A stretch of DNA of 64,000 nt from Cordylochernes scorpioides (Eukaryota > Arthropoda > Arachnida > Pseudoscorpiones > Chernetidae), in contig CP092877.1 of NCBI GenBank assembly GCA_030710605.1, forward strand, positions 75,752,419 through 75,816,418. Direction: 5' to 3'. The position numbers were made by a program, and so were the translations under genes. Of the stretch, positions 1-64,000 are shown piece by piece. Position 1 is the stretch's first letter. Each line of letters opens with the position of its first letter. The notes under the pieces were generated by a model that saw only the letters and a program-made list of their open reading frames with translations, made no database searches and was not told the DNA's origin.

Positions 1-719
1 ATTATATATTTTCTCTCACTCCGTATTTACATAACTAAATTCATATCTGAATTACTTTATATCTCTCTCTTTCACGATTACAAATAAAAATTCAAACCCA
101 AACACAATTTATCGACAAAAAGCAATATAATTATAAAACGAAGTACGCAGATATAATTGCTGATAGCAAAAAAAAAAAGTTTAACTGAAAATAGAAAGTT
201 CTTGAAGAAGAAAAAAGTGAAAGTAAGAACGTGGTAGAAAGAAGGCGTGGAGGCCTATTGACAGACGACAAGTTGTAATTTGAGAGTAATTTTGGAGCTT
301 ACAGGAAAGAATGGTTTTTAAAGAGCTACCTACCAACTTTCGCTTAGCCTTTTAAATCCTCAAAATAAACGCCAACCAATCAGATTTCTATTCTTATCTT
401 CAAAAGGGAAAGGATTGATGTTGTGCATTTCTATTGGCTGATAATCTTGACTACAATCTACATGGTATTATATACCCCCTTTTATCATGATGATTAAGCA
501 TGGCTTCGAATCATTGTGCTATTTCTGTTACCTCTTTTTTATACCAACATTGTAAAGCTATGTAATTATGGTTGTTAGTTGTTTTTATTTTAGATTTTTA
601 ATGAAAGGAAATGTTTTGAGAACATGTGTATTACATAGGTTATTGTTACACACTAATGATAATGTAAAACCATTCTTAAGTGTTCAATTTCAAATGATAT
701 TTAGAAGTATTTATTGCGC
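1..719. other. AT-rich stretch without recognisable gene
   Basis: No coding, RNA or repeat feature could be supported here. Short open frames are AT-rich and show no family motif. Confidence 0.5.
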
Positions 720-1021
720 ATCCCTAGTACACGTGGTACAGACCATAATAATCATGGTGGGTAAAAGAAGGCGACAGCTTTTATTATAAGTGCACCATTT
801 GTCTACACATGTGAAAAGCAGTTCGACTTTGCACTTACAAATGTGCCAGAGCCCCGTTTGGTTACTTGCATTCGCTGGTGGGGTTGGACTTTTGCAAGAA
901 TCGGGGGCCATTGAAACATTTTTTTAAATCAGAAAAAAAGTGTCCAATGCGGGAATCGAACCCGGGGTCGTAGAATAAGTTTGAAAACCAACGGTTTAGA
1001 CCATCCTTCTACCGACCCCCC
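720..1021 (-). mobile_element. tRNA-derived SINE, family A, copy 1
   Basis: Read on the minus strand, a tRNA-like head with an A-box-like stretch and a B box (GGTTCGATTCC type, slightly mutated here) is followed by about 230 bp of body and ends at the motif CTAGGGATGCG. Five other copies lie in this window (4868, 23272, 32945, 42882, 62613), all about 300 bp and most ending in an A-run after GGGATAAGC. This copy lacks the A tail and its head is rearranged near 970-990, so it is an older copy. Confidence 0.75.
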
Positions 1022-1960
1022 TATTTAGAAGTAATTAATATAAAACTTGAAAAAAATAGTGCAAAAGAGAAATTTTAATGGGATCATATTGATAAATGAA
1101 GAAAAGGGCATTTCATGATCGGACAACTAAATTTAGTTGAACGATCAGGAGATGCCTATTTTCTTCATTAAACTTTAAGTTGAGACTTTAGTAATAATAA
1201 TTAATAGGATTTTAAGAATAAAATATATGATATATGAATAAAATTTAAATATATGCAAAAAGGATATTTTTTTCAATTAAATAACTACTGAAAATTCATC
1301 CATATTAAATGAATTACAGTTTATTTATTAAAAAAGGGAAGAGTTAACTTTTTGTGAGTGAATTTTCTTTTTTTTTTCATAATTTTTTACAATTTACAAA
1401 TATGAATAATTGAACCAGAGAAGTTCACCCAGAAAAAGGTTCATAGAATTAAAATTTAAGATATAAAATACAATTTAAAAAAAAATGCTAACATGAACAT
1501 TTTAGATAACAGAGCGGTCAGAATATGCCTTGTTTTTAATATCAACACCTGACTTTTTTACTATATTTTTTGTTATTTTTTCCATATAAAATATGCAATG
1601 TGTGTGGAAAAGAATTCAGTCACTTTTAAATAAAAATCATTTTTTAAAGCCGAAAACAATAAAATTCGGTAAAATATATATATATATTATCAAGTTCTTC
1701 TTCACTGATAAAATTACCATTTAGCACAAATTGGAAATATAAAATTTGTTCAGAGTGTCACTCAATACTCAGGAAATTTTCAAATGAGACTCAAAATCGC
1801 CTTCCCAACTTTATACTTGATATACAATTACAATTATTTATAAACACTTTTGTAGGCTCCACTACAACCTTTATCTTTAAAATATCATAATTAAATTAGA
1901 GTCATCTATCAATGAAAATTATAAATATATATTAACAATGCTACTTTTCTTTTAAATTTA
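1022..1960. other. AT-rich stretch, nothing supported
   Basis: No gene, RNA or clear repeat boundary seen. A short inverted repeat around 1107-1165 (GGGCATTTCATGATCGG and a matching GATCAGGAGATGCC arm) may be a foldback remnant. Confidence 0.4.
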
Positions 1961-1964
1961 GATA

Positions 1965-3490
1965 TAAGAGGCTTTTCTTAAGGGGCACGTAGAGATTCCC
2001 AAAACTGTACAAGACAGCATAACAACACCTTCTGGGACTCCTACATTGAAAAACTTAATGTATCTGATCAAACCATATGGAAAGCCATCAAACGCCTCTC
2101 CTGTACTGAAAAAAAGAGAAATAAATTTAAAAACAAACAATGAAATGACACTGACCTCACATGAGTCAGCAGAAATCCTAGCAGACGGCTATGAAAAGCT
2201 ATTTAGTCCAAACCCTTGTACCCAAATTTCAAAACCAAATACTTGGCTCAAAGCCGAAATAACGGACTATTTAAAGGAAAATACAGAGAAAAGAATTGAC
2301 TCTAAAAATATCAGTAAACTTGAAACAATTATTGTATCCTTTACAAATAAAAAAAGCTCCAGGAATAGATAAAATACCGAATGAAGCTTCTACTAAAACA
2401 TCTGATACAATTTCTCAACGGAGTTTTCAATGCATCACTTGCGTTGACATATTTTTCTAACCAATGGAAAATATCAATTGTTTATCCTATCTTTAAAAAA
2501 AAGGTAAATTAGAGCATGACCCTTCTAGTTACAGGCCCATATTCCTCTTACCTGCTATTGCAAAAATTCCTTAAAATGAATCTTTACCATATTAAAGAAA
2601 ATCTTAAAGGAAAATAGCCTTATCAGACCAGAACAATTTGGCTTACAGTCAAAACACTCCACACTCCACCAATTAGTTGTCATGATGGAGAAGATAAGAA
2701 GAGTAATGGTCAATGATTAAATGACTTGAGGTGTCTTCTTTGATATTTCCAAGGCATTGGATAACAGAGCTCCAATTTCGGGTCCCTCGAGTAAGCCTCC
2801 GCCATTTTTTAGGCATTACTCGGCCGATTAAATCAGCTCTGCCAGGCTCCTAGACATCCTACCTAGAGTAAAAAAATTATTTTATTAATGTCCATTGTTG
2901 GAGTGGGGTGACCTAGGAAATCCAAGGCATTGGATAGAGTGTAGCATAAAGCCTTCCTTTACAAGATGACCCAAAAACATCTACCTGGAGACATGATAAG
3001 GACAATAATAAACTTACTAAAAAATAGAAATTTCAGAGTCAATGTCAAAGAATCTCTCTACGACAAGAAAAATTCAAGCAGGAGTCCCCCAAGGTTCCTT
3101 CACCGATCCTACAATCTTTAACATATTTATTGATGATTTCATTTGTGCTGAAGGAACTACTCTACACCTTTTTGCTGATGACAATGCCAATCTAATCTTT
3201 GCATATAACACATAAACAATTTTCAATACACTTCACGAGGCCTGTCTATATGCAGATATATGGTGCAAAACTTGGGGAATAGAAATAAATCTTCAAAAGA
3301 CGAGAGCTATACACTTCTCGCATTCAAGAAAGAAAAATACTGACCCAATCAAAGAAATAAATGTCATCAATAACACCATCAAGTGGGAGGACAGTTTTCG
3401 ATATCTTGAAATAATCTTGGTTTATCACCAGTCCTTCCAAAAACACATTGAGAACAGGATTAACCTCGCAAATGCAGCAAAACATGACTA
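1965..3490 (+). pseudogene. Decayed non-LTR retrotransposon reverse transcriptase (Jockey-like)
   Basis: Conceptual translation in shifting frames gives recognisable LINE reverse transcriptase blocks: SSYRPIFLLPAIAKI near 2525-2570, an AGVPQGS-like block near 3080-3105 and FADD near 3168-3183, followed by the usual thumb region. Stops and frameshifts occur throughout, so it is dead. In life the protein copies element RNA into chromosomal DNA by target-primed reverse transcription. The reading frame is interrupted by a 157-bp insertion (2764-2920, 16-bp target duplication). A hammerhead-family foldback lies at its 3' end (3496-3644, 12-bp duplication). Assignment to the Jockey clade rests on overall resemblance. 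Confidence 0.8.
2764..2920. mobile_element. Unidentified 157-bp insertion with 16-bp target duplication
   Basis: The 16-mer TCCAAGGCATTGGATA occurs at 2748-2763 and again at 2921-2936, exactly bracketing this segment inside the LINE reverse transcriptase. The long duplication indicates retroposition. The insert has no obvious A tail or polymerase III boxes and ends in GGAAA. I do not recognise it; it could be a SINE or a retroposed small RNA. Confidence 0.7.
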
Positions 3491-3495
3491 TCACT

Positions 3496-3644
3496 AAAAT
3501 ATAGATGGAAATTTTGCTGGGAGGATATTGATCTAAAGAAACAAAGGTCGCCTCTCCCATCAAAATAGAGGTCAAAACAGGTCAATAGATGGCGTCTAGT
3601 TTTGACGTCTATTTTGACGGATAAGGTGACCTTTGTTTCTTTAG
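3496..3644. mobile_element. Foldback repeat, family B (short copy), with 12-bp target duplication
   Basis: Inverted arms carry the block reading CGCCTCTCCCRTCAAAATA and the block ATTGACC/GGTCAATAGATGGCG. The 12-mer ATGACTATCACT lies at 3484-3495 and 3645-3656, so this is a true insertion. Longer members at 9506-9918 and 51912-52280 carry a hammerhead ribozyme between the arms; this one does not. Confidence 0.7.
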
Positions 3645-3656
3645 ATGACTATCACT

Positions 3657-4430
3657 GTTGTTAAGCCATAAAATTTAACTTTATAAATTCAATTGCCATC
3701 TATCGATATAAATTGTAACAAATAAATATACTTGCAATGTGATAATATAATCTCTACAGACCTTACTGCAATGATGAGCCAATCTTTCTCATTCAATAAC
3801 AAACAACAACAACATAAGGCTTTTATTAGGGCCCATTGCCCTGTATGGATTCGCCCGACAACAACAAAAAAATACAGTAATTTTCCTCCCTTTCCCCATG
3901 TGCACATGAGCCTTTGTTTGAAAAGGGATTTATTTACACATTTGTTCTAAAACTTTCTTCACTACCTCTTTTGTGTGTGAATCTATTTACAATTTATCTG
4001 TAGAAATTATAGAGTTCTATTACTATATTTTTCTTTTCTGAAATAGTTCTCAGCGTCTTCAGTGGGTTTTTAAATCTCCAGAAGGTGTCATTCAATAACT
4101 TATTGCAGTAAGGTCTGTAGAGATGGGGGTATGATGATATTATTGAAAAGAAACACATTGCCAATAAATTTATTTGTTAAAAAAATTAAAAGTAAACTCT
4201 AACTAACCTGCAAAAGAACATTCTATACTTCAAAATAATGTAAACCATTTTAACATATGGATACGCAATTTTTATTTCAACAAAAAATAAATAAAAAGAT
4301 ACTAAAAATTGGAAACCTTTGAAAATAAGACCCTAAAGAGAATAATAAAAGCCCCCTTTTATGTACAAAATTCATTAATATAAAAAATATCTAAATTGAA
4401 ATATTAATGAATATTAAAAATAAAGAAGGC
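3657..4430. other. AT-rich stretch without gene
   Basis: No coding or RNA gene is supported. A short inverted repeat of CTTACTGCAATGATGAG/CTTATTGCAGTAAGG type flanks 3760-4110 and may be a repeat remnant. Confidence 0.35.
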
Positions 4431-4433
4431 ATC

Positions 4434-4720
4434 TCCTGACCACGAGCACATGTGCTTTTTAGATGTCAGAGCGCCATCTAGTGGAGCAAAAATAAACTAA
4501 ACGTTTATTTAGCTTGCTCCGTGATATTTGGCCAACCCAATTTCATGATAACTCAAGAAAAGCCATCCACGAACGCGTTTCGCGCTGTTGGCGCTCGTCA
4601 GCGTGGAGAAGGCTGTAACCACTGCGACCAAAAATATTTTTGGTCCCAATGGCTTCCCGAAAAATCAAGAAATGGGTATTTAACCAAATTTTCGTGAAGA
4701 CGCTTAATTAATGAATATAT
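4434..4720 (-). mobile_element. Dispersed repeat, family C, carrying a hammerhead ribozyme
   Basis: The repeat includes GAGCGCCATCTAGTGG followed by a stretch containing TAAACTAAACGTT, and ends past ACCAAAAATATTTTTGGTC. Related copies occur at 6190-6430, 48835-48970 and (end block only) 51600-51660 and 63290-63350. This copy keeps an intact hammerhead on the minus strand at 4561-4614. No protein is encoded. Confidence 0.6.
4561..4614 (-). ncRNA. Type I hammerhead ribozyme (family C repeat)
   Basis: On the minus strand, helix I (UCCACG with CGUGGA, extended across an internal loop by AGCC with GGCU) opens into CUGACGA. Helix II (GCGC-CAACA-GCGC) leads into GAAAC. A minimal helix III (ACG with CGU) is followed by a U at the cleavage position, giving the NUH triplet GUU. 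All invariant core bases are present. Very short helix III is typical of hammerheads in Penelope-like and related small retroelements, which may act as dimers. The stem I internal loop resembles the tertiary-contact loops of natural hammerheads. Activity is inferred. Confidence 0.75.
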
Positions 4721-4867
4721 TAGAAACTTAGCATTAATTTTCTCTGCGTATGAAACTACTAAACCAAAAATTCCAAAAACCCTGCGACTATAATAAAAAT
4801 ACCCTCAGACCAAGACAAGTTCTATATAAATTCAAGAAAAACAATTTTAAAAAATGATAACAATTAT

Positions 4868-5176
4868 GTTTTTTTTTTGCTTATCCCTAGTATACGAGGT
4901 ACAGGCCATGATAATCATGGTGGTTAGAAGTAGGCGACTGCTTTTACTGTAAGTGCACCACATGTCTACACATGTGAAAAGCAGTTCGACTTTTGCACTT
5001 ACAAATGTGCCAGAGCCCCATTTGGTTACTTGCACTCGTTGGTGAGGTTGGACTTTTGTAAGAATCAGGGGCCATTTGAACATTTTTTTAATAATAAAAA
5101 AGTGTCCAATGCGAGAATCGAACCGGGTCGTAGCGGTCGAAAACTAACGGTTTAGACCTTCCTTCCACCGATCCCC
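4868..5176 (-). mobile_element. tRNA-derived SINE, family A, copy 2
   Basis: Minus-strand copy starting at a degraded GGGGATCGGTGG head (5176) and ending at GGGATAAGC plus an A-run (4868-4878 as T's on the given strand). Same body as the other family A copies. Confidence 0.75.
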
Positions 5177-5514
5177 TTTAACAATATTGTAAAATCATTA
5201 ATCTTGCCAGATAATTCTCAATCACTACTGATAGAAACATGCAGTAAATGGTACAAGATTGAATTTACAATATGCTGATTATTAATATTACTTAAGGTAT
5301 ATATATATTATAAGAAAATGAAACGAAATTTTCTGCTTGAATTTAGATCATGTTGAGGATTATGCCATGGAGTTATTTGCTGGTTCTTTTTAGTACTAAA
5401 TGGTATTGGTGATTCTGTTGTGATTAAAATCATGAAAGAATAATAATAATAATAATATTGAAGATCAGAGATTTCTTTATTTGAGCTGAGGAATATATAA
5501 AAGAACATAATTTG

Positions 5515-5665
5515 AAAAAGGTAATGCCTGGCTTAAGGCGAGTAGAATAAGGAAAACCAAAGATTATTTACATAATGTACAAAATTTTGAGCCGGCCAGC
5601 GGGAAACAACGACAATGAGTTTTTATAGGGTAAGCGTGACCTCTGGCGGTCGATTTAACAGAGTA
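5515..5665 (-). repeat. Dispersed repeat family V
   Basis: Shares the blocks GCGGTCGATTTAACAGAGTA, GCCGGCCA and TACATAATGTACAAA with copies at 15690-15970 (+), 20275-20570 (-) and 53985-54400 (+). Non-coding; probably the 3' part of a retroelement. Confidence 0.55.
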
Positions 5666-5820
5666 TTTGAATCTATGAAATATAATATTTTAATAAAATA
5701 ATATTTTAATGTAACCTATATATATATATACAGCAAATGAAAACATTAAGATGCGAAGGTTTCTTTCACACATCAATCATACTTTTACTGTCCTTTCTGC
5801 GATGAAAAAAATAATTGAGG

Positions 5821-5882
5821 GCTTGGCTCATCAGTGATGAACCCTACCAGCGGTTTCGCCAATATATAATCTACCAGACCGC
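5821..5882 (-). ncRNA. Hammerhead-like RNA with permuted strand order (family X repeat)
   Basis: On the minus strand the order is GCGGU-C-UGGUAG, then UUGGC-GAAAC-CGC, then CAUCA-CUGAUGA-GCCAA. Helix III (GCGGU/ACCGC) and helix II (UUGGC/GCCAA) are perfect; helix I (UGGU/AUCA) is weaker. The core boxes CUGAUGA, GAAA and GGUC are all present, but the strands occur in a crossing order. Other complete copies are at 10189, 12016 and 63803. Helix II here is UUGGC/GCCAA where the 10189 copy has CUGGC/GCCAG, a compensatory change. Confidence 0.55.
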
Positions 5883-5947
5883 TTCTTTAGAGCTCTATAA
5901 TAACATATTTAAAGGAATAAATACCCAAATAAGGCCATTTCTCATAA

Positions 5948-6018
5948 CCATCGGTGGTTCAGTGGTAGAATGCTTGCCTCCCACGCGGGCGGCCCGGGCT
6001 CGATTCCCGGCCGAGGCA
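5948..6018 (+). pseudogene. tRNA-Gly pseudogene (CCC anticodon) in a Helitron-like repeat
   Basis: The body matches the tRNA-Gly at 13862-13932: same D arm, T arm and T-loop, and a T-run after the 3' end. The anticodon loop reads CTCCCAC instead of CTGCCAC. The acceptor stem has mismatches at pairs 1-72 and 3-70, so folding is impaired. Flanks on both sides match those of the intact tRNA-Gly. A Helitron 3' terminus lies 140 bp downstream. Probably a decayed copy carried by the repeat. Confidence 0.8.
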
Positions 6019-6121
6019 TTTTTTTTTTTTACAATTTTTAAAACTCATTTATATATTATTCAAGAATGACATCCATGGCGCCAATTTATAATTGTAACGA
6101 AAAGTATTTGAATGTGAGCAT

Positions 6122-6164
6122 TTAATCGGGTAATACCCGGGCGTTCCCCGGGTCATTCGGCTAG
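6122..6164 (+). mobile_element. Helitron 3' terminus
   Basis: A GC-rich hairpin, CCCGGGCGTTCCCCGGG, is followed within about 13 bases by CTAG and a host T (6165), the standard Helitron end. The 5' end of this copy is not clear; it may lie before the tRNA-Gly pseudogene at 5948. Confidence 0.65.
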
Positions 6165-6189
6165 TTTAAAAATACAGAAGGCTAATCTT

Positions 6190-6430
6190 TACCAGAAGCA
6201 CATGTGCTTTTCTTCGTGGCAGAGCGCCATCTAGTAGAAGAGAAATAAACTAAACGTTGATTTAGCCTGTTCCCTGATATTTAGCTGACCCATTTTCTTG
6301 GTAAATGAAGAAAAACCATTCACGAACGCGTTTTGGCTGTTGACCTTCACAGCTTGGAGCAGGCTGTGCCACTACTGTGACCAAACATATTTTGATCCCA
6401 GAGTCTTTTCGAGAAACAAAGAAAGAGGTA
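6190..6430 (-). repeat. Family C repeat with decayed hammerhead
   Basis: Shares GAGCGCCATCTAGTRG and the ACGAACGCGTTT block with 4434-4720. The hammerhead core is lost: the CUGACGA box reads CUGUGAA and GAAAC reads AAAAC. Confidence 0.55.
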
Positions 6431-6439
6431 TTTAAGACG

Positions 6440-6715
6440 AAAAAGAGGAGAAGGAGCAGTAACAAGCTCGCTAAAACACCTGGGCTCAGCTGGCCCGGCT
6501 GATAGTACACTGTAAGGGCTCCAAATCCAGAGATACAGGATAAGCAGCGTTTGTACTCCATGTTAGGAGCGGCTGCACATGACGTCTGTTCCTCTTGTCA
6601 GAGACGGCAATTTATTTTGTATATAAGTCAGCCTGCCACTGAGTAGTGCTCCCAGTCTTAATGACAAAGGCAGACGCATTCTACTTCACCCAGTGTGGAA
6701 ATAAAAAAGAAGAAG
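6440..6715 (+). repeat. Dispersed repeat family D
   Basis: Contains GTAACAAGCTCGCTAAAA, CTGGCCCGGCTGATAGTACA and the block AATGACAAAGGCAGACGCAT. Inverted copy at 7070-7420; a third at 35215-36380 is split by a LINE insertion. Open frames through it (around 6262-6561 and 7266-7448) are repeat sequence, not genes. Confidence 0.6.
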
Positions 6716-7069
6716 AAGAGAAAAGCATTAACGAAAATATTTTTAAAAGTTTGTTAATATTGGTTATCTTTTGAGATGTTGTGTGTGTGTCAGATCGTGT
6801 GTAGGTGCTGTCCAATGAAGCGCTACTGATCACGTGACAGAACTTCACGCTTAAGAGAAGTTTCTTTTCTATTTCCTTGCAGACTGTGAAACTCCATCGA
6901 AAATATCTAGCCCTTATATTTATAATGTGTTTTATTAATATTGTCACCGTAGGGATGACAAGTATTACAAACGTTTGATCAATAATAATTTATTAATTAG
7001 AATGTGATAGAATTGTTCAATTTTCATAAAGAGTTAGAGAACAAGGTCTTTTTCTTTCTTATCTCCACT

Positions 7070-7420
7070 CAATCATATTAGGGTATCAAGCTTGTAGAGC
7101 TTGTGGATGGTGTCTGTTTGACAACCATCATGACTGGGTGAAGTAGAATGCGTCTGCCTTTGTCATTAAGACTGGGAGCACTATTCAGTGGCAGGCCGAC
7201 TTAGCTCCAAAAGAAATGGCCGCCTCTGACATGAGGAACAGACGCCATGTGCAGCTGCTCCTAACATGGAGTACAAACGCTGCTCATCCTGTATCCCTGG
7301 ATTAGGAGCCCTTACAGGGTACTATCAGCCGATCCAGCTGAGCTCAGGTTTTTTAATGAGCTTGTTACTGCTCCCCCTCCTCCTTTGTCTTCCGGGCTTG
7401 GGACCAGCAAAGGCGGAGTT
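7070..7420 (-). repeat. Dispersed repeat family D, inverted copy
   Basis: Reverse complement of the 6440-6715 repeat. The pair forms a large inverted repeat around a 350-bp spacer. The outer block GTATCAAGCTTGTAGAGCTTG also appears at 8762-8785 and 9290-9305. Confidence 0.6.
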
Positions 7421-7439
7421 AGAGAACATGGTAATCTCT

Positions 7440-8700
7440 AAGAACTAAAATTACAGAACAATTTCCTTCCATAGTTAATTTGTATAGTTATGTTGAATAC
7501 TTTGATTTACTTTTCATTTTCCCTTCTCTTTGTTTATGTTTTTTTTTCCCCTTTCTCCATGAATATGATGTATGGCGAGTCCTTACAGGATGGAAATATC
7601 CTAAAAAAGCAGTTGTTGTTGATTTGAATGCACAACTATTTTTATAATTTGATTTACAAGTGATAATATACAAGCATGATAAGTGATAATGATGTTTATG
7701 ATAATAGACAACAGAGTATTGTAACATAGTATTTATTAATTTTATTATTTTTTTATTTAACAGAGTGGTCATTTTTATGTTTTATATCTTGCGACTCTGT
7801 AAATTTCCCTCGTGGCTTATCGTTTGTTTACCTTTCATAGTTTGTCCTTCCCTGAAATAAATTTTGTTTCCTCCTGAAGTTTTTGTCTTCCCTAATTTTC
7901 CACGTGGCAGTATTCAAAATAATTATTCTGTGGAAATATATAATGTAGTTTTTAGAATTTAATATTTACAATACCAAATACAATAAATACCAAAGACTCT
8001 TAATAGAATCTATGATAACCAAACGACAAAATAAGCATAAACAGATGCATAGAAATATCAGAAACATACGAAACAATATGGACAAACACTATCCCATAGA
8101 TGTAAACAGCCATCTATGTACACCACAATACTTCACGAATTTATTGGGTTTAATTTGAGATCACGAGATATCATTCGACCAGCACGTAGCCTCCACCCAT
8201 GAACGTATATATATTTACAAAAATTGTTTATAACACACAAAGAATGTAATATATATTTTCTCCCCCTTTCAATATCATTAATATTTAAAATATGTAAAAA
8301 TTAATTTGTATATAAATATAGTATATACCATCAATTTATTATTGTGATAATCCTGTTGAAAGACTGACAAGTCCGAAAGCTTAAAAATAAAATTTTGAAC
8401 AAGAAACTTAACCCTGGAAGCTTTATTTACTTTATAATTTACAAATTTACAAGTAAGACTAAAAAATGAAAACTTTGTTATATACTTTTTCGAAATAATG
8501 TGAAATAACGAGAGAAGAATAGGGCAAGATTTCATGAGGTCCTTGAAACTTTTCGAGAGATTCAAACGGCACTCGACTAATGAGGTCCATTGTTCAAAAC
8601 CTCGGTCTTTAGGAGATTTTTTGCGTTTCCTTAAACTGACGCTGTTCATTGACCCTTCTATATTTTACAGAAAATCACTACACAGCTTTAAATATTTTTT
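7440..8700. other. AT-rich stretch without gene
   Basis: No gene supported. 7775-7925 contains a block (CATAGTTTGTCCTTCCCTG and CCCTAATTTTCCACGTGG) that recurs at 42400-42575, so part is an unnamed dispersed repeat. Confidence 0.4.
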
Positions 8701-8889
8701 TAATATATACTACCTCAAATATTTATCTTTATTCTTTCTTATCTCTAACCAATCATATTAAGGTATCAAGTTTGTAGAGCTTGTTGATGGTATCTGCTGA
8801 GGATAAGTAGAGCTCATCAATGGATGAGTCAATACAGTTGATAATTGCTTTAAAAATATATAACAATTACAATTACAAATATTTTATTT

Positions 8890-9265
8890 CCAAAGCGCTA
8901 TATCCCGCAAGGGATACTTGCGCCAAACAAGGAGAAAAGTTTATTTACATTATTCAACGCATGAAAACATCAGAGATCCAGATTTTGTAGAAAGTTTAGA
9001 ATGTATTTACAAAATGAATTGAAATTTAAATATGATTTTTTTTAAAATCGGAAATCAAATCGTTAAGTTCACAAACAACTAGTTCATTCTTCATTCTATA
9101 ATCTTGAAATGCTGGGCAATCGATCAGTAGATGTCTTGAGGTTTGTTCCTCAATACCACAAAAGCAATTTGAATCCTCCACTCTGCCTTTATTCTATTTA
9201 AAAAAACTTTTGAAATTTCCGTGGTTTTTAACATTTTGAGTATTATAAAAAATTGGACGAAAGTA
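8890..9265 (-). pseudogene. LINE 3' fragment with CCHC tail and terminal hairpin
   Basis: On the minus strand the translated stretch has a C-x-C...H-LL-x-CP pattern (antisense of 9110-9180), matching the same tail at 47620-47980. It ends in the hairpin block CGCAAGTATCCCTTGCGGG with GATATAGCGCTTTGGAAAT. Such a 3' hairpin is probably what the LINE reverse transcriptase recognises. Confidence 0.7.
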
Positions 9266-9505
9266 TTTAGGGATTTCTAGAGTTCTAGTTTGTAGAGCTT
9301 GTTGATGGTGTCTGATGGGGATGAGTAGAGCTCATCAATGGATGAGTCAATACAGTCAATAATATCTTTCAAAAATATATAAAACAATATCTTTTTATCA
9401 ATAACTTTACTATAAGAATATTTGTTTGAATATAACTGACGCTTTATATAATGAAAAATTATGTGAATACGGTAAAAACAATGATTATTTGTATATGATT
9501 ATTTA

Positions 9506-9918
9506 TAGATGGTAAATTTGCCGGGAGGAAATTGATCCATAGAAGCATAGGGCGCCTCTCCCGTCAAAATAAACGTCAAAACCTGACGCCATCTATTGAC
9601 CGTCGCCGCAAATTTACCATCTATATTCTAGCCATAGATTTGGCCCAGCCACCTTGCCAGCAAAACACCTCTTTGGTAGATTGTGAAGATTCCATTAGAT
9701 CCCGTGTGGATCTCATGGAATAAGGTCCGCACTAGACTGACGAGGGCCATTAGCCCGAAACCATGGTCTCTAGGTGGACGCTTCTCAGTTTGCCAGAGCT
9801 GGTGTTGTGGCTTTGTCACCGACTCGAGGCCACTAGTTGCGGCGACGGTCAATAGATGGCGTCAGGTTTTGACGTTTATTTTGATGGGAGAGGCGCCCTA
9901 TGCTTCTATAATTATTTA
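9506..9918 (+). mobile_element. Foldback repeat, family B, carrying an intact hammerhead
   Basis: Inverted arms of about 70 bp (9533-9606 and 9838-9907) enclose a 230-bp centre that contains the hammerhead at 9725-9779. Arms include GGGCGCCTCTCCCGTCAAAA and ATCTATTGACCGTCGCCGCA. Related copies are at 3496, 15285, 51912, 54715 and 56170. No protein is encoded, so movement must depend on another element. Confidence 0.7.
9725..9779 (+). ncRNA. Type I hammerhead ribozyme (family B foldback)
   Basis: Helix I pairs GUCCGC-A-CUAGA (9725-9736) with UCUAGGUGGAC (9769-9779), with one bulged A. The core is CUGACGA (9737-9743), then helix II GGGC-CAUUA-GCCC, then GAAA (9757-9760). Helix III is ACC/GGU with a two-base loop. 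The predicted cut is after GUC at 9768. All invariant bases are present. The tiny helix III is the form known from Penelope-like retroelement hammerheads. Three diverged copies (52094, 54717, 56174) keep the architecture but have core changes. Confidence 0.85.
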
Positions 9919-10062
9919 TATTACTGAAATATCATAGAGTATGAGTAAATATGTTAATTATATAGCATTGATAATTTTAAAAGTCTCGTTATTTGCTGAT
10001 GCAGAAAAACCTAAGAATAAATAAACTCTTGAAAGCATTTCAAATTTTGAAAAAATATATAT

Positions 10063-10320
10063 GATACACTAGCGCGCCATCTGTTATCAAAATTCAAAGC
10101 TTATGTCCATAGTTCTTCTAAAATACCCATTCCAAGAGTCTACCAACAGTATCACTATAAAAGGAAGTTCCAAAAATGCAATATAACAGCGGCATGGTAG
10201 ATTAAACTGGCGAAACCGCTGGGAGGGTTCACCACTGATGAGCCAGGACCTCCCTTTAATTTTTCCATTGCAGCAAGGGCAGTAGAAATTGATTAATTTC
10301 AAAAAGAATCTTACGCCTTT
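10063..10320 (+). mobile_element. Dispersed repeat, family X
   Basis: Begins near GCGCGCCATCTGTTATC and ends near AATAGTTTTGAATTTTGAA, with a central permuted hammerhead-like segment (10189-10246) and the block TTACTGCAATGGAAAAATTA in inverted form. Partial or complete copies occur at 5745, 11815, 46260, 46570, 46740, 49190, 49560 and 63590. Confidence 0.65.
10189..10246 (+). ncRNA. Hammerhead-like RNA with permuted strand order (family X)
   Basis: CUGGC-GAAAC at 10207-10216 and CUGAUGA-GCCAG at 10235-10246 give a perfect 5-bp helix II. GCGG at 10189-10192 pairs with CCGC at 10216-10219 for helix III, though the base before the cleavage position is C rather than U. UGGU at 10195-10198 pairs with ACCA at 10231-10234 for helix I. 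The strand order differs from a normal hammerhead. Confidence 0.55.
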
Positions 10321-10353
10321 AAAATAGTTTTGAATTTTGAAATAATATATACA

Positions 10354-10430
10354 CAGTTAAGCCTGTCTATAGCGCCCCCTCTTGGGACTCACCAAAATAG
10401 GGTGCTATAGAGAGGGAGTGCTATAAATTT
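10354..10430 (+). repeat. Partial pogo-like MITE end
   Basis: Starts CAGTTAAGCCTGTCTATAGC and runs through AATAGGGTGCTATAGAGAG, matching the left end of the complete element at 62095-62272. The right end is absent. Confidence 0.6.
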
Positions 10431-10499
10431 TCAAAATAAAAGGTAATAAAATCATATCTAGATAAAAAAAATATTGTGTGAATTTTGGTAACAACGTCT

Positions 10500-10925
10500 T
10501 TCCCCACAAGTTGTGTGGAGAATTTATATTAAACTCAGTTTTTCAGGGTTATTGATCAGTTAGTGCCAGTGATATCGGTCTATGGTACCTGTCCCAGAGG
10601 TATGGACCCTCGGGCAAACTCCTGGACAATAGACAATGTCTTTCCCGGTCATTGTACAGCAATTAGCAGTTCTAAAGACACTCTTGCTCTCGTCTATAAA
10701 GGGAATACCTTTCTTTTTCAAATCGCATCTAAAAGGTCAGTACTGTTGGGAATAAGAGAAAATAGGAAAAAAATCAGAATATAATAAATAAGCAAATGAT
10801 TAATTTAAATAATTTTTTTTTTTGTATATAACTACCGAAATTAATGTAGAGATAGGCAGGTGATATTCTGAATTCTTTTTTTTTTCAATTTTCTCTTATT
10901 CCCAACATTTTTAGTGAGCCGGACG
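10500..10925. other. Unique-looking stretch with an unrecognised 73-codon frame
   Basis: The frame 10563-10784 (+) reads like ordinary protein (a YGTCPRGMDP motif, no low complexity) but I recognise no family, and no splice context or promoter supports it. It may be a coding relic of a repeat. Confidence 0.25.
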
Positions 10926-10971
10926 TGATCTGCGGATGATTTGTTGTTGTTGTCGTGTCCAAAGAAGAGTC

Positions 10972-11262
10972 TCAGATGTCTCCATGCATCTCCATCACAG
11001 CAGCAGCAATATCCACTATCTTGGGTGTGTAAAGCTGCTGCTCTGGGTCTAAGTCAATTTTCTGCAAGGCTGCGGCCATTGCTGGGCATGAGAATATGTG
11101 AGTAGGTGTTAGTTCCACACCAGGACAGTTGTTACATGTCCTATAGGTTCTTGTGCCATCTGGATGTATTGCCATTCCTTTATAGTGTTTTGTTCTAGGT
11201 CTTGTTATAGTTGCGGATGATTTAATACAAATGATACTATGTAAATGAATTAGTTCTAACAA
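10972..11262 (-). pseudogene. LINE C-terminal fragment (CCHC tail)
   Basis: Translation contains RTCNNCPGVELTPTHIFSCP, the C-x2-C...H-x4-C pattern found at the C-terminus of Jockey/R1-like LINE proteins after the RNase H region. No upstream reverse transcriptase remains. Confidence 0.7.
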
Positions 11263-11509
11263 GTACTATACGCTACAATGAGCTGGTTAGAAGAGGTCAA
11301 GAAAACTTCTAGAAAGTCACTAGTGATGGTCATTAACAGATAAAATTAAAGTATATATATTCCAATAGTCCCCAAAAATGAACTCTATAACAGCAACTAT
11401 AGGCTGAATTTCAATTTCAAGCTAAGATCATACACCTACACAACACTCAAGTGCTCCATATGTTTCACAAGAGTATTTGCTTATTGCCACGAAGAAAAAA
11501 AAACGAAAA

Positions 11510-11695
11510 AGAATCGGTGAATGAGTGGGTAACACCCTCGATTCCCGACAGTCATGAACCGGGATTGAATTCCGTGTTAAAATTTTGTTCAATATGTGAA
11601 TAACCTTCACATATTATTCATTGTTTCAATTATCATAAACTAGGTTGCTCTTGTTGAGCGGTACCTAATAAAGTGATTTTGAACACGAAGAAAAA
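11510..11695 (+). mobile_element. tRNA-derived SINE, family L, copy 1
   Basis: Head reads GGTGAATGAGTGGGTAACAC, with a B box GGATTGAATTCC. The body includes AATATGTGAATAACCTTCAC and TTGAGCGGTACCTAATAAAG. Other copies are at 44950-45120 (-) and 51091-51345 (+). Confidence 0.6.
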
Positions 11696-11814
11696 TCATC
11701 TAATCTAAGCTTAAAGATTTTGATATTTTCATCAAGTCTCTATTTACCATTCACAGAAGTAAATATGAACGATTTTCAAAACAATACCAATACAAATATT
11801 TTATGATGCATAGT

Positions 11815-12135
11815 ACGCCATCTGTTATGAATATTCGAAACTATTATAGACGCGTATGATTCTTTTTAAAAATTAAACAATTTCTGCTGTCCTTATTGCA
11901 ATAGAAAAATTAAAGGGAATAATTAAATTATGTCCATAGTTCATCTAAAATACCTATTCCATGAATCTAGCATCAGTATCACTATAAAAGGAAGTTCCAA
12001 AAAGGCAATATAACAGCGGTATGGTAGATTAAACTGGGGAAACCGCTGGGAGGGTTCACCACTGATGAGCCAGGCTCTTCCTTTAATTTTTCTATTGCAG
12101 TAAGGGCAGTATAAATTTTAGGAAAAATATTTTTA
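11815..12135 (+). mobile_element. Dispersed repeat, family X
   Basis: Begins ACGCCATCTGTTATGAATAT and contains the permuted hammerhead-like segment at 12016-12073. Inverted copies of the TTCTACTGYCCTTACTGCAA block occur at 11882-11905 and 12095-12115. Confidence 0.6.
12016..12073 (+). ncRNA. Hammerhead-like RNA with permuted strand order (family X)
   Basis: GCGGU-A-UGGUA (12016-12026), CUGGG-GAAACCGC (12034-12046), then CACCA-CUGAUGA-GCCAG ending 12073. Helix III is perfect, helix I has four pairs, helix II has one mismatch. The cleavage triplet would be GUA. Confidence 0.5.
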
Positions 12136-12470
12136 AAATGCACTGAAGATCGAAAATACATATTCCAGTTATACCACCATTAAATGATTACATTCATATG
12201 ACTAAAAATAAAAAGCGGCAGAGAAAGATCATCATGAATATTATAATTTTTATTAATTAATGTGAATCTATATTTATTAGGAATAATTATGAATAACTCT
12301 CTCTCTAAATATTTCACCTATTCACTCAATATATAATCACCGTGTAGCTTCTATTTTTAGTCATATGAATCTTAGTATTTAATGATGGTAGCTGAAATAT
12401 TTATGTTATTTTTTGTTCCATTTTTAATGAAATATATTTAAAAAGATTTATTGATTAATTATGTATTTAA

Positions 12471-13621
12471 TCTATATATATAAAATTGAATGTCTGTCTG
12501 TCTGTTTGTCTGTCTGTTTGTTTGTACTCTATAGATTCAAAAACCATACATCCAATCGCCGTGAAATTTTGGGATATTATTAGGTATATCACCGGGAAGG
12601 TTTTAGAAAAATAATTTCATGAATATCTTGAATATCCTTAGAGTTATTTTCAGATTTGTAGATTTAACTCGCAAGCAGCGCCCCCATTGTGACGATGTTA
12701 ACAAGTTTTCTTATCACTAAGTTTGTTATCTTAAACATTATTTATCAAAAGTAAGATTATCTCAGGATGACACGGCAATGTGACACGGGAAAAAATGTTC
12801 ACTAGAGAAAACTATGATTTTCTATATGATATAAAAAGCCAACAATGAAGAGTGAATGTAATATAAAAAGCCAACAATGAAGAATGAATGTAAGATAAAA
12901 AGCCAACAATGAAGAATGAATGTAAGATAAAAAGCCAACAATGAAGAGTGAATGTAATATAAAAAGCCAACAATGAAGAATGAATGTAAGATAAAAAGCC
13001 AACAATGAAGAGTGAATGTAATATAAAAAGCCAACAATGAAGAATGAATGTAAGATAAAAAGCCAACAATGAAGAGTGAATGTAATATAAAAAGCCAACA
13101 ATTAAGAATGAATGTAAGATAAAAAGCCAACAATGAAGAGTGAATGTAAGATAAAAAGCCAACAATGAAGAGTAAATGTAATATAAAAAGCCAACAATGA
13201 AGAATGAATGTAAGATAAAAATCCAACAAAGAAGAGTAAATATAATATAAAAAGCCAACAATGAAGAGTGAATGTAAGATAAAAAGCCAACAATGAAGAG
13301 TAAATGTAAGATAAAAAGCCAACAATGAAGAGTGAATGTAATATAAAAAGCCAACAATGAAGAATGAATGTAAGATAAAAAGCCAACAATGAAGAATGAA
13401 TGTAAGATAAAAAGCCAACAATGAAGAGTGAATGTAATATAAAAAGCCAACAATGAAGAGTGAATGTAAGATAAAAAGCCAACAATGAAGAGTAAATGTA
13501 ATATAAAAAGCCAACAGAGTGAATGTAAGATAAAAAGCCAACAATGAAGAGTGAATGTAATATAAAAAGCCAACAATGAAGAATGAATGTAAGTTAAAAA
13601 GCCAACAATATGAAGAGTAAA
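12471..13621 (+). mobile_element. Helitron-like element with internal minisatellite (3' end missing)
   Basis: The 5' end, after a host A at 12470, starts TCTATATATATAAAATTGAA followed by GTCTGTCTGTCTG, the typical Helitron 5' terminus. The first 360 bp match the Helitron at 13971-14726. A 32-bp tandem array replaces the rest. No Helitron 3' hairpin precedes the next element at 13622. Confidence 0.7.
12822..13618. repeat. 32-bp minisatellite, about 25 copies
   Basis: Unit is of the form AATGAAGARTGAATGTAAKA followed by TAAAAAGCCAAC. Because 32 is not a multiple of 3, long stop-free frames appear on the minus strand in all frames; they are artefacts. Two unit variants (AGAATG/AGAGTG and AATATA/AAGATA) alternate in blocks. 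Confidence 0.95.
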
Positions 13622-13970
13622 TCTCTCTATATATATATAAAAGTAAATTTCTGTCTGTCTGTCTGTTTCGCGATAAACTCAAAAACTACTGAACCAATTG
13701 GTACCATATTTTGCATGTCGCTTTTTATAAACCTGAGGAAAATTTTCGGCTGCATTTTGATTAGTATTTTTGGCTATTTCTTTTTTTTTTCATTTGAAGA
13801 ACTTTTTTTACGCGGACTAATCCGGAATGGAATGAATACCTTAATATGGCCATTTTTTAAAGCATCGGTGGTTCAGTGGTAGAATGCTCGCCTGCCACGC
13901 GGGCGGCCCGGGTTCGATTCCCGGCCGATGCATTTTTTTTTCTTACAATTTTTAAAACTCTTTTATATTA
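13622..13970 (+). mobile_element. Helitron-like repeat containing tRNA-Gly
   Basis: The 5' end after a host A reads TCTCTCTATATATATATAAA, then CTGTCTGTCTGTCTGTTTCG. The tRNA-Gly at 13862-13932 lies inside. Flanks of the tRNA match those at 5900-6060. Its 3' part is interrupted at 13971 by another Helitron. Confidence 0.6.
13862..13932 (+). tRNA. tRNA-Gly (GCC)
   Basis: The acceptor stem GCATCGG/CCGATGC is perfect. The anticodon loop CTGCCAC sits on a paired stem, the T arm is CCCGG-TTCGATT-CCGGG, and the discriminator is A. It is followed directly by T-runs (from 13934) suited to polymerase III termination. No intron. It folds as a normal glycine tRNA and could be functional. It sits inside a Helitron-like repeat, and a related pseudogene lies at 5948-6018, so it may belong to a mobile tRNA-bearing family. 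Confidence 0.9.
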
Positions 13971-14726
13971 TCTTATATATATAAAATTGAATGTCTGTCT
14001 GTCTGTACTCTATAGATTCAAAAACCATACATCCAATCGCCGTGAAATTTTGGGATATTATTAGGTATATCACCGGGAAGGTTTTTGAAAAATAATTTCA
14101 TGAATATCTTGAATATCCTTAGAGTTATTTGCAGATTTGTAGATTTAACTCGCAAGCAGCGCCCCCATTGTGACGATGATAACAAGTTTTCTTATCACTA
14201 AGTTTGTTATCTTAAATATTATTTATCAAAAGTAAGATTATCTCAGGATGACACGGCAATTTATTTGCGACAAGAATAATGATACAATTCCAAGGCGAAG
14301 ATACTATTCATTTAACTTCCAATTACCGAGGGAACCAATTAATATTGATTTTATTCAACTTATCGAGTATTTCTCAAGGGACCGGGAAAAAATGTTCACT
14401 AGATAAAACTATGATTTTCTAATGTAGAAAATTAGGAAAGACAAAATTCAGGATGACAAGGTACACAGGGACCGGGAAAAAATGTTCACTTTATCGAGAG
14501 ATTCAAATTTGCGAGTTTCAAATTATCAAAATATATCTTTTTTATTTTTTAATAAGTTTTTAGAGAATTGTTTTAACAAATGTTCGCTAGACAAACCTTT
14601 ACTCGGGTAAAACCCCGGGCGAAGCCGAGTACGTTTTATAAGTTTAAAGAGAATTGTTTTAACAAATGTTCGTTAGACAAACATTCACTCGGGTAAAACC
14701 CGGGCGAAGCCGGGCGGGTCCGCTAG
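13971..14726 (+). mobile_element. Non-autonomous Helitron, complete ends
   Basis: Starts TCTTATATATATAAAATTGA after a host A (13970). It ends with the hairpin CCCGGGCGAAGCCGGG and CTAG (14723-14726) before a host T. It inserted into the tRNA-bearing repeat. It encodes no helicase. Confidence 0.8.
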
Positions 14727-14772
14727 TTATTGTTATATACAGAAAATATAAAAAATTCAAAGTAAAATAATA

Positions 14773-15047
14773 CACCTACCCCCCGATTTACACGGTAGAT
14801 ACGTTCCTGAGAAAAACGTGTAAATCTAAAATTAAAAATTTTTAAAAATTAGAAATACAGACACAGTGTGCGTGTGCAGCAAGTCAGCACATAAGTTCGG
14901 GATTCCTCGTGAGATGTGTACACAGCGCATGTGTTCAATCACAGTAGCATTTAGTATAGTGCGATAAAAACAAAAAAAAAATATTTGGGAAACCGTGTAA
15001 AAGCGAAAACGTGTAAAACAAGTACCGTGTAAATCGGGGGATAGGTG
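14773..15047. mobile_element. Pogo/Tigger-like MITE, 275 bp
   Basis: Terminal inverted repeats CACCTACCCCCCGATTTACA and TGTAAATCGGGGGATAGGTG are flanked by TA on both sides (14771-14772, 15048-15049). No transposase. Confidence 0.75.
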
Positions 15048-15114
15048 TATATATATATTTTGATATATATGTCACATTCTGCTTATAAATTATTTGTAGA
15101 TGTAAATTTTACAC

Positions 15115-15217
15115 TGTTAGGATTTATGTAAATATTTGTAACTATATAAGAGAGACGCGTGATTGAAATAAATTGAGTCAGAAGATTGCAACGTTTCTTT
15201 CTTCATTCACGCTAACA
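15115..15217 (+). mobile_element. Candidate short LTR (Copia-like, 103 bp)
   Basis: Begins TGTTAG and ends CTAACA. Inside are a TATATAAG box and, 20 bp on, an AATAAA signal, the order expected in a short Copia LTR. No second LTR or coding region is visible nearby, and no clear target duplication, so it is a solo LTR or chance. Confidence 0.4.
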
Positions 15218-15281
15218 ATAAGTCCCTGCATATTGGCGTGTGCGAAACCTTAGAATCGTTTCATATATATATATTATCTAA

Positions 15282-15475
15282 AGAGACAAGGTTCGCCTCT
15301 CCCGTCAAAACAGACGTCTAAAACCAGACGCCATCTATTGACCGTTGCCGTGACTCGGGTCGGTGACAAAGCCACAACACCAACAGGGTCAATAGATGAC
15401 GTCTGGCTTTAGACGTCTGTTCTGACGGGAGAGGCGACCCTTTTCTCTTTAGATCAATTTCCTCCCGGCAGAATT
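15282..15475. mobile_element. Foldback repeat, family B, without hammerhead
   Basis: Near-perfect inverted arms around 15290-15345 and 15385-15445, joined at GGTCGGTGACAAAGCCACAA. The hammerhead centre present in longer members is deleted. Confidence 0.65.
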
Positions 15476-15689
15476 TCCATATATATATGTATATATATAT
15501 TATATGAAAACAAAATTGGCATTTACTGATAGCTCACATGAGAATTTTAGATAACAGAAGGGAGCGGTCAGAAAATGTCAATTGTGTATATAATATTAAC
15601 AGCTGACCTTTTTATATATTTTTACTTTTCATATAAATATATATGTTATATTAAAATATTATTTTATTTAAAAATATATTTCATAGAAA

Positions 15690-15970
15690 CAAATACTCTG
15701 TTAAATCGACCGCCAGAGGTCACGCTTACCCTAGAAAAACTCATTGTTGTTGTTCCCAGTTGGCCGGCTTAAAACCTTTGTACATTATGTAAATAAGCTT
15801 TTCATTTTTTTTATTCTTACGCCTCAAGCCAGGCAGTACTTTTTACCAAATTATGTCTTTTATACATTCCTTAGCTCAATTAAAGTAACCTCTGATCAAA
15901 ACCATTATTATTATTATTCTTTCAAGATTTTTAACCACGACTGCATTACCATAATCCTCAACATGATCTA
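15690..15970 (+). repeat. Dispersed repeat family V
   Basis: Contains CGACCGCCAGAGGTCACGCT, TTGGCCGGCTTAAAACC and TTGTACATTATGTAAATAAG. Other copies at 5515, 20275 and 53985. Confidence 0.55.
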
Positions 15971-16445
15971 AATTCAAGCAGAAAATATCTTTTCTTTCTT
16001 TATTTATAACATATAAATAATCTGAAATTTAAAGTGGGTAATATTAATTGTTCTAATTCATAATTAAAAAGGGAAGTGTTTCCTTTTAGTCATATATATA
16101 TGTTATGATTATAATGTTTTGATGTTGGAATGATAAAGAATTGGAGGTGCAGTTGTGAAAAAGGAAGAAAGTTATTTACTTATCAAGTAGTTTTTATTTT
16201 CAATTACTTGAAAAGAATTACACATTAAATATTTTTTCACAGTAATCTAAAATTTATAAAATGAATCCTATATTCGTGAATTAAAAAAATAGGTAGGTTA
16301 ACTATACATATTTACAACAAATATTCAAAGTGTTCTAAATCTATGGTCAAAAATAAAATAAGAGTAAATAATGAAAATAAAATACATGTTTTTTTTTTAA
16401 ATAAAATATTTGAATTTTAGATTTATATAATATATATTTTTTATA
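15971..16445. other. AT-rich stretch without gene
   Basis: No gene or RNA seen; very low GC. Confidence 0.4.
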
Positions 16446-16449
16446 TAAT

Positions 16450-16965
16450 ACACTGCGGCTTGTGATTGTAAAACAACACTTGAAATTACACCGCATGAGT
16501 TTCTTTTCAACGAAAAATCAAAATTTTATTTCAAGGTGAAATATTGACTATTTCTAACCTTTTAGAAATAGTCAATATTTCACCTTGAAATATATTTTTT
16601 TTTATTTTTCGGTGAAAAGAAACTCATGCGGTGTGCCTTCAAGTGTTGTTTTACAATCACAAGCCGCAGTGTATTATATTGTATTATAAGTTACTTTATG
16701 TATTATTTATGAACGGAAAAATACGTCCAGGGTAGCCTAGTGGACATGGCATCTGCCCGGTAAACGGAACATTGTGGGTTCGATTCCCATCCCTGGATAC
16801 TTTTATTTTTCCGTTCCACATTACTCTTCATAATTCACCCTTTCATACCTCATCCAAAAAGTTTAGAAATAGTCAATATTTCACCTTGAAATAAAATTTT
16901 GATTTTTCGTTGAAAAGAAACGCATGCGGTGTAACTTCAAGTGTTGTTTTATAATATATATATAT
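16450..16965. mobile_element. Foldback element, family F, with tRNA-like core
   Basis: Arms start ACTGCGGCTTGTGATTGTAA and include TTTCAACGAAAAATCAAAAT and GAAATAGTCAATATTTCACC. They recur three times in alternating orientation, so the element is a nested palindrome. A tRNA-like sequence lies at 16726-16797. Relatives at 19968-20062, 41671-42095, 43765-44000 and 59968-60262. Confidence 0.7.
16726..16797 (+). pseudogene. tRNA-like sequence (GGT anticodon position)
   Basis: A perfect 7-bp acceptor stem TCCAGGG/CCCTGGA, a D arm GCC...GGC and a T arm GTGGG-TTCGATT-CCCAT. The anticodon loop CCGGTAA would read GGT (threonine), but position 33 is C instead of the universal T, and the anticodon stem has a mismatch. 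A second copy at 41817-41888 has a better anticodon stem. More likely the promoter head of a SINE-like element than a working tRNA. Confidence 0.7.
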
Positions 16966-17100
16966 AGTGTAAAAACTATATGACAAAAATATAACAGTGA
17001 TTCCACATTTAAAACTCAAGGAGCAAACTGATAAGAATGATAACTCATATCAAGTATATTTGATTAGATTAGCAAGCTAAATCTAAATTAATTATAATAA

Positions 17101-17230
17101 TAAATAGTTGTTTAGTTTTATGGTTTAGTTTTGTATTAAAATTATCTTCATTATTTTGATTATTTAAATTCAAATTATAAAATTTGTAAATTGTTATTAT
17201 TTAGTAGAGAGAGAGAGAGAGAGAAAAAAA
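17101..17230. repeat. Left inverted repeat of reverse-transcriptase element
   Basis: Reverse-complementary to 19161-19278 apart from a 12-bp internal duplication near 17116-17130. Ends inward with a (GA)n run facing the (CT)n run at 19170-19180. Confidence 0.8.
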
Positions 17231-18470
17231 ATCCTTTACTTCTAACACATCATTCAGTTAATTATATATTTATAATTAATAACAATAAAATTTAACAACG
17301 TAACGTCTTTTGCATCGGCTTTTACACGTCATTTAGACATACTCTAACCTATATATAGAATAATAGAAGTGAGAATATATATAATATTATAAATTTTAGT
17401 AGTTAGTGAAAAGAGAGAAAGACAGAACCATGCACTTTTAGTCAAACTAATAATAAGATAAAGAAAAGTTTTGTAAAGAAGGTAGATAAGATTGTTAGTA
17501 TATATATATATATTTTTATAAATTTATATTTTATCCTTTTTTTTTTTATGATTTTTTAAATTTTTTTATTTTAAAATATGAATATAAATAGTTGTATTTA
17601 GTAATATATCTATAATATGAATTAACTTTTGTTATAAGTTTGGTTATTATGTTTTGAAACCCTAATTGTAGACCAGACATATACAAAAAAAATTAAATTG
17701 AAATAATTATTGGAAAAAGAGATCTGCTGGACCGGGAATTCTCAAATAGAAGTCCAGCTGGCATTTCATCCCTTCTCTATTATGTCAATAGATCTCTTTT
17801 CAACCGGATTTTATGTGTTAATATAAAGTTACTTCAGTGAAACATTTATATGAACAGATATAACAAATACAAGTGTTAACAAATTCCAACTGTAAACCTA
17901 CCTCGTCCGCGACATCCTCCTCTGTAAATAGCTATTTCAGGATGACACATGTTGCGGGGGGGGGGGGGGCGTATGTCCTTCCTTCAAAATTAGACCGCTT
18001 ATTCTGAAATTTTAGAACAACAAGACAACCAAAGAAGAAAGAAAAAATAGTTAAGGGAAGAAAGACAAACTTTATAATCTTCACAGTTAAATATATCAAT
18101 ATAACTGATTCAACACTTATTCATCTTTCAATATTCCTTTAAAAAGGCAAATTATTAGAGTTTAATAAAGCTATTAATTGTGAACATTCACTTTTATTTA
18201 ATTTCCATTCTCCTCCCCAGAAATTGGAGATTAAACAAAATGAACTCTATACAATATTACTTTAAAAATCTTGTGAAAAAATCTTCAAATCAGCTATTCA
18301 ATTTAAATTTAATTAACTGTTAAAGATTATAAATTTGTATTAGTTATTATTGAGAGAAATTATAGAAAGTTGATTTATTAAATGGATACTTCCATTTATT
18401 TTTTTTTAAGAATTTTATAATTGATATACTGTTGAAATAATTTACTTGTCTGATACTAAATTTGTTTTTA
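17231..18470. other. Interior of inverted-repeat element, no gene read
   Basis: AT-rich. It holds a run of 14 G at about 17954-17967 and an imperfect inverted repeat (AGATCTGCTGGACC ... TCCAGCTGGCATTTC) near 17720-17765. No frame supported. Confidence 0.4.
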
Positions 18471-18474
18471 ATAA

Positions 18475-19197
18475 ATTCCATGTTTAAATTTTTAACATCT
18501 TCTATGAAATTTTCTAATATATTATTTATTCTATAAAATCTTAGAAACTGACCAAAATATATACCTTTACAGCAATTTAATGATATATTAGAATTTATAT
18601 TACAGTATTTTATAATATTGAAATTATAATTACTTTTTTTATTATAAATTTTAATAGCATTATTTGTAAGGTCTATATTTAGGTCTAAAAAGTTAACTTT
18701 TTGTTTCTATAAATTTTTTCATTGTTCTTAAGTTTCAAGTATTTAGGATATATTTCAGGTATTAATTTTTTAAACTGTGGATTATTAAATATTATGATGT
18801 CATCTACATAACGGAACATTTGCCAATTAACATTATTTTGTAGAAAGTATTCTCTTTCGTACCAGAATAATATTAGGTTGGCTAATAAAGGACTAGAAGA
18901 AGTTCCCATGGGAAATCCTTCTGATTGAATATATATTTTATTTTTAAATTCTATATAGTTAAAATTTAAAAATGTTTCCAGTAGAGTTTTTGCTGTTTTA
19001 AGATCTAATTTAATTGTTTTATATCTGTTATGAATAATTTTAATGTAGAAAGTTTTGTCATTAATGAATTCGTTAAATAAATTGGTTATTTTATTATTTA
19101 AATCTCTTAAATTTATTTTAGAATATAGGTCCTCAAAGTCAAATGTGTGTACTGGTTCCATGTTTTTTCTCTCTCTCTCTCTACTAAATAATAACAA
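18475..19197 (-). pseudogene. Reverse transcriptase fragment, Penelope-like type
   Basis: The minus-strand frame 19197-18685 carries FDFEDLYSKI (first catalytic block), GFPMGTSSSPLLANL (the dNTP/template block) and RYVDD (catalytic aspartates). A frameshift near 18690 is followed by a further matching stretch down to about 18475. These blocks resemble reverse transcriptases of the Penelope-like/telomerase-related group rather than LINE or LTR types. There is no N-terminal domain and no recognisable endonuclease. The open frame begins inside the right inverted repeat (19161-19278), so its start may be fortuitous. It is distinct from the GIY-YIG element at 20-30 kb. Confidence 0.7.
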
Positions 19198-19278
19198 TTT
19201 ACAAATTTTATAATTTGAATTTAAATAATCAAAATAATGAAGATAATTTTAATACAAAACTAAACAACTATTTATTAT
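19161..19278. repeat. Right inverted repeat of reverse-transcriptase element
   Basis: Reverse complement of 17101-17230. Together they bracket a 1.9-kb interior with the reverse transcriptase fragment. Confidence 0.8.
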
Positions 19279-19604
19279 ATATATATATATATGTCGTAAT
19301 GGAAGGGTGCAACCGTTATACTTACAATCCCTAAGAATTAGTTCCAGCCAAGTGAGCAGCGCACCCGCGACGTGCCGTAGCATTCGCCCGCGATGTCTTC
19401 CACGTTTATTTTTATACGGTTTTTAATAGATGGATGAATTTGCATATTTTTATTTAACACAAGTTTAAAATATTTACATACTCATTTTTGGCGAAATTAT
19501 ACATCGTTGAAATTATACAAATTATGAAATATTTTATTTAAAAAATACTTGTATTATTATAAAAAAAGATTTTCTGTTGAGAGATTTTGGAATAATATAA
19601 TATA

Positions 19605-19962
19605 CAGTAGGCTCTCCTATAACGCGAATTTTTACAACGCGATAAAAAGTTGCGACAAATTTATTTATACAACGCGAATTTTCGTATAACGCGTTATAAA
19701 ATAAAATGCGAAATTTTCCTTATTGACAACTGTACAATACATTTGCATATAAAATAATATAACATTTAGTTTTGTTTTAGTATATAATTATTTTTCCTAT
19801 ATACATCATTTTATACAATACATTTTTACATGATATTTGTCACTAACAATTTACCCTGAAAACATTCGCGTTATACAAGTTTTATTTCGTACAACACGAA
19901 TTCCTATAACGCGATTTCATACAACACGGAACACATTAATCGCGTTATAGGAGAGTTTACTG
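19605..19962. mobile_element. Pogo/Tigger-like MITE, 358 bp
   Basis: Inverted ends CAGTAGGCTCTCCTATAACG and CGTTATAGGAGAGTTTACTG are flanked by TA at 19603-19604 and 19963-19964. Internal repeats of the motif TATAACGCGAAT/ACAACGCGAAT. No transposase. Confidence 0.85.
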
Positions 19963-19967
19963 TAATG

Positions 19968-20062
19968 CGGCTTATGATTGTAGAACGACATTTGAAAATT
20001 ATCCCGCATGTGTTTCTTTTGAACGAAACACATGCGGGATAAATTTCAAATGTCGTTCTTCA
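19968..20062. repeat. Short foldback, family F
   Basis: Arms GTCGTTCT/AGAACGAC and CATTTGAAA with ATCCCGCATGTGTTTCTTTT meet at the centre near 20020. Confidence 0.6.
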
Positions 20063-20274
20063 AATTTTGGACAATTATTGAGATATAGAATTATTATTTT
20101 CTGATGATTTTGAAGATTTATGAGTATTTTATGATATTGTTTTGCAGTATGATTAAAAAATATTAAAAACAGTTTTGAATAACAATATGCTTTAATTATG
20201 ATAATGAAGCAATTTAAGAAGAAATACCTGATTTGAGATATGAAGAAGAAAACAAAATATTAAATACATATTTA

Positions 20275-20570
20275 CATATGTACAAAAAGATTTGAGCCGG
20301 CCAACGGGAAATGCAAATTTCTTTATTTACGGGGCTGCTAACCAAAATAAATGATTTTTGAGCCCCAATGGCCGCGTAAAGCGGAATATATAAAACCACT
20401 ATGATCAGGCTGGAGAGGCTAGGGACAGGATCTCCTTCAGGGAAGAGGCAGGCTAGGCCGGATTGGGTCCGCAGGGAAAGGCAAACGGGAAACAACAAGA
20501 ATGGGTTTATATAGGAAAATATGCGACATCTGGCGGTCGACTTTACAGAGTAGTTTATTCTAGAATGTAT
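20275..20570 (-). repeat. Dispersed repeat family V, with embedded family W hairpin
   Basis: Contains GAGCCGGCCAACGGGAAA and the GCGGTCGACTTTACAGAGTA block. Within it, 20312-20368 holds an inserted hairpin (GGGGCTGCTAACC...GAGCCCC) that recurs at 42481-42535 and 54130-54170. Confidence 0.5.
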
Positions 20571-20649
20571 ACTTTCAAAATTGAATATAATATTTATTTA
20601 ACATATATATAATAATTTGAAAATAGGGCAGTCCATAAATAAATTTTTG

Positions 20650-20860
20650 ATTAAAAAGGTATATATTGGATCAAATAATCATTTATTTTACTAATATTTC
20701 AGTTGGCTGAATGCCAACCATTTTCAAGGTATTATATATATAACACATTAATATGTTATAATAACCTTGAAAAAGGTTGGCATTCAGCCAACTGAAATAT
20801 TAGTAAAATAATTGATATTTTGATCCAATATATGCCTTTTTAATTAAAATTAAATCATTA
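20650..20860. mobile_element. Foldback MITE (family M)
   Basis: A long palindrome. Outer block GGYATATATTGGATCAAA; inner block TTGGCTGAATGCCAACC. Related palindrome at 40815-41070. Inner arms follow a degenerate hammerhead-like plan: a GGTTGGC stem, then GAAA or TGAAA. Confidence 0.65.
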
Positions 20861-20867
20861 TAATATA

Positions 20868-21107
20868 TATAATGTTTTTGAGCAAAATCAATCATTCCTC
20901 CAGGGAAGAGTGTCTTCTTCAAAAAACATTTTATTGTTCTCTAGCTTTCGGGCACGGACGCCCTTCTACAGGAGAAAACATGGTATAATGACACGCCAAT
21001 AGAACACGAGTTAAATGTAATGATACTATTTTACATATTTTTATGAAGATATAAATATTACTTTTACATATTAACTATTATATAATTGAGACAAAATATT
21101 TAAAATA
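20868..21107 (-). mobile_element. PLE copy 1, 3' terminal part (separated by Helitron)
   Basis: Minus-strand match to 26640-26870 and 29430-29665: CCTCCAGGGAAGAGTGTCTT, then the CTTTCGGGCACGGACGCCC block. It is the 3' end of the PLE whose coding part is at 24076-26067, displaced by the Helitron 21108-23938. Confidence 0.85.
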
Positions 21108-22370
21108 TCTATATTAATAAAATGCAAATTTCATAAGAGTACATCACTATAAACTTTCGTTACAATGCATCAATTTCGACCAAATTTTCAACATTTATGT
21201 AAAACGAGATGGAGCAGGTTTTGCTTAACATCAAAATATTTTTCCTAACTTTAAAATACATAACTTTGCTGTTATCGATAAAATACAAAAAAATTCAACA
21301 GAGTAAAAGTATTTACTCTCGACAGCGGATACAACACTTTCAAAAGTGTTTACTTTCCGCTAAATTAGTTCTAATCTTTTTTATATATATATATTTTAAT
21401 ATTTTAATTTTAATAATAACTTTTATACAAGGTAAGATACTTTTATTTTATAGTTTTCATATTTTATACCGAAAAAAGTTGAGGCCTTACTTGATGAGAT
21501 CAAGTTTCTTTTTTATTTTATTACGTGTTAATATTTTTATAAGACTAAGGTATTTTATATTCTTTTTTACGAATTTAGGGTTATTTCTATTTTTTTCACT
21601 AAAAAGCTAGACATTTCATTCATGTGCTCGATTTTATGTCTTTTTTGAGGATCTCTTTTTTTCAACAAAAAAACTAGAAATTTCATGCATGTGCTCAATT
21701 TTATGTCTTTTTTTGAGGACCTTAACAAAATTTTTAATTAATTGTTTAGATATTTTAGTTACAGATTATTTATGGTGTTTTTATGGGTCATTTTGAAGTC
21801 CTTTTTTAAATTTTCTTATGGAATTTTTTGATTATTCCTTTTATCTTTTAAATACAGTTTATTTAATATTTTTTACATATATGGGTTGTATCTAAAAAAT
21901 AGATTATTTATATTTTTAAATAAGCGAGGGATTTCTTTAACGGATTCATTGATTTGTCTTTTTGAGGTCCTTTTTCTAAATTTTATTAAAGATATTTTAA
22001 TTTGTTTGATTAACTATTTTATATTTAGATTATTTGTAGTTTTTTTTACCATATAGGGGTTGTATTTTGTATTTTAGAGAAATATTTCTATTTTTTCCTC
22101 AAAAAAAGCATGCTTTTTCATTGCTGTGTCCGGCGGTTGGTCTATTTTTGAGGCTTTTTAGTGATAACTGGTTTTGTACATTAATTTTTTAGTTTTTTAA
22201 TATTATGCTTTTAGTTTTTTATAATCTTTTTAACATATCTGGAAGGTTATTTTGAAGAAACAATTTAGGAATTTTGATTTTTACCTCAAAAAGACAGGTA
22301 ATTTTTATGCTTTGTTTATAAATTGCTGGTTTTTAAGCTTTTGTTATTAATCTCAATCTTTTTTTTCAGA

Positions 22371-22880
22371 ATATACCTCGCCGCAGCCGACCTTTACTTG
22401 GTAGGAATACGGCTGCTTCCAGGAGATATAGGAATGCTAGAGCTATTGAGACACCACTTCAAAGTGAGACGCGTCGTGCGCTTCGCAGTCTTAGGTATTC
22501 TGAAGCCCGCGTCGCAGCTACACAAACTATGCAAGTTCCTGTTCAGCGTATTCAGCTTTGGACTCATAAGCCGTTTTCAGGTTTGCAGTATAATGCCCAT
22601 ATTGATTATTAAGCTGATTTATCTGTCGATATAGGCCAAATGTCTCGGGTATGCCAGTTTTGCTCTGCTTTGAGATTTAGAGATGAACCCTTTGGCCTCT
22701 GTTGTAAACAAGGTAGAGTTTCTCTACCTGCTATTGAGTCCCCTCCAGAACCTATTTTCTCTTTGCTCTCTGGCCTACATCCTCTATCGAAGTCCTTCTT
22801 GCTGCATATCCGTAGATATAACTCTATATTCCAAATGGCATCTTTTGGTGCTAGACAAGTTGTAACTGTAAATATGCATA
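22371..22880 (+). pseudogene. Helitron replication protein/helicase, N-terminal exon relic
   Basis: Preceded by a polypyrimidine tract and acceptor CTTTTTTTTCAG at about 22370. Translation gives an arginine-rich stretch, then MSRVCQFCSALRFRDEPFG and IRRYNSIFQMASFGA, the conserved region upstream of the HUH nuclease domain in Helitron proteins (zinc-binding CxxC, LRF-E, then MASFGA). One stop codon (TAA near 22612) and an abrupt end after MASFGA show decay. The HUH nuclease and helicase domains are absent. Confidence 0.75.
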
Positions 22881-23271
22881 TTTTGTGTGGTATTACAAAA
22901 GTTTCAATAAATATCTTTTTTAAATATTTTCTCTTCAAACCCATCATACACACATGCTACATTTTTCACATGTTTCAATGTGTAGGGTTTTAAACCTTCA
23001 TGGTAAGGTATTCTTACTTAAGAAGTATACTGTGTTAGAAAAATTTATGTTTACCCAAATTACCATTTTAGCATAAGTATACATCTTGCACCTAATAAGA
23101 GACCTAAACAATGAGTAAGGTTGAACAAAGAGTGGTCTAACATACACATTGTTTAGGTTTCAGTGAACAAAGAGGTCAGTAAATTTTATTAGAAAAAAAA
23201 AAACTATTCCATGTACTGTAATAGAAACAAAATAAACCTCATCCTACCTAATATACATTACTGATGAGGAA

Positions 23272-23597
23272 GGGGGGTCGGTGGAAGGCTGGTTAAACTG
23301 TTTGGTTTACGACCATTACGACCCGGGTTCGATCCCCGCATTGGACACTTTTTCTGTTTAAAAAAAAAAAAATGCTCCAATGGCCCCCCGATTCTTGCAA
23401 AAGTCCAACCCCACCAGCGAGTGCAAGTAACCAAACGGGGCTCTGGCACATTTGTAAGTGCAAAGTCAAACTGCTTTCCACATGTGTAGACATGTAGTGC
23501 GCTTACATTAAAAGCAGTTGCTAACTACCCACCATGATTATCATGGCCTGTACCACATGTACTAGGGATAAGCAAAAAAAAAAAAATAAATAAATAA
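23272..23597 (+). mobile_element. tRNA-derived SINE, family A, copy 3
   Basis: Head GGGGTCGGTGGAAGGCTGGT with B box GGGTTCGATCC at about 23324-23334. The body ends at CTAGGGATAAGC plus an A-run and AAATAAATAAAT. It inserted into the Helitron, so it is younger than it. Confidence 0.85.
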
Positions 23598-23938
23598 TGA
23601 GGATTAAAGATTTTGATTTGTGTTGAAAATTTTGCATGCATTTCTCTATTTCTGTTCTTATCTTGCAAAGCTAATGGATTGTTTAGTTTGCTTATCTTTG
23701 ACTCGCCAATTTGTTTAGTGATAAAGTGGTATAGCGTTCTTTTTCAGAGCATCACCCTACAAAAAAATTACCTGACCTTTCCTAATATTCAGATAGATTG
23801 ATTATATCAACGTACTAGACTACAAACATTCCCTCGAGTAAAAACAATTATTTAAAAAAAAATCTTATTTAAATATATATCACTCGGGTAGATATGCACA
23901 CGGGTCAATCCCGGGGCGAAGCCCGGGTCGGCGTCTAG

Positions 23939-26077
23939 TATATATATATATCTCTAATAAGAGGACAAACAAACGAATAAAATATAGGCCACCAGAAAAA
24001 ACCAAGGAAGCAAGGAATACATAGCCAGGCTGTAGTTATCATTATCAGGAGATGTCTGCCTGGTTACCACTGCTGCTATTCTGAGATGATTCTTGTATTT
24101 GGATGACTTGGGGTGAGCTCAGGGAATAGTATATTATAAACTTCTGGAATATCAACTCTTCTGTTAATACTATTGTGTTTTCTTGATATAATGGATTCTA
24201 TAATGAGTCTCTGTTGTTTATTGGGGATGTTGGAATAATGGGTTATTGGTTTGGATAGTGCGAAGGAATGACCTGTTTCTCTTACATGATGGTATACTAG
24301 AGATCTATTGTCCTGGTTTTCGATATTTCGTTGATGTTCAGATATTCTTACATTTAAATTTCTACCTGTTTCACCTACGTATATGGTTTTGCATTCGTTG
24401 CATTCTATAGAGTATATGGCATTCTTAATATTGCAAGGATAATTAAGGCTATTGCTTTTTGTTATAGGGTTTCTTAGTAGTGAACTTAAACTTGGTGAGT
24501 TGCAGAAGAAGGTTTTAACGCCGAAATTTTTCAGATGACGGGCTATTGATATGGATACAGGTGAGTAGGGAATACTGCAAATAGATTTGTAAACTGGGGG
24601 ATTTCGCATTTCAGACGGGCTATGGAAATGTCTTAAAATAAATGATAAAGGATATTGGCAGGTTTTTAGATTTCTTAAAATATTATGGGTCTCTTCTGTT
24701 TTGAAGGTCTGAAGTGAGCAGTGGCTATGGATACGTTTGGTAAGGGTCTTTACAGTATAGATTTTATGGCTGAGAGGGCAGTAGGAGGAAAAACGGATAT
24801 AGTCGGGGTTGAAAGATGGTTTATAGTGAACGGTTGTTTGGAATTTATTCTCTGTACGCATGATTTTGACATCTAAAAAAGGCAGGCTATTGTTTGTTTC
24901 TTTTTCATAGGTGAAATTTAGGTCGGGATGGTAACTGTTCAGTTTTTCCAGAATTGTATTGGCTTGGGTTTCGGGACAGATACAAAATATATCGTCGATA
25001 TATCGACGCCATAATATAATATCGGACGGAAATAGTGAATTTATCCACCTGTCTATGCGGCGCATGACAATTTCTGCCACTGATGTCGAAAGAGAGCTAC
25101 CCATGGGAGAACCCTTTGTCTGTTTGTAGGTTTTGTGATTGTATGTTATGATATTTGTTTCAAGGCATAAGGCTATAAGTTTCGTAATTTTCTTTACAGT
25201 GATCGGATCGATAGGATTTTCTTTCAAGTATTCTTCTGTGCTGTTTAATATAAGTTGGTGTGGGAGACTGGGGTACAGGGATTTGACATCAAAAGAAACC
25301 ATGATCTTGTCTGATGGGGCTTGGCATTTGAGTACCTTTTCTATGAATATGGAGGTATTAAATATGGAGTACTGGAAGCTTTGTTGTTGTATTATTGGTT
25401 TAAGAAATGCTGAGATAAATTTGGAAAGAGGTGCTGTTGGGAAATGGTAGAAGGCAACTATGGGTCTTAGAGGGACATCCGGCTTGTGAATTTTGGGGAG
25501 GCCATATATATGGGCATCGGTCTGCATGTTGGATAGGAAGTCTTTTAATTCTTCGTTCGTAATTTTATTTTCCCTATTCATTTTTCTAAGTTCTTTTTTA
25601 TATGAGGAGTATATTCGGGTTTTTTCTTCTCCAGAAATGTGCTTGAAGGTGGTTGGGTCTTTGAGTATGATTCGCATTTTTTGTTGGTAATCGGATTTAT
25701 CTAAAATCACTGTATGTCCCCCCTTGTCTGAATGGGTGATGATAATTTCTTTTCTGTTTTTTAGGTCTTTAATAAGTCGGTTTTCATGTGGGTTGAATTG
25801 GGGAAGGATCACGGGTTCACTTAGGAGGTTGGTCACGTGGTGTCTGATGATGTTTTTCTCTTGATTGTTAAGCCTTGACACGGCGGCCTCGACTCCACTT
25901 ACTATTTTGATTGGGTCTGGTTTTTGAATATTTCGGAATTTCATACCTTTAGATAACAAGGTTAATTCCTCCGGAGTTAGCGTAGTTTTCGACAGATTGA
26001 TTATTGTGTTGGTATTTTCATTCCGATTTAATTTTGGGTTATTGAATTTTACCGCCCAATATCTCAATTTTTTTTTA
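23939..26077 (-). mobile_element. Penelope-like element copy 1, coding and proximal 3' part
   Basis: 5'-truncated: homology to copy 2 starts at the codons KKLRYWAV (26077). It continues past the Helitron at 20868-21107. Opposite orientation to, and nearly identical with, copy 2 at 26187-29690. Confidence 0.9.
24076..26067 (-). CDS. PLE reverse transcriptase with GIY-YIG endonuclease (5' truncated)
   Basis: A 663-codon open frame without interruption. It copies PLE RNA into DNA primed at a nick made by its own endonuclease. Visible parts: an LLSKGMKF block (38-45), first reverse-transcriptase aspartate block SFDVKSLYPSLP (258-269), GSPMGSS (319-325), YIDD (356-359), LPFLDVKI (395-402), a linker, then the GIY-YIG endonuclease with IYSI (551-554) and IYVGETGR (562-569) followed by R..EH. 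Compared with copy 2 it lacks about 130 N-terminal residues, so the first methionine used here is internal and the copy is probably not functional. This is the endonuclease-bearing (EN+) PLE class. Confidence 0.9.
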   Translation of the reverse strand: MRYWAVKFNNPKLNRNENTNTIINLSKTTLTPEELTLLSKGMKFRNIQKPDPIKIVSGVEAAVSRLNNQEKNIIRHHVTNLLSEPVILPQFNPHENRLIKDLKNRKEIIITHSDKGGHTVILDKSDYQQKMRIILKDPTTFKHISGEEKTRIYSSYKKELRKMNRENKITNEELKDFLSNMQTDAHIYGLPKIHKPDVPLRPIVAFYHFPTAPLSKFISAFLKPIIQQQSFQYSIFNTSIFIEKVLKCQAPSDKIMVSFDVKSLYPSLPHQLILNSTEEYLKENPIDPITVKKITKLIALCLETNIITYNHKTYKQTKGSPMGSSLSTSVAEIVMRRIDRWINSLFPSDIILWRRYIDDIFCICPETQANTILEKLNSYHPDLNFTYEKETNNSLPFLDVKIMRTENKFQTTVHYKPSFNPDYIRFSSYCPLSHKIYTVKTLTKRIHSHCSLQTFKTEETHNILRNLKTCQYPLSFILRHFHSPSEMRNPPVYKSICSIPYSPVSISIARHLKNFGVKTFFCNSPSLSSLLRNPITKSNSLNYPCNIKNAIYSIECNECKTIYVGETGRNLNVRISEHQRNIENQDNRSLVYHHVRETGHSFALSKPITHYSNIPNKQQRLIIESIISRKHNSINRRVDIPEVYNILFPELTPSHPNTRIISE

Positions 26078-26186
26078 TGGGAAAGTTGGTATACTAGTTA
26101 CAGTTTTTTGTTACTTAAGGTGTCTTGAATATTTACAACATAGTTTCAGGGATGTAATACAGGAAGGAGGAGAAGTAGAGGTAATA

Positions 26187-26500
26187 AAAGTAATATACTT
26201 AGGTGAAACAGGTAGAAATTTAAATGTAAGAATATCTGAACATCAACGAAATATCGAAAACCAGGACAATAGATCTCTAGTATACCATCATGTAAGAGAA
26301 ACAGGTCATTCCTTCGCACCATCCAAACCAATAACCCATTATTCCAACATCCCCAATAAACAACAGAGACTCATTATAGAATCCATTATATCAAGAAAAC
26401 ACAATAGTATTAACAGAAGAGTTGATATTCCAGAAGTTTATAATATACTATTCCCTGAGCTCACCCAAAGTCATCCAAATACAAGAATCATCTCAGAATA
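26187..26500 (+). pseudogene. Partial GIY-YIG endonuclease (upstream pLTR copy)
   Basis: Matches codons for IYVGETGR onward through the stop of the complete frame (compare 28985-29289), nearly base for base. It has no start of its own. Confidence 0.85.
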
Positions 26501-26773
26501 GCAGCAGTGGTAACCAGGCAGACATCTCCTGATAATGATAACTACAGCCTGGCTATGTATTCCTTGCTTCCTTGGTTTTTTCTGGTGGCCTATATTTTAT
26601 TCGTTTGTTTGTCCTCTTATTAGATATATATATATATATATTTTAAATATTTTGTCTCAATTATATAATAGTTAATATGTAAAAGTAATATTTATATCTT
26701 CATAAAAATATGTAAAATAGTATCATTACATTTAACTCGTGTTCTATTGGCGTGTCATTATACCATGTTTTCT

Positions 26774-26802
26774 CCTGTAGAAGGGCGTCCGTGCCCGAAA
26801 GC
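26774..26802 (+). ncRNA. Hammerhead-like motif in PLE pLTR
   Basis: CUGUAGAA-GGGC...GCCC-GAAAGC. The layout is that of a hammerhead core (box, helix II, GAAA) but the first box is CUGUAGA instead of CUGANGA and there is an extra A before helix II. Copies at 29575-29603 (+) and 20944-20972 (-). PLEs are known to carry hammerheads in this region; this version looks inactive or highly diverged. Confidence 0.4.
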
Positions 26803-26915
26803 TAGAGAACAATAAAATGTTTTTTGAAGAAGACACTCTTCCCTGGAGGAATGATTGATTTTGCTCAATATTTATGCAAGGGATTATTTTATAGAATTGT
26901 GAACCAAAGTTTAAC

Positions 26916-29289
26916 ATGAATCTCTCGCCAAATCAAATCGAATTTTATTTAAATCAGATATACAAAAAATCATTGCAGCTAACAAAATGGAGATGTCACC
27001 TGAGTTTCAATCGTTTTTGTGAAGAGGTGAACTTTATCCCCCCATCCTTACGAATTAAGGACCCTGTGAAAAATCCGTTTTCAAGAAAAGTAATAGAAGA
27101 AACTGAATATAGGCTGTTGAGAAGTAGAACACAAGGATGTTACTCCAACATACGATTACATTCCAAAACCATCAAAGAACTCATATGCCTCACCACTAAT
27201 GTTGTACCAGAAAATAAAATGTATGAATTTATAATCCGAACTACCTCTCAGATCAATAAACTAAAAACAGAAATAGAAAGAAGACAGACCAAAAAATTGA
27301 GATATTGGGCGGTAAAATTCAATAACCCAAAATTAAATCGGAATGAAAATACCAACACAATAATCAATCTGTCGAAAACTACGCTAACTCCGGAAGAATT
27401 GACCTTGTTATCTAAAGGTATGAAATTCCGAAATATTCAAAAACCAGACCCAATCAAAAATAGTAAGTGGAGTCGAGGCCGCCGTGTCAAGGCTTAACAA
27501 TCAAGAGAAAAACATCATCAGACACCACGTGACCAACCTCCTAAGTGAACCCGTAATCCTTCCCCAATTCAACCCACATGAAAACCGACTTATTAAAGAC
27601 CTAAAAAACAGAAAAGAAATTATCATCACCCATTCAGACAAGGGGGGACATACAGTGATTTTAGATAAATCCGATTACCAACAAAAAAATGCGAATCATA
27701 CTCGAAGACCCAACCACCTTCAAGCACATTTCTGGAGAAGAAAAAACCCGAATATACTCCTCATATAAAAAAGAACTTAGAAAAATGAATAGGGAAAATA
27801 AAATTACGAACGAAGAATTAAAAGACTTCCTATCCAACATGCAGACCGATGCCCATATATATGGCCTCCCCAAAATTCACAAGCCGGATGTCCCTCTAAG
27901 ACCCATAGTTGCCTTCTACCATTCCCCAACAGCACCTCTTTCCAAATTTATCTCAGCATTTCTTAAACCAATAATACAACAACAAAGCTTCCAGTACTCC
28001 ATATTTAATACCTCCATATTCATAGAAGAGGTACTCAAATGCCAGCCCCATCAGACAAGATCATGGTTTCTTTTGATGTCAAATCCCTGTACCCCAGTCT
28101 CCCACACCAACTTATATTAAACAGCACAGAAGAATACTTGAAAGAAAATCCTATCGATCCGATCACTGTAAAGAAAATTACGAAACTTATAGCCTTATGC
28201 CTTGAAACAAATATCATAACATACAATCACAAAACCTACAAACAGACAAAGGGTTCTCCCATGGGTAGCTCTCTTTCGACATCAGTGGCAGAAATTGTCA
28301 TGCGCCGCATAGACAGGTGGATAAATTCACTATTTCCGTCCGATATTATATTATGGCGTCGATATATCGACGATATATTTTGTATCTGTCCCGAAACCCA
28401 AGCCAATACAATTCTGGAAAAACTGAACAGTTACCATCCCGACCTAAATTTCACCTATGAAAAAGAAACAAACAATAGCCTGCCTTTTTTAGATGTCAAA
28501 ATCATGCGAACAGAGAATAAATTCCAAACAACCGTTCACTATAAACCATCTTTCAACCCCGACTATATCCGTTTTTCCTCCTACTGCCCTCTCAGCCATA
28601 AAATCAATACTGTAAAGACCCTTACCAAACGTATCCATAGCCACTGCTCACTTCAGACCTTCAAAACAGAAGAGACCCATAATATTTTAAGAAATCTAAA
28701 AACCTGCCAATATCCTTTATCATTTATTTTAAGACATTTCCATAGCCCGTCTGAAATGCGAAATCCCCCAGTTTACAAATCTATTTGCAGTATTCCCTAC
28801 TCACCTGTATCCATATCAATAGCCCGTCATCTGAAAAATTTCGGCGTTAAAACCTTCTTCTGCAACTCACCAAGTTTAAGTTCACTACTAAGAAACCCTA
28901 TAACAAAAAGCAATAGCCTTAATTATCCTTGCAATATTAAGAATGCCATATACTCTATAGAATGCAACGAATGCAAAACCATATACGTAGGTGAAACAGG
29001 TAGAAATTTAAATGTAAGAATATCTGAACATCAACGAAATATCGAAAACCAGGACAATAGATCTCTAGTATACCATCATGTAAGAGAAACAGGTCATTCC
29101 TTCGCACTATCCAAACCAATAACCCATTATTCCAACATCCCCAATAAACAACAGAGACTCATTATAGAATCCATTATATCAAGAAAACACAATAGTATTA
29201 ACAGAAGAGTTGATATTCCAGAAGTTTATAATATACTATTCCCTGAGCTCACCCCAAGTCATCCAAATACAAGAATCATCTCAGAATAG
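26916..29289 (+). pseudogene. PLE reverse transcriptase/GIY-YIG, full length with three frameshifts
   Basis: The frame starts at the ATG at 26916 (MNLSPNQIEF), giving the N-terminal region missing from copy 1, and ends at 29289. Relative to copy 1 it has an extra A near 27463, an extra A near 27688 and a missing A near 28044, each in or beside an A-run. Reverse transcriptase and endonuclease motifs are otherwise the same as in copy 1. All three differences are single-base A indels, so recent decay and base-calling errors are both possible. Confidence 0.85.
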
Positions 29290-30104
29290 CAGCAGTGGTA
29301 ACCAGGCAGACATCTCCTGATAATGATAACTACAGCCTGGCTATGTATTCCTTGCTTCCTTGGTTTTTTCTGGTGGCCTATATTTTATTCGTTTGTTTGT
29401 CCTCTTATTAGAGATATATATATATGTATATTTTAAATATTTTGTCTCAATTATATAATAGTTAATATGTAAAAGTAATATTTATATCTTCATAAAAATA
29501 TGTAAAATAGTATCATTACATTTAACTCGTGTTCTATTGGCGTGTCATTATACCATGTTTTCTCCTGTAGAAGGGCGTCCGTGCCCGAAAGCTAGAGAAC
29601 AATAAAATGTTTTTTGAAGAAGACACTCTTCCCTGGAGGAATGATTGATTTTGCTCAATATTTATGCAAGGGATTATTTTATAAAATATATAATGTTTAA
29701 TTTATATATAGATAATTTATTTAAATTTCCCGCCCCCGGCGCGAAATTAACAAAAAAAAATCATTTATCGTTTATGTTACCGTGTTGTCTTCTACTCCAA
29801 TTTGAAACTCTTTCACAAATAAAAATAAACAATAGAATCGACTCGTAAAAAGAGAAACGGGAACCTAATCAAGGTAAATAACAAAGGAGTTAAAACCTAA
29901 AAATAAAAGGATTGGTGACAAAAAACCAAGTGGAGCATACAAAACCAAGAATCTAAAGAAAGCAAGATGGAGAGGAAATCAAGGTGAGGGAGTGGTGGAA
30001 GTGGAAAGGATCGTTAAAAAACAACAGCTCGGAACAACTCAGGCGTGACTTTCCCCGAGGGGCGGAGGAGAAGTTCAATGTCTTAGACAAGTGGGTCAGT
30101 CCGG

Positions 30105-30148
30105 GTATATAACGGTAAGCCCCTCCCCATAGGACATTCGTCGGCAAC
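30105..30148 (+). promoter_or_regulatory. Core promoter of the histidine-rich protein gene
   Basis: TATATAA at 30106-30112 and an initiator-like ACATTC with A at 30136, 30 bases downstream, predict a 13-base 5' leader before the ATG at 30149. GGGTCA lies at 30093-30098. The spacing matches arthropod TATA/Inr promoters. Confidence 0.7.
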
Positions 30149-30169
30149 ATGGCACCAGTAGTTCTCAAG
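30149..30169 (+). CDS. Histidine-rich secreted protein, exon 1 (first half of signal peptide)
   Basis: ATG followed by six codons (MAPVVLK) ending AAG, then a consensus donor GTAAGT at 30170. Phase 0. Joined to the exon at 38917 it forms a typical signal peptide: a lysine-preceded short n-region followed by a hydrophobic core (IALWAGYLTIV) and TCA before the charged mature start. Support comes from the promoter spacing, the donor, phase agreement with the acceptor at 38916, and the completed signal peptide. Transcript evidence was not available. The exon 1/donor junction is re-copied downstream in the intronic array. Confidence 0.75.
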
Positions 30170-32800
30170 GTAAGTCCTCTTAGATCCTTTGTCCTCTCAT
30201 CTACCTATGCAAATCCATCTCATAGTCATCTAAGATTAAAAGAATCAGTATGGATACTATACAAGTGTATCTACAATGTACACGTGTATATATAGTTTCC
30301 CAGATTTTCAGTAAATCCTGGTAACCAGTGAAATTAATCTTTTCAATTGATCTCAATCAGTATTTCTCTAGGTACGTCCTCTCAGATCCTTTGTCCTCTT
30401 ATCTGCCTATGCAAATCCATCCCATAGCCATCTATGATTGAAAGAATGGGTATGGATACTGTATCTACAATGTATGTATAAGTAACTGTAGTTTCCTAGA
30501 TTTTCAAAATATCCTGGTAACCAGTGAAATTAATATTCTCAATTGATATCAACCAGTAGGTCCTCTCCGATCCTTAGTGCTCTATCTACCTATGCAAATC
30601 CATCCCATTGTCATCTACGATTGAAAGGATCAGTGTTTCTACAGTTTCTCAGCTTTTCAGTAAATCCTGGTTACTAGTGATATTAATCTTTTCACATTAT
30701 CTCAACCAGTAGTTCTCAAGGTAAGTCCTCTTAGATCCTTTGTCCTCTTATCTACCTATGCAAATCCATTCTATAGTCATCTACGATTGGAAGAAGGAGT
30801 ATAGATCATGTATAAGTGTATCTGCAGTTTCCTAGCTTCTCAGTAAATCCTGGTAACCAGTAATATTAATCTTTTCACATGATCTCAACCAGTAGTTCCC
30901 TAGGTAAAGCCTCTCAGATTCTTAGTGCTCTATCTACCTATGCAAATCCATACTATAGCCATCTACGATAGAAAGAATCAGTATGGATACTGTACAAGTA
31001 TCTACAGTTTCCTAGCCTTTCAGTAAATCCTGCTAACCAGTGATATCGATATTTTCAATTGATTTATCTACCTATGCAAATCTATCCCATAGTCATCTAC
31101 GATTGAAAGGACAAGTATGGATAATGCATAAGTGTATTTAAAGTTTCCTATCTTTTCAGTAAATCCTGGTAATCAGTAATATTAATCTTCTCAATTGATC
31201 TATCTACCTTTGCAAATCCATTCCATAGTTTCGACGGTTGAAATGATGAGTATGGATAATCTACAAGTGTATCTACAGTTTCTCAGCTTTTCAGTAAATC
31301 CTGACAAACAGTGATATCATTTTTTTCTTTCGATCTCAACCAGTAGTTCTCTAGGTAAGTCCTCTCAGATCCTTTGTCTTCTTATCTACCTATGCAAATC
31401 CATTCCATAGTCATCGACGATTGAAAGAATCAGTATGGATACAGTTTCCCAGCATGTCAGTAAATTCTGGTAACCAGCGATATTAATCTTTTCTATTGAT
31501 CTCGAACAGTAGTTCTCTAGGTGAGTCCTCTTAGTGCTTAATCTACCTATGCAAATCCACTCCATGACCATCTACAATTGAAAGAATCAGCATGAATAAT
31601 CTACAAGTGTTTATACAGATTCCTAGCTTTTTAGTAAATCCTAGTAACCAGTGGTATCAATCTTCTCAATTGATTTATCTACCGATTCAAATCTATCCCA
31701 TAGTCATCTACGATTGAAAGGACCAGCATATATAATGTAGAAGTGCATCTACAATTTCCTAGCTTATCAGTAAATATTACTAACCAGTAATATTAATCTT
31801 CTCTCTCTCTCTTTCAATTGATTTTAACCAGTATTTCTTAAGTTAAATCCTCTCAGATTCTTATTAATCTATCTAACTATGCAAATCTATCCCATAGTCA
31901 TCTACGATTGAAAGGACAAGCATGTATAATGTAGAACTGTAACTACAGTTTGCCAACCTTTCAGTAAATCCTGAAAACCAGTAATATTACTATTCTATCT
32001 CTTTTTCAATTGATTTTAACCAGTATTTCTTAAGTTAAGTCCTGTCAGATTCTTAATACTCTATCTATCTATGCAAATCTATCCCATAATTATCTACGAT
32101 TGAAAGAATCAATATGGATACTATGTTACATACTCTACTACAATATGAATTATTGTAAATAGTTTCACTCGCAATTATCTAGATCGGATATAGCGTATCT
32201 TGCTTGCAACTGGTAATAAATAAATGTATGTATAAGTTTTTACAGTTTTGCTAGATTTTTACTAAATCCTGGTAACCAGTGATTTTACTATTTTCTCTAT
32301 CTCTCTCAATTGATTTTAACCCGTAGTTCTTAAGGTAAGTCCTCTCAGATCACTAGTCCTCTATCTACTTACGTAAATCCTACCATAGCAATCTACGATT
32401 GAAAGAATGAGTATGGTTATTGTATCTACAATGTATGTATAAATATCTACAGCTTCCTAGATTTTCATGGATAATATAGAAGTGTTTCTACAGTTTTCTA
32501 ACTTTTCAGTAAAACCTGCTAACCAGTGATATTAATATTCTAAATACCTATGCAAATCCATTCCATAGTCGTCTACGATTGAAGGAATCAGTATGGATAC
32601 TGTACAAGTGTATCTACATAGTCATAGTCCTAACCTTTCAGTAAATCCTGATAACCAATGATATTTATCTACTTATTTAAATCCTTGCACAGTCATCTAC
32701 GATTTAAAGAATCAGAATATATCATGCACAAGTGTATCTACAGTTTCCTAGGTTTTCAGTAAATTCTGGTAACCATTGACAATAATCTTCTCAATTCAGC
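30170..32800 (+). repeat. Intronic minisatellite, units of about 135-200 bp, about 15 copies
   Basis: Each unit contains variants of CTACCTATGCAAATCCAT, a CATCTACGATTGAAAGAATC block and a TTTCAGTAAATCCTGGTAAC block. About half also contain CCAGTAGTTCT-C(A/T)A(A)GGTAAGTCC, a copy of the end of exon 1 with its splice donor. Good donor copies are at about 30720, 31350 and 32335. The octamer ATGCAAAT is intact in about eleven units. It lies at the very start of intron 1. Confidence 0.85.
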
Positions 32801-32944
32801 TTAAGCTCTTTTAATTATATCTTCAAATTATCACAGGTTTTCGAATTCCGACAACTTATAAAAAGGCATAAGACGCTGTAACTCTTTTCATTTACTTGAT
32901 TAAAGAAAGCTCTCGGGGAAGCTCTTCTTTAGCTAACTAAAACC

Positions 32945-33258
32945 TTTTTTTTTATTTTTTGCTTATCCCTAGTACAAGTGGTACAGGCCATGATAATCAT
33001 GGTGGGTAGTTAGCGACTGCCTTTTACTGTAAGCGCACCACATGTCTACACATGTGAAAGCAGTTCGACTTTGCACTTATAAATGTGCCAGAGCCCCGTT
33101 TGGTTACTTGCACTCGCTGGCGGGGTTGGACTTTTGCAAGAATCGGGGGGCCATTGGAGCATTTTTTTAAACAGAAAAAAGTGTCCAATGCGGGGATCGA
33201 ACCCGGGTCGTAGTGGTCGTAAACCAAACGGTTTAACCAGCCTTCCACCGACCCCCCA
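32945..33258 (-). mobile_element. tRNA-derived SINE, family A, copy 4
   Basis: Minus-strand head GGGGTCGGTGGAAGGCTGGT ends at 33258; the B box GGGTTCGATCC is intact; the A tail appears as T's at 32945-32960. It lies within intron 1 of the histidine-rich gene. Confidence 0.85.
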
Positions 33259-33730
33259 AAACCTTTTATTAAAATGAAGAATAGAGTTTGACAGAAAGAT
33301 TCCTTTAATCACTTAAGTCTTATGATTTTGTGTAATATTCATTCATAGTTTCTCTTTTCCATCCAGTTCATCAATTCAATTATTCTTCATTCTACCTTTT
33401 TCTTTCCATTCATATTCCTCTAGGAAACTCTTATCATTAATCCATGTCCAATCAAATTCTTCAGTCTTTTTCTGATAAAGAAGCCTCATTCCACTACATC
33501 TCATTTCAAGAATCCATCATTCGTTCTTGTGTCAGCCTACTTATTCATTTCATTCTGTTGAAAGTGACAATTACAGATATTTTTACGATACAATACTCGT
33601 GTGATTTGCATAGCACTTTAGTATTGTCTATTTTAATTGACATCTCTGCCTATATAGCGTGGCCCTTTTGGATTGTTAGTTAGACTAGCGGTTATTGGAT
33701 AGGGCAGGTCGGCGTGAGCTGCTGATATAC
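33259..33730. other. Intronic stretch, nothing identified
   Basis: Inside the proposed 8.7-kb intron. One short frame (33444-33683) has no recognisable content. Confidence 0.4.
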
Positions 33731-33734
33731 ATAT

Positions 33735-34029
33735 TGTCAAGAAGCTCGATCCAGATGGGACACCTGTCAATCATCCCTGGACCCCGGGGGGGACCACAGG
33801 TGTGAGGGGTTCTCGGAGGCTGATCTGTAAATAAGGAAAACGGGACGGTGGCTGACGCCGATCATTATTATTATTATCTTTACCTGGGGATAAGTTGTTT
33901 TAATCATTTGACTCTCTCTCCCTTAAATACCTCTTGTAAATAATTTTATTGGAGAACTAAAAGGTAAATCCCCTTTATAATAAATTAATTATCCCCAAAT
34001 TTGCTCTTGCTTTATTTATCTCCGCGACA
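33735..34029 (+). mobile_element. Candidate solo LTR, 295 bp
   Basis: Starts TGTCAAGAAGCTCGATCC and ends CTCCGCGACA, with TG...CA termini and 4-bp duplications ATAT at 33731-33734 and 34030-34033. An ATAATAAATT block near 33980 could serve as polyadenylation signal. GC-rich compared with its surroundings. Gypsy-like from duplication size; no internal region. Confidence 0.55.
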
Positions 34030-34368
34030 ATATAATTTGATCTCTTTGTCCTTCTTTTATTGTTTTATATCTTTAGGTAATAAAGGATCTTTTTCTTCTT
34101 CTACGAAATCATGAATTTTCCCAACAGGTCATGAGCCTAGCACGCTTCCATTGTGAATTCCAACACATTCTTCTTCAAATACTCAAGAATAATACTTCCA
34201 TATACAATCTATCAATGTTATATCACAAGAATGATAGAAATCAAAGTCTCTTACATCGATAATGATATTTCATATAAATGTATTTCTTCAAAATATCATA
34301 TCTAAATTCAAACAATTCAAGAAACACTTTGCTAGATAATATTATATTGATTATTATTGTTTGAGAAT

Positions 34369-34870
34369 ACACTCATGGACAAAACATGAGAAAGTTGTAC
34401 CTCTTAACATGTATATCAAGATTCAGTAATAACTCTGAAAGATATTACAGTGACCTTTATTGAAGACACACGAGATAACCAAGTGTGTTTACACTCATGG
34501 ACAAAACTTAAGGAAGTTGTACCTTTTAGCATGTATATCGGGATTCAGATAATAACTCTGAAAGATATTACAGTGACCTTTATTGAAGACACACCAGATA
34601 ACCAAGTGTGTATACACTCATCGACAAAACTTAAGGAAGTTTTACCTCTTAACATGTATATCAAGATTCAGATAATAACTCTGAAAGATATTACAGTGAC
34701 ACCTTTATTGAAGATACACGAGATAACCAAGTTTTTATACACTTATTGACAAAACCTTTAAGGATGTTTTACCTCTTAACATGTATATCCGCATTCAGAC
34801 AATAACTCTGAAAGATATTACAGTGACCCTTATTGAATATAAACGAGATAACAAAGTATGGACAAAAATG
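34369..34870 (+). repeat. Tandem array, 122-bp unit, four copies (family T)
   Basis: Unit reads TACACTCATGGACAAAACTT ... AATAACTCTGAAAGATATTA, then GACCTTTATTGAAGACACAC and GATAACCAAGTGTG. The outer end resembles Tc1/mariner termini. An inverted array lies at 36978-37350; further copies at 49425-49490 and 55605-55830. Confidence 0.8.
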
Positions 34871-35214
34871 TCTCCTTAAAAAATAGACGAATGGCGATAT
34901 CTGAATATGAAACTTCCTTATGTTTTGTCTATGAATGTATTATTTTTTACATATTTATATTTCATATAAACGAATAATTATAATAAATATATATAGTTAC
35001 TTTGTATGTGATAAAATAAACATGTATTGCAAGATTTATTGTGGCGTAAGAAGGACAATAGAAAATGTATCTTAATTGAAAAAGAAAATTCTTGTTTAAT
35101 TGTTTCATTTTGTTTAACATGTTCATAGTGAATGACAATATGTATTAAAATGATAAAAATGCTATTCAGATACTTTTAAAATCTAAAAGTAATAGTAATA
35201 GTTTTTAAAACTCC

Positions 35215-36380
35215 GCCTTTGCCGGTCCCAAGCTCGGATGAAAAAGGAGGAGGGGGAGCAGTAACAAGCTCACTAAAATACCTGGGATCAGCTGGCCCGG
35301 CTGATAGTACACTGTAAGGGCTCCTAATCCAGTGATACAGGGTGAGCAGCGTTTGTACTCCTTGTTAGGAGCGGCTGCACATGGCGTCTGTTCCTCATGT
35401 CAGAGGCGGCCATTTCTTTTGGAGCTAAGTCGGCCTGCCACTGAGTTGTGCTCCCAGTCTTAATATATATATATATTGCGTATGATATTGTTTTTTACAG
35501 CACAATACAACAATGTTGGCAAGTTTCTCTAGAGTGGAATGTCGAGGTGACGAATCCACTCCAGGGCCTCCTCTGTGCACCGGTGGATATCCCCAAGTGT
35601 TCCCTGGAAGAATCTTCGAGGACAGTCCCTTAGGATATGGTGCATTGTTTGTATTTGTCCACAGTCGCAGTTCTGGTCTGGACTCATGTTCCACTTATTT
35701 AGTAGGTAGTTGCATCTACCAGTAGAGGTCCTGATTCTATTGAGGGTTGACCAGGTCCTCCTAGGTAGGTTGTAGCCGGGAGGTTTGGTGTTAGGATCCT
35801 CCACCAGGTCTTTGTTGGCGATGGCAAGATTGCTCCATCGGTTTCTCCACTCTTCTTTAAGATCTACATTTTCATCGGCCACCCATGCAGGATTCCTTGA
35901 TATTAGTCGAGTTGGGGGAGGAATTTCGAGAACAGTGTTGATTGGAAGCTTAGTGTTAGCTTTAATTTTACTGAGAAGGTTGGAGGTAGATTTCTTTCTT
36001 CTGAGGTCAGGAGGTGCTATGTTAGAGAGATATGGGAGCCAGTCTATAGGGGTAGGTCTCATGTTTCCCGTTATTAATCTCATAGTTTGGTTAAGTTGAG
36101 CATCTATGCTGTCTGTATGGGAGCTTCTTTCCCACACAGGGGCGCAGTACTCCGCAACTGAGTATACTAAGGCGAGGGCAGTCGTGCGTAGAGTGTCAGC
36201 ACTACAGCCCCACGTGGTGCCTGCCAACCTAGTCATGATATTATTCCTTGTTTTTAATCCCAGTCTTAATGACAAAGGCAGACGCATTCTATTTCACTCA
36301 GTCATGATGGTTGTCAAGTCTCAAGCTCTACAAACTTGATACCCTTAATATGATTGAGTGGAGATAAGAAAGAAGAAGAT
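35215..36380. repeat. Dispersed repeat family D, split by a LINE
   Basis: 35215-35464 and 36259-36380 together match 6440-6715. The split has a 12-bp duplication CCCAGTCTTAAT at 35453-35464 and 36259-36270. Confidence 0.75.
35465..36258 (-). pseudogene. 5'-truncated LINE: reverse transcriptase thumb and CCHC tail
   Basis: The minus-strand frame (from about 36258 to 35529) reads LAGTTWGCSADTLRTTALAL and YSVAEYCAPVW, typical of the post-catalytic region of Jockey/CR1-like LINE proteins. It ends with CDCGQIQTMHHILRDCP, a CCHC-type tail. The open frame is intact. The methionine at 36287 belongs to the flanking repeat. The 3' end is an (AT)n tail at 35461-35476. 5' truncation, the 12-bp target duplication and insertion in family D show one retrotransposition event. 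Confidence 0.85.
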
Positions 36381-36975
36381 AGTTTTAAAAAAATAAGATA
36401 TTTGTGATTTGAAAATCAAAGATGAAAGTGAACTATCTCTGCAGAAGAAAATGGAAAGTTCTGAAGTTTCTGGAGCAGAGAAAGTAGTCTGCTGCTATTA
36501 TAAATTCAGACGACGGGACTACCACATCCATCAGGTGTTGAATGATCGTGTGCTATTAATTATTCAGAATCTGTTTTATTCTTGAAATGGTGTTGGCTGC
36601 TAAATATAGTTGAGAAATCTGTTTGAAATATTACGAATGATTGGTGATTCTATTTAAAAATATTTCATTAGTGTTGAACCTATTTTTTTTTCATATTCTA
36701 AAAATATATATGAATTCATTTTGTGCTTTTAATACCATTATGTATATTTATATTAAAATAGATTTTTGTGCCTCTTCAAATAGGAGAGAAACGTATTTAT
36801 TTAAAACGTTTTTTTTTTTTGTAAAATCATTTAAAAAGTCGCAAAATTAATCAAAATTTCTAAATAAATTTTGTGTGTGAGAATATATTCTTTCCTGAAA
36901 CATATCCAATTTTAAATATATGTATATATATTTAGGCTAATATTGATTTCTGTCTTTTTTTAAAGAGACAGAGGT
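36381..36975. other. Intronic AT-rich stretch, nothing identified
   Basis: No feature supported apart from simple T-runs. Confidence 0.35.
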
Positions 36976-36977
36976 TG

Positions 36978-37350
36978 TTCACACTTGGTTATCTCGTGTG
37001 TCTTCAATAAAGATCACTGTAATATCTTTCAGAGTTATTGTCTGAACTCAGATATACATGCTAAAAGGTACAACTTCCTTAAGGTTTGTTCATGGGTGTA
37101 TATACACTTGGTTATCTCGTGCGTCTTCAATAAAGGTCACTGTAATATCTTTCAGAGTTATTGTCTGTATTAAGATATATGCATGCTAAAAGGTACAACT
37201 TCCTTAAGTTTTGTCCAAGAGTGTATATACACTTGGTTATCTCGCGTGTCTTTAATAAAGAGGTTACTGTAATATCTTTCAGAGTTATTGTCTGAATTAA
37301 GATATACATTCTAAAAGGTACAACTTCCTTAAGTTTTGTCCATGAGTGTA
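36978..37350 (-). repeat. Tandem array, 122-bp unit, three copies (family T), inverted
   Basis: Reverse complement of the 34369-34870 unit, three units. With that array it forms a 2-kb-spaced inverted pair inside the intron. Confidence 0.8.
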
Positions 37351-37689
37351 TTTTGTTTATAAATAAGAGCTATATATTACTTATTTATATGTTCATTATA
37401 TAAATTTATATGGAAATTTCGATTACCCCTAAATATGATATGAAATAAAGATCTATTAGCTGAAATATTTGGAAAAAGATCTTTTTTTTTTAGAATTTAA
37501 TAGGATGACCTGTTCCAATTGTGTGGTTCTGCTTAACTAGGTGCTATTCAAATGAATGTTCGCTTAATTAATATTGTTATAACTAATGTTAATTATTATT
37601 AATAGTTAAGAGAGATTGAAATCACTTTTATTACATCGTTTATATAATATTATATGGTTAATTATTATTTTTTTACTTATCCTTTTAGT

Positions 37690-37945
37690 CTAAATTAGAC
37701 AAGATCTTGGAGGTCGTGCTCGTAAAGAAGCTCAAGAATTCTTCTTGGTTCTCTGTACAGGGATCTCTTGTCCTTTCCAATACAATTTAGTATATGTTGG
37801 GGAGTGGCCTCTTCGGTTTTACACCTAGTGCACATGGGGAAGCTTTTGGCTCCTTCTTTATAGACTAGAGGGCGCAGGTGACCAGATTTCCATCTGGCCA
37901 ACTGTGTCGATTCCCTTCTGTTTAGTTGGAGGATCTGTTTTTTAG
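37690..37945 (-). pseudogene. LINE C-terminal fragment (RNase H end and CCHC tail)
   Basis: Minus-strand translation includes ARWKSGHLRPL and CTRCKTEEATPQHILNC, then ILELLYEHDLQDLV, a pattern common to arthropod LINE C-termini. No upstream domains remain. Confidence 0.75.
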
Positions 37946-38499
37946 GGTGTTCTATTTGGTACCAAAAGAATGATGGAAATTATCTCTATGGTTCCTTCTA
38001 TGGTTAATTATAAAATAGAAGAATAAAAAAAAATAAAATAGAGAGAGAGAGAGAGAGTAGTCATAATAATAAGGATTTAATAAAAAAAAAGTCAACAGTA
38101 TAGTAATAATAATATTTTGATGAACTAGTTATTGCGATAATTGTCTTGTGTTATGAATAAACTTCTCTCTCTCTCTCTCTCACAATCTAATTTCTACATT
38201 TATATTATAGTTATAGAAATAGTATTATTAGTAAGGATGCTGAAAAGTCATTAATGTTTTATCGTCATCATTTGCTGACTGAAATATGCAATTTAGTATG
38301 TTATATGGCTAATTTTTATATTCTGGGGTAGATATTATGATATATATAGTAAATCTTTAAAGACATCACGCTCTTTATTCTGGTGAATATTCACATATAG
38401 ATAGGTCAAATAGTATGGAAATATGAATGGTATCACTCAAAATCCTAGAGATAGATGGCCTCCCTGACCTTTCGGTCTATAAGCTGGTGGTATCGCTCA

Positions 38500-38865
38500 A
38501 CAGACAATCACATTTCAATTTTATTTATCTAGGTTATTTAGCTGTCATTGTGGCAACGAATTCCAGGACTCGAGACACCTACTGCTGGAATGCCCACTCT
38601 TCTTTATCGCTAGAAAACAGACAGTAAATAATGTTGTAGATCTATATCAATTTGTAAATAGCAGAGAGAATTATCATAGATTTACCTATTTTTGTAGATA
38701 TATTTATGATTATCTTTCTAACCTGAAAGGTTCAGGTTCCTAATATATCTTATTGTTTCTCTCTCTCTTTTTTATTTTGATTACTTTGTTCTGTTTAAAA
38801 AAATGTAAATCGACGCAATTATCCCTAGCCAGGATATCGCGTTTTGTGTGTTGAAATAAATATAT
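38500..38865 (+). pseudogene. LINE 3' fragment with terminal hairpin
   Basis: Translation of about 38535-38740 has CHCGNEFQDSRHLLLECP and ends at a stop. It is followed by GCAATTATCCCTAGCCAGG, a variant of the 3' hairpin seen at 8893 and 47930, and AAATAAATA. It lies just upstream of the splice acceptor at 38916. Confidence 0.7.
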
Positions 38866-38916
38866 AGGTTTGTAGAATCAAAAATCAAAGAGTAACAGCT
38901 GTATGTATATGTGCAG

Positions 38917-39633
38917 ATCGCGCTATGGGCAGGCTACCTGACCATAGTAACCTGTGCCAGAAAAGAAGAGGCTGCCAGCGACAAGAAGCTATCCATGGTA
39001 ATGCCCTTAGTTCAAGGTTCCGCAGCTCCCGACTGGGTAGAGCATTGGCGAAAGATGCTTCAACAACAAGACGGGACATTGAAACAAGCTGAAAACCTAG
39101 CCGAACCTACATACCATCATGAAACAAAATATCATCATGAGATGAAACACCACCATCACCATCATAACGACTATCACAAACATGGACATCATGGGCATCA
39201 TGCTCATCACCATGGTCATGATCACGGACACCATCATGGACATGATCATGGTCACCATCACGGACATCATCATGGACATGATCACCACCATGATCACAAG
39301 CATGGACATCATCATGGCCATGAACATGGACACAAGCATGTACATCACCACGAGCACCATCACGATCACCATCATCACCATAAACACCATCATGGACATG
39401 ATCACAAGCACGGACATAAGCATGGGCATGATCACGGTCACGAACATCATCATGGGCATCACCATGGACACAAGCACGGACACCACCACGGACATCACCA
39501 CGGGCATCACCATGGTCATCATCACGGACACCACCACGGTCACCATCATGGTCATCATCATCACGGCCATCATCATCACGGCCATCACAAGCATCATTAT
39601 GGTCATCATTATGGGCACCACCATCACTACTGA
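38917..39633 (+). CDS. Histidine/glycine-rich secreted protein, exon 2
   Basis: Starts after the acceptor TATATGTGCAG (38906-38916), phase 0, and ends at TGA 39631-39633, giving 238 codons (245 with exon 1). The first 14 residues (IALWAGYLTIVTCA) complete the signal peptide. Next comes a charged region of about 55 residues including WVEHWRKMLQQQDG. The rest is almost entirely H/G with D, K and E: repeats of HGHHHGHDH and HGHKHGH type. Such tracts bind Zn2+, Cu2+ or Ni2+ in known histidine-rich proteins, so an extracellular metal-binding, structural or antimicrobial role is possible; no function is proven. There is no upstream in-frame ATG in this exon, which is why exon 1 at 30149 is needed. 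Long frames on other strands here are shadows of the CAT/CAC/GGN codons. Confidence 0.85.
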   Translation: MALWAGYLTIVTCARKEEAASDKKLSMVMPLVQGSAAPDWVEHWRKMLQQQDGTLKQAENLAEPTYHHETKYHHEMKHHHHHHNDYHKHGHHGHHAHHHGHDHGHHHGHDHGHHHGHHHGHDHHHDHKHGHHHGHEHGHKHVHHHEHHHDHHHHHKHHHGHDHKHGHKHGHDHGHEHHHGHHHGHKHGHHHGHHHGHHHGHHHGHHHGHHHGHHHHGHHHHGHHKHHYGHHYGHHHHY

Positions 39634-39821
39634 GAGCATTCCTTCAGTATACTCCAACGACGTGCAAGCTGGCCTTGTTAAATTGATATTTTTCCTTTTT
39701 TTTACAAATATTTTTTATATATATGACTCTGTAAGGTATTAATTTTTGAATAAATATATTTTATATTTTGTACTTTCTCGTGTTTTCATTTATTTTATAA
39801 CACACACAATAAACCAAAACG

Positions 39822-39840
39822 TACACGCTTGTTCTGCGGT

Positions 39841-39880
<40 letters not shown>

Positions 39881-39924
39881 GGCCCCTGCGCAAGGATGAA
39901 ACGCAAAATCGTGAAGCTTTCCAG
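39822..39924 (+). pseudogene. U6 snRNA retrocopy
   Basis: The central U6 sequence is intact: ACATATACTAAAATTGGAAC, GATACAGAGAAGATTAGCAT (including ACAGAGA) and GGCCCCTGCGCAAGGATG. The 5' stem-loop is diverged but can still pair (GUAC...GUAC). The 3' end stops at GAAGCTTTCCAG without the terminal U-run. The 14-mer AATAAACCAAAACG flanks it at 39808-39821 and 39925-39938, so it arrived by retroposition into one unit of the array. No proximal promoter elements seen; probably not expressed. Confidence 0.85.
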
Positions 39925-40814
39925 AATAAACCAAAACGATAACAATGCATATAAACAACTTCTACTCGATGCGCAGCGATGGCAAGCTGACCTTGTTAAA
40001 TTGTTTTTTTCCTTTTTTTTAATAAATTTATTTTATATGACTCTGTAAGGTATTTGAATAAATATATTTTATATTTTGTACTTTAACCTTTAACCACACT
40101 CAATAAAACAAACGATAAAATACAGTACTTTTAAACAACTTCTACTCGACTTGCAACGACACTCAAGCTGGCCTTGTTAAATTGTTTTTCTCTTTTTTTT
40201 TACAAATTTATTTTATATATATGACTCTGTAAGGTATTTGAACAAATATATTTTATATTTTGTACTCTTTCGCGTGTTTTCATTTCATTTATTACACACA
40301 CAATAAGCCAAAACGAAAACAATGGTTATAAACAACTTCTACTCGACTCGCAAAGACGGAAAGCTGGCCTTGTTAAATTGTTTTTTTATTTTTACAAATT
40401 TATTTTATATGACTCTGTATGGTATTTGAATAAATATATTTTATATTTTGTACTTTCACGTGTTTTCATTTCTTTTATAACACACACAATAAACCAAAAC
40501 GACAACAATACTTATAAACAACCTCTACTCGACTTGCAACGACACTCAAGCTGGCCTTGTTAAATTGTTTCTTTACTTTTTTACAAATTCATTTTATATA
40601 TATGACTCTGTAAGGTATTTGAATAAATATATTTTATATTTTGTACTTGCGCGTGTATTCATTTCTTTTTATAACACACACAATAAACCAAAACGATAAC
40701 AATACTTATAAACAACTTCTACTCGACTTGCAATGACACTCAAGCTGGCCTTGTTAAATTATTTTTTCCTTTTTTTTTACTAATTTATTTTACATATATG
40801 ACTCTTTTTGAAAA

Positions 40815-41070
40815 TAGAGCTATCTATACTTAATTCATTAGATAATAAAAGGCATATATTGGATTTAATAAAATATTTATTTTGCCAATATTTCGGCTGG
40901 CTGAACGCCAACCTTTATCGAGGCATCATATATTTGTATACACCCATGTATACAGTGTATACAAAAATGTAATGCCTCGATAAAGGTTGGCGTTCAGCCA
41001 GCCGAAATATTAGCAAAATAAATCTTTTATTAAATCCAATATATGCCTTTTATTATCTAATATATGACTC
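40815..41070. mobile_element. Foldback MITE (family M) within the array
   Basis: Palindrome with arms TAATAAAAGGCATATATTGG / CCAATATATGCCTTTTATTA and inner arms CGGCTGGCTGAACGCCAACC. The array unit resumes at TATGACTCTGTAAGGTATTT after it. Same family as 20650-20860. Confidence 0.8.
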
Positions 41071-41670
41071 TGTAAGGTATTTGAATATATATATTTTATA
41101 TTTTGTACTTTCGCGTGTTTTTATTTCTTCTATAACACACACAATAAACCAAAACGACAACAATGCTTATAAACAACCTTTACTCGACTTGCAACGACAC
41201 TCAAGCTGGCCTTGTTAAATTGTTTTTTTTTTTCCCTTTTTACAAATTTATTTTATATATATGACTCTCTGTAAGGCATTACATTTAGAATATATATATT
41301 TTATATTTTGTACTTCACGTTTTTTCAATTCTTTTATAACACACTCAATAAAACAAAACGATAACAATACTTATAAACAACTTCTACTCGACGGGCAACG
41401 ACGCTCAAGCTGGCCTTGTTAAATTGTTTCTTTCCTTTTTTACGAATTTAGTTTAAACCTATATATCACTCTTTAATTAAAAAGGCATATATTGGATCAA
41501 AATATGCCTTTTTAATTAAAGATTTATTTATGGATTGCTTTATTTTCAAAATATATGACTATCTGTAAGGTATTACTTTTTGAATAAATATAATTTAAAT
41601 TTTGTACTTTCGCGTCTTTTTATTTCTTTTATAACCCACTCAATAAACTAAAATAATTACAATACTTATA

Positions 41671-42095
41671 AAACGAAAATTAAAATTATACCGCGAATGT
41701 TTCTTTTAAAAATCGAAATTTATTTTCAAAGAGAAATAGCGACATTTCTAACTTTGAGGATGAGGTATGGAAAGGTGAAACATGAAGAGTAATGGAGAAC
41801 GGAAAAATAAAAAGTGTCCAGGGGCGGGAATCGAACCCACACCCTTCTGCTTACCGGGCAGGTGCCTTGTCCACTCGGCTACCCTGGACGTATTTTTCCG
41901 TTCATAACTTATATTTAAAGTAACATTTAAAATACAATATAACGCGGCTGATGATTGTAAAACGAAAATTAAAATTATACCGCGAATGTTTCTTATAAAA
42001 ATCGAAATTTATTTTCAAAGAGAAATAGCGACATTTCTAACTTCTAACTTAATTTTCGTTTTACAATCATCAGCCGCGTTATATTGTATTTTAAA
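41671..42095. mobile_element. Foldback element, family F, with tRNA-like core
   Basis: Arms with CGCGGCTGATGATTGTAAAA and ACCGCGAATGTTTCTTTT flank a tRNA-like sequence at 41817-41888. A terminal palindrome lies at 41945-42080. Confidence 0.7.
41817..41888 (-). pseudogene. tRNA-like sequence (GGT anticodon position)
   Basis: On the minus strand: acceptor TCCAGGG/CCCTGGA, D arm GCC...GGC, anticodon stem CCTGC/GCAGA with one mismatch, loop CCGGTAA, T arm GTGGG-TTCGATT-CCCGC. Position 33 is C, as in the copy at 16726, so the family shares this unusual base. Confidence 0.7.
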
Positions 42096-42209
42096 CAATA
42101 CTTATAAACAACTCTTCTATTTGATTGTAACAAAGTATTTATTGACTAAAATAAATTCTTCGAGTTAAAATAAAACAGAGATTAAAGAGGCGTATCTTGT
42201 GAGAATTTT

Positions 42210-42300
42210 ATTAGCAAGCTTTCGGAGGCATGCGTCCTTCATCGTAAACCTGTAGAAGAACACATGCGTCCGAAAGCTTGCTAATAAAATTCGCACAAGA
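42210..42300. repeat. Inverted repeat with hammerhead-like arms
   Basis: Two opposed copies of the CCGAAAGCTTGCTAATAAAA block (42203-42225 and 42268-42292), each preceded by a GATGAAGGACGCATGCC or CTGTAGAAGAACACATGCG box/stem. Same layout as the PLE motif at 26774. Confidence 0.45.
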
Positions 42301-42359
42301 TACCCCTCTTCAATCTCCGTTTTATTTTTCTAATGTATTTATTCTTTTATTAACAGAAT

Positions 42360-42600
42360 ATAATATTTTATGTTTATATTTTGCTACTCTCTAAACTTTC
42401 CTCATTGTTTATATTTTGTTTATCATTCATAGTTTGTTCTTGTCTTAAATAAATTGCTGTATTATCCTAAAGTTTTTTTCGGGGCTCAAAAATCATTCAT
42501 TTTGGTTAGCAGCCCCGTAAATAAAGATATTTTCTCTCTTTCCTGAAGTTTGTCTTCCCTAATTTACCACGTGGGAATATATTGTAATGTATAGAAGATT
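42360..42600. repeat. Dispersed repeat with inserted family W hairpin
   Basis: 42400-42480 plus 42540-42575 match 7790-7925. The interruption 42481-42540 is the GGGGCTCAAAAATCATTC ... AGCAGCCCCGTAAATAAAG hairpin unit. Confidence 0.5.
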
Positions 42601-42881
42601 AGGAAAGACAAACCTTAAGATAACACGACAATTTATTCAAGACATAAGCATAACTTAAAACTGATTAAATACAAGAGAAGAAATGAGAGAGGTTTCCGCA
42701 GAGTATAATAAAATATATTAACATCAAAATGAAATCTCTATTCCTAAAATAATTCATACTTTACTACAATATGAAAGATAAATTTTTCAACCTTTCAAAA
42801 ATCATATCATGGGCAAATATAAAAAATATCATCTAAGAGAGGATAATAATGATTGGAAAGGATGGATCTGGCTCATCAATG

Positions 42882-43192
42882 TTTTTTTTTTTGCTTATCC
42901 CTAGTACACGTGCTACAGGCCATGATAATCATGGGAGGTAGAAGTAGGCGATTGCTTTTACTGTAAGTGCACCACATGTCTACACATGTAAAAAACAGTT
43001 CGACTTTGCACTTACAAATGTACCAGAACCTCGTTTGGTTACTTGCACTCTCTGGTAGGGTTGGACTTTTGCAAGAATCGGGGGCAATTTGAGAATTTTT
43101 TTTAAATCAGAAAAAAGTGCCCAATGCGGGAATCGAATCCGGGTCGTAGCGATCTAAAACCAACGGTTTAGACCATCTTTCCACCGATCTCC
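42882..43192 (-). mobile_element. tRNA-derived SINE, family A, copy 5
   Basis: Minus-strand copy with diverged B box (GGATTCGATTCC) and an A tail shown as T's at 42882-42892. Confidence 0.75.
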
Positions 43193-43199
43193 TCTTATC

Positions 43200-43764
43200 A
43201 ATAGTAAACCTTCAAAGTGGTTTTGCCATTTCAATCTAAAGGATCACAGTAAATATACAAATTTGGTCTTTCAAAGCCTTAAAGCCTTTGGTAGATGCTT
43301 AATACATCGACAGGATACTATCTAGGCATAGTTCCGTCCAAGATTAACTTGCAAGGATATATCTGAAAATGACTTTCCATTGAATTCGTGACATCTAAAA
43401 ACACAATATTTTTACTACCATCTGAAATGCCTATGCTTTCAAATAAGGATACAAGAAAAGAGAGAAAGCAACAGGATTGACCAGGACTTACATTTATTTA
43501 ATATCAAATAAGACGCGATATCTCCACAAAGGATGCTTGCGTCAAGAAACAACACCAAGATACTATATTACATAAACAATTGGATAATTACATGGTTTGA
43601 GTAGAGTTTAAAGAAGAAAGGAAAGTAAACTAAATTCATGCTTGAATTTACAACCAACTAATGAAGACAAGGACTTAAATTCTAAAAAACAGGAAATATA
43701 CGATAAGAGGCAAGCAGAGTTGTCTATAAAATACTATTTAAAGATATTCATACAATATAATATA
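43200..43764. other. LINE-tail relic and unassigned sequence
   Basis: 43495-43560 (minus) contains a mutated version of the LINE 3' hairpin (GACGCAAGCATCCTTTGTGG). The rest is unassigned. Confidence 0.35.
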
Positions 43765-44000
43765 TATGCGGCTTGTGATTGTAAAACGACATTTGAAATA
43801 CTATCCCGCATGTGTTTCTTTTCAACGAAAATTCAAAATTTATTTCAAGGAGAAACAACGACTATCTCTAACCTTTTGGATGAGGTATGAAAGGGTGAAA
43901 CGCGAAGAGTAATGATAAACGGAAAAATAAAAGTGTCCAATTTTGAATTTTCGCTGAAAAGAAACACATGCGGGATAGTATTTCAAATGTCGTTTTAGAA
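43765..44000. mobile_element. Foldback element, family F, tRNA core deleted
   Basis: Arms ATCCCGCATGTGTTTCTTTT (from 43803) and GAAACACATGCGGGATAGTA (from 43962). The centre jumps from GTGTCC to the second arm. Confidence 0.65.
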
Positions 44001-44515
44001 AGATATTCATAGTTTCAGTAATTGAGTGTTGTGAGAAACGATATTCATTCCAAAAAATCAAGCAATATTTCTTAGTAAATTTCTTTAATCTATTTTTGGT
44101 AAGTTTCCAGTGAAATCCGTTTCTTTACACCAAATAGATAAAAAAACAATATATAAAAGCGATATAAAGAGATATTAAAAACTCAACAACAACAACAACA
44201 ACTATTTAAAATAAGAAAAAATAGTACAAATGTGATATTATACTGGGATAAGTTTCATAAATTATGAAAAATGCATCTCCTTATTATGTAAGCCATCAGA
44301 AACTTTCATTTGCACGATAAGTAGATGCCTTTTTCACTATTTAAAATGAATTTAAATTCAAATAGCTTTTTGCTCTTTTTAATTTCTGCAGTTGTAACTA
44401 CTGTTCGTTGGATTTTAAATTTCAATTTAATTTCAGTTTTGAATATCATTTGTTGGTTGTAAGTTGGTTTGGAATAAATATAGCTATAGTAACAAATTAT
44501 TTAGTTAATTCCACG
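44001..44515. other. AT-rich stretch without gene
   Basis: No feature supported. Confidence 0.35.
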
Positions 44516-44715
44516 ACGTTTTCCCTAAAGCAGGGCAGTTTTTTCCTAATACATCCATTTGAAAGCTATGATTAATTAAAAACACTCAGTATTTGAACAG
44601 CGCAACAACTTGGAATTTAACAACTGGGTTTTACACCAGTATAGGTTACAGGTTTCACCTGTTGGATAATTTCAGAATCCACAAAGAGTTTTCCTTCAGT
44701 TGCTGAATTTCTTTC
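44516..44715. repeat. Dispersed repeat family Z, copy 1
   Basis: Shares AATACATCCATTTGAAAGCT and TTGGATAATTTCAGAAT-type blocks with 46858-47050, both in the same orientation. Confidence 0.65.
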
Positions 44716-44949
44716 ACTCTGAAGATAATAACAGCGAGTTATTGAAAGGTCGAGAATTCAATAAATAATTTATTTATGTTGCTATATTTCTTCCAATTTA
44801 ATTCAAATTATGTCTCGTATTATAGTATCTTGATTTTTTACATTAGCTTTTCACAAATTCTTGAAAAACAGCACATACAATAAGCGAAACACAGATGATG
44901 GATTCAACTTGAAGAAAGGTCGATCTTAATCTCCACTTTCTATAGATAA

Positions 44950-45120
44950 CTGTTATGTTCGTTCAAAATCGTAAGGTACCGCTCAACAAGAGTAACCTAG
45001 TTTATGATAATTGAAACAGTGAATAATATGTGATGGTTATTCACATATTGAACAAAATTTTAACACGAGATTCAATCTCGGTTCATGAGTGTCGGGAATC
45101 GAGGGTGTTACCCACTCGTC
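44950..45120 (-). mobile_element. tRNA-derived SINE, family L, copy 2
   Basis: Minus-strand copy: head at 45120 (GACGAGTGGGTAACACCCTC), then a ...GGATTGAATC...-type B box mutated to GAGATTGAATC, and the GGTACCTTACGATTTTGAAC end. Confidence 0.55.
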
Positions 45121-45660
45121 CACAGACGTTGTTTGCGTTTCGAGCTTAACTGTTATGTTTACTTCTGTTCACCTATCTGTGTGGATTATGTATGGGACGA
45201 GTATCCTTAATAAAGGTTTTTTGTTGTTATTGCCGTTTGAATATTTTGGTCTGAAGAAGAGAATTTCACTGGCTGTGCTTGCCAAATAGAATGCAGAAAT
45301 TTATTGAAAGATATCATTTGAAGGACTGGCTTTTTTGACAGTAGAAGAATATTACGACTTAAAAAAAAAAAAAAAAAAAAAAAAAAGAAGTCCATTTACA
45401 AGTTCTTGTCTAACCTTAAGGTAAATGATCTGTAGATAACTGTTATATTTATGTTATGTTTACCTATCTGGGAGAATTCTGTATGGGATGAGTGTTATTA
45501 ATAAAGTCTTTTTGTTGTTGTTTTTTACTTTTGGCCTGAGAATAATAATTTAACTCTAAGCTTACCAAGTGGAATAAAGAAATTTATTGAGAGATATCGT
45601 TTGAAGGGCTGTCTCTTCGGTCAATGGATGTATAACAACGTCAACTCAACAAAGTCATTC
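45120..45660. repeat. Tandem duplication of about 310 bp
   Basis: AACTGTTATGTTTACTTCTG...ACCTATCTG... at 45146-45230 recurs at 45436-45530. The TTTATTGARAGATATCRTTT block at 45300 recurs at 45580. A 26-A run at 45361-45386 separates them. Confidence 0.6.
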
Positions 45661-45822
45661 ATTTGCAAGTTATTCTTAAGCCATAAGGTAAAGATGGAAA
45701 TGTAAAAATCCTCTGGTTATCTGGAGGAGGACTCTTTGGTGTTGGGGAAGCTTCCTCGACTGTATATCTAATTATATACACCCAAAGACAAAATATAAGG
45801 AAGCTATACCTTTTAGAGTGTA

Positions 45823-46195
45823 CTAGACGGGTGACCCGGGCTTCGCCCCGGGATTGACCCGTGTGCATATCTACCCGAGTAATATATATTTAGATAAGAT
45901 TTTTTTTATAATTGTTTGTTATTAGCATTATCTATTTGTTTGCATCAGCATAATTTAATCTAATCTTCGATAGAGGGCGCTGTTCGTGAGCTAAGTAGAA
46001 TAATTTGAATATATAGTTTTAATAATTGATTTATATATTTTTTAAAATAGCCTATCGTCTTCCCCGTATTTTTTACCCATGTATGGAAATTTTGGTTTGA
46101 ATTAGTGAACTACTGCGAATTTGTAAACCGGACATACAAACAAACAAACATACAAACAAACAAAAATACAAACATTGATTTTTATATATATAAGA
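45823..46195 (-). mobile_element. Non-autonomous Helitron, 373 bp
   Basis: On the minus strand it begins TCTTATATATATAAAAATCA after a host A (46196). It ends with hairpin CCCGGGGCGAAGCCCGGG and CTAG (complement of 45823-45826) before a host T. Its last 60 bp match the end of the Helitron at 21108-23938, so the two share replication machinery. It inserted into a family T unit. Confidence 0.85.
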
Positions 46196-46254
46196 TATAG
46201 TTTTATTTTTTATCATTATATAACATTATATATATATTTTAATTAAAAAGGCAT

Positions 46255-46860
46255 ATTGTGATGCACCGCTGGGAGGGTTCACCATTGATGAGCCAGGCCC
46301 TCCCATTAATTTTTCCATATTACAGTAAGGACAGTAGAAATTGTTTAATTTCAAAAAGAACCTTACGCGTCTAAAATAGTTTCGAATTTTCAGAAAGGCA
46401 TATATTGGATCAAAACGATATCATTATATATTCCTTATTTTTTTTTAAAGGAGAACGTTCGAATTTATATATATAGGAACTACGTCATTATATAAGCAAA
46501 TAAGGAGTTGTTTTAATGCTAAAAACATGAAATTTCTTTAATTTTTGCCTATGATTGCAAATTTGTTTATATTATGATGCATTAGCGCGCCATCTGTTAT
46601 CAAAATTCGAAACTATTATAGACGCGTATGATTCTTTTTAAAAATAAACAATTTCTACTGCCCTTACTGCAATGGAAAAATTAATGGGAGGGCCTATACG
46701 CGTCTATAATAGTTTCGAATTTTGATAAAAGTTGGCCCTCTAATGTATATCATAAGGGGCCCTCCCATTAATTTTCCATTTGCAGTAAGGACAGTATAAA
46801 TTGTTTATTTTTAAAAAGAATCATACGTGTCTATAATATTTTCGAAATTTGTTTGAAGTT
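46255..46860. repeat. Three nested copies/fragments of family X
   Basis: Fragments at 46260-46400, 46566-46735 and 46740-46856 in alternating orientation, with GCGCGCCATCTGTTATCAAA and AATAGTTTCGAATTTTGATA. The first keeps a decayed permuted hammerhead-like segment (TTGATGAG box, GAAA lost). Confidence 0.6.
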
Positions 46861-47050
46861 TTCTCTATAGCAGGGCAGGTTTTACCTAATACATCCATTT
46901 GAAAGCTATGATTAATTAAAAAGATTCAGTAGTTTAACAGCACGTCAACATGGAATTTAACAACAGGGTTTTCTACCAGTATCATTTATACGTTCATCTT
47001 GCTGGATAATTTCAGAATTCACAAAGATGTTTTCCTTCAGTTGCTGAGTA
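46858..47050. repeat. Dispersed repeat family Z, copy 2
   Basis: Second copy of the 44516-44715 sequence, about 85 percent identical by eye. Confidence 0.65.
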
Positions 47051-47519
47051 AACCAAGCGTCCCGGTGTAAAAGTAATTTTAACAAAGCTCGTAGTTGGGT
47101 AGTAGTTTTTACAAGTTGCAATTTTTAAAACGCTTTAGAAGTGTTAGTTAGGGGAACTAAACTGGTTAACGAACATTTTTTTTAGTTCTAGTTAGTTTCT
47201 CTTCCAGAGTGGTCCTTTTACCTTTGACCTACAAACTACAAACTTTAATTAAAAAGGCATATATTGGATCAACATAATTTATTTACCAATATTTAAGTTG
47301 GCTGAACGCCAGTCTTTATTGTTGTGAATGCATTATGGCGCCATCTGTTATAAAAATTCGAAACTATTATAGATAGTTTGGCCAACATTCCTCTGATCTC
47401 AGACTTTATCGAATCCAGAATCATGATAACTTGATCTGAGAAACTTATCCACAGATGATCAACAAATTTATGACCCATTTATTCCAGGAATTATAGATAC
47501 CTTTCTCAAATCAAGAATA

Positions 47520-47980
47520 AATGTTCTGAAAAACGAAGCAAATAATACTTTCTAAAGCTTTTTTCCCCAAGAAATCCCTAAATACTTTTGTCCAAATTTT
47601 TATAATACAAAATATATTACAAACCACGGAAATTTCAAAAGTTTTTCAAATAGAATAAAGGCAGTGGAGGATTCAAGTTGCTTTTGTGGTATTGAGGAAC
47701 AAACCTCAAGACATCTACTGATCGAATGCCCAGCATTTAGAGATTATAGAATGAAGAATGAACTAGTTGTTTGTGAACTTAACGATTTGATTTCCGATAA
47801 AAAATCATATTTAAAGTTTAATTCATTTTGTAAATACATTCTAAACCTTCTACAAAATCTGGATCTCTAGTGTTTTCATGTGTTGAATAATGTAAATAAC
47901 TTATGTAAATAAACTTTTCTCCTTGTTAGGCGCAAGTATCCCTTACGGGATATAGCGCTTTGGAAATAAAATAATTGATA
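47520..47980 (+). pseudogene. LINE 3' fragment with CCHC tail and terminal hairpin
   Basis: The translated stretch ends with CFCGIEEQTSRHLLIECP followed by about 50 residues to the stop at 47870. The 3' untranslated part ends in CGCAAGTATCCCTTACGGG, ATATAGCGCTTTGG and AAATAAAAT. Short TGATAACTGATAGATG tail. Confidence 0.75.
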
Positions 47981-48309
47981 ACTGATAGATGAATATGATT
48001 CTTTTAAAAATTATTTTTCAGGGCCGTAGAATTGTTGGATTTTTAAAAGAATCATACGCGTCTATAATAGTTTCGAATTTTCATATATAGGTATATGTTT
48101 ACTTATATTGTTGAATATATATTAAACCTATATTGGAGGGTAAATAAATAAATTTTTGATCTATTGATTATTGTCACGTAAATATAGTTCATATTAGGTA
48201 AATAATAAATTATGGAGAGAGAGTAAGAAGAAATAGAAAAAGAAGGGTCAGGTGTTGATGTTAAAAATAAAAAGGGGATTTTATGACCGCTCAAATGATA
48301 ATTTTATAG

Positions 48310-48834
48310 AAGGCAGAGCACTAAACCATTTCATTTATTTAACAGTTGGGAGAGACACGCCATATCCACAATTAGGATAATTGCGTGTATATTATTATAT
48401 GCAATTAACACAATTGAACATTGGGAAGCACGCAAATTAAACGTTCGATGTCAAATTTTGCATATAGTAATTAGAAATAGTAGCTTGAAATATGTACAGT
48501 CAACACTTTCGCCTTAAAATATACAGCCTGCAGAATCTATTAAACTTGATGTATTGGTCTTTATTGCGCAAGCAACTTGTTTTGTATTTGTCAGGTAAAG
48601 TTGGTTTTCTTCCCTTAGATCAGAAGTTAATGGACAGTTTATCAGAAGGTGTTCAGGGGGTTTGTTCTTCATTTCCACAAGTGCACACAGGTGAACCAAT
48701 TTTGCCAATTCTAAACAAATATGTGTTGAAGTCACCATGTCCAGTAAAAAATTGAACGTTATAGAAGTTGGGTTGAACATAGTTAGGAATTCTTGAACGA
48801 TATTTGGTTGTTCCATTATTTTTGACCAAGCCAT
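48310..48834 (-). pseudogene. LINE 3' fragment (second LINE family)
   Basis: The minus-strand frame near 48834-48514 encodes YNVQFFTGHGDFN-type and PEHLLINCPLTSDLREENQL segments, the end of a LINE RNase H/CCHC region. The 3' end contains GGATATGGCGTGTCTCTCCC. Nearly the same as 61245-61780. Confidence 0.7.
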
Positions 48835-48970
48835 TTTATTAATAAATCAAGAAAAGTCAACCACATACGTGTTTTAGGCTGTTGGCCCTCAGAATGGTGC
48901 AAGCTGTACCTCTACGACCAAAATTTTGGTGCCTTTCCTGAGAAATCAAGAATTGGATAGTTAAGGCAAA
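48835..48970 (-). repeat. Family C repeat with decayed hammerhead
   Basis: Shares the AACAGCCTAAAACACGTATG (minus) block with 4561-4614. The core boxes are mutated. Confidence 0.45.
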
Positions 48971-49179
48971 AATCTCCTGAATGCGCTAAACATGTGGAAA
49001 AGGTAAGAAAAAATAGAACAAGATTTTTGTTCCATTAGATGTCTCTCTTCCATTTATAATATTCATGTGAGTGGTGAGGCAATGCCATTTTTATTATCTA
49101 ATATATTATGTGAATAATCTTTATATAAAGTTTTTATTTGGAATCCACGATCCATTATCAACCATAAGAAATTTAAACT

Positions 49180-49345
49180 TATTTTGACGCGTATGATTAT
49201 TTAAAAGATTATAAACAATTTTATACTTACTGCAATGATGATTTAATGGGAAGGTCTAGTTCATCAGTGGAGAACCCTCCCAGCAATATTTACCATTGCA
49301 GAAAAGGAAGTAATAATTGTTTAATAAAAATAAAAAAAGAAAAAG
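49180..49345. repeat. Family X fragment
   Basis: Contains TTCATCAGTGGAGAACCCTC (minus strand CTGATGAA), but the GAAAC and helix III parts are missing. Confidence 0.5.
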
Positions 49346-49559
49346 AATCATACTCGTTTAAAATACTTTTAATTTATTATATAATAGATGACAGGCTAAT
49401 GAATTACATTATCAAAGCTTAACAGACAATAACTCTGAAAGATATTTGATACACAGTGACCTTTATTGAAGACACACGAGATAACTAAATGTGAAAAAGC
49501 TTAATAAATAACAGAAACGACACAAAAATAAGACAATATATTTAGAAATATTACGATGT

Positions 49560-49830
49560 ACTAGAGCGCCATCTGTTATCAAATTATAAAACTATTTTTG
49601 AGGCGTATTATTCTTTTTAAAATAAAACAATTTCTACTGTCCTTACTGCGATGAAAAAATTTTTTCATCGCAGTAAGGACAGTAGAAATTGTTTTATTTT
49701 AAAAAGAATAATACGCCTCAAAAATAATTTAGAAATATGTTTACAATATGATTATAAATGGCATACTAATGAATTACACTATCAAAGCTTAATAAATAAC
49801 AAAAACGACACAAAAATAAGACAATATATT
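49560..49830. repeat. Family X palindrome
   Basis: Perfect inverted arms meet at 49660: CTACTGTCCTTACTGCGATG and CATCGCAGTAAGGACAGTAG, extended by AAAGAATAATACGCCTCAAA. Flanked by repeated AATGAATTAC-ATTATCAAAGCTTAA blocks (49398 and 49770). Confidence 0.7.
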
Positions 49831-49913
49831 TAGAAATGTTTATAAATTGCTTATAAATTTAGGATATATATAATTTTGAAGTTGGGGGGGAGGTAGGTTT
49901 CTATGGAAGTATT

Positions 49914-50597
49914 CTAGAAATACTTTTGTCCAACGATGTGATCAAAAATGACAGCATGTCCATAAATCTTGGTATAGATATCTACACGCTGCGTTTCTTT
50001 GCCAGCATTGGGTATACCAGGTTGGATATGAACAGTTTTATGATCCAATTTACATCTGAATGTCATTCCAGTTGCTGATCCAAGTACCACAGCAAACTGT
50101 GGCGTATCATTATAAACACAAGAATTATTTTTCCAATAACAATAACTAAGATCAGATGGACGTGGTAAAAGTCGTTTAGTATCTTTAAAATATGGTTCAA
50201 AATCTTCAGTCATTAAACGATGTGCATAATCAATATAACTTGAAATTTCTTCACCACGATGATTAGTTGTTCGTATATATATAATACTTAGTACTGTACA
50301 ATTTACATTTGATTCTTCACGTAATGCTAAAGCATCTAGAAGTTCATCTTGAACAGTTTTCTGAAGGCTAGCGAGTTTCCGTTTCTTACGTCCTGCAAGA
50401 CGTTGAAGTTCAGCTTCAAGTTTAAGATTCTCAAATTCCTCTCGACGAAGAACGTCTCCTGTAGTACGATAACCAAGTTCGATTAGTTTATGAGCTATTT
50501 CGTCATCTTCTAGATAGAAATGATCTTCTTCAGTGATAAGAGAATCTAAGTAATCTTCGTATTTGATAAATTCACGAATGACATCCTTATCACTCAT
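49914..50597 (-). CDS. CFAP299: Cilia- and flagella-associated protein 299
   Basis: An intact 227-residue frame, about the usual family length (around 230). Recognisable conserved parts: YEDYLDS near the start, YYLED-like FYLEDDE (27-33), LIELGYRTTGD (39-49), the hallmark YIDYAHRLMTEDFEPYF (121-137), KRLLPRPSDLS (141-151) and AVIFDHI near the end (215-221). An in-frame TAA two codons before the ATG fixes the start. CFAP299 (vertebrate C4orf22) is linked to motile cilia and sperm flagella; its molecular role is poorly known. The whole protein is in one exon here with no A tail or target duplication visible, whereas vertebrate orthologues are multi-exon. It may be a lineage with introns lost or an old retrocopy. 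No promoter identified; AT-rich DNA and repeats on both sides. Confidence 0.9.
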   Translation of the reverse strand: MSDKDVIREFIKYEDYLDSLITEEDHFYLEDDEIAHKLIELGYRTTGDVLRREEFENLKLEAELQRLAGRKKRKLASLQKTVQDELLDALALREESNVNCTVLSIIYIRTTNHRGEEISSYIDYAHRLMTEDFEPYFKDTKRLLPRPSDLSYCYWKNNSCVYNDTPQFAVVLGSATGMTFRCKLDHKTVHIQPGIPNAGKETQRVDIYTKIYGHAVIFDHIVGQKYF

Positions 50598-51090
50598 CTT
50601 TTACTGGAATTCTTATCGGATTTAATGGATAAATTAGATCAATATATATAAATTTTTATATCTAATTTCTATATATTTTATCGTATCTTATATTAAATAA
50701 AAAACTTGTTTTTAACTTATAATAATGGTGTTTATAGCATGGATGGTTAAAAATGGCTATGGGAGTTAATTTAGGAATGGAATAAACCTTCGAATTTTTG
50801 ACAGACCCAACTCCAAATCGAATTCCGTTTTGAGCAAATTTTTTTTTCAATGGCTTCAAATTCAATTACAAGCCCATTCCTACCAGTGGATTAAAGTAAC
50901 CAATCTTGTATATTTGAACCTTGTGAGTCTGATAGTATTTTGTATATGTGCTTGAACTGCTTCACCCTTGTGTGAACAAGTGAAAAAAATAATAATAATA
51001 ATAAAAAAAGAAATAATAAGAAAGTAAGGTAGTGTTATAAAAAATATACTTTTGCCAGAAAATATTTTTATTTATCTCGATGTTTAAAAA
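50598..51090. other. Upstream flank of CFAP299, nothing identified
   Basis: AT-rich, with an (AAT)n-like run at 50990-51015. No clear TATA/Inr pair found on the minus strand. Confidence 0.35.
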
Positions 51091-51345
51091 GTCGGTGGAT
51101 GAGAGGGTAACACGCTCGATTCCCGATATAAGTCGGTGGATGAGTGGGTAGCACGCTCGATTCCCGATATAAGTCGGTGGATGAGTGGGTAACACGCTCG
51201 ATTCCCGACAGTCATGAACCTGGATTGAATCCCGCGTTAAAAATTGTTTAATATGTGAATAACCTTTACATGTTATTCATTGTTTCAATTTTCATGAACT
51301 GGGTTGCTCTTACTGAGCGGTACCTATCAATGTGATTTGAACCAG
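51091..51345 (+). mobile_element. tRNA-derived SINE, family L, with triplicated head
   Basis: The 39-bp head AAGTCGGTGGATGAGTGGG.. (through CTCGATTCCCGA) is repeated in tandem at about 51091, 51130 and 51169. Then comes one body with B box GGATTGAATCC and the GAGCGGTACCTATC end. Tandem A-box heads on a SINE are unusual. Confidence 0.65.
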
Positions 51346-51490
51346 ATCTCGATGTTTCGACAAAAATATTTTGTCATCGTCAGGAGCAAATAATAATTAA
51401 ACATTTTTAACGCCTTGCCAAATGTTTTAATTTTTATTTGCTCCTGACGTGGACAAAGGATTTTGTCAAAACGTCGAGATAATAAAAAGA
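51340..51490. repeat. Inverted repeat with hammerhead-like arms
   Basis: The minus arm (51395-51345) reads CUCCUGACGAU-GACAAAAUAUU-UUUGUC-GAAAC-AUCGAGA: box, 7-bp stem and GAAAC all present, with an extra U. The plus arm (51436-51480) is a mutated copy (CUGACGUGGAC...GUCAAAACG). Centre near 51415. Confidence 0.5.
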
Positions 51491-51911
51491 TTTACTGGCC
51501 GAAGTATCTTCAATTTTAAGAACTATGAATGCCGGCCAGGCAGCCTCTATCTTTAGGATAAAAAATAGGTATATCCTGACCTCTCAAATACGCAATTTTA
51601 GATAAAAGAGCGCCATCTAATGGAATAAATACTAACTAAACATTAATTTAGGTTTATTCAATGACATTGGCAAGCCCTTCTATTTTTCTTTAAAAATAAA
51701 ATAAAAGATAACCATATATACGTGAAATGTTTCTCATTTTAGTGATAAAATAAATCAATAACCTAATTTAATTTAACAAAATCAACAAGTAATCCGAGCA
51801 AGGTTTATTTAACTATTTTTTAATTTCTCGAGCTCTCGGGCAAACATGCCCTTCAACAGATGAACTAGAAGCATGACTTCCATCTATTTTTAATATACTC
51901 TATTTAATATA

Positions 51912-52280
51912 GATGGAACATTTTCTGGGAGGAAATTGACCCATAGAAGCATAGGGCGCCTCTCCTGTCAAAATAAACGTCAAAAACTGACGCCATCTAT
52001 TGACCGTCGCCGCAACTATCGGCCTCAGGTCGGTGACAAAGCCACAATACCAGCTTTGGCAAACTGAGAACCGTGTGGATCTCATGGAATAAAGTCCGCC
52101 CTAGACTGACGAGGGCGATTAGCCCGAGACCATGGTCTCTAGGTGGACGTTTCTCAGTTTACCAAAGCTGGTGTTGTGGCTTTGTCACCGACCCGAGGCC
52201 GCTAGTTACGGCGACGGTCAATAGATGGCGTCAGTTTTTGACGTTTATTTTGACGAGAGAGGCGCCCTGTGCTTCTATAT
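51912..52280 (+). mobile_element. Foldback repeat, family B, with mutated hammerhead
   Basis: Arms of about 125 bp (51945-52068 and 52155-52275), including GGCGCCTCTCCTGTCAAAAT and AAGCCACAATACCAGCTTTG, enclose the hammerhead at 52094-52148. Confidence 0.7.
52094..52148 (+). ncRNA. Hammerhead ribozyme with one core mutation (family B)
   Basis: Same architecture as 9725-9779: GUCCGCCCUAGA/UCUAGGUGGAC helix I, CUGACGA, GGGC-GAUUA-GCCC, helix III ACC/GGU and a GUC cut site. The GAAA box reads GAGA (52126-52129): the second conserved A is G. Catalysis is probably lost. Confidence 0.75.
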
Positions 52281-52562
52281 TTAATATACTACTGGGTTTG
52301 ACCAATATTTACTTGCCCTATCACCTATTACAAACTTTCAAAATGGCGAAAAACTTACTAGAACGACCGATAGAGGGCGTGTTAACTTCCTCAAAGATAG
52401 ATAACATCATTTGATAAATTCAAATTTCTTTTTCTGAATGGTGTCAGAGAGATAAATTCCCGGAAAGATTACACGTGGAATTTGACTTTTTCAAATTCCA
52501 CATTTTAAGTTACGAAAAGTCAACTAAACGTTCAAATTTGAATATATTTACTGTTATAAATA

Positions 52563-53849
52563 CAGTAGAACCTCCCTGTAAAGGACACCTAAATTGCAAA
52601 GCCAAAATGTCCTTTATTGAGAGGTGTCCTCTTACCGGAGAGTTGCTAAAGAGTAAAAATGGTAATTTTGCAAATGAAAACTGTCCTTTATAGAGAGGTG
52701 TCCTCTTACTAGAGAGTTGCTAAATATTAAAAATGGTAATTTTGAAAATGAAAACTGTCCTTTTTAGAGAGGTGTCCTCTTACTGGAGAGTTGCTAAATA
52801 TTAAAAATGGCAATTTTGCAAATGAAAACTGTACTTTTTAGAGAGGTGTCCTCTTACTGGAGAGTTGCTAAATATTAAAAATGGTAATTTTTAAAAATGA
52901 AAACTGTCCTTTATAGAGAGGTGTCCTCTTACTGAAGAGTTGCTAAATATTAAAAATGGTAATTTTGAAAATGAAAACTGTCTTTTTTAGAGAGGTGTCC
53001 TCTTACTGGAGAGTTGCTAAATATTAAAAATGGTAATTTTGAAAATGAAAACTGTCCTTTTTAGAGAGGTGTCCTCTTACTGGAGAGTTGCTAAATATTA
53101 AAAATGGTAATTTTGAAAATGAAAACTGTCCTTTTTAGAGAGGTGTCCTCTTACTGGAGAGTTGCTGAATATTAAAAATGGTAATTTTGAAAATGAAAAC
53201 TGTCCTTTTTAGAGAGGTGTCCTCTTACTGGAGAGTTGCTGAATATTAAAAATGGTAATTTTGAAAATAAAAACTGTCCTTTTTAGAGAGGTGTCCTCTT
53301 ACTGAAGAGTTGCTGAATATTAAAAATGGTAATTTTGAAAATGAAAACTGTCCTTTTTAGAGAGGTGTCCTCTTACTGGAGAGTTGCTGAATATTAAAAA
53401 TGGTAATTTTGAAAATGAAAACTGTCCTTTTTAGAGAGGTGTCCTCTTACTGGAGAGTTGCTGAATATTAAAAATGGTAATTTTGAAAATGAAAACTGTC
53501 CTTTTTAGAGAGGTGTCCTCTTACTGGAGAGTTGCTGAATATTAAAAATGGTAATTTTGAAAATGAAAACTGTCCTTTTTAGAGAGGTGTCCTCTTACTG
53601 GAGAGTTGCTGAATATTAAAAATGGTAATTTTGAAAATGAAAACTGTCCTTTTTAGAGAGGTGTCCTCTTACTGGAGAGTTGCTGAATATTAAAAATGGT
53701 AATTTTGAAAATGAAAACTGTCCTTTTTAGAGAGGTGTCCTCTTACTGGAGAGTTGCTGAATATTAAAAATGGTAATTTTGAAAATGAAAACTGTCCTTT
53801 TTAGAGAGGTGTCCTCTAGCGATAGTGTCCTTTCAAGGAGGTTCTACTG
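52563..53849. mobile_element. Pogo/Tigger-like MITE expanded by a 74-bp minisatellite
   Basis: Ends CAGTAGAACCTCCCTGTAAA and CTTTCAAGGAGGTTCTACTG are inverted repeats flanked by TA (52561-52562 and 53850-53851). The inside is about 16 tandem units of 74 bp. Each unit holds a mini-version of the end, TGTCCTTTTTAGAGAGGTGT, so the array was built from internal copies of terminal sequence. Confidence 0.9.
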
Positions 53850-53984
53850 TATATACGGATCGAAGGTTAAACTTGCATTGCACGTAGCAAAACACAGGGA
53901 AAACTCTTTGAATGATAAATTATTTATATGATATTAAAATGACTCAACAAATGTCATGTTTTTCTTTTATTTTTATATAGAGGG

Positions 53985-54400
53985 ATAAAAACATTCTATT
54001 TATATGTTATATTAAAATATTTTATTTGATATTATATTTCATAGATTCAAATACTCTGATAAATCGACCGACAGAGGGCACGCTTCCCTTATAAAAACTC
54101 ATTGTTGTTGTTTCTTGATGGCCATCATTTCATTTTCATTTATTTTGGTTAGCAGCTCCGTAAATAAAGATATTTTCTCTCTCTCTCTCTCTTATATAAT
54201 CTTATATGGACGTTAAAATAAATCAGTTTCAATCTCAATCTCTCTCTCTCTCTTTCTCGATGGCCGGCTCAAACCTTTTGTACATTATGTAAATAAGTTT
54301 TTCATTTTTTATTCTTACGCCTTAAGCCAGGCATATAACCTAATCTTTACTATTTTTATTATACTTTCAAGATTTTAACCACGACTGCATTAACATAGCA
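53985..54400 (+). repeat. Dispersed repeat family V with family W and (CT)n insertions
   Basis: Contains AAATCGACCGACAGAGGGCA, GATGGCCGGCTCAAACC and TTGTACATTATGTAAATAAG, interrupted by the 54130-54260 hairpin/(CT)n segment. Confidence 0.55.
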
Positions 54401-54716
54401 TAATTATCAAGATAATCAAAATAAGAAGAAAATATTTTTTTGTACAACATGTATATAAAAAATGATTTTATAAAATTATTTCGACTTTTACAGCTTTGTC
54501 TCGATGTCCAAAGTGTAAAAAAGCAAACAATGAAAAGAGTTGGAGTTATTGCACACACACACACACACACACACAGAAAATATTTCAAATACTTAATGAA
54601 GTACTCAGAAAATGGTTTCTTTTTATAATTTATTATCATTGGCAAGCTCTTTCAAGTTAAAGAATTCTTCCACAGGCGTTTCTTCAAAATATGTAAATAC
54701 ATTTCAAAATTCAAGA

Positions 54717-54885
54717 CTGACGAGGGCCATTAGCCCTAAACCATGGTCTCTAGGTGGACGCTTTTCAGTTTGCCAAAGCTGGCTTTGTCACCGACCCGAA
54801 GCCGCTAGTTGCGACGACAGTCAATAGATGGCGTCTGTTTTTAGACGTCTATTTTGACGGGAGAGGCGACCCATGTCTCTTTATT
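54717..54885 (+). mobile_element. Family B fragment with mutated hammerhead
   Basis: CUGACGA and GGGC-CAUUA-GCCC are kept (54717-54736), but GAAA reads UAAA and helix I's 5' strand is cut off. Downstream half of the foldback follows. Confidence 0.65.
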
Positions 54886-54889
54886 TCAA

Positions 54890-55600
54890 AATGTATATTT
54901 GTGAAAAGCCCATATGCGCGATTGGATTCGAGTCTATCAGACTTGCTTTGATAATTGTTTTTATAAATTTACTTCAAATATTTACTGATACCTCGATGCT
55001 AAACACCTGTTGATGTTTCTTATCCCTTTGTGTAAAGATTACCCGAATTGTCTATGAATTCAAATACCTTGCTGATACCATCACTATTGTGGTTGAACAT
55101 GTGCCAATAGTCTTTGTGCAGCAGTTTCCTATTGATTCTCGAATCCATATACTGTTGATCTAATAGTAGTTCTCAAAATCAAATAAATTTAGGTCTGGTT
55201 ATCCACTTTTAGAAGCTCTTTCCAACTTCAATGGCAATTTAGTTCGTTTCTACAGATCAGGATGGAGTTGGAGACATCCCCGTTTCTTCTTAGATACCTC
55301 TTAGCTTATCCGTTGTCCACCTCTTCTATTTTTAGGCACCGGATAGTAATTTTCCATTTCTAAAAAAGTGGTACAAGTGCTTTTACCATATTGAAAGGTA
55401 TTACCTAACTTCTCTAGTACTTTGTAAATTTGATTAAATTGACAAACCAACACAAAAAAACCCACACTTTCCATTAAAAATAACATGATATTTTATTGCA
55501 AATAGGTTTAATTCGTTTTTTAAAAAATATACATTTTATGCGAATATTCTTCTTTTGAGTTAGAAATTTGTAGAATTATAATTCAGTGTATTTTAAAGAT
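54890..55600. other. No feature recognised
   Basis: Ordinary AT-rich sequence; short frames have no family signature. Confidence 0.35.
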
Positions 55601-55604
55601 ATAC

Positions 55605-55935
55605 ATTCATGGAAAAAACTTAAGGAATTTGTACATTTTAGCATGTATATATCGGGATTCAGACAATAACTCTGAAAGATATCAGAGTGACCTTTATTGA
55701 AGACACACGAGATAAACAAGTGTATATACTCTTGGACAAAACTTAAGGAATTTGTACCTTTTAGAATTTATATATCGGGATTCAGACAATAACTCTGAAA
55801 GTTATTAGAGTGACCTTTATTGAAGACACACGAGAGGAGCAAGTGTGAACAGAATTGCCTCCTTCTTAAAAAAAAAAAAAACAACAGAAGACAGGCGACA
55901 TCAAAATATGAAAATTCCTTAAGTTCTGTTCATGA
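55605..55935 (+). repeat. Family T repeats, two or more units
   Basis: Units with TCAGACAATAACTCTGAAAG and GACCTTTATTGAAGACACAC, ending with an inverted terminal block TTAAGTTCTGTTCATGAGTGT at 55919-55939. Confidence 0.7.
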
Positions 55936-56162
55936 GTGTAGTTTTCAAAAAAAGAAAAGTCTAAATATCCTGTTAAAATAAACCTAAAAAATATATTTTG
56001 ACGAAAGAGATAGCATCTTCCTATATTTGAGATAGCACTCTCAGAAAAAATTCCATCCACTTTTCAACATCGAATTACTATTCTATCCAATTTAGCAGTT
56101 AAACAGACCTTTATAAAATTCTGTAAATTTTGAGAACTCTTATGAATATCATGAATTCGATG

Positions 56163-56300
56163 TCCCTCCAGGACTGACGAAGAATATTAGCTTGAAAGCA
56201 TGGTCTCTAGATAAGTGTTTCTGATTTTGAAAAACAGGTGTTATGGTGTTGTTATCGATTCGAGTATGTAGAGATGGTCAATAGATGGAGCATATTCATG
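56163..56300 (+). mobile_element. Family B fragment with decayed hammerhead
   Basis: CUGACGA (56174-56180), GAAAG, AUGGUCUC and the GATGGTCAATAGATGGAGC block remain. Helix II is poor. Confidence 0.6.
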
Positions 56301-56605
56301 GTAAACGTTTTGCGGATTTCGACAAATTAGAAAGAAGGAATCATATATCGCCGCAATTCTAAAAATCTTCAAAAGTCTCCACTAAATCCTTTGAACTGTT
56401 TATAATTGATTCTTTATATTTATTCAATTACGTAAATTTCTTTTAAGATATTTTTGTACCATATTATATTTGAAGTTAGGATCAGACATGACGTGGCCAC
56501 GCGGTGCTATTGAAACGAGGGCGATAGGGGCGTGGTAATTTTCTTTTATTTTATTTTATTTTGAATACGATATATAATTTCTCCTTTTTTATACATTATA
56601 ATTAG

Positions 56606-56630
56606 CTGAAGAAGGGCTTGCCCGAAAGCT
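56606..56630 (+). ncRNA. Hammerhead-like motif
   Basis: CUGAAGA-A-GGGCUUGCCC-GAAAGC: core boxes intact, helix II with a four-base loop, one extra A after the first box. No helix III/cut site identified. Same class as the PLE motif at 26774. Confidence 0.4.
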
Positions 56631-57429
56631 TTTAATCGCGTTAATAATTTAAAAAAAAAGAGTTGCGGCGATATATGATTCCTTCTTTCTAAGATGGAGC
56701 ATAGTTTATTCTGATGGAAATTATAGTTTTTCTTTTGTGAACCTTTCAAAATGTACTTTCAGCAAATATTAAATTCTATATTTATAATTTGGATATATCT
56801 CTATGAAAAATAGACACTTCGATATTTTTCATAGAAATATGAATGCTCTCTCTCTCTGGCCAGACAACCTCTATCTTTGGATATATCTATTAATAAGAAT
56901 GTGTATTTATAATTAGTATAACCTGTGTTCATGAAAGGTCAGTCATTTTGTCAAATAAGACAACTAGCTAAGAGGTAAAAGGAATTGAGATTTTTCTACT
57001 GTTTACTGGTTCACATCTTAATCAGAACGTTAACAAAGAAAATCTATTGATAGATAACATGAAATCTTAAAGATGAACAACCTTTTTTCCCCTTTCATTT
57101 CCGTCATTGAATATCTCAAGAACATTCTGGTAGCCACGCCCATTAAAAAACATAAATTCCTAATGGTCAGTGAAGCTTAATAAGTAAAGGATTTCCGTTT
57201 GTCTTCCGTAGGGCGTATCTAGAGAAAGTTTCTAAAAAGTTGGATGATCCAGAAATAACAATTGATTCCATTGATCTAAAAGAAGGGGAATGTCAACACG
57301 AAGAAAAAAAGAAGAAGAAGATGAGGAAGACTTTATCGATCGTTACGGAAAGGGAAAGTCTGAAAGGAAAATTGAAGTTGGTAAAACATCAGATGTTCAT
57401 CTGGGTCAACACTACGGATTTTCCCCACG

Positions 57430-57468
57430 TATAAATGGGTTGATAGTGGAATTGCTTCTTCAGTTAGG
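57430..57468 (+). promoter_or_regulatory. Core promoter of a second gene
   Basis: TATAAAT at 57430-57436 and TCAGTT at 57460-57465, whose A (57462) is 32 bases downstream of the TATA start: textbook arthropod TATA/initiator spacing. The predicted 5' leader is only seven bases. GGGTCA lies at 57401-57406, as it does upstream of the promoter at 30105. Confidence 0.65.
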
Positions 57469-57492
57469 ATGGAGGCTTCACTAGCGCTGCAG
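57469..57492 (+). CDS. Second gene, exon 1 (eight codons)
   Basis: ATG plus seven codons, MEASLALQ, ending CAG before a donor GTAAGC at 57493. Phase 0, like exon 1 of the histidine-rich gene. Later exons are not recognised in the remaining 6.5 kb and may lie beyond the window. The protein cannot be named. The hydrophobic ending suggests the start of a signal peptide, by analogy. Lysine/glutamate-rich open frames overlapping 57240-57484 are judged to be promoter-region shadows. Confidence 0.5.
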
Positions 57493-59595
57493 GTAAGCTT
57501 TGGAGATGTGCTTAGCTTGGTATAGCAACCTTTAGGTTGCTAATCCTTTTAGGATCCATTCCTTTAGGATAGAAGGATTAACTCTTTGGCTAGAATGAAG
57601 ATTCTACTTAAGCGAATTATTAAACCTACCTTCTATCTATGCAATGGGGGTTGTGTTGTTCCATCGAGACTTTACTAAGGCTATGCTGATTAGAACCGAT
57701 CTTTTTAGGATAGAAGGATTAACTCTTTAGCTAGAAGGAAGATTATACTTAAGCAAATTATTAAACCTATCTTCTATCTATGCAATGGGGATTGTGTTGT
57801 TCCATCGATACTTTACTAAAGCTCTGCTGATTTGGATCCATCCTATTAGAATAAAAGGATTAACTCTTTAGTTAGAATGAATATTCTACTTATGCTAATT
57901 ATTATTCCTACTTTCCATATGCAAATGTGGGGAATCCAGGGATTCTGTTGTTCCATTGAGACTTTACTAAGGCTATGATTATTAGAATCCATTTTTTTAG
58001 GATAATAGGATTAATTATTTGGCTAGAATGAAGATTCTACTTAGGCCAATTATTATTATACCTTATCTCTATGCAAATGTTGGGGAATCCAGGGATTATG
58101 TTGTTCCATCGAGACGTTACTAAGGCTATACTGATTAGAATCCATCCTTTTAGGATAGAAGGATTAATTCTTTAGCTAGAATGAAGATTCTCTTCTTATG
58201 CGAACTATTATATCTACCTTTCATGTAAATCTTGGAAATTCAGGGATTGTGTTGTTCCGTCGAGGCTTTACTAAGGCTATGATTATTAGAATCCATTCTT
58301 TTAGGATAAAAGGATTAACTATTTGGCTAGAATGAAGATTCCACTTAAGCGAATTATTAAACCTACCTTCAATGTGCAAATGTGGGGAATCCATAGAGAC
58401 TTTACTAAGGCTATACTGATTAGAATCCATCCTTTTAAGATGTAAGGATTAACTCTTTATTTAGAATGAGGATTCCACATAAGCCAATTATTACATCTAC
58501 CTTCCCTGCAATATTGGGGAATCCCGGAATGAAATTGTGTTGTTCCATTGAGACTTTACTAAGGCTATGCTGATTTGGATCCATCCTTTTAAGATGGAAG
58601 GATTAACTCTTTAGTTAGAATAAAGATTCTACTTAATCGAACCACTATTATACCTACCTTCTCTCTATGCAAATGATGGGGAATCCAAGGAATGTGTTGT
58701 TCCATTGTGACTTTACTAAGGCTATGCTGATTAGGATCCATCCTTTTAGGATGAAAGGATTATCTCTTTAGCTAGAATGAAGATTATACTTAAGCGAATT
58801 ATTACATCTACCTTTCCTGCAATATTGGGGAATCACTGAATGAGATTGTGTTGTTCTATTGAGACTTTACTAAGGTTATGCTGATTAGGATCCATCCTTT
58901 TAGGATGAGAGGATTAACTCTTTAGCTAGAATGAAGATTATACTTAAGCGAATTATTATTATACCTGCCTTTTCTCTATGCAAATGTTGGGGAATCCAAG
59001 GAATGTGTTGTTCCATTGTGACTTTACTAGGGCTATGCTGATTAGGATCCATCCTTTTAGGATGAAAGGATTAACTCTTTAGCTAGAATGAAGATTATAC
59101 TTAAGCGAATTATTATTATACCTGCCTTTTCTCTATGCAAATGTTGGGGAATCTAGGGATAGTTTTGTTCCATTGTGACTTTAGTAGGGATATGCTGATT
59201 AGGATTCATTTTTTAGGATGAAAGGATTAACTTGAAGAAGGAACAAAAGTTAACGGTGACGAGTTTCTTTTATTAAAGCTGTAAATTCGGCAAGTTTTCG
59301 GACTTTTTTCGGAATTAACTCTTCAGTTAGAATGAAGAATATACTAAAGCGAATTATTAAACCTACCTTCTCTCTATGCAAATGTGGGAAATCCAAGGAT
59401 TATGTTGTTCCATGGAGACTTTGCTAAGGCTATGCTGATCAGGATCCATCTTTTTAGGATGAAAGGATTAACTCTTTAGTTAGAATGAAAATTCTACATA
59501 AGCCAATTATTACATCTACCTTCCCTGCAATATTGGGGAATCCCAGAATGAGATTGTGTTGTTCCATCGATACTTTACTAGAGAGAGCTATGCTT
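57493..59595 (+). repeat. Intronic minisatellite, units of about 140-160 bp, about 13 copies
   Basis: Units contain CATCCTTTTAGGATGAAAGG, TTAACTCTTTAGCTAGAATG, a CTCTATGCAAATGTTGGGGA block and GTTGTTCCATTGAGACTTTA. ATGCAAAT is intact in about six units; others read ATGCAATG or CTGCAATATT. A short foreign insert sits at about 59232-59312. It directly follows the donor at 57493. Confidence 0.85.
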
Positions 59596-59599
59596 TCCA

Positions 59600-59965
59600 C
59601 TTAAAACTAAGTACTTACCTACTATATAACTAAACATATTTTGAATAATACTTCTCTAGTAAAAATGATTATCTTTTTAGTTCAGATATGGGTTTTGCTA
59701 CCTATGAAGGGAAATTATAGACATGTTCCTAATGATGACAAGCGTATTTTGAAGATTACTAGATTCCCATCTTGCTAGAATCCCCTCTGGTTTGAAGAAG
59801 GACCCTATCAAGGTGGTGGAGCTTTTCTCGCTAATGAATCATTGTACATATTAGTGTTGTTTAAATAATTTATTAATATTATTTTGAATGTAATATATTG
59901 ACTAGATGTCTATTTCTCTCAGTTGTCTAGAGAAGAGAGTTTTGAATATTTATCCTTAACATTTA
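59600..59965. other. No feature recognised
   Basis: Unassigned AT-rich sequence. Confidence 0.35.
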
Positions 59966-59967
59966 TA

Positions 59968-60262
59968 TATAAAACGACACTTGAAGTTACACCTCATGAG
60001 TTTCTTTTCGACGAAAAATCAAAATTTTATTTCAAAAGTGAAATATTGACTATTTCTAACCTTTTTGTATGAGGTATGAAAGGGTGAATTATGAAGTGAA
60101 TTCCGTTCATCATTACACTTCATAATTCACCCTTTAATACCTTATTAAAAAAGGTTAGAAATAGTCAATATTTCACCTTGAAATAAAATTTTGATTTTTC
60201 GTTGAAAAGAAACTCATACGGTGTAACTTCAAGTGTCGTTTTGCAATCACAGGCCGCAGTGC
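59968..60262. mobile_element. Foldback element, family F, tRNA core deleted
   Basis: Inverted arms CACTTGAAGTTACACCTCAT and CGGTGTAACTTCAAGTGTCG with TTTCTTTTCGACGAAAAATC. The centre is at about 60110. Confidence 0.7.
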
Positions 60263-60639
60263 ATTATATTGAATTTATATATAATTTTAGTGTTTTGGTT
60301 CTTGTTAGCATCTTTAAAGTCAAGTTTGACTTGTCAATGGCCATCACTCGCAGCATATATATTAACCGTCGAAATTGAATTGTAAAGGTTTATTGTAAAG
60401 GTTTTTTTTATTTAGCCGAGCTTTCAAGTATTTCTGTCCTTCAACAGGAGTAAAAATCAGCTGTCAAGAACATATGCAAATTAACCAATCTTAATAGCTC
60501 AACTTTTATTTTATAGAAGACCATAACTTGTCGAAAGAGATCGGCTAAATAAATAAATAGACCTTACAAAAAACCTTTCACCTCACGAATTTTTTCTTTT
60601 CATAATTTACTGCTCAAAGTGATTATTCAATCAAAAAAA

Positions 60640-60995
60640 TCTGTACTGACTTATTTGGCTAAACACGGCATCTAAATATTCAACACACACACAACCTCCC
60701 TATTCCCCAGACCTAACTCCAAATGATTTTTTTCTCTTTCCAAAACTCAAAATGGCTCTAAAAGGAAGGAGATTTTACACTAGAGAGTCCATCATATCGG
60801 ATTCGAAAAAGGTTTTGAAGAATATCCCGAAAGATGCCTTTTCTAAATGTTTTAAATCATGGGAGAAGAGATGGATATTATGTATAGATGCGGGAGGGGA
60901 CTATTTTGAAAAATACTAATAAATTATTTTTTAATCATTCTATTTTTTAAATTTATTTTTGACCAGTCTTATTATTTATTGGACACACCTTGTAT
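60640..60995 (+). pseudogene. Mariner transposase C-terminal fragment and 3' end
   Basis: Translation reads PPYSPDLTPNDFFLFPKLK (containing the third catalytic Asp of the mariner D,D34D triad), then MALKGRRFYTRESI and CFKSWEKRWILCIDAGGDYFEKY, the usual mariner C-terminus, ending in TAA. The N-terminal two thirds is missing. About 60 bp on, GGACACACCTTGTATGTG resembles a terminal region. Dead copy. Confidence 0.85.
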
Positions 60996-61244
60996 GTGTG
61001 TGTTGGGAAAACATTTATAAAGGTATTTATAAACAATATGAAAGGATAAGAGATTAAATAAATTAAACTATATAAAATTATATACGTACTTACAGCTCAC
61101 GTCTATCAGCGGTCTGACCTATCCAAGAACCTCTAGCCAACTATGCAATCTAACAAAGCTGTGATATATATGCAGATATGCAAATAAGCATAGACAATTA
61201 TAAAACAATATGCAAATCACAAGAGTATTGTATCGTTTTATTTA

Positions 61245-61785
61245 TTTATTTAACAGTTGCAAATACACGCCATATCTACAATTAGGATAATTGCGTGTAA
61301 ATCTGAAATTATATATACAAATCAAATCATTGTGAAATTCACATGATTGAACATTGGGAAGCACGCAAATTACACATTCGATGTCAAATTTTGCATATAG
61401 GAATTATGAATATTAGCTTGAAATATGTACAGTTAATACTTTCGCCTTAAAATATACAGCCTGCAGAATCTATTAAACTTAATGTATTGGTCTTTATTGT
61501 AAACAACTTGTTTTGTATTTGTAAGGCAAAGTTGGTTTTCTTCCCTTAGAACAGAAGTTAATGGACAGTGTATCAGAAGGTGTTCAAGGTTTTGTTTTTC
61601 CTTTCCACAAGTGCCCACAGGTGAACCAATTTTACCAATTCTAAACAAATATGTGTTGAAGTCACCATGTCCAGTAAAAAATTGAACGTTATAGAAGTTA
61701 GGTTAAACATAGGAATTCTTGAAGTAGTATTGAATCGTAGAAATAACCTGTAATGGCCACTTTCCACAGTATATGCCATGAACAA
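61245..61785 (-). pseudogene. LINE 3' fragment (same family as 48310-48834)
   Basis: Minus-strand frames near 61648-61433 and 61785-61573 encode LFRIGKIGSPVGTCGKEKQ and LEHLLIHCPLTSVLREENQL, with frameshifts. The 3' end has GATATGGCGTGTATTTGCAA and AAATAAATAAA. Confidence 0.7.
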
Positions 61786-62094
61786 ATCTTTAACAAATTT
61801 CTGTGCACAAATCTTTGAATCAACTCTGTGAATTTTTCCTGGTTAGTACCGTAGCATTTTGATAAAATCTTCTGTTTGGCTTTTTCCTTTCTCTATTTTT
61901 AACCTTGAAAGCATCCTTGTATTAATGGAGTTTTTCCTCAAATATTCCTCATTGTTCCTTGAAAGTCTTTTTTTCATATGGAAAATATTTAAATAAAAAT
62001 TATTCTTAAATTTTCATCAATTTGATATATTTTAATAGTTATGATCTGGTGAAAATATATAAAGGTCTTCATTGAAACATCTGAAATATATATA

Positions 62095-62272
62095 CAGTTA
62101 AGCCTGTCTATAGCGCCTCCTCTTGGGACTCACTAAAATAGGGTGCTATAGAGAGAGGGTGCTATAGACAAGTCACTTTCAATGTAAAATGTTTACATTT
62201 TAATGTTTAAAATCGAGGCGCTATAGAGAGGAAGGCGCTATTTAGAGGGGGCTCTATAGATAGGTTTAACTA
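62095..62272. mobile_element. Pogo-like MITE, about 178 bp
   Basis: Ends CAGTTAAGCCTGTCTATAGC and CTCTATAGATAGGTTTAACT, flanked by TA. Internal GCTATAGAGAG repeats. A left-end fragment of the same family lies at 10354-10430. Confidence 0.8.
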
Positions 62273-62612
62273 TATATACCCTCTGTATATTTACCTATTC
62301 CACAAAATATATAAACAATTCTAAAAACCTTTTATTACTTCATATATATTATTAAAATGAATAATTCAGATAATTTCGAAATATTCGTCTGATTACATTG
62401 CATATGTAAATATGGTAACTTAAGAATCGTTTGGTTCCGTTGGTTTAACCAAGCAGAAGATGATACAGTCAATGCTTGGCTGCCATTGGTGGGCTAGTTG
62501 TCTTTTGGCGGAAAAATGCCCTTTTTACTCTACTATTTCTTTAAATTACCCTAATGACCTTTTTTTATTCCTTTGGAAAATTTTCCATTCTACTAAAATA
62601 TTTGTTTAGGCC

Positions 62613-62917
62613 GGGGGTCAGTGGAAGGCTGGTTAAACCGTTTGGTTTTCGACCACTACGACCCGGGTTTGATTCCCACATTGGACACTTTTTTCTGTTA
62701 AAAAAATGCTCCAATGGCCCCAGATTATTGCAAAAGTCCAACCCCACCAGCGAGTGCAAGTAACCAAACGGGGCTCTGGCACATTTGTAAGTGCAAAGTC
62801 GAACTGCTTTTCACATGTGTAGACATGTGGTGCGCTTACAGTAAAAGCAGTCGCTAACTACCCACCATGATTATCATGACCTGTACCACGTGTACTAGGG
62901 ATAAGCAAAAAAAAAAA
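62613..62917 (+). mobile_element. tRNA-derived SINE, family A, copy 6, with target duplication
   Basis: The head begins GGGGGTCAGTGGAAGGCTGG; the tail is GGGATAAGC plus a run of A. TTGTTTAGGC flanks it at 62602-62611 and 62918-62927, proving retroposition and fixing the element at about 305 bp. Confidence 0.9.
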
Positions 62918-62929
62918 TTGTTTAGGCTA

Positions 62930-63285
62930 AATTTCTTTGTAAATCAAACTCAATAAGCTTCTTTATATTTAATTTCATACTTATACCTATAGACCTATAA
63001 ATAAATAGGTTGATCATGATGATAAATACAACAATCTAGAAAGTCTCTATGAGTCGAAATAATAAAAATTCTAGAAAATATATTAATTCTATCTCAAGAT
63101 AAATCCCTTTCTATTTATTTCATCGTGATAAATAAAGAGTTATCGAATATATGCAAAAATGGTACATTACTTTTAAAGGTATATGAAAAAACAATAGAAA
63201 AATAAAATGAATAAATATACATTTAAAATGATCAGGGATTGATATTACAAACAAAAAAGACCTATACTGAATGCTCACATGATAA
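62930..63285. other. No feature recognised
   Basis: Unassigned AT-rich sequence. Confidence 0.35.
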
Positions 63286-63289
63286 TTTT

Positions 63290-63585
63290 TAGATGGTAGA
63301 GAGCGCCACCTAGTGGAATAAAAATCAACTAAACGTTAATATAGACTTGCACCATAATATTTTGCCAACACATTACTTGAAGAAGACATTTTTCCCTGGA
63401 GGTCTAATGTTTGTAATTCAAATTTTGATTCAAAGAATTATGTTATCAAACTGATTATAGATTGTCCTGTTTTTCAAGACAACAGAATTGAAAATAATTT
63501 AATAATAACAGATCCAAGTATTTTATTTCCAGTAAAGAAATGTATATTAAATTCAATACCTTTTGTAGATATATTTTACACAAAG
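63290..63585 (+). repeat. Family C end block, PLE end block and LINE relic
   Basis: GAGCGCCACCTAGTGG at 63301 (family C), GAAGAAGACATTTTTCCCTG at 63381 (as at the PLE 3' end), then a LINE-tail-like translation KLIIDCPVFQDNR near 63450-63490. A mosaic of fragments. Confidence 0.45.
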
Positions 63586-63589
63586 CAAT

Positions 63590-63960
63590 AACGCGCCATC
63601 TATACATATAAAATGAAATAATTTAAAAGCACGAATGTTTCTTTTATGCATAATACAAACTTCTACTGTCCTTACTGAGATGTAATTCTACTGTCCTATA
63701 AGCTTATGTCCATAGTTTTCTTGAAAACCATTTCTGAAATTCCACCCTTCAGTGCTGCGTATATAAGCAGAATCGTCCAATACAGTATTAGAGCTCTGAG
63801 AAGCGGTCTGGTGGATTAAATTGACGAAACCGCTGGGAGGGTTCACCACTGATGAGCCAAGCCTTCACAATATATTTTTCCATCGCAGTAAGGCAAGTAG
63901 AAGCTTGTATTATGTATAAAAGAAACATTCATGCTTTTAAATCCTTTCATTTTATATAGA
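63590..63960 (+). mobile_element. Dispersed repeat, family X, with complete permuted hammerhead-like core
   Basis: Begins ACGCGCCATCTATACATATA, ends TTTTATATAGATATATTTTA; the ends are partly inverted copies (AAAAGCACGAATGTTTCTTT and its complement). The core is at 63803-63860. Confidence 0.65.
63803..63860 (+). ncRNA. Hammerhead-like RNA with permuted strand order (family X, best helix I)
   Basis: GCGGU-C (63803-63808) is followed by UGGUGGA (63809-63815), then UUGAC-GAAA-CCGC (63821-63833), then UUCACCA-CUGAUGA-GCCAA (63842-63860). Helix III has five pairs, helix I seven (UGGUGGA with UUCACCA, one G-U), helix II four of five. The cut site would be GUC at 63808. Confidence 0.6.
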
Positions 63961-64000
63961 TATATTTTAAATTATATAGCAACAAATATCTTTTAATTAA

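What the first reader, a model, noticed from the sequence alone, without database searches (positions are those of the whole stretch)
63803..63860. A hammerhead with its strands in a crossing order, conserved in four copies
Seen: in family X repeats (5821-5882 minus, 10189-10246, 12016-12073, 63803-63860) the three hammerhead core strands are all present: GCGGU-C-UGGU (helix III, cut site, helix I), GGC-GAAAC-CGC (helix II, core, helix III) and ACCA-CUGAUGA-GCC (helix I, core, helix II). All three helices can be paired, and helix II shows a compensatory change (CUGGC/GCCAG against UUGGC/GCCAA). Known hammerheads, types I to III, keep the cyclic order cut strand, CUGAUGA strand, GAAA strand. 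Here the last two are swapped, so in one molecule every helix crosses the other two. Inference: either this is a pseudoknotted hammerhead, with the 7-9 nt and 10 nt linkers spanning the helix ends, or it folds normally only in head-to-tail dimers or circles, taking the GAAA strand from the next unit. I know of no described hammerhead with this order.
Basis: partly seen in the sequence, partly recalled or inferred. Interest (0 to 1): 0.88.

Follow-up and report, generated by a model that had tools for sequence, protein, structure and literature searches.

The report
Permuted hammerhead ribozyme in mobile repeats
The genome of a eukaryote carries many copies of a small mobile repeat whose RNA very probably cuts itself with a hammerhead ribozyme in a shuffled strand order that a 2023 study described from environmental RNA.

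Summary
The three hammerhead core strands are present in the order cut strand, GAAA strand, CUGANGA strand, but only one of the four listed copies (5821) is free of defects in core and helices I-III. The claim that this order is undescribed is wrong: it is the type-SGC non-circular permutation of Eckert et al. 2023 (PMC10085705), found there in metatranscriptomes and shown to cut in vitro. It is present here (GGGAGGG/CCCUCCC). Across 48 distinct genomic copies, changes on both sides keep pairs in stems I, II and IV between subfamilies. The motif sits in a ~373-bp, AT-rich unit without a long reading frame, inserted with 11-18-bp target-site duplications in tandem and head-to-head layouts, on the order of 10^5 copies in a 2.6-Gb genome. 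Two other repeat families in the window carry ordinary minimal type I hammerheads and share the layout and a TAGATGGCG box. Best reading: a retrozyme/Penelope-type non-autonomous retroelement cut in cis by a kissing-hairpin type-SGC hammerhead. Cleavage was not tested. My searches of open-licence papers found no type-SGC hammerhead reported from a eukaryotic genome.

The parts
63579..63956 (.). Insertion carrying the 63803 copy: inverted tail arm (about 63575-63685) head to head with a forward arm (63680-63965)
   Evidence: 13-nt direct repeat TAGATATATTTTA on both sides
63566..63578 (.). 5' target-site duplication TAGATATATTTTA
63957..63969 (.). 3' target-site duplication TAGATATATTTTA
63760..63767 (+). 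TATA-box-like TATATAAG, 49 nt before the cut site (inference from motif only)
   Evidence: unit coordinate of the box
63802..63807 (+). Stem III 5' strand AGCGGU (strand S)
63808..63808 (+). H17 = C; predicted cut after this base
   Evidence: hammerhead NUH rule (recalled)
63809..63813 (+). Stem I 5' strand UGGUG
63821..63825 (+). Stem II 3' strand, UUGAC here (UUGGC in most distinct subfamily A rows); A.C mismatch in this copy
63826..63829 (+). GAAA core (strand G); the last A pairs with U63807
63829..63834 (+). Stem III 3' strand ACCGCU
63835..63841 (+). Stem IV 5' strand GGGAGGG (fourth helix, joins the outer ends of stems I and II)
63844..63848 (+). Stem I 3' strand CACCA
63849..63855 (+). 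CUGAUGA core (strand C)
63856..63860 (+). Stem II 5' strand GCCAA
63862..63868 (+). Stem IV 3' strand CCUUCAC (CCCUCCC in the subfamily A consensus; 6 of 7 pairs here)
   Evidence: as L031:20-92
5813..5886 (-). Type-SGC copy; core and helices I-III intact, stem IV 4 of 7 pairs
10185..10258 (+). Type-SGC copy, subfamily B; core U before the cut site changed to C
12012..12085 (+). Type-SGC copy, subfamily B; stem II closing pair broken
46265..46311 (+). Partial copy (strand C and stem IV side only)
49244..49287 (-). Partial, decayed copy
9737..9768 (+). Comparison: canonical minimal type I hammerhead (from CUGACGA to the cut site) in another repeat family (T1a); palindromic helix III ACCATGGT; TAGATGGCG 84 nt past the cut
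4572..4601 (-). Comparison: canonical minimal type I hammerhead (from CUGACGA to the cut site) in a third repeat family (T1b); palindromic helix III ACGCGT; TAGATGGCG 91 nt past the cut
24079..26097 (-). Penelope-like ORF (reverse transcriptase plus GIY-YIG), a possible helper type; no link to the SGC unit shown

Best explanation
The motif is a cis-acting type-SGC (non-circularly permuted) hammerhead ribozyme. It folds as two side-by-side hairpins, stem III (AGCGGU/ACCGCU) and stem IV (GGGAGGG/CCCUCCC), whose loops kiss through stems I (UGGUG/CACCA) and II (UUGGC/GCCAA), so that CUGAUGA, GAAA and the GUC cut site meet as in any hammerhead. It is carried by a ~373-bp non-coding retroelement of the animal-retrozyme / Penelope type. 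Inferred life cycle: the unit is transcribed, cut after GUC to give ends with 5'-OH and cyclic phosphate, possibly ligated into ~373-nt circles, and reverse-transcribed by a helper in trans from the tail near TAGATGGCG. This yields the tandem and head-to-head inverted copies flanked by 11-18-bp target-site duplications. Shown here: strand order, four helices, double changes, copy architecture. Inferred: cleavage, transcription, circles, helper.
For: Strict SGC cores: 3 in 200 kb of sampled genome against 0 in 20 shuffles; no other order found there. 48 distinct copies: 89.3% of 1089 cells paired, 38 cells with a change on both sides (shuffled mean 12.8, 0 of 500 as high), covariation score 0.170 (shuffled 0.128, 0/500; slid versions at most 0.081). 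Changes on both sides that separate subfamilies: stem I pair 15-58 GC to AU (8 rows: 7 C, 1 B), stem II 30-71 UA to CG (12 rows, all B), stem IV 47-80 GC to AU (10 rows, all C). Fourth helix of 8 pairs in the consensus of each of 3 subfamilies; random genomic segments do as well in 59-64 of 20000. Nested fold of the A copy is the two hairpins, z -3.0; in a circular 373-nt unit 5 of 6 stem III pairs and all 7 stem IV pairs have probability 0.96 or more. Element: tandem unit 373-375 bp, GC 0.37; 29 of 30 query-matched insertions end at unit positions 335-373; direct repeats of at least 11 bp flank 17 of 30, against 17 of 870 mismatched flank pairs. The same topology cuts in vitro elsewhere (PMC10085705).
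Against: No cleavage or expression data. The commonest copy in L001-L030 (23 identical rows; chosen by similarity to the 63803 query) has an A.C mismatch in stem II. In subfamily B the fifth stem I pair is open in 10 of 12 rows, and subfamily C has a stem I of 2 to 3 pairs depending on one gap. Stem III shows no double change that separates subfamilies. On the 48-row alignment two measures are weak: pairs with a change on both sides 10 (8/500 shuffles reach it), further pair types 25 (85/500). Core intact in 33 of 48 copies; core plus at least 5, 3, 4 and 5 pairs in stems III, I, II and IV in 22 of 48. In the four window copies the predicted nested fold has a competing hairpin in or instead of stem IV. 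The fourth helix is less striking against its own letters shuffled (379-869 of 20000). No reading frame or helper was linked to the unit. One genome only.
Confidence: 0.76

Rival explanations
1. The strands form an ordinary hammerhead only across neighbouring units: in a tandem or circular RNA the GAAA strand comes from the next unit, giving canonical order S1-C1-G2.
For: Tandem copies exist (L006, L023, L029), and the minimal type I hammerheads of the same genome have palindromic helices III; minimal type I hammerheads of Penelope-like elements are said to act perhaps as dimers (PMC7761336, passages).
Against: Stem IV and the local stem III hairpin lie within one unit and are kept in all three subfamily consensus sequences. 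A dimer reading needs partners more than 300 nt apart and does not predict stem IV.
Confidence: 0.1
2. A conserved two-hairpin RNA (or DNA) element of a retroposon, for instance a reverse-transcriptase binding site, in which the hammerhead core is a coincidence or a dead relic.
For: The two hairpins are the stable part of the fold; many copies are decayed (core intact in 33 of 48); stem I is short in subfamily C.
Against: Stems I and II, which cross the hairpins, carry changes on both sides that separate subfamilies. Shuffles of the sampled DNA gave no such core.
Confidence: 0.1
3. A DNA transposon (MITE) with terminal inverted repeats; the RNA motif is incidental.
For: Inverted arms of 88 nt, 86% complementary, flank the 63803 copy; 17 of 30 insertions begin with an inverted piece.
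Against: The inner joint of the inverted arms varies from copy to copy, 13 of 30 do not begin with an inverted piece, some are tandem, and direct repeats range from 11 to 18 bp instead of one fixed length.
Confidence: 0.04

Closest known systems
Type-SGC hammerhead ribozyme (HRIMA-1 motif and variants), Eckert, Friedrich, C. E. Weinberg, Z. Weinberg 2023, PMC10085705 (abstract, Methods, Results and part 1 of 2 of the Discussion read; figures and supplements not seen)
   Same: Order S-G-C; CUGANGA, GAAA and UH core; stems I, II, III; a further helix that joins the other sides of stems I and II; stem III and that helix directly adjacent (their range is 0-44 nt, here 0).
   Different: [quoted passage not shown] Here the motif is a dispersed repeat of a eukaryotic genome. 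The linker from stem I to stem II is about 7-9 nt against typically 3.
Animal non-LTR retrozymes with type I hammerheads, Cervera and de la Pena 2020, PMC7229834 (abstract and three sections read)
   Same: Unit of 150-450 bp, tandem copies, no long reading frame, GC below 50%, target-site duplications longer than 4 bp, high copy number.
   Different: Theirs carry type I (CGS) hammerheads and are shown as circular RNA; here the ribozyme is type SGC and no RNA data exist.
Penelope-like elements with hammerheads; PAc of Anolis, PMC11167929 (passages read)
   Same: Tandem or partial-tandem repeats, hammerhead in the repeat, reverse transcription that starts inside the template and leaves a fixed tail, extension on both target strands (which could give head-to-head inverted copies; my inference).
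   Different: No reverse transcriptase frame was found within the SGC unit. In PAc, hammerhead cleavage was not needed for insertion in vitro.
Minimal type I hammerhead families T1a and T1b of this same genome (this work)
   Same: Head-to-head layout, several copies in the sampled 200 kb, TAGATGGCG box downstream of the ribozyme.
   Different: Canonical strand order with palindromic helix III; apart from that box, only matches of 11 nt or less to the SGC unit.

Membership tests
Type-SGC hammerhead ribozyme | Strand order cut site, GAAA, CUGANGA | tested here: met
Type-SGC hammerhead ribozyme | Conserved core CUGANGA, GAAA, A-U pair next to UH | tested here: met
   consensus of subfamilies A, B and C; intact in 33 of 48 copies
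Type-SGC hammerhead ribozyme | Stems I, II and III | tested here: met
   cells paired 79.6%, 92.1%, 90.3%; stem I short in subfamily C
Type-SGC hammerhead ribozyme | Fourth helix joining outer ends of stems I and II | tested here: met
   93.2% of cells paired
Type-SGC hammerhead ribozyme | Linker stem I to stem II of typically 3 nt | tested here: not met
   7 nt in the A consensus, 9 nt in the 5821 copy; 'typically' in the paper, so a variant rather than an exclusion
Type-SGC hammerhead ribozyme | Self-cleavage at the predicted site, lost when the first G of CUGANGA is changed | not testable with these tools
   needs RNA work
Canonical hammerhead types I, II, III | Cyclic strand order S, C, G | tested here: not met
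   0 canonical cores in loci L001-L030 at span up to 150 nt against 7 SGC; no Rfam match over the motif
Animal non-LTR retrozyme | Non-coding tandem unit of 150-450 bp with target-site duplications | tested here: met
   373-375 bp; duplications of 11-18 bp at 17 of 30 insertions against 17 of 870 mismatched pairs; no long frame
Animal non-LTR retrozyme | Type I hammerhead | tested here: not met
   type SGC instead
Animal non-LTR retrozyme | Circular RNA of unit length | not testable with these tools
   no RNA data
Penelope-like element | Reverse transcriptase with GIY-YIG endonuclease in the same element | tested here: not met
   not seen in the frames listed for L001-L030 (up to three longest frames per locus, by eye); such ORFs exist in the window but are not linked

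The most novel reading that the evidence does not exclude
A lineage of eukaryotic retroelements, on the order of 10^5 copies in one genome, uses in place of the minimal, perhaps dimer-dependent type I hammerhead of Penelope-type elements a kissing-hairpin type-SGC hammerhead that cuts in cis just downstream of its own promoter and makes unit-length circular RNAs. It would be the first type-SGC ribozyme with a known genomic host, the first non-circularly permuted one in a eukaryotic genome, and a possible relative of those seen in metatranscriptomes.
Probability: 0.45. Interest if true: 0.85.

Novelty: new variant of a known kind. Interest (0 to 1): 0.7.

Why it matters
According to the paper that described them, type-SGC hammerheads were not found in the genome of any known organism. 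A eukaryotic genome with a very large number of copies gives them a host, a mobile-element context and a rich natural mutant collection, and shows permuted and canonical hammerheads side by side in the same class of retroelement. That makes two questions testable: how a non-circular permutation arises, and why Penelope-type elements keep hammerheads at all.

Tried and rejected
Rfam: no hammerhead match in the window at the gathering score, nor at E up to 5 in 63501-64000 or 9600-9900; so the type I copy at 9737 is missed at both settings and the one at 4601 at the gathering score. MITE reading rejected on termini and duplications. Search for a reverse transcriptase frame: of the frames listed for L001-L030 a LINE-like reverse transcriptase stretch in L004 (2-992) and an RNase-H-like one in L001 (2747-3050), judged by eye only, stand in the flanks, outside the insertions. 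The Penelope-like pair at 23940-29687 was checked for a hammerhead in its repeat: within 22500-31000 CUGANGA occurs at 23261, 25844 and 27521 only, with no matching core. Exact 22-nt string of the motif in viral contigs and in the prokaryote genome contigs: 0 matches. Literature for a eukaryotic type-SGC hammerhead: of the searches only PMC10085705 names the type; two later papers that cite it are structure-comparison tools (listings). Lunse et al. 2017 and Cervera and de la Pena 2014 are not held; they are known here only through passages of PMC7761336 and PMC11167929. The genome-wide count of single and double changes by exact patterns, and the Rfam hammerhead family search over the genome, did not complete. 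The species was not determined.

Full report
WHAT IS THERE. The window lies in an unnamed 2.62-Gb genome in 24 contigs, eukaryotic by its U6 snRNA and repeats. At 63802-63868 (+) the sequence gives, in order, AGCGGU-C-UGGUG (stem III, cut site, stem I), UUGAC-GAA-ACCGCU (stem II, core, stem III), GGGAGGG (stem IV), UU, CACCA-CUGAUGA-GCCAA (stem I, core, stem II), G, CCUUCAC (stem IV). Each listed copy other than 5821 (-) has a defect in the core or in helices I-III: an A.C pair in stem II at 63803, the core U before the cut site turned to C at 10189, and the closing C of stem II turned to G at 12016. The 5821 copy has 4 of 7 pairs in stem IV.

CHANCE. A scanner for all six possible strand orders, requiring at least 4, 4 and 3 pairs in stems I, II and III, at least 12 together, and a loop in helix III, found in 20 stretches of 10 kb (chosen at round coordinates on 10 of 24 contigs before looking) 3 SGC cores and no core of any other order. 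Twenty Markov shuffles of the same 200 kb gave no SGC core and 0.35 of any order per 200 kb. In the window the same run gave 1 SGC and 1 weak SCG hit at 20101. With a looser setting the window gave 1 SGC and 2 CGS, and 60 shuffles gave 6 hits in all, 1 of them SGC.

THE FOURTH HELIX. Eckert et al. (PMC10085705; abstract, Methods, Results and part 1 of the Discussion read) describe this very order as the type-SGC hammerhead: 583 predicted sequences, by the text from metatranscriptomes; cleavage of five examples at the expected place (a sixth lacking the cut site did not cut); and a helix that joins the other sides of stems I and II. In all three subfamily consensus sequences the stretch before the stem I 3' strand pairs with the stretch after the stem II 5' strand over 8 pairs. 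Random segments of the sampled genome of the same lengths do so in 59 to 64 of 20000 draws; the same letters shuffled do so in 379 to 869 of 20000. Folded alone, the subfamily A copy forms stems III and IV as two neighbouring hairpins (z -3.0 against shuffles) with the strands of stems I and II in their loops, apart from a few weak extra pairs. Of eight copies folded, four (the A copies L006 and L004, the B copies L041 and L040) give this picture. In the four window copies stem III forms too, but a hairpin around GGUUC/GAGCC competes: within stem IV at 10185 (stem IV 6 pairs), with only part of stem IV at 12012, and largely instead of it at 5813 and 63800. In a circular fold of one 373-nt unit stem III has pair probabilities of 0.96-1.0 for five of six pairs (0.41 for the outermost) and stem IV 0.99-1.0.

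COVARIATION. Copies were collected with a profile from the four window copies (on 30 loci plus window, with the sampled stretches). Kept were hits that cover the motif nearly fully with score 24 or more (63 hits); L001 (the same DNA as the window copy) was dropped beforehand and identical rows were merged, leaving 36 distinct rows. Shorter and weaker hits were left out. A third subfamily was found by searching with one diverged copy (44 places listed, 40 candidates scored of 2417), and 12 short stretches of it were added, giving 48 rows. On 36 rows: 89.8% of cells paired, 10 of 23 pairs with a change on both sides against a shuffled mean of 3.8, 0 of 500. On 48 rows: 89.3% paired, 38 double-change cells against 12.8 (0/500), score 0.170 against 0.128 (0/500), 10 of 23 pairs against 6.2 (8/500), 25 further pair types against 23.2 (85/500, not notable). 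Slid structures pair at most 54.2% with scores up to 0.081. The changes that count are those that separate subfamilies: stem II 30-71 U-A in A and C, C-G in B (12 of 12 B rows); stem I 15-58 G-C in A and B, A-U in 7 C rows (and one B row), G-U in 5 more C rows; stem IV 47-80 G-C in A and B, A-U in 10 C rows (the 14 C rows include one A row, L014:2112, so 13 are truly C). These are about three events, not thirty, but they fall in three different helices, and stems I and II cross the hairpins. Stem III varies only in single copies. Against: the fifth stem I pair is open in 28 of 48 rows, C has a one-base deletion that leaves stem I at 2 or 3 pairs depending on where the gap is put, and 23 identical rows of L001-L030 (picked by similarity to the 63803 query) carry the A.C mismatch in stem II. 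The core is intact in 33 of 48 copies, and core plus all four stems at relaxed length in 22 of 48.

THE CARRIER. The motif lies in a unit of 373 to 375 bp, GC 0.37, seen head to tail in L006, L023 and L029. No long reading frame was found in the unit. In 55 clusters of unit pieces (the 63803 copy is seen three times among them) 26 have an inverted piece head to head with a forward piece. Of the 30 query-matched insertions 17 begin with an inverted piece; 29 of 30 end on the 3' side, and 16 of those 17 begin on the 5' side, at unit positions 335-373, at or close to a TAGATGGCG box (345), while the inner joint varies. Direct repeats of 11 to 18 bp flank 17 of 30, two of them (L025, L029) of low complexity; the 5' flank of one insertion with the 3' flank of another reaches 11 bp in 17 of 870 pairings. 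Forward pieces longer than one unit run through the cut site without a break (L003 488, L006 691, L023 688 nt), so their template was an uncut tandem or a closed circle. This fits a retroelement copied from a tandem or circular RNA from a fixed inner start, as reported for the Penelope-like element PAc, which extends both target strands (PMC11167929, passages), and the unit fits animal retrozymes (PMC7229834, abstract and three sections). Eleven near-complete motifs in the 200 kb sampled extrapolate to about 140,000 in the genome; they lie in 6 of the 20 stretches, so only the order of magnitude is meant.

THE NEIGHBOURS. Two other repeat families in the window carry ordinary type I hammerheads with palindromic helix III (9737 + and 4601 -), each found once more as an intact core in the 200 kb sample (L040, L032), with TAGATGGCG 84-91 nt past the cut site (152 nt by the same measure in the SGC unit). 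The SGC unit shares with them no match longer than 11 nt. T1a (window 9539-9920, 51943-52283) and T1b (L032, L050) show the same head-to-head layout. The window also holds a 99%-identical pair of Penelope-like elements with reverse transcriptase and GIY-YIG domains, a plausible type of helper but not linked to the unit.

HOW IT MOST LIKELY WORKS. A TATA-like run begins 49 nt before the cut site in the 63803 copy and in the A unit and 39 nt before it in the B copy at 10189 and the C copy in L022 (my count; the C one is a poor match), so a transcript would start close to stem III and the ribozyme would sit at its 5' end (inference). Cutting after GUC would give unit-length RNA with 5'-OH and cyclic phosphate ends, the usual substrate for ligation into circles (established for hammerheads; not shown here). 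In the type I relatives the palindromic helix III is too short to close on itself and would have to form between two molecules or units. The SGC order gives the same core a local stem III, so it can act in cis. That is a reason, not a proof, for its success.

VERDICT. The strand order is real and known (type SGC, 2023). The occurrence as an abundant repeat of a eukaryotic genome in a retrozyme-like element, with canonical hammerheads beside it, was not found in print in the searches, which cover open-licence papers only.

Noticed in passing
9737 (+) and 4601 (-): Two families of minimal type I hammerheads with palindromic helix III, not listed by Rfam at the gathering score; each also occurs in the sampled stretches (L040, L032).
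   Followed up: partly
11 places in the window, e.g. 9853 +, 4480 -, 63602 -: A TAGATGGCG box recurs in otherwise unrelated repeat families, downstream of their ribozymes; perhaps the signal recognised by a shared reverse transcriptase.
   Followed up: partly
23940-26097 (-) and 26895-29687 (+): Two nearly identical (99%) Penelope-like elements in opposite orientation with RT and GIY-YIG; no hammerhead core was found in their repeat.
   Followed up: partly
63852 onward (+) and L008 1545-1851 (+): The AUG inside CUGAUGAG opens a short frame (MSQALPIYFF...) that runs through the downstream half of the unit; in PAc the ORF also starts within the hammerhead. Probably chance.
   Followed up: no
18688-19248 (-): Reverse transcriptase fragment of another element (Pfam RVT_1).
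   Followed up: no
49917-50600 (-): Open 228-aa frame matching DUF4464 (PF14713) over nearly its whole length, without introns; perhaps a retrocopy of a cilia gene (identity recalled).
   Followed up: no
38896-39630 (+): Open frame of 245 aa made largely of His-Gly repeats.
   Followed up: no
39821-39930 (+): U6 snRNA match with an almost fully conserved body.
   Followed up: no
L038 7183-7323: Two copies of the CUGAUGA-side half of the motif head to head as a near-perfect palindrome.
   Followed up: no
SGC unit coordinates about 70-80 and 280-292 (sequence): TCTACTGTCCT and AGGACAGTAGA are complementary and lie on either side of the ribozyme; they could close the unit into a long stem in circles.
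   Followed up: no
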